A stretch of 20,454 bases of DNA. Origin: a virus. The notes beneath the pieces were generated by a model, which saw only the letters and a list, made by a program, of their open reading frames with translations, did not search any database and had not been told where the DNA came from. Within the stretch, counting starts at the first letter, position 1, and each line of letters opens with the position of its first letter. The DNA lies in the IMG/VR virus record IMGVR_UViG_3300005613_002912, positions 1 to 20,454 of that record, one strand, 5' to 3'. Below, in pieces: positions 1 through 20,454 of the stretch. Made by a program: the position numbers and the translations under genes.

Positions 1-783
1 TTCTCTGGTTGTATCTGATTGGAAATACTTCTTCACTTTATCCCAACCAGTCAACCCATCTTTCCCTGGTTTGTCCATATATTCCAGACCAACTTTAGAT
101 AGGTCCGTCAAACCAGAAACCATCGAACCCCAATTAGCAGCATCAGACTGCATCTTGTTCTTAAATATCTCCAAGTCAGCATCAGCCCAAGCTTTAACGT
201 CCATGAGCCGTTGAGCGAAATCGTTGATTACCTCTTTCCAGTACATATCAACATCAGCTAGTCTAATCTGACCATTGATAGCTCCTGTGACTAGCTGTCT
301 CTCAGCGTCACCATCCAGATAGGCTTTCTCCAATGAATCTTGCCTATCAGCAGCGTTCTTAAATGCAGAGAACCCAATCTCATTCATTTTGCTGGATATG
401 TCAGCTGTCTGTTGCTGCGAGTATAAGTCAGTAGCTCGCTTGTCTTGAGACTGCTTCATAGCTAGTTCATCAGCTTGTAATGCCCACTTGTCATAGAAGG
501 TGGCCAAATCATCCTGCGCTTTAGTTTGTCGTTCTTCAGCTTCTTGTGCTGTTTTATATGCAGCTGGGACAAACTCTGATTTACGTTTGAACTCTGCTTC
601 TCTTGCAGGAGCTAGAGTTTGACCAGCTTGAAACGGGTTTACTCCAACAGCAGGTTGGCGTTTATCTCCAAATTGTTCTTGTATTTTCTGAGATAATCTC
701 TTTGCACTGTATGCGTCTTTTGCCATATCTTGAGGAGTTACTGATTTCATAGACTCCTCAATTGTTTTCTTAGCTAGAGCCAT
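1..783 (-). CDS. Large virion protein, probably internal/ejection protein (N-terminal 261 codons, cut by window edge)
   Basis: An open frame runs without a stop from an ATG at 783 to the left edge, so only the first 261 residues are visible. An AGGAG lies 9 bases before the ATG, and the start is 17 bases after the stop of the 1000-residue gene. The visible part begins MALAKKTIEESMKSV. It is rich in Gln, Ala, Lys, Asp and Glu with few prolines after residue 60, which looks largely alpha-helical. No enzyme motif is seen. Position downstream of adaptor, nozzle and a 1000-residue helical protein fits a podovirus internal or ejection protein (role of T7 gp15/gp16 or P22 gp16/gp20), but this rests on context and composition, not on recognised homology. 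A tail-fibre or other structural role cannot be excluded. Confidence 0.7.
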   Translation of the reverse strand, partial: MALAKKTIEESMKSVTPQDMAKDAYSAKRLSQKIQEQFGDKRQPAVGVNPFQAGQTLAPAREAEFKRKSEFVPAAYKTAQEAEERQTKAQDDLATFYDKWALQADELAMKQSQDKRATDLYSQQQTADISSKMNEIGFSAFKNAADRQDSLEKAYLDGDAERQLVTGAINGQIRLADVDMYWKEVINDFAQRLMDVKAWADADLEIFKNKMQSDAANWGSMVSGLTDLSKVGLEYMDKPGKDGLTGWDKVKKYFQSDTTRE

Positions 784-799
784 TACTTATATCTCCTAA

Positions 800-3700
800 T
801 CAACCGAAAGGTTTCCAACCACCAATAGACCATTCCGTAGGATCTAGTTCAATTTTCCTAGAAGGTGCTGTTTTGATAGGCTCCCTATCAGGTAGGTCAT
901 CCTGCACATACGGTTGTCCACCTGTAGAAACATATCCTGTTCCCGGTGCTTCTAACCGTTCTTGCATATCTGTGGATGGCGTTTGTACTGGTGTGCTAGT
1001 AACTGTCGGTCTAGATGTCGGTCTAGAAATCCCACCTTCCCATTGCCTTAACCCTTGACTTGTACCAGCAACAGGAGTGGTGTACCCCTCCCATTCACCA
1101 AGAGGTTGAACAGCAGACCTAACATACAGCGGAGGAATTGACCCATAACCATTAGAGAGTTTCTCGAAGTCTTCCTTGCTGAGATTCCACTTAGACATGT
1201 CAATAAACTGTGTTGGCGATGTAGCTCCTGCTTCAGCTGCTCTAGCCATAGTCATAGCCATTTCAGCAACATCGTTAGGATTGAAAGTGGTCAAAGCTTG
1301 GATAGCTCTATCACCTGTTGCTGCATACTGGTTAAGACGCTCAATGGCTGCATCCGCATCTCGCAAATAATTTCGTATATCGTTACGCTTGGTAGAGATA
1401 GCCTCTCTTTTAGCTGCAAGTCCCTTACCATAGCCAGATTCGTAGAAAATCTTTGGAGCTGTGTTTGTAACGAGTTGGTCTAGGTTTTTCTTCAAAGTGT
1501 TCATAGTAGCGACTACAGACCTACTGACACCCTTAGACATATCCCCACCAAAGAAGGGGTTAAATTTCTTAACCAGCGACATTGGGTCATTGATATAAGG
1601 TGCTAGCTGTTGAAATGCAGGAGACTGTTGAAGCAACGCGGAGTCTCTTCCACCTCTCAGAAGCATTTGCTGCAGATTATTGGCCATAGTGAACACTTCA
1701 GCATAGGTATCAAGCTGACCCCAATCTATGCTATCCACAGAGATTCCATTTCTCTGAGCCATTTTGCTCCAACCAGCAACAAGAGTCTGGAAGTTGCCAT
1801 CCAAACCAGTGTTGGTAACCTCGTTGCGAATTTGCTGCGTAAGGCTAGTTACCTCTCGATTAACGATAGTGCTCAGGTCTGTAGATAGCTGGTCAATTGT
1901 AGCCATATCTGCATCAGCTGCTTCAATATCTGATTCAATCTTGTCTGTGTTTGCTACAGCTGCAGCAATAGTACCTCTGAGTTTAGTCGCTTCAGATTCC
2001 ATAGCACCTTGGATATCCTGAATTGCGTCCTCAGCAACAAAATCTCTTGGGTCTCCTTCAGGAGTCAAACCCTCTTCAGAGTCAAACTCACCAGCCCGTT
2101 CTGTTACTACTTTATTCCAGAGGAAGTTGGTAGCTGAGTTAGCGAAGGTTGCGAGAGACTTACCGAGAGACTCAACAAACACTTCTAGACCAGTATCGAA
2201 ATTACCCTCATCAAAATACTTCTGAATAGCTGTAATATCCCCAGAAGCATCAATGCGCTCAGTAATCTTTCGCTGAACCATCGCGTTAATCTTTTCAGCT
2301 TTCTCAGGGTCAGTGAGTGTATTGTCAGCAAGAACCTTCGCTACCTGAAGTCTTTCGTTATCAGAGAACTCGATTTTAGCTCGCTCTATTTCAGGGGTGT
2401 TCGGGTCATCCATCGCAATATCAATACCACCAGTCTCACGAATACTGTTGAGAACCCCTGCAATAATTCCAGTAGAGCCAAGGTCAGTACCGCTCATCTC
2501 CCCAATCCATTTAGATAGCACTTGCCGCTGAGACATAGCTAAACCGCTATCGGGGTCAGAGATAAGTTGGGAGATGGCTTTTGCTGGGTCATTACCATCT
2601 TTACCAGCAGCAATATCGTCGAACCATTGTAGAGCTGCTTTGAGGTTGTCAGTATTCTGCCCTTCAGCTTCACCGCTTTGAATCAATCCCTGAAAGTATT
2701 GCTGAAGTTTAGGGTATGCTTCTTGAAACCCTTCGTTTATCTCAGTGTAATACTGTTCCAGAGTTTCCTTAGTTTGGTCACCCCAATATCTAGCAGCCTG
2801 AGTAAGAGCATTGCGAGTCTCAGCATCGAATGCAAGAGACTTAGCGAAATTACTTCTCAACCTATTCTGAGTAAGGGCTGACTCAAAATCCTGACCAAAC
2901 AGGCTCTCCTGACCGATGAGCGCCTTGTTCAACTCAGCTTCCCAGGCATCCTGGTTCATATTGATGAGGGATTCAATATTGAAGTTACCCTGACCAAGCT
3001 CACCGTAAAACTCCGGCCCCTTACCCTCACCTGTCAACGCTCTGTACTGGTCCATAGCTCGGTAGATACCAGAAACTAAACCTTGCTCATCCATCATTTG
3101 TAGTTGTCTGCGTAGAGATATAGACTCAGGAGAATCTGGATTGAGTTTTTCCAGCCTCTGAATTGAGGTAGCGATTTGAAAGGAGTCGTTGAGATACCGT
3201 TGTTCTTCTGGGTCTAACTGACCATCGCCATCTAAATCAGCAAACTGTTTTAGCACATCTTCAAAAGACTTAGCTTGGACATTGATCTGCTCTCCAATTT
3301 GTTGATAGTCAAACAGCGGAGACATCTCCTGTTGAATGCCAGCCAACTCTTGCTGTTTCTGCTGAGCTAGAGCTTCAGTATCGTAACCAATTTCGCCAAT
3401 GTCTGGGATTACAAACTGCTGCGTAGCTTCGTCCCAAACAGGCTGTAGTTCAGCACTGTCTGCAATTGCTAATTTATTAACATCACCGCCGCTCAATAGA
3501 TTATTGACCTTTGCAGCAAGTCTATTAGAGAAGGTGGTTAGATTTTTCTGCATAGAACCCGCTGCAGCAGAACCAGCTTGAGTCTGAGCTTGAGGTGCTA
3601 TTGCTTGCTGTTGCTGAACTTGTTGGGTCGATGCTATTCCTTTACGCTGAGTGTCTAGTGCTTTATTCGCAGCAGACTGTTCAGCGAGCAATTGGTTAGA

Positions 3701-3802
3701 CTGATTCCCACTCATTGGGTGACGCGCTGTAGCCATATCCAATTGTTTTGGGGATAGCGTAGACGTGTCTAAACTTGGTACAGGTGTTATTTCCCCAGCC
3801 AT
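800..3802 (-). CDS. 1000-residue virion protein with EF-hand calcium loop; probable internal/ejection protein
   Basis: The ATG at 3802 is preceded by GAGGT 6 bases upstream, and the gene starts 7 bases after the stop of the 173-residue gene. Residues 1-90 are Gln/Ala/Ser-rich with a short Gln run (VQQQQA) and look disordered. Residues 189-200 (DLDGDGQLDPEE) match the EF-hand loop at every ligand position: D189, D191, D193, Q195 (backbone ligand), D197 and E200. The middle is mostly helical, with a coiled-coil-like stretch around 625-670. The last ~90 residues are Pro/Thr/Ser-rich and probably disordered. I see no lytic transglycosylase or protease motif. Size, composition and position after the nozzle fit an internal or ejection protein. 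That function is inferred; the family is not recognised. Confidence 0.8.
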   Translation of the reverse strand: MAGEITPVPSLDTSTLSPKQLDMATARHPMSGNQSNQLLAEQSAANKALDTQRKGIASTQQVQQQQAIAPQAQTQAGSAAAGSMQKNLTTFSNRLAAKVNNLLSGGDVNKLAIADSAELQPVWDEATQQFVIPDIGEIGYDTEALAQQKQQELAGIQQEMSPLFDYQQIGEQINVQAKSFEDVLKQFADLDGDGQLDPEEQRYLNDSFQIATSIQRLEKLNPDSPESISLRRQLQMMDEQGLVSGIYRAMDQYRALTGEGKGPEFYGELGQGNFNIESLINMNQDAWEAELNKALIGQESLFGQDFESALTQNRLRSNFAKSLAFDAETRNALTQAARYWGDQTKETLEQYYTEINEGFQEAYPKLQQYFQGLIQSGEAEGQNTDNLKAALQWFDDIAAGKDGNDPAKAISQLISDPDSGLAMSQRQVLSKWIGEMSGTDLGSTGIIAGVLNSIRETGGIDIAMDDPNTPEIERAKIEFSDNERLQVAKVLADNTLTDPEKAEKINAMVQRKITERIDASGDITAIQKYFDEGNFDTGLEVFVESLGKSLATFANSATNFLWNKVVTERAGEFDSEEGLTPEGDPRDFVAEDAIQDIQGAMESEATKLRGTIAAAVANTDKIESDIEAADADMATIDQLSTDLSTIVNREVTSLTQQIRNEVTNTGLDGNFQTLVAGWSKMAQRNGISVDSIDWGQLDTYAEVFTMANNLQQMLLRGGRDSALLQQSPAFQQLAPYINDPMSLVKKFNPFFGGDMSKGVSRSVVATMNTLKKNLDQLVTNTAPKIFYESGYGKGLAAKREAISTKRNDIRNYLRDADAAIERLNQYAATGDRAIQALTTFNPNDVAEMAMTMARAAEAGATSPTQFIDMSKWNLSKEDFEKLSNGYGSIPPLYVRSAVQPLGEWEGYTTPVAGTSQGLRQWEGGISRPTSRPTVTSTPVQTPSTDMQERLEAPGTGYVSTGGQPYVQDDLPDREPIKTAPSRKIELDPTEWSIGGWKPFG
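3203..3238 (-). other. EF-hand calcium-binding loop codons (residues 189-200 of the 1000-residue protein)
   Basis: These 12 codons encode DLDGDGQLDPEE, a full match to the canonical EF-hand loop pattern DxDxDGxxDxxE: acidic residues at loop positions 1, 3, 5, 9 and 12, and Gly at 6. The flanks (FEDVLKQFA before, QRYLNDSFQI after) could form the entering and exiting helices. I see only one such loop in the protein. It could be an isolated EF-hand or a dockerin-like single site. Calcium binding is inferred from the motif. Confidence 0.75.
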
Positions 3803-3809
3803 TTCTACC

Positions 3810-4331
3810 TCACAAAATTACAAAAGTGACTACTTCTCTTGCCAACGTCACAGTCTTTTGCACCCTCAAGTCTACCTTATCAGAGAGGGTAAGTACATTC
3901 CCTACGATATTGGTGATTTTTCTCTCGACATTCCCAACGAATACAACATCTCCGACGACGAATACAGAGGAATCCAGTACGGTAAAACTCCTCTTCTGGG
4001 TGACAGAGATTTCGTTAGTTAATGTATCTGCCAAATAAGGTTTCACTACAACTTCACTATACCCTGAACGAATAATTGAGAAGAATTTCACCCTCCCGCC
4101 ACCAGATACTGTGACTGCTACTTCTCTTTTTAATCCATGCGGTATTACTGTAGTGCTGCCGTGTGCTACATTCAATTGAATAACTCTGGAGGAGATGTTC
4201 TCAGTAAGAGTTAGTTTTGTCAGAGACCTGAACGCTTTCTGAATCAAAGTGTTATTTGTTCTAGCCCACTTCTTAAACCAAGATGGGCTATCATCAGGAA
4301 CAGCGATTCCGACTACCTGTATTTCTGCCAT
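3810..4331 (-). CDS. Beta-rich 173-residue structural protein of unknown role, downstream of nozzle
   Basis: The ATG at 4331 is 2 bases past the stop of the nozzle gene, with AGAGG a few bases upstream, so translation is probably coupled. The first ~45 residues look helical (SPSWFKKWARTNNTLIQKAF). The rest alternates short beta-strand-like segments rich in Val, Ile and Thr, including a VAHGSTTVIPHGL segment near residues 55-67. I see no signal peptide, membrane span or catalytic motif. Its place between nozzle and ejection proteins suggests a small tail component, such as a tail-tip, plug or fibre-adaptor protein, or a virion assembly factor. This is context only and I do not recognise the family. 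Confidence 0.7.
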   Translation of the reverse strand: MAEIQVVGIAVPDDSPSWFKKWARTNNTLIQKAFRSLTKLTLTENISSRVIQLNVAHGSTTVIPHGLKREVAVTVSGGGRVKFFSIIRSGYSEVVVKPYLADTLTNEISVTQKRSFTVLDSSVFVVGDVVFVGNVERKITNIVGNVLTLSDKVDLRVQKTVTLAREVVTFVIL

Positions 4332-4333
4332 GC

Positions 4334-7300
4334 TTACCTCTGCCTAATCATCTTAGGGCCAATTTTGTTCACATGAACCCAGAAACCATGGACACCCGCA
4401 CCTTGGTCAATAGTCGTGTTAGACAGTCTGAAACTTAACTGAATAGACCTACTTGGGATAACAGTCTGCCTTCGAGACTCTATGTATTTCTGAGACGCTG
4501 TGTATCTGTCTCCGATTTCATCAGAGGCTAGAGCACTCACATCCAAATTAAACGAACCTATGGTTTCATAAGACTGCCTGAAATTCCATGCAGATGCTAT
4601 TGTCATAGAGTTGTCATACTTAGTATCCAACTGAATAACCGTTTCACGTACATCCTTGTAACTATCAGCAGCGCCGAAATCATAGAATCGCGTGTCTATG
4701 TAGCTCTCAATGGCTGACTCATCATCACGATACCTTGTAGCTGCAAATTCACTACGGATTCTGAAAATCTCACCTGTATGGCTCCCGAAATACGAAGCTT
4801 CATTAAAATGCAGCCACATGTTTGCAGACATATTAGTGTTTACAGTCCAACCACCTCCAGTCACAATACCTGATATATCCTTATTGTTAAAATTCAGCTG
4901 CAAGTTTCTATCTTGTGACAAGTAAGAACCGTCGATAGAGTCAGCAATAGGCGCTCCGAGTCTGATAAGATAGTTGGTCGGGTCATATCCACCAGCCATG
5001 AATGGGAATAGTGAATTGTTGTTCTTGATGTAGTCCTTGAAAACCCTATTAAGTCTAATAATCTTATGACACTCGTTCCCATCAGTAAAGAAGAACCCAG
5101 ATTTAGCTAAGAACATACAGCCTTTATCAGTAGGAACGATGCACTTCTTGGAAACCGCACCTACTTTAGCCTGTACTGGGTCTAAAATAGGTCCAGTTGT
5201 CTCAATCTTAACCTTGAAAATTTGGCTTTCCTTAAATACCAGGATGTATTCTTCAAAGGGAATAGCGCCAATTATCTCCTCACCGTCTTCATTAGTTAAA
5301 TCATAGAAACTGACATCTCTAAAAGATGTGTCTCCTATCGGGGTCCACCACATCCTACTCGGGTAACTCTCTTCGAGATAATCATCAGTTTGTATAGCTC
5401 CTGTTGAAGTGACTTTACCACTGTCAGCATCCCACTCGTAGTATCCAGCAGCTAAATCCATTTCAAGGCTGTACTTGTTAGCATCAAAAAACCCGATATC
5501 AGAGTCCCGTGCATTGGCGTATTTATTATTTGGCCATTTATGGTTAATGAACTTAAACCCATTGATAGGGAACTCTCGCAATAGGTTTCCAGGATTAGCT
5601 CCCCAGTATGCGAACCCATCAGTCGCCAGAGCTGTTGAGATAGCTGTACCAAGACGCTTAATCACACGTTCGTATGGGGTCTGTCCATCTAATGGTCCGA
5701 ACATTGTTCCAGTTACATCAGCAGTTGGAGTAACAGGCACAGGAACAGGAACATATTGAACAGTGGAGCTGAAAGAGCCACCATCAATTCGACAAGCCAG
5801 AATTTTAAGATTAGTCATCCCCACGAGGGATGCTTTATCAATAGCGTCTCCGTCCATATACAAACGTAGACCATACAAACTCCCTAACCCAATTTGATTA
5901 GACCAACCAGATACAGTTTTTATTTGATAGATTTGATACCATCCTGAAACCTGTAAACTGTGTTGAAGCGAATCAGATGTCTTAGCTATCACATACACCC
6001 ACTGATTCTCCTGCAATGGTAGTGCTATGGATTGTGCATGTGACGGATAGTTGACCTCCATATATGTTGAAGCGAAAGTAACCAGAGATGGTGTTACCAT
6101 TGAACCAGCTACAACAGCCGCTGTGAAATCGGGGAATATGTCTAACGGCGGGTCGATGTATACGGTTACTTCAGATACAGACGTCCCTGCATCATAGGCC
6201 GCTACAAGATGTGTTCCGTTTACTTGAATACCCTTCTCATTAGGTAATCGACTAGTTGCTGAGTCGTTAGGAATCCCATCAATAGTCACATAGTCTACAT
6301 CAGCTGTGAGACCAAGGTCAGCAACTGCTGAAGTCTCCAGCACCAAGGTGTTAGATGGATTGCTGATACTCCCAACAGCGGCGTAGAGGACATGGTTAGT
6401 AATGCCCACATTCGGTGCAAAGAATATCTGTAAATCCCCAACATTGGTTGTTGCGGATATCTCAATATCAATGCTGTAGTCCATCGCTTGTAAAAGCATG
6501 TAGTCAGCTACAGTAGAAAAACCTATAATCTTGTAGGGAGCTAGAGTATATGTAGAACCCGATACAAGTGTTGCCTTAAACACTACTTCTTCATTGAGAT
6601 TGTATTGACGGTTATCCGCATCATTTTTATCACGCATTTGTGGGTAGTATGCAAAGGCGTCATCCCCACGCAGAACTAGCCAATAGCCATCGTAGAATCC
6701 TGCAAGACGAGGACTAGCAGAGAGTTCTAACTCAATGTAGGTGTTTGTTATAGACAGAGAGATAACATTGGAGCTGGTATCCTTCTCTCCGAAGTAGAAT
6801 ACCCCATACCGATTATCCAAGCTTGCTACGACAGGAGCTGTCCATTTCTTCTGAGCAGCTGTTAACGCAATTACCGCACCAGACGTACTGATTGTAGTAA
6901 ATATCTGTGAATCGAAGTTAAAACCGTCGTACTCAGTTCGATAGTTGTCCCTAGCTACAGCTTTGAGTAGAAAAGTATCCCCAGTGCCCAAGTATGCTGG
7001 TAGTAATAAGTCTGATGCTACGTTCAGTCTATTAGAGGTATCCGCGTATGTCGCTTCAGTTACATCAAATGTCTCAGTCGTAAAAACTTGGTATTCTATC
7101 TCTGTAGCTGTAGATGGGCTGACTACTGTAGTTGTAGTAGTTGTGTCGTCCACAGGGCATAGGCAGAATTGATACTCAACCAGTTCAGACGTAGCTGGTA
7201 CAAAAGTCAGTAACCCATTTGCACCAAAAGCTGATGTAAGGCTATCAGGGTCAAAAACTCGTATGCCTGAGAAATTGAAATACGGATTCTCTCTCCCATT

Positions 7301-9703
7301 AAAAGCTACTAGCCTATTTTGGAAGTTGACTATGTTGTTGGCTCTTGGAGGTGTTCTGATGTTCCTAGTTAACTCATCCTCAGCATTTTGCGAAACAGAA
7401 GCGTAGAGAACTTTTCCGTTGTCCTCTAGAAGAGTAGAAGTTAGAGTGCCGACGTATAGGTTAATATAGGGAGTATCAGGATTGTTAACTTTAGAGACTT
7501 CCCTATAAAATATCTGCCCATCCAGGATCCCATCGGAAGTTCCATCGAGAGTTCGATAAGCGTTGATGAAAATATTATCAGCAGGGAGTCCTACACCCCT
7601 AGGGATAGTTTTAACTTGTACCTCAATCAATTGACTGTTAAACGAGCCGTCTGTTGCAGGAGCAGCTTGAATAACGGTTGTGTTTGGTGAAGTAATCCCG
7701 CTTTCAATTTCTGTGAGAATACCGTTAACAAACTCAAAGTATGAGTACGTCAACACAATGCTGTAAAAATTCCCTACCTTCCTGCCATCAGAGTCCTCGA
7801 CAATTGCTAGATTGCCTGTTGAGCTTGGAACATTGGTTGCAAGAACTGATGGAGGGGATGGGAAATACTGATTAACTATCTCAGAACCATTGAATTTCCA
7901 GAGTCCATCCTTTTGTCCAGCGATGTAAATATTTCTGTCAATAAGTGCGTGACTCAGGTCCACAGTAGAGTCTGGGAAGTATGAGGATAAGATAGGTTCA
8001 TAATTGTCAAGAGCAGCACTGTCTGGGTAGTTTACTGGGGTAAACACAGCTCCGAAAGTTATGGTTGAGTCACTCTCATAGAGTGTAGCGTTTTCTAACA
8101 CTATAATGTTTGTGTAAACCCCTAGGGGCATTTCAGCTGCTGTTCCGTAATAATTGACTGTCTTTGCCTTGTGTGTAGCATATGCAGTGCCAACTAGAGT
8201 CTGAAAAGTGCATCCAGGAAATACAAGTGGAATCTCGTCGAAAGTCTCAGTTATGAACTGAACCATGGTCGTTAGTCGAGAGAAGCGTAACTTAGCGCCT
8301 GTTTTTACAGTAATAGATGTGCTGGCGTAATCAGTGTTGGTTAATTGTAGCGATGCCTCACTATTTATCCTAGTTACCACAAATTCGTAAGTAGTCAACT
8401 CCCAGCTAGTATCAGCTGCTTGTTCAAGATAGACAGTATCTCCGAGAATATAGGGTCTCGGAGTGGGGATCGTGACGTTCCCAACACCTGAAGCGTTGAG
8501 AGTTAAAGTCTGTCCAGCAAGGACTGTAGTTTTGCGAGTGTTATACACCCTGTCAGGCGGGTATTGTTCTACGAACACATTCCCAGAGTAACCAGTAACC
8601 ATTCTGTTTTGAACTAGATCTGTATCATAGAAATACGCCAATAAATTTACAGCAGGGACATCAATCCCAGTCCCATAAAGAAAGCCGACATCTGTGTATG
8701 TAGCAGAGGTAGTTGATACAATAATCTTGTTATAGGTGACGCTATACATGCTGTTACAAGAGAGAATAGTTTTAGCTGCTATTGATGGCAGGCTGTATGA
8801 CAAAAATTCAGCTGTCTGCGATTTGAAATAGTGCGTATAGCCGTTGGTATAGAAAATTCTAGGAAAATTGTTAGCAGCTGCACCAGCATAAGCAGCGTAC
8901 AGGGTAACTCGAACTTCATTACCGATAATGGAGTTGACATACCCCGCTACACCACCAACTGCTGAACTGTTAGTGATGCCAGCGTCAAACCTAACTAAAG
9001 CATAGGTCTGAATATCTAGTTCAGTTATATCGTTAACTGTCACTAAAATCGTTGTACTGTCCTCAGCTGCGATACTAGCTATGTGCTCTTTAACCAAGCA
9101 ATTGAAAGTCGGGCCAACCCCAAACCGTGTTACTTTCTCAGTAGCCGCACCAGCTCCTAAATTGGGGGAAATACCCGCAGCCAAAAGAGGTTGAAGCGGT
9201 AGGATGAAGGTGTTGTTATCGAATACAGCTATAGGAGTAACATAGTAAACCGAACCGCTGTGTTGAATCTCCAACACAGTTTCAGTAGTAACAGTGTTAG
9301 TATTTGGGTTGGTTGTATAATCCTTAATTCTAGCAAATACCGTCTCGGTGCGGTCATCGACTTGATAAAATCTAGCATCACCGTAAGCTGAATTGGATGC
9401 GTTATTGTTTAACCACAGCTGAATAGTTCTCTCATATTTCGGCACAAAATCAAACTGCATGGTCACTGAAGTATAGTCATCCGCGCCACCATTCACCAGC
9501 GTATACTCTTTTACTCTGATAGGCAGTTTACAACCATATAGATGATAGCCTGCTCTTTTCTGAATAAATCCAGGCGAGGATAAGTCAACATTCCTGGCAT
9601 CCAGTACATAACCTTCCTCAATATCTGCTAAATTGTTCAACCCATCTATGCCTTGCTCCATGCGAACTTGCATAGAGCCATGGTCATCCTGCGTGTATGT
9701 CAT
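4334..9703 (-). CDS. Giant tail nozzle protein (P22 gp10 / T7 gp12-like)
   Basis: The ATG at 9703 shares a base with the adaptor stop (TAATG), and AGGAG lies 10 bases upstream. The N-terminus (residues ~18-56: GIDGLNN, then ARNVDLSSPGFIQKRAGYH) is the usual opening of phage nozzle beta-propellers. Propeller-like motifs return at ~591 (YIAGQKDGLWKFNG), at ~786-805 (PPRANNIVNFQNRLVAFNG), and over the last ~330 residues (GAIPFEEYILVFKESQIFKV, then FGSHTGEIFRI). From family knowledge this ring sits below the adaptor and forms the tail channel. T7 gp12 is about 794 and P22 gp10 about 472 residues, so this one is more than twice as long. The extra length lies mainly at ~130-580 and ~830-1450 and is Ser/Thr-rich beta sequence. 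Short low-complexity runs (six Thr at ~854-859; VPVPVPV at ~1317-1323) look like linkers. The role is well supported; the extra domains are unidentified. Confidence 0.85.
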   Translation of the reverse strand: MTYTQDDHGSMQVRMEQGIDGLNNLADIEEGYVLDARNVDLSSPGFIQKRAGYHLYGCKLPIRVKEYTLVNGGADDYTSVTMQFDFVPKYERTIQLWLNNNASNSAYGDARFYQVDDRTETVFARIKDYTTNPNTNTVTTETVLEIQHSGSVYYVTPIAVFDNNTFILPLQPLLAAGISPNLGAGAATEKVTRFGVGPTFNCLVKEHIASIAAEDSTTILVTVNDITELDIQTYALVRFDAGITNSSAVGGVAGYVNSIIGNEVRVTLYAAYAGAAANNFPRIFYTNGYTHYFKSQTAEFLSYSLPSIAAKTILSCNSMYSVTYNKIIVSTTSATYTDVGFLYGTGIDVPAVNLLAYFYDTDLVQNRMVTGYSGNVFVEQYPPDRVYNTRKTTVLAGQTLTLNASGVGNVTIPTPRPYILGDTVYLEQAADTSWELTTYEFVVTRINSEASLQLTNTDYASTSITVKTGAKLRFSRLTTMVQFITETFDEIPLVFPGCTFQTLVGTAYATHKAKTVNYYGTAAEMPLGVYTNIIVLENATLYESDSTITFGAVFTPVNYPDSAALDNYEPILSSYFPDSTVDLSHALIDRNIYIAGQKDGLWKFNGSEIVNQYFPSPPSVLATNVPSSTGNLAIVEDSDGRKVGNFYSIVLTYSYFEFVNGILTEIESGITSPNTTVIQAAPATDGSFNSQLIEVQVKTIPRGVGLPADNIFINAYRTLDGTSDGILDGQIFYREVSKVNNPDTPYINLYVGTLTSTLLEDNGKVLYASVSQNAEDELTRNIRTPPRANNIVNFQNRLVAFNGRENPYFNFSGIRVFDPDSLTSAFGANGLLTFVPATSELVEYQFCLCPVDDTTTTTTVVSPSTATEIEYQVFTTETFDVTEATYADTSNRLNVASDLLLPAYLGTGDTFLLKAVARDNYRTEYDGFNFDSQIFTTISTSGAVIALTAAQKKWTAPVVASLDNRYGVFYFGEKDTSSNVISLSITNTYIELELSASPRLAGFYDGYWLVLRGDDAFAYYPQMRDKNDADNRQYNLNEEVVFKATLVSGSTYTLAPYKIIGFSTVADYMLLQAMDYSIDIEISATTNVGDLQIFFAPNVGITNHVLYAAVGSISNPSNTLVLETSAVADLGLTADVDYVTIDGIPNDSATSRLPNEKGIQVNGTHLVAAYDAGTSVSEVTVYIDPPLDIFPDFTAAVVAGSMVTPSLVTFASTYMEVNYPSHAQSIALPLQENQWVYVIAKTSDSLQHSLQVSGWYQIYQIKTVSGWSNQIGLGSLYGLRLYMDGDAIDKASLVGMTNLKILACRIDGGSFSSTVQYVPVPVPVTPTADVTGTMFGPLDGQTPYERVIKRLGTAISTALATDGFAYWGANPGNLLREFPINGFKFINHKWPNNKYANARDSDIGFFDANKYSLEMDLAAGYYEWDADSGKVTSTGAIQTDDYLEESYPSRMWWTPIGDTSFRDVSFYDLTNEDGEEIIGAIPFEEYILVFKESQIFKVKIETTGPILDPVQAKVGAVSKKCIVPTDKGCMFLAKSGFFFTDGNECHKIIRLNRVFKDYIKNNNSLFPFMAGGYDPTNYLIRLGAPIADSIDGSYLSQDRNLQLNFNNKDISGIVTGGGWTVNTNMSANMWLHFNEASYFGSHTGEIFRIRSEFAATRYRDDESAIESYIDTRFYDFGAADSYKDVRETVIQLDTKYDNSMTIASAWNFRQSYETIGSFNLDVSALASDEIGDRYTASQKYIESRRQTVIPSRSIQLSFRLSNTTIDQGAGVHGFWVHVNKIGPKMIRQR

Positions 9704-10665
9704 TAGCGTGGACTCCTGTATCTACCCAAGATTTGAGGACGTGCTGGTCTATCAATCGTGTCCATTCCTGGTCGTCCAACTCTATCGCTCTTGTACTCGT
9801 TCATCAGGTCTTTAAGCTGCTCTTTCAAGCTAACATCATTCTCGTTCAGAGATGACTTGATAGCGATAACAGCATAGTTAATTAGGAACTCGTTGAAGGT
9901 GTCTTCAGTAATCGGCACTCCTACGCCAAATCCTTGAACTACAACATCATCCTGAGCAATGTCTGATAAATCAGAGGAAGTCGAGGAGAAATCTACCCCT
10001 TGAACCTGAGAACGATTGGTTGGGTCAGCTATTGTGATTGAGTTACCTGTTGCAGCTGTGTAACGCAGAACGTGTTTCACAACTCCTGTTACTCCATCAC
10101 AGATAGTCAGATAATTCTCTCCAACAGCAGAACTAGCATTATCGGAAAAATCGCTATCTACATCCTCAATCAGCGTAATAGTTGGGCTGGAGAACGAGAG
10201 TATGACACCTTCAGTTCTTTTCAGCGGAACCAACTTAGGTATGTGAAGCAGCTCAGCAGTGATAGATATGTTGGGAGTCGGGTAGAATTTCAACGTATTG
10301 TTCAGCTGACTCCACGCATAGGGGGTAGTCGAAAACGATTGCGGGAGGTCATACTTATGTGAGTCCTTGAAGTCGATTTTGTCTATCTTAATCCAGCCAC
10401 GAGGAGTATTCCCAGGAGTAGGCCAACGAAGATAGTCTACGCGCTTCGACCAGAGTCTTTCTGGTAGAGTATACTCCTGCGTCCCAGAAGTAATAGATAG
10501 CTCGTAAATTTGACCAAAATGATTGTCAGATGCGCGAGCGTAGTGATTATAGAGTTTGCGATACCCTCTATTCAGGAAGGAGATAATGTAGGTATCAGAG
10601 ATTGGATTTATCTGATACTCCATCAATCCGTGACGCACTTCTTCAACGAGTTCTGCTGTATTCAT
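9703..10665 (-). CDS. Head-to-tail adaptor (connector) protein, T7 gp11 / P22 gp4-like
   Basis: This protein of about 320 residues links the portal to the nozzle ring. The N-terminal ~45 residues are helical (NTAELVEEVRHGLMEY, then ISFLNRGYRKLYNHYA), as in adaptor helix bundles. A beta domain follows with the typical W-x-x-x-NNTLKFYPTP motif near residues 120-130, then an inserted beta-rich segment at ~165-255. A C-terminal helical part (DTFNEFLINYAVIAIKSSL, then LKDLMNEYKSDR) ends in a basic tail. I start it at ATG 10665, not the in-frame ATG at 10677. The upstream ATG falls right at the end of a terminator U-tract and has no Shine-Dalgarno, whereas GGAG sits 6 bases before 10665. The gene overlaps the nozzle start by one base (TAATG), so the two are probably coupled. 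Adaptor identity is inferred from motifs plus position. Confidence 0.8.
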   Translation of the reverse strand: MNTAELVEEVRHGLMEYQINPISDTYIISFLNRGYRKLYNHYARASDNHFGQIYELSITSGTQEYTLPERLWSKRVDYLRWPTPGNTPRGWIKIDKIDFKDSHKYDLPQSFSTTPYAWSQLNNTLKFYPTPNISITAELLHIPKLVPLKRTEGVILSFSSPTITLIEDVDSDFSDNASSAVGENYLTICDGVTGVVKHVLRYTAATGNSITIADPTNRSQVQGVDFSSTSSDLSDIAQDDVVVQGFGVGVPITEDTFNEFLINYAVIAIKSSLNENDVSLKEQLKDLMNEYKSDRVGRPGMDTIDRPARPQILGRYRSPR

Positions 10666-10670
10666 GCGGT

Positions 10671-10675
10671 TCTCC
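10671..10675 (-). promoter_or_regulatory. Ribosome binding site deciding the adaptor start
   Basis: GGAGA on the minus strand ends 6 bases before the ATG at 10665. It overlaps the upstream in-frame ATG at 10677, which directly adjoins the U-tract of the preceding terminator and has no site of its own. This favours the downstream start. Confidence 0.7.
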
Positions 10676-10677
10676 AT

Positions 10678-10712
10678 AAAAAAAGCCTGAGTGCATTATA
10701 GCAGACTCAGGC
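10678..10712 (-). terminator. Intrinsic (Rho-independent) terminator after the 108-residue gene
   Basis: On the minus strand there is a perfect 8-bp stem GCCTGAGT / ACTCAGGC with a 12-base loop, followed immediately by seven T (10684 to 10678). This is a textbook intrinsic terminator. It lies 32 bases past the stop of the 108-residue gene and just before the adaptor, separating capsid-side from tail-side genes. It is the strongest of the four hairpins in the window. Confidence 0.88.
10695..10703 (-). promoter_or_regulatory. Possible extended -10 promoter element inside the terminator loop
   Basis: The minus strand of the terminator loop reads TGCTATAAT, a perfect extended -10 (TGn TATAAT). 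The hexamer 17 bases upstream (TGTGCT) is a poor -35, but extended -10 promoters often do not need one. If active, the transcript would start about 7-10 bases later, in or near the U-tract, and would serve the adaptor/nozzle block. This could be coincidence, since A/T-rich loops often contain such strings. Confidence 0.3.
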
Positions 10713-10744
10713 GTGGGAGCACAGAAAATGGCGAATCCGACCCA

Positions 10745-11071
10745 TCACATTGCTGGGGCAGCTTCCATCCCTGTATCGGTCGGAACGATCCCTTCCGGGG
10801 CCATTCCACCACCGCCACCTTCCAAGATATCCATGATTTGCTGCATCTGCTCAGGAGTTGGATTATACCCAGCCATAGATAGCCCTTCGTAGAGCTTGTC
10901 TTGTGGGTTACTCTCCATACCCTCTTCACCAAACATGGAGTCAATATCCTCGTCACCAACTTCCATTTCACCCTTAGCTGGACCAGCACCGAAAAGGTCT
11001 TCACTCAATCCAGCCATCGGACCCATTCCACCACCCATTGGTGACTTACCTTTACCCATTGGCATGACCAT
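10745..11071 (-). CDS. Gly/Met-rich acidic 108-residue protein of unknown function
   Basis: The ATG at 11071 has AAGGAG 8 bases upstream, and that site overlaps the TAA of the preceding gene (TAAGGAG), so coupling is likely. The protein is unusual in composition: 15 of 108 residues are Met, Gly is abundant (a run of five near residue 85), and I see no Cys, Trp, His or Arg. The first ~20 residues are a Met/Gly/Pro-rich basic start, and the middle is acidic (GDEDIDSMFGEEGM). One short amphipathic helix is likely around TPEQMQQIMDILE. I see no known domain. It sits between a putative decoration protein and a strong terminator, so a minor capsid or head-completion role is possible but unproven. 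Confidence 0.7.
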   Translation of the reverse strand: MVMPMGKGKSPMGGGMGPMAGLSEDLFGAGPAKGEMEVGDEDIDSMFGEEGMESNPQDKLYEGLSMAGYNPTPEQMQQIMDILEGGGGGMAPEGIVPTDTGMEAAPAM

Positions 11072-11083
11072 TGTTCAAACTCC

Positions 11084-11974
11084 TTACGATTGATGGTCCA
11101 TGATAGGAGCGTGAGCAATAACATAGTCCAAATCAGCTGAGAAAGGCGCATGGGTTGCAACAGTATATGCTGCAAGATGACTTACACGCATATAGCATTG
11201 AGCAGCAGCCATCGAAGCGTGTTTGGCAGCTCCACCAAGCAGGTCTTCATTCAGCCAGAAATAGAACTTACCCTGGGAAGCAACATACGAAATCTTGAAC
11301 ACGTTGTATCCCGATGAGAGAGCAACAGTCTTCACATTCGCAGTCGTCTCAGTCTTAGCAACAACAGCACTCCCAGCAATTTTGAACTCAGCATAGTAAG
11401 TGTGAGCAATATTGGCAGGGTCATCGTCAATAGCTCCACCAGCAACACCCAGCTCTACAAAGCCAACAGTTGCAGCCTGACTTGTGTTAGTCGTAGCAGC
11501 GAGACCGAACTCAACTTCCCAATCCTGGCTAGCAGCAGTCGGAAGGAAGAGATTACCGTCATTGTCAAGGATGCAAGTTGCAGCAGCAGCAACGTCGCCC
11601 AACTGAGCCTTAAAGATACCACGAGTCTTAGGCAGAGTTGAGAGAGTGTTGTAAAGACCAGTCGTAACAGCAACAGCATTTGCATTGGTTGAGCTGGCAG
11701 AGACACGCCAGAAACCCTGCTCACCGAGAATCATATACTCTTCGAGAGTACCCAGACCCGAACCAGCAGTTGCAACGATAACCTTTGCAGGAATTCTCGT
11801 ACCGGCAACAGCATCAACATATGGCAAAATCATGCTGGAAGTGAAACCAGCACAAGCACCATTGATAGCTGCATCGAGCTGAGTTCCAGGATAAAACTTC
11901 CCCACTGTTCCTGCAGAGAGAGTATTGTTCATCTTCTCTACAATCTCAGGGGGGAGACCAACTTTCTTGTTCAT
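11084..11974 (-). CDS. Beta-sandwich protein after the major capsid gene; candidate capsid decoration protein
   Basis: I start this 296-residue protein at ATG 11974 (MNKKVGLPPEIVEKM), with AGGGG 8 bases upstream. The longer frame from 11980 would need a TTG only 2 bases after that site. After a short helical start the sequence is mostly beta, Ala/Thr-rich and low in charge. Segments such as DWEVEFGLAATTN (~150-165), the YYAEFKIAG region, and YNVFKISYVASQGKFYFWLN (~230-250) resemble the strands of concanavalin/LamG-like jelly-roll folds. No catalytic residues stand out. It directly follows the capsid gene, after a hairpin, where many phages place decoration or head-fibre proteins. The fold and role are inferred from pattern and context; no family was recognised with confidence. 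Confidence 0.72.
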   Translation of the reverse strand: MNKKVGLPPEIVEKMNNTLSAGTVGKFYPGTQLDAAINGACAGFTSSMILPYVDAVAGTRIPAKVIVATAGSGLGTLEEYMILGEQGFWRVSASSTNANAVAVTTGLYNTLSTLPKTRGIFKAQLGDVAAAATCILDNDGNLFLPTAASQDWEVEFGLAATTNTSQAATVGFVELGVAGGAIDDDPANIAHTYYAEFKIAGSAVVAKTETTANVKTVALSSGYNVFKISYVASQGKFYFWLNEDLLGGAAKHASMAAAQCYMRVSHLAAYTVATHAPFSADLDYVIAHAPIMDHQS

Positions 11975-11982
11975 TTTCAATA

Positions 11983-11987
11983 CCCCT
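11983..11987 (-). promoter_or_regulatory. Ribosome binding site deciding the start at 11974
   Basis: AGGGG on the minus strand is 8 bases from the ATG at 11974 but only 2 bases from the in-frame TTG at 11980. The spacing supports the ATG. Confidence 0.6.
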
Positions 11988-11999
11988 AGTTGAAGTTAA

Positions 12000-12019
12000 G
12001 CCCTCTTATTTGAGAGGGC
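12000..12019 (-). terminator. Hairpin after the major capsid gene, probable (partial) terminator
   Basis: The minus strand has a GC-rich 7-bp stem GCCCTCT / AGAGGGC with a 6-base loop, located 26 bases past the capsid stop in a 71-base gap. It is followed by TTAACTT, a poor U-tract, so termination may be partial. It could also protect the capsid mRNA from 3' decay. Confidence 0.6.
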
Positions 12020-12045
12020 GTATACACTACAAGCCTAACAACTAC

Positions 12046-13647
12046 TTAGTATTTGCTGAACTTGAAGTTGTGGATAGCACCGCAATCACGAGGCATGTTC
12101 ACACAGAACTCACCAGTCATTGTGCTGTATGCTTCCACAACATTGAGTCGCGCTCCACCAGAGATAGAGAGGAACTGATTCTGGGAACCAACCTCAACTG
12201 CCTCAAGCTTACCGTCATAAAGGGTGAGACCCTTGTTAGGTAGCGAGAACAAACGGTCGTGACGCATAGAAGTGTGCGTATCCAGCTGATAGGTGCGATC
12301 ATTAAACTTGATCATCTTTGCACCTTCTTCACCACGGATACCCTTGCCTTCAACAACGCGACGGTCAAGCTCAGAGAGCGAAACCAGCGAAGAGAACACA
12401 AGCGGATTCATGATAACACCAAACCACTTAGCCATATCCTTGCGGTTACGGTTACGGGTGTCATTCTGAGCAAGGAAGCTATACAAGGTGTTGAAGGTAA
12501 GGTCTTTACCACCATTGTCCTTGAGAGTTGCCAGATATTGACGAACCGATGCGCGGTTGATGTTGTGAATGGTGTTAGTCTTGTTCATGATGTGGGACTC
12601 AAGACCAGTAAACACACCATCAGAGATGGTAGCAACATCAGTCGTAGATACCCAACCAATTCCAAGCTGAAGCTTAGCAAATGCCTGATTCTCTGCAACA
12701 TACAGAGGGTGCATAAGCGTTGCATAGTTGGTCGATGCAATCATTGCACTGATATCCACAGCATCAGCGAAAGCCGCGTCAGCAGAAGGATACTCAGGTC
12801 GAATACCCTTGAGAGTAGTAACAGTCACAACACCAGAAGCAGCTGCTGAACACCAGCGGTCGTAGTACACATAGCTTCCGATAGCAGAAACAGTCGTACC
12901 AGCACGAACAGGCATCACATAGATTGCGTTGTTAGCTTGGTCAACTTCAACAACTCGGAAAGCGTCGTATACAACAGTTGTAGATGTACCAGCATCTTCT
13001 GCGCTAAATGCACCGAGACGCAGCACACTTGCAGCATCATAGAACACGAAGGAGACAACAGAACCTTCGAGGAAGTGAGCAACCGACCCAGCAGCTGTAT
13101 CAGAGCTGGACAGCTTAATCTTCATCGGGGTATCTGGGTCAGCAATCGTGAAGCTCGCACCAGATACAGCATCCGATGCACCAAATGCAACAGGAGTACC
13201 CTGGCGTCCAGTTCCATCACCAAGAAGCTGCAGATTGATGAAGGACTTATGAAAGGCAGTCTTCATCAAATACTCTTGCTTAGCGTTCTCGATGTAAGCA
13301 GCTGCCTGGGAGCTAGAGAGCTTACGGTGAAAACGCTCGAATTGGAAGGTGAGGGTTTGCAATTTGGGATAAATCTTGCCCAAGATGTTGCTAGCCTTAT
13401 GTCCTGGAGCAAATCGACCAGACTGCTGAGCAATACGGGCGACCGAACCACCACCCGGATCAACATTGAGAGCAAATCGGAGTTCCTGACCCCAATCCAC
13501 CATTTTCTTATCAAGCAACGCATCAAGCGTATCAACTTCAGCCCAAATAGGGTCAATTCCATTGTCTTGTACAATTTTGAGAAGTTCACCCAAATCGAAG
13601 TTTCCGCTATTGGGGAACAAAACAGTCTGAGCTGTTGGAAGAGCCAT
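12046..13647 (-). CDS. Major capsid protein
   Basis: This 533-residue protein forms the icosahedral shell. It follows the scaffold by 15 bases and has the strongest ribosome site in the window (GGAGGT, 8 bases before ATG 13647), as expected for the most abundant virion protein. The N-terminus MALPTAQTVLFPNSGNFDLG is followed by a long helical/extended region with QFERFHRKLSSSQAAAYIEN, resembling the N-arm and spine helix of HK97-fold subunits. The middle is a Gly/Ala/Ser/Thr-rich beta domain, and the C-terminal third has IHNINRASVRQYLATLKDN and MAKWFGVIMNPLVFSSL. Length is larger than HK97 (~385) and nearer P22 gp5 (430) with an insertion. Identity rests on gene order (portal, scaffold, capsid), composition and expression signals. 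Confidence 0.85.
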   Translation of the reverse strand: MALPTAQTVLFPNSGNFDLGELLKIVQDNGIDPIWAEVDTLDALLDKKMVDWGQELRFALNVDPGGGSVARIAQQSGRFAPGHKASNILGKIYPKLQTLTFQFERFHRKLSSSQAAAYIENAKQEYLMKTAFHKSFINLQLLGDGTGRQGTPVAFGASDAVSGASFTIADPDTPMKIKLSSSDTAAGSVAHFLEGSVVSFVFYDAASVLRLGAFSAEDAGTSTTVVYDAFRVVEVDQANNAIYVMPVRAGTTVSAIGSYVYYDRWCSAAASGVVTVTTLKGIRPEYPSADAAFADAVDISAMIASTNYATLMHPLYVAENQAFAKLQLGIGWVSTTDVATISDGVFTGLESHIMNKTNTIHNINRASVRQYLATLKDNGGKDLTFNTLYSFLAQNDTRNRNRKDMAKWFGVIMNPLVFSSLVSLSELDRRVVEGKGIRGEEGAKMIKFNDRTYQLDTHTSMRHDRLFSLPNKGLTLYDGKLEAVEVGSQNQFLSISGGARLNVVEAYSTMTGEFCVNMPRDCGAIHNFKFSKY

Positions 13648-13655
13648 TGTTACCT

Positions 13656-13661
13656 ACCTCC
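13656..13661 (-). promoter_or_regulatory. Consensus Shine-Dalgarno of the capsid gene
   Basis: GGAGGT on the minus strand is 8 bases from the capsid ATG. It is the best match to the anti-SD among the starts examined and begins 2 bases after the scaffold stop. Confidence 0.75.
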
Positions 13662-13662
13662 G

Positions 13663-14775
13663 TTAAGGTCTAAGAGTATACTGACCGTTCGCTATCTTCT
13701 GTTTGATGATATCGAACGCATCGTGAACTTCAATCGGTCCATTTGACTCACTCTTGGCAGGAGCTTGTCTTTGAATCTGTTGACGAGCAGCGTTACCCAA
13801 TGTGTCAGCACTCTGTTGCTTCTTCTGATTTATAGTCTCACCAAGTCTCCGCTTTGTTTCAGTTGGGCTAGTGAGCTTCTCAAAAGGCTTCATGTACTGA
13901 TTCAACAACTGCGTTGCCTGCTGTTTCGCCATTTCATGTCCCTGTTGCCGCGCATATCTAACATGGGTCATCACATTCAGAATTTGCTGCTTAACCAGCT
14001 CAGGGTCTAGATTCTGAAAGCGACTTTGAAATCGCTTTAGCTCATAGTTTGCCCAATTGCGGTCTTCAACCTTCTGTTGCTCAACCTTCAGTTCCTTCTG
14101 CCGTGCTTCAGTCTTTTCTCTCTCGACTTTCAGAGATTCTTCTCTACGAATAAGCTCATCAGCGAGTTTGAGTTTTTTCTGTGTGGCTCGCTCTTCTGGT
14201 GTCATCTTGGACAAGTTACGATAGTGCTCGAACAATTTGAGCACCTTCTGAGCAGCGCCTTCTTCAGTCAAATACTTGTCAAAAATCAGGTCTACCAAGG
14301 CTTCTGGGTCTTCTTTTGCTAAGGATTCAAACTCCCTACCAGACTCAGCTTCCGCTGTCAGACTCTGTATAACAGTATCCTTCTCTTTCATTTTCTTGTA
14401 TAGGGTTTCCGATGCGAGACCCCTCGAAATTATTTTGTTCAGCTCTTCAGGAGACTCAAAGTTCTCCTCTATCTCCTGCCCGAACACGTTGCCCTTGAAA
14501 GAATAGGGCTGAAAATCTGATTGAACCTCATCAGAATTGTCAGAGGTCTCATCGTCTGGCTCTGCATTTCCATCAGTTGCGTTAGTCTCTTCATCTATAT
14601 TCTGCTCATCAGAGTCGTCTACGGCAGGAGAAATATCTTTTGCAGTAGTGGGTTGACCCTTTTCAAAGTAGTGTACCGCCGCTTGATCAAAAATATCAGA
14701 AGGGTCAGTCAGAGAAGGGGTATTGTCACCACCTGCGAATTGAGAATCTATTTGTGTTTCAGTAACGTCAGCCAT
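13663..14775 (-). CDS. Capsid scaffolding protein
   Basis: This 370-residue protein is expected to direct procapsid assembly and then leave the head. It has the standard scaffold layout. Residues ~45-90 are very acidic (Asp/Glu-rich, VDDSDEQNIDEE) and probably disordered. A linker around 100-125 holds ESPEELNKIISRGLASETL. A long highly charged coiled coil follows at ~190-250 (LKLADELIRREESLKVEREK, then KELKVEQQKVEDR). The C-terminus is basic and helical, the usual capsid-binding end. It lies between portal and major capsid genes. The ATG at 14775 has AGGAG 6 bases upstream. I see no protease domain, so maturation cleavage is not indicated here. Confidence 0.88.
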   Translation of the reverse strand: MADVTETQIDSQFAGGDNTPSLTDPSDIFDQAAVHYFEKGQPTTAKDISPAVDDSDEQNIDEETNATDGNAEPDDETSDNSDEVQSDFQPYSFKGNVFGQEIEENFESPEELNKIISRGLASETLYKKMKEKDTVIQSLTAEAESGREFESLAKEDPEALVDLIFDKYLTEEGAAQKVLKLFEHYRNLSKMTPEERATQKKLKLADELIRREESLKVEREKTEARQKELKVEQQKVEDRNWANYELKRFQSRFQNLDPELVKQQILNVMTHVRYARQQGHEMAKQQATQLLNQYMKPFEKLTSPTETKRRLGETINQKKQQSADTLGNAARQQIQRQAPAKSESNGPIEVHDAFDIIKQKIANGQYTLRP

Positions 14776-14792
14776 TCTATGCTCCTAAAATA

Positions 14793-14798
14793 ATTATA
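14793..14798 (-). promoter_or_regulatory. Possible -10 element ahead of scaffold/capsid
   Basis: A perfect TATAAT on the minus strand lies directly after the hairpin at the portal stop and 17 bases before the scaffold ATG. No -35 match is seen at the expected distance, and it lacks an upstream TG. It may simply be part of the A/T-rich tail of the hairpin. Confidence 0.22.
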
Positions 14799-14816
14799 CC
14801 CCAATCACATTTGGGG
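14799..14816 (-). terminator. Hairpin spanning the portal stop codon
   Basis: The minus strand reads CCCCAA, ATGTGA, TTGGGG: a 6-bp stem with a 6-base loop that contains the portal TGA. The last portal codons (Pro-Gln) form one arm. An A/T-rich tail TATAATTATTTT follows. This could be a weak terminator or an mRNA processing/stability element between portal and scaffold. Confidence 0.45.
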
Positions 14817-16781
14817 CATTGCTCCTTGACCACCTGCATCAACTGGAGTTCCCGGTTGAGGCAGACCCATTGCTGCATTTGGTGTAGCTCCCCCAGGTTG
14901 GGGCTGATTCTGCGCTGCTTTAGCTTCTAGTTCAGCTTGTTGATTCTCATGCGCTGTGTAGTGTTTCCACAACTTAGCCTTCAATTCAGGCGGCAGCTTC
15001 TCAAAGAACTGTTGCTGGAACAGGTCTTGCAATGCTTCCATATGCGCAGGGTGCTCTTGCCACGGCATAACTGCAACTTCCCTGTCACCCTCAATGATAT
15101 CTACAATCTCAGACTCCTGAGTTCTAACAGCCTGATTGAATACTTCAGTGAGGTCAAACATATCTCCATCAAGGAGTATCTTGAAGACCTTGCGTAGATT
15201 ACCACCAGCTCTCTCGTAAGCTCCATTGTTCACAATCTCAAGCAACATCTGTTTTCTTGCTGATGGGTCAATTGGCATGTACTTACCGTATTCAACATAG
15301 ATACCGTAGTCGCCCATAGTGTTCTCAGCCATGAAGTAATCATCTTTATAGATGTTCTCATTACCGATGACTTGCAGTTTACGAGGCTCTTTACAATACT
15401 GCTGTACAAGAGATAGAGCTTGTGAGTAGATAGTGTTGAGGAATTGACGCTTCTTATTGAACAAACGGATGCGGAACTTATCGTCCATCTCAATACCCAG
15501 CTGAACAGCATAAGAACTCAGCTCGCGTGGAATCTCACCACGGCTGAACTCACCCTGTCCAAAAACTGCGTCAATCTCTGATTTAACGATATCAATCATA
15601 CGCCAAACATCGGTGGTAATTGCACTGGGTTTTAGGTGATAGATCTGCCCACCAGACGCAGGGTTGTAGTAAATAATCTTGGCAATATCTGCTGTCTTTA
15701 TCGCATCGTCTGTAGAACCTTCAGGAGCAATGACTCGTGGAATACCGCAAATCTCAACATTCTCAATAATCAGACTGAGGAAGAGATTGGTGATGTCCAA
15801 ATGATGAGCGCAGTGAACAGCCCGACTCATACCAAAGGGGTTCTCATCAATATCCAGGTCAGACAATACGGAGTATGGCAGCTCTTTATGCCTGTACGGG
15901 TGTTCAGACCGTTCAAGAATCTCAATCTGTTTTTCAGTCTTTGAGGTCTCTACAAACACAATGTATGTGCCAAGCATACCGTTCCAAGGTAGGGCTTTCT
16001 CCCAATAGAAAAATAGCTCAATAGAGTTTTTTGATTTACGCTTACCATCCACCATACGATGCTCATCATTAGCACCGTCCTGGTTTAAGAGGTCATCAAG
16101 AATATCCTGCCTGTCAGGAAATAGATAGATAAACTCCTGTGCTGAGATAGTGCAACGCTCTATGCAATTCTTAGCGTCCTTGAAGTGTTTAGCAGTTGAG
16201 TCGATATAAAAGTCACGCGGAGATACGTTGCGAACAACAACCTCCCCAGTCATCGCAAACTCATCATTTACTGGGTCAAAAGCATCTGGGTTATCAACCA
16301 AAGGTTCACCAGCGTGTTTATCCCAACCAACGTAGGCAACACCAGTACCCTTAGTAACCACATTCAAATAAGGACCAGATTCTATCGTTTCTTGTAGGTT
16401 TGTAACACGCTTAATATGCTCCACCCAGAGTTGAGCGAGTTCAGCGGCCTTGCGAGTCTCATAGTCTCTCTTGAAAGGTCTAGCAACTACATCAGGCTCA
16501 GTAATACAGAGTTTGCTGTGTAGAAAGAACATAGCCCTTGCGAGCATAGTGGACTGTAAAACAGGCTTTTCTTCAGCAGTCGTAGACCGTTGGAATACCT
16601 CCCGTACAGCTGTATCTGCATCCACCCCACCATCGCTTAGTCTACCTGTAATAGCTTGATAGATGTTCTCAGTTACAGCCCACTCTAGCTCTAGATTACG
16701 GACCCTACCTCGGTTAAACTTCAACTCGTATTCAAGAAACTTGCTCATCTCATCATTTGAGAGTATCCGTAATCTAGCCAT
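14805..16781 (-). CDS. Portal protein
   Basis: This 658-residue protein forms the dodecameric ring at the capsid vertex, through which DNA enters and to which the adaptor binds. It lies downstream of the terminase and upstream of the scaffold. The N-terminus (DEMSKFLEYELKFNRGRVRN) is the opening helix seen in podovirus-type portals. The central wing contains VTKGTGVAYVGWDKHAG and VVRNVSPRDFYIDSTAKHFK, the typical 'bad-weather' strand motif of portals (V-x-P-x-D-F-Y-x-D). The stem/crown follows (DPSARKQMLLEIVNNGAYER). The C-terminal ~60 residues are Gln/Pro/Gly-rich and disordered. The ATG at 16781 overlaps the previous stop (TAATG) with AGGAG 10 bases upstream. Size fits P22-like portals (725) better than T7 gp8 (536). 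Confidence 0.9.
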   Translation of the reverse strand: MARLRILSNDEMSKFLEYELKFNRGRVRNLELEWAVTENIYQAITGRLSDGGVDADTAVREVFQRSTTAEEKPVLQSTMLARAMFFLHSKLCITEPDVVARPFKRDYETRKAAELAQLWVEHIKRVTNLQETIESGPYLNVVTKGTGVAYVGWDKHAGEPLVDNPDAFDPVNDEFAMTGEVVVRNVSPRDFYIDSTAKHFKDAKNCIERCTISAQEFIYLFPDRQDILDDLLNQDGANDEHRMVDGKRKSKNSIELFFYWEKALPWNGMLGTYIVFVETSKTEKQIEILERSEHPYRHKELPYSVLSDLDIDENPFGMSRAVHCAHHLDITNLFLSLIIENVEICGIPRVIAPEGSTDDAIKTADIAKIIYYNPASGGQIYHLKPSAITTDVWRMIDIVKSEIDAVFGQGEFSRGEIPRELSSYAVQLGIEMDDKFRIRLFNKKRQFLNTIYSQALSLVQQYCKEPRKLQVIGNENIYKDDYFMAENTMGDYGIYVEYGKYMPIDPSARKQMLLEIVNNGAYERAGGNLRKVFKILLDGDMFDLTEVFNQAVRTQESEIVDIIEGDREVAVMPWQEHPAHMEALQDLFQQQFFEKLPPELKAKLWKHYTAHENQQAELEAKAAQNQPQPGGATPNAAMGLPQPGTPVDAGGQGAMPQM

Positions 16782-17035
16782 TAGCGTTGTCTCCTAGTCA
16801 CGAACTCTTCAGTTGCAACTCGCATTACTTTGGGGGTTCTACCTTGTGTCTCTTCAGATTTTTTCTGAACCTCTTCAACCTCTTTTTCATTAAGATACTG
16901 AACAGCTACATGAGAAAGTAGGGTCAATTTCTCAGCAAATCCTCGAACTGTGTAAATAAACATGCCAAGATTGGCTACAGAGAGTAGACCAATAGCTGCT
17001 ATAAAAAACCAAACGTACCCCATCGAACCCTCCAT
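16781..17035 (-). CDS. Small single-span membrane protein between terminase and portal
   Basis: This protein of about 84 residues has one strong membrane segment near its N-terminus (GYVWFFIAAIGLLSVANLGMFIYTV, given here only as residues ~6-30: start GYVWFF, end MFIYTV). A charged helical tail rich in Glu, Lys, Arg and Gln follows. The start overlaps the terminase stop. A GTG at 17038, an ATG at 17035 (TGATG junction, GGAGG upstream) and an ATG at 17020 (GGAGG 5 bases upstream) are all possible; I chose 17035. The gene ends sharing a base with the portal ATG. Function is unknown. A single-span holin, an inner-membrane spanin-like protein, or a membrane anchor for packaging are options. The charged tail lacks clear spanin or holin motifs. 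Confidence 0.72.
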   Translation of the reverse strand: MEGSMGYVWFFIAAIGLLSVANLGMFIYTVRGFAEKLTLLSHVAVQYLNEKEVEEVQKKSEETQGRTPKVMRVATEEFVTRRQR

Positions 17036-18552
17036 CACCTAGCCCTCCGTTGTAAAAACTGTACAGCGTATCTGCGAGGTTTAGTATTTTGTCTCACTTC
17101 TGGCTCCTTTGCTGCGTGTTTCGCCCACTTCTTTTTGAGCTGCTCGAAATGGTATTTTATCATATCTTCTTGTGTAGTAGGCGCTTCTGGTGCTGAACTT
17201 CCTCTGGGAGATGGTATTTGTCTGGCAAAATACTGCAGGCAGTCTACAATATGGTCTTTTCTCTTAATTATCTTGCCATCTTTTTGCTTGTACTGATAAA
17301 TCTGTCTGAGAGCCGCCGCGCCACCAATCCTGAAAAACTTGAGCTTTCCGTCTTGCATAAGCTTTCTCAGCGCCATTATCTGTGCTTGCTTATGTTTCTC
17401 AATACAAGGACGCCAGATACCAGAAGAGTGAGCACTAAACCAAGCTTCAGCATTGTCGTATATGTTAAGGCAGTATCGGAAATCTGGTATAGGTCTATAC
17501 TTGTCAACCTCTCGCTCAATATCCTCAGCTTTAGCAAGCCGCCCCTTCCAAAATAATTCACCACTATGCACCACAAACCAATCAGCTGTTTCTGGGTTCT
17601 CTGCTAGAATAGTAAAACCCGTTACATTAGAGGCTGGGTCAAGAACTCTCGCTTGCCGCCAATGTAGAGGTACTTCAAAGTCGTCTACAACTTCAGGTAT
17701 TATATTTTCAAATACAGACTCAGTACCATCGTTCTCATAGTACCAAGCACCATTGAGCCGAGCCTCCCTCTCTGCTTTAGGGAGATGCTTCCATTCGTCT
17801 AACACACGCTGATATTTCTCAGGGTCGTCGCGATAGAGCGGATTAGACAGTAAAGGCCATGTGTGCAATGCAAGACTAGGGTGATTGTCTAAGTAATTCT
17901 TGATGTCCTCATCCGGGTTCAACGGAGTAAAACCCATGACCATATCACCACCCTTGTCTAAAACACGGGTAACGATTTCAGAAATCACCATAATCTTTGG
18001 AGGCATTTCATCCAGGACGGCCACATCAATCGACCGACCCATCAAAGCTAATAGATTCTGACTGTAGGATTTGAACTCAAGCACATCCCCATTTCTGAAG
18101 ATTACTTTGTCGATATACTCATAGCCTTGATGTTTTTTAGTAATTATCATCTGGTTCCCTGAGTCATTTGTATAATACCAGGGAGGGATGAATTTGTGTA
18201 AATAAGTATCCCAGGAAGCTTCCTTCAAGAACTCAAAAGTTGGACCTAGAACCCAGAACTTCTTAGGCTTGGATTTCTCATAGTCCTCTCGCCAATCAGG
18301 GCGATAAGGATGATTACGCATTAACTTCCAGGCAATATCCCTATGTGTAGAGAAGGTTTTTGCAGCACGGTTACCAGTCCGACAGAGTTTTGTCTTTGTC
18401 TGGTCTCTAAAGAAATCTTTCTGTTCTCGAAAAGGCTTAGCCCCTGGCATCCAAGGAATGAAGGATTTCTCAACCCTTTTTCTTTCCTTGTTCTCCAACT
18501 GCAACATCAGTTGAACTAGCTCTTCCTTGTCGCCTTGATTTATTTCGCTCAT
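17035..18552 (-). CDS. Terminase large subunit (ATPase-nuclease DNA packaging motor)
   Basis: This 505-residue protein pumps DNA into the procapsid and cuts the concatemer. An N-terminal adenine-binding region (FIPWMPGAKPFREQKDFF, residues 31-48) leads to an atypical Walker A, TGNRAAKT (59-66, Lys65). Walker B is VAVLDE (177-182, with D181 and catalytic E182). The coupling motif is near MVMGFTPLNP (204-213). The C-terminal RNase-H-like nuclease shows acidic residues D305 (RVLDPAS), D366 (NIYDNAEAW) and D437 (KDHIVDCLQYF). Length is normal for the family. ATG 18552 has GAGAG just upstream. It overlaps the preceding 101-residue gene by 83 bases in another frame. A basic tail ends the protein. 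Identity is secure. Confidence 0.93.
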   Translation of the reverse strand: MSEINQGDKEELVQLMLQLENKERKRVEKSFIPWMPGAKPFREQKDFFRDQTKTKLCRTGNRAAKTFSTHRDIAWKLMRNHPYRPDWREDYEKSKPKKFWVLGPTFEFLKEASWDTYLHKFIPPWYYTNDSGNQMIITKKHQGYEYIDKVIFRNGDVLEFKSYSQNLLALMGRSIDVAVLDEMPPKIMVISEIVTRVLDKGGDMVMGFTPLNPDEDIKNYLDNHPSLALHTWPLLSNPLYRDDPEKYQRVLDEWKHLPKAEREARLNGAWYYENDGTESVFENIIPEVVDDFEVPLHWRQARVLDPASNVTGFTILAENPETADWFVVHSGELFWKGRLAKAEDIEREVDKYRPIPDFRYCLNIYDNAEAWFSAHSSGIWRPCIEKHKQAQIMALRKLMQDGKLKFFRIGGAAALRQIYQYKQKDGKIIKRKDHIVDCLQYFARQIPSPRGSSAPEAPTTQEDMIKYHFEQLKKKWAKHAAKEPEVRQNTKPRRYAVQFLQRRAR

Positions 18553-18775
18553 AAGCTTCTCTCAATTTAAGAGACTTTCTTCCACACATACGGAGAGCTT
18601 GAAAAAATGCCATAACAGGTGAAGTAAAATACTCCCCACTATCAGCATTACCGTATTCAAGCCCGTCGATAAATACACCCAGAACTACGTCATCAGATGC
18701 GAGAGTATAGAGTTGCCAATTTGAAAGACCTTTTACTGCCTCAGCTGTCAACTCACGATACTCTCGTTTTCTCAC
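18470..18775 (-). CDS. 101-residue protein with GTG start; candidate small terminase subunit
   Basis: The start at 18775 is GTG, overlapping the amidase stop as GTGA, with GGTGGAG 8 bases upstream. The protein has a basic N-terminus (RKREYRELTAEAV), a central region LYTLASDDVVLGVFIDGLEY, and a basic Ser/Lys/Arg-rich C-terminus ending GEQGKKKG. Its end overlaps the first 28 codons of the large terminase in a different frame. Small terminases usually sit directly upstream of the large subunit and are small with charged termini, so that role is possible. I cannot see a clear helix-turn-helix or oligomerisation motif. Treat it as an unidentified packaging-region protein unless structure prediction supports TerS. 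Confidence 0.6.
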   Translation of the reverse strand: MRKREYRELTAEAVKGLSNWQLYTLASDDVVLGVFIDGLEYGNADSGEYFTSPVMAFFQALRMCGRKSLKLREAYERNKSRRQGRASSTDVAVGEQGKKKG

Positions 18776-20037
18776 TGATAGTACTCCACCACTGATTGAG
18801 CTATTGCACTAGCTGCTTTTGCAGTTCGCTCATAGCAGAATTGCTTGTCGCCGTAAGCATCAATAAAATAAGGCTCAACTAGGACACACACAGGGCAATC
18901 TGTTCTCTCAGCAGCACTCAAAACAGACAGACCGTTAGGGTACACACCTCTTGGCAAATCTGCAGATAGCTCAATCAACTTATGATTTAGTGCCTTAGCA
19001 ATATTTGTAGCACTAATCTTTGCAAACCGAAGGCTACCCTTTTTATACAAGTTTCGATGAATCATTACGCAAGTGTAGTGGTCTTTATTGTTGAAAGCAT
19101 TATGGTGGCAAGAGATAAACATATCAAATCCAGCTGCCTGAGAACCAATCGCAGATAGCTCATCGGATACTGGGTCAATAATTTTTACCTCTGCTCCTTG
19201 CTCGCGTAGCATAGCAGCCAATCTATCTGCTAGGTATTTGTTCAAACTGTACTCATCAGGATAATCAGGTGCAATGCCTCTTGCTCCACTGCGTAGCTCA
19301 GAATGCCCTGGGTCTAGCAGTATTCGTTTGCCAGTTAAAAACCTAGTTGTTGGGGGTTTTGGAGTAGGTTTCTGAGGAATATTTTCAGACCAATCAGCAA
19401 CGTCTGGTATCCCCATTTTAGGACTAGCGCTAAGAACTGTCCTAGCATTGTTGAACAGATTCTCAAAGCTGTGCTGTTCTTCCTTAATTTTAGAAGTGAA
19501 TTTGCAGACTGGATCAGCTCCAGCATAAGCTACCAGAGTTGGAGTGCCGCCTTCATTATGGAATCTAGCAATCCAGGATACAGCTGAGTTATCGTAAACT
19601 ATTGGCTCATTAAACAGCTCCTCAGCTTCGTCATAATGACCGAGTACCTTGTTCACATAATCAGGGTCCATTGCATATTTGCAGCCAAAAATAAACCGCA
19701 GATATCCTTCGGGGTCGTCCTTGAACTGCCCCCAGCCCTGATACGGGCTTCGACTGATAAACGTCCAGTATCCTTGAAGAAATTTCTCCATTGAATCAAA
19801 AGAGCAATAGATATCCACACCGTCGCTTGCAACATACTCAACTGGTTTACACAGGCGATTCAACTCTATGCGATATTTGAGACCTCCGAAATTGTTGTGT
19901 TTCATACACAACTCGGAAGTACCTCTACCTGATTCATGTATCCACTGAGCAATAGTCAACACTTTTAGATTTGGTGCTGATATTGTTTTTCTTCTATAGA
20001 TGTCTACCAATGCTTTGAATCTATCACTCACTGCCAT
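18772..20037 (-). CDS. Bifunctional endolysin: N-terminal GH73-like glucosaminidase, C-terminal N-acetylmuramoyl-L-alanine amidase (Amidase_3)
   Basis: This 421-residue protein is predicted to cut peptidoglycan at two bonds. Residues ~1-140 look like a GH73 glucosaminidase: AQWIHESGRGTSELCMKHNN with the likely catalytic Glu at E35, followed by FGGLKYR. A middle region (~141-210) of unknown role and a Pro-rich linker (PQKPTPKPPT, 221-230) follow. Residues ~236-421 are a zinc amidase of the Amidase_3 type: LLDPGHSE with H245, E262 (DEYSLN), H311 (FISCHHNAFNN) and E388 (VLVEPYF), which are the expected zinc ligands and catalytic Glu. No signal peptide is seen, so export would need a holin. ATG 20037 has GGGAG 8 bases upstream and overlaps the 73-residue gene by 10 bases. 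It could be the lysis enzyme or a virion hydrolase. Confidence 0.9.
   Translation of the reverse strand: MAVSDRFKALVDIYRRKTISAPNLKVLTIAQWIHESGRGTSELCMKHNNFGGLKYRIELNRLCKPVEYVASDGVDIYCSFDSMEKFLQGYWTFISRSPYQGWGQFKDDPEGYLRFIFGCKYAMDPDYVNKVLGHYDEAEELFNEPIVYDNSAVSWIARFHNEGGTPTLVAYAGADPVCKFTSKIKEEQHSFENLFNNARTVLSASPKMGIPDVADWSENIPQKPTPKPPTTRFLTGKRILLDPGHSELRSGARGIAPDYPDEYSLNKYLADRLAAMLREQGAEVKIIDPVSDELSAIGSQAAGFDMFISCHHNAFNNKDHYTCVMIHRNLYKKGSLRFAKISATNIAKALNHKLIELSADLPRGVYPNGLSVLSAAERTDCPVCVLVEPYFIDAYGDKQFCYERTAKAASAIAQSVVEYYQ
18784..18790 (-). promoter_or_regulatory. Ribosome binding site supporting the GTG start at 18775
   Basis: GGTGGAG on the minus strand, inside the end of the amidase gene, is 8 bases from the GTG. 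No in-frame ATG occurs until residue 55, so this site decides the start. Confidence 0.6.
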
Positions 20038-20249
20038 GGTTTGCGCTCCCTTACAAATTCGCGTTTGTGGTATCTAACTTCACCACGGTCTTTCATGGTC
20101 TTCTTCTGTTCAGCAATCTCTTCTTTAAGTGGCTTACCAGCTTTACGCATAGAGATAGCTACGGCTTGAGACTCTGGTCTACCAGACCTGCGGAGTTCTC
20201 GTATGTTTTCAGCAATTGATTTATTGGATGAACCAGACTTCAGCGGCAT
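20028..20249 (-). CDS. 73-residue basic phage protein of unknown function
   Basis: The ATG at 20249 has a strong AAGGAG 7 bases upstream. The N-terminal half, MPLKSGSSNKSIAENIRELR followed by a GRPESQAVAISMRKAGK segment, resembles a short motif I know from many phage hypothetical proteins (MPLK-x-GxS-x-K-x-I-x-x-NI, then QAVAIA-x-x-x-AGK). No function is established for it that I can cite. The second half is highly charged (KKTMKDRGEVRYHKREFVRE) and basic, compatible with nucleic-acid or capsid binding. Its stop lies 10 bases inside the amidase gene, so the two are probably coupled. Real-gene status is well supported; function is not. Confidence 0.72.
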   Translation of the reverse strand: MPLKSGSSNKSIAENIRELRRSGRPESQAVAISMRKAGKPLKEEIAEQKKTMKDRGEVRYHKREFVRERKPWQ

Positions 20250-20272
20250 AGAGAACTCCTTTTAGTTAAAGG

Positions 20273-20300
20273 CCCTCATCAACATCCATTTCAATGAGGG
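20273..20300 (-). terminator. Hairpin upstream of the 73-residue gene, weak terminator candidate
   Basis: A perfect 7-bp inverted repeat CCCTCAT / ATGAGGG with a 14-base loop lies in the 58-base gap after the right-edge gene. CCTTTAACT follows, a poor U-tract. The sequence after the 3' arm (GAGGGCCTTTAACT) resembles that after the capsid hairpin (GAGGGCTTAACT), suggesting a shared element. A second small repeat, CCTTT / AAAGG, covers part of the next ribosome site. Confidence 0.38.
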
Positions 20301-20307
20301 TGTTTAT

Positions 20308-20454
20308 TTACTTACTGCCAGTATCCGGCGAGTCAGGCAGTTTGGGTACAGGAGCATCAGCCGATGGTTCCTGAATAGTCGCGTAGTCGCTATCAACATC
20401 AGGCATAATAACTCCAAGCTCTTCATAAGCAGGAGCAACAATCCCAGTGTCCAG
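20308..20454 (-). CDS. C-terminal 48 residues of an acidic, Pro-rich protein (cut by right edge)
   Basis: Reading in from the right edge on the minus strand, one frame stays open for 48 codons and ends at TAA 20308. It encodes a peptide starting LDTGIVAPAYEELGVIMPDV and ending PKLPDSPDTGSK. It is acidic, rich in Pro, Asp and Ser, and looks like a disordered tail. It is followed by the hairpin and ribosome site of the next gene, as expected for a gene end. Nothing can be said about function from this fragment. Confidence 0.6.
   Translation of the reverse strand: MDTGIVAPAYEELGVIMPDVDSDYATIQEPSADAPVPKLPDSPDTGSK

Follow-up and report, generated by a model that had tools for sequence, protein, structure and literature searches.

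The DNA analyzed here, termed the window, is an entire IMG/VR record of 20,454 bases. Its genes are arranged in the leftward order lysis, terminase, portal, putative scaffold, putative capsid, adaptor and nozzle, followed by genes for proteins of 173 and 1000 amino acids, and then by an ORF of 261 amino acids that runs up to the end of the contig. The assigned genes are listed below, where the relative is a second phage contig (coordinates prefixed L004) that is described later.

18772-20037, lysis gene
17035-18552, minus strand, terminase large subunit (PHROG 2, E 1.2e-19; tblastn)
14805-16781, minus strand, portal protein (PHROG 156, E 2.5e-25)
12046-13647, minus strand, putative major capsid protein (by position only; counterpart in the relative 56% identical)
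9703-10677, minus strand, SU10-type adaptor, 324 aa (PF24175 SU10_adaptor, E 8.9e-12)
4334-9703, minus strand, nozzle (tail channel/stabilization) protein, 1789 aa, ~197 kDa (ORF, PHROG 3287, 1832-aa relative)
3810-4331, minus strand, small protein of 173 aa in the tail needle/tip position (by position; 176-aa counterpart in the relative)
800-3802, minus strand, large putative ejection protein, 1000 aa (by position and composition; the relative's counterpart begins at L004:20732)

Searches of phage records with the portal, capsid and nozzle revealed no close relative, and no relative of the portal was found in the genome contigs searched. The putative capsid protein (533 aa) has no match in PHROG or Pfam although a copy is present in the relative, and it would represent a divergent capsid lineage. 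The gene that follows it (11084-11980) encodes a 298-aa protein that by eye looks like a concanavalin or jelly-roll decoration protein; a 275-aa protein is found at the equivalent place (11812-12639) in a more distant relative, L015. No database match was obtained for the 173-aa protein behind the nozzle, and no family match for the 1000-aa putative ejection protein.

The nozzle is encoded by a single, intact ORF of 1,789 aa reading from an ATG at 9703 to 4334, exactly the coordinates, strand and length given in the initial annotation. Its start codon shares one base with the adaptor stop codon, and there is an AGGAG sequence upstream. The gene thus sits in the tail block immediately behind the adaptor gene, as in T7 and P22.

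We have examined the family to which this protein belongs. Residues 1444-1580 match PHROG 3287 (virion structural protein) with E 8.6e-10. A tblastn search of 50,697 phage records gave one match, the 553-aa 'phage stabilization protein' of MW202497.1, to nozzle residues 1457-1767, and hhalign aligned residues 1457-1782 with 217-541 of P0001 ('phage stabilization protein') with E 1.3e-12 and a probability of 97.8%. For the MW202497.1 protein itself there are two matches, one to PHROG 3287 and a weaker one to PHROG 578 'head closure Hc3', the name under which P22 gp10 is annotated. Because of this link, the assignment of the 1,789-aa protein to the nozzle/head-closure/stabilization family by sequence comparison is sound. 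The nozzle gave no significant direct match to T7 gp12, P22 gp10, SU10 gp17 or the crassvirus muzzles, and a PDB sequence search with the whole protein returned nothing meaningful. The SU10 and T7 nozzles share no sequence similarity with each other (PMC9509320).

A full-length relative is present in the 66.9-kb contig IMGVR_UViG_3300037485_001992, which was reached through the match of its putative capsid protein. It encodes a nozzle of 1832 aa (L004:14684-20182) that aligns with residues 16-1777 of the window protein (E 1.6e-182, about 31% identity), and the gene order is the same, with the adaptor before the nozzle and a tip-like protein of ~175 aa after it. Protein, alignment and DNA-pattern searches of viral contigs for long nozzles returned this relative only, giving two members in all. 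Leftward from its nozzle gene the relative has genes for the tip-like protein (176 aa) and for large proteins (258 to 2,145 aa) that look mostly helical, and then replication genes. The protein of 2,145 aa, which ends the structural block in a related contig (L006:6595-13032, minus strand) and has no family match, is a candidate for a giant ejected protein. Between the scaffold and capsid genes the relative also carries, on the opposite strand, a 498-aa ORF (L004:8155-9651, minus strand) that by eye could be a free-standing homing or Vsr-type endonuclease; there is nothing at this place in the window.

The window protein and its relative were combined into a two-sequence profile and compared by hhalign with eight ordinary nozzles of 512-663 aa from phage records (MW202497.1, MaAM05, SV21, MQM1, CHOED, CRP-603, HTVC104P and ctKR88). 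The nozzle is divided by these comparisons as follows:

9530-9658, minus strand, N-terminal block, residues 16-58 (hhalign with P0001 26-68, E 4.8e-5, probability 68%)
7358-9529, minus strand, insertion 1 region, residues 59-782, ~720 aa (flanked by hhalign-defined blocks)
7280-7357, minus strand, middle block, residues 783-808, extending up to ~825 (hhalign, eight masters)
5366-7279, minus strand, insertion 2, residues ~809-1446, ~640 aa (hhalign with SV21 and MaAM05)
5588-5743, minus strand, most conserved stretch, residues 1321-1372, inside insertion 2 (GPxDGxTPxExVIKR...FAYWG; 58% identity to the relative)
4355-5365, minus strand, C-terminal block, residues 1447-1783 (hhalign with the C-terminal part of ordinary nozzles)

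Three homologous blocks (~16-58, ~783-808 or 825, and ~1447-1783) were found, collinear and in the same order with all eight ordinary nozzles as master, although the masters have one common alignment and the eight runs are therefore not independent. With short slices, E values over the eight masters ranged from 4.8e-5 to 5.7e-4 for the N-terminal block, from 6.6e-4 to 6.2e-3 for the middle block and from 3.6e-6 to 1.1e-4 for the C-terminal block. A whole-length run against P0001 gave non-overlapping matches of 16-60 with 26-70 (E 0.0026), 782-826 with 146-189 (E 0.063) and 1457-1782 with 217-541 (E as above), with their order kept. The middle block is the weakest match, and in a column-shuffle control one of 200 shuffles reached its score; it was also found by the window protein alone and by the relative alone. 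Residues 14-60 are 53% identical to the relative. Propeller-type motifs had been placed originally at ~18-56, 591-805 and ~1455-1789. The first and last of these are upheld by homology, while the central one was drawn too wide; ~783-825 is retained, and residues 591-781 have no detectable match to ordinary nozzles.

As judged from these alignments, the core is that of an ordinary nozzle of ~500 aa, and it would be expected to fold as a platform with a seven-bladed propeller. By analogy with SU10 and crAss001, the middle block may be the first half of a blade hairpin in blade 3. AlphaFold2 predictions for residues 1-880 and 590-1789 using a two-sequence alignment had mean pLDDT values of 29.7 and 25.7; values below 30 are probably due to there being just two sequences in the alignment.

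How does the additional sequence enter this core? The ordinary nozzles of 512-663 aa lack both large insertions, with SV21 and HTVC104P having smaller extra stretches ahead of the middle block. With SV21 as master, residues 783-808 align with 305-330 and 1447-1499 with 328-381; with MaAM05 the corresponding matches are 783-825 with 148-189 and 1447-1499 with 171-236. The middle and last matches touch or overlap with SV21, MaAM05 and ctKR88 as masters, and therefore insertion 2 enters at about one point of the ordinary chain. The insertion 1 region stands in for ~80-240 aa of ordinary nozzles, and its limits are less sharp than those of insertion 2. Blades 1 and 2 must presumably fall within it. 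By eye, residues ~588-620 could be blade 2 (dG-W-f-NG...PP). Residues ~641-781, which include a YRT motif, could by eye be an Ig/FN3-like domain in the position that IG1 occupies in crAss001. What the alignments show is a nozzle core that is enlarged at two places, and the assignment to the nozzle family with two large insertions made in the initial annotation is borne out. It had also put the protein at more than twice the usual size, quoting 794 residues for T7 gp12 and 472 for P22 gp10, in agreement with the records. This holds against the nozzles of 512-663 aa, but larger ones have precedent in SU10 gp17 (1005 aa) and in the crassvirus muzzles (1371 aa for crAss001 gp44, and 1,340-1,553 aa for others checked).

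An unusually large protein encoded on a single contig could arise by chimeric assembly or by read-through of several genes. The relative already refutes this, having the same layout and an open frame at 31% identity on an independent contig, and the codon-position composition of the nozzle gene is broadly alike from end to end. The full-length alignment is to a nozzle of similar size, but one that has both insertions itself, which confirms them. The large form is therefore real and inherited; an assembly artefact is ruled out, and we attach virtually no weight to this explanation. If an ordinary nozzle had fused with a second tail protein and now served as needle or spike, this would account for so much extra mass in one chain, and the next gene product is just 173 aa, below the size of the P22 needle (702-bp gene). 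However, the extra sequence lies at two internal points with none joined at an end, and the small tip-like gene remains in both phages, so that a fusion seems improbable.

The insertions are of nearly equal length in the two phages, with residues 61-590 corresponding to 536 residues in the relative and 827-1320 to 511. Identity to the relative is 29% for residues 61-590, 43% for 641-781, and 24-29% for the insertion sequences. Overall, the core is 37% identical and the insertions 26% (permutation p 5e-5, which is indicative only, as positions were treated as independent; the core blocks in the test include 591-781). By this comparison divergence has been faster in the insertions than in the core, as expected of outward-facing parts. 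The most conserved stretch, residues 1321-1372, has no match elsewhere in the viral contigs or phages; it is perhaps a gate, or a contact for the tip protein. It lies a little ahead of the return of the chain to the core.

No Pfam, PHROG or PDB sequence match was obtained for either insertion, including to carbohydrate-binding, enzymatic or fibre families, and segment-to-segment hhalign comparison detected no internal repeats. A small beta-barrel module common to the insertions, tip protein and adaptor seemed plausible by eye, but was unsupported by hhalign. The insertions had been described initially as rich in Ser and Thr. This is correct for Thr, which makes up 13.2% of insertion 1 compared with 6.3% of the C-terminal block, but Ser is not raised.

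Could the insertions be receptor- or glycan-binding domains, making the nozzle an adsorption protein that recognizes the host directly? They are large, the first is rich in Thr, both diverge faster than the core, and for crAss001 a contact between the tip domain and the cell surface has been proposed (PMC10172136). Against this, the search for carbohydrate-binding or fibre families was negative, and insertion lengths are near-constant at 31% identity, while domains that bind receptors are often exchanged as complete units. Moreover, upstream of its lysis gene the full-length relative has a separate gene for a fibre-like protein of 959 aa; residues 783-912, in the C-terminal part of this protein, resemble proteins annotated as tail fibres in Pelagibacter and Synechococcus phages, and a 203-aa protein encoded nearby matches tail-fibre PHROGs. 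The window contig stops just short, on its right side, of the place of this gene, and from the gene order a counterpart would fall past the right end. The initial annotation had read the absence of a fibre gene as pointing to a receptor-binding nozzle and suggested that one might lie further left; neither suggestion survives comparison with the relative, where the fibre-like gene is at a position corresponding to beyond the right end of the window. We consider direct host recognition by the insertions to be possible but doubtful, with perhaps one chance in a few.

The adaptor may be the site at which fibres attach. The window adaptor has an extra stretch of ~100 aa after residue 155, and this is ~250 aa larger in the relative, where the adaptor (L004:12972-14684) is 570 aa as against 324 aa. 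The adaptors of SU10 and T7 carry a dock for long fibres, while P22 and Sf6, which have no long tail fibres, lack it (PMC9509320). By analogy with the SU10 and T7 adaptor structures (PMC9509320), the extra stretch is possibly such a dock, and the difference in length at this point suggests that the dock varies with the fibre. Alternatively, short fibres might dock on one of the nozzle insertions, as they do on a loop in blade 1 of SU10 gp17. The SU10 nozzle does bear short fibres (PMC9509320), and fibre-like proteins are encoded in the relative. Yet what serves as the dock in SU10 is a short loop in the later part of the chain (839-857), with three spaced Trp residues, and not a domain of 600 aa; Trp makes up only 0.4% of insertion 1, and the extra stretch of the adaptor could itself be the dock. 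A docking role for an insertion is thus unlikely, though less so than the fusion discussed above.

Enlarged nozzles of known structure provide a guide to where the insertions lie. In SU10 gp17 (Kuravirus) four Ig-like nozzle domains lie between blades 2 and 3, and rearrange on infection (PMC9509320). In crAss001 gp44, IG1 lies between blade 2 and blade 3, and blade 3 has IG2 and the crass domain (318-1021) inserted in it (PMC10172136); these last two are at the tail tip, probably touching the cell (PMC10172136). The alignment with SU10 gp17 is collinear but weak and not significant (790-806 with 594-610, and 1476-1554 with 678-758). That with crAss001 is roughly collinear, also not significant, and places residues 1459-1584 at 1048-1197, just past the crass domain; a match of the middle block to crassviruses could not be reproduced when short slices were used. 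Against the muzzle profile, with its crass domain, the hhalign probability was about 1% or less for all slices, and the insertions gave no signal with the crassvirus IG2/crass region. From these weak alignments with SU10 and crAss001, the site of insertion 2 would be in blade 3. We propose that the two insertion sites probably correspond to those known in SU10 and crAss001. The nozzle appears to use both known sites, and has a first insertion that is much longer.

The reading that we favor, with reasonable but not high confidence, is that the protein is the nozzle of a short-tailed phage, with a core enlarged by two insertions that most likely extend the distal tail tip. Judging by T7, SU10 and crAss001, the nozzle would comprise six copies (about 1.2 MDa) that hang under the adaptor ring and make up the terminal part of the DNA channel. 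Insertion 1 would lie in the stretch of blades 1-3, where SU10 has its four Ig-like domains and crAss001 its IG1, and insertion 2 would open one core hairpin, as the blade-3 hairpin of crAss001 holds IG2 and the crass domain. To judge from the SU10 and crAss001 structures, the insertions most likely form an extended distal tip by which the channel is kept closed in the virion. The tip would touch the cell surface and rearrange, letting out the ejection proteins and DNA, with long-range recognition carried out by separate fibres docked on the adaptor. A bolder form of this proposal is that the insertions contain folds new to phage tails, a counterpart of the crass domain in a different lineage, and together make a new type of gated tip for the tail, about 1.2 MDa in mass; this we put forward tentatively, as the less probable outcome.

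SU10 and the crassviruses are known cases in which insertions enlarge the nozzle. Such enlargement extends to a lineage with no detectable sequence similarity to either nozzle, and goes further here, to 1,789-1,832 aa. Phages may use the propeller generally as a scaffold for their tail-tip machinery, and the insertion boundaries given here are suited to expression, or to prediction with deeper alignments.

The known systems each differ from the present one. SU10 has its adaptor type in common with the window, but its nozzle lacks an insertion at the second site. The 1666-aa structural protein of phAss-1 comprises an Ig-like part and a propeller part, and is reported to be without a platform domain (PMC10607447); there the Ig-like part is ahead of the propeller, whereas here the insertions interrupt the core. 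In crassviruses the muzzle gene lies behind the tail tubular (ring/adaptor) gene and ahead of the cargo/ejection genes, and insertion 1 of the window nozzle is far longer than the IG1 of crAss001. A similar enlargement of the nozzle is thus already known in gut crassviruses, and the protein described here is a larger variant, with insertions without a recognized fold.
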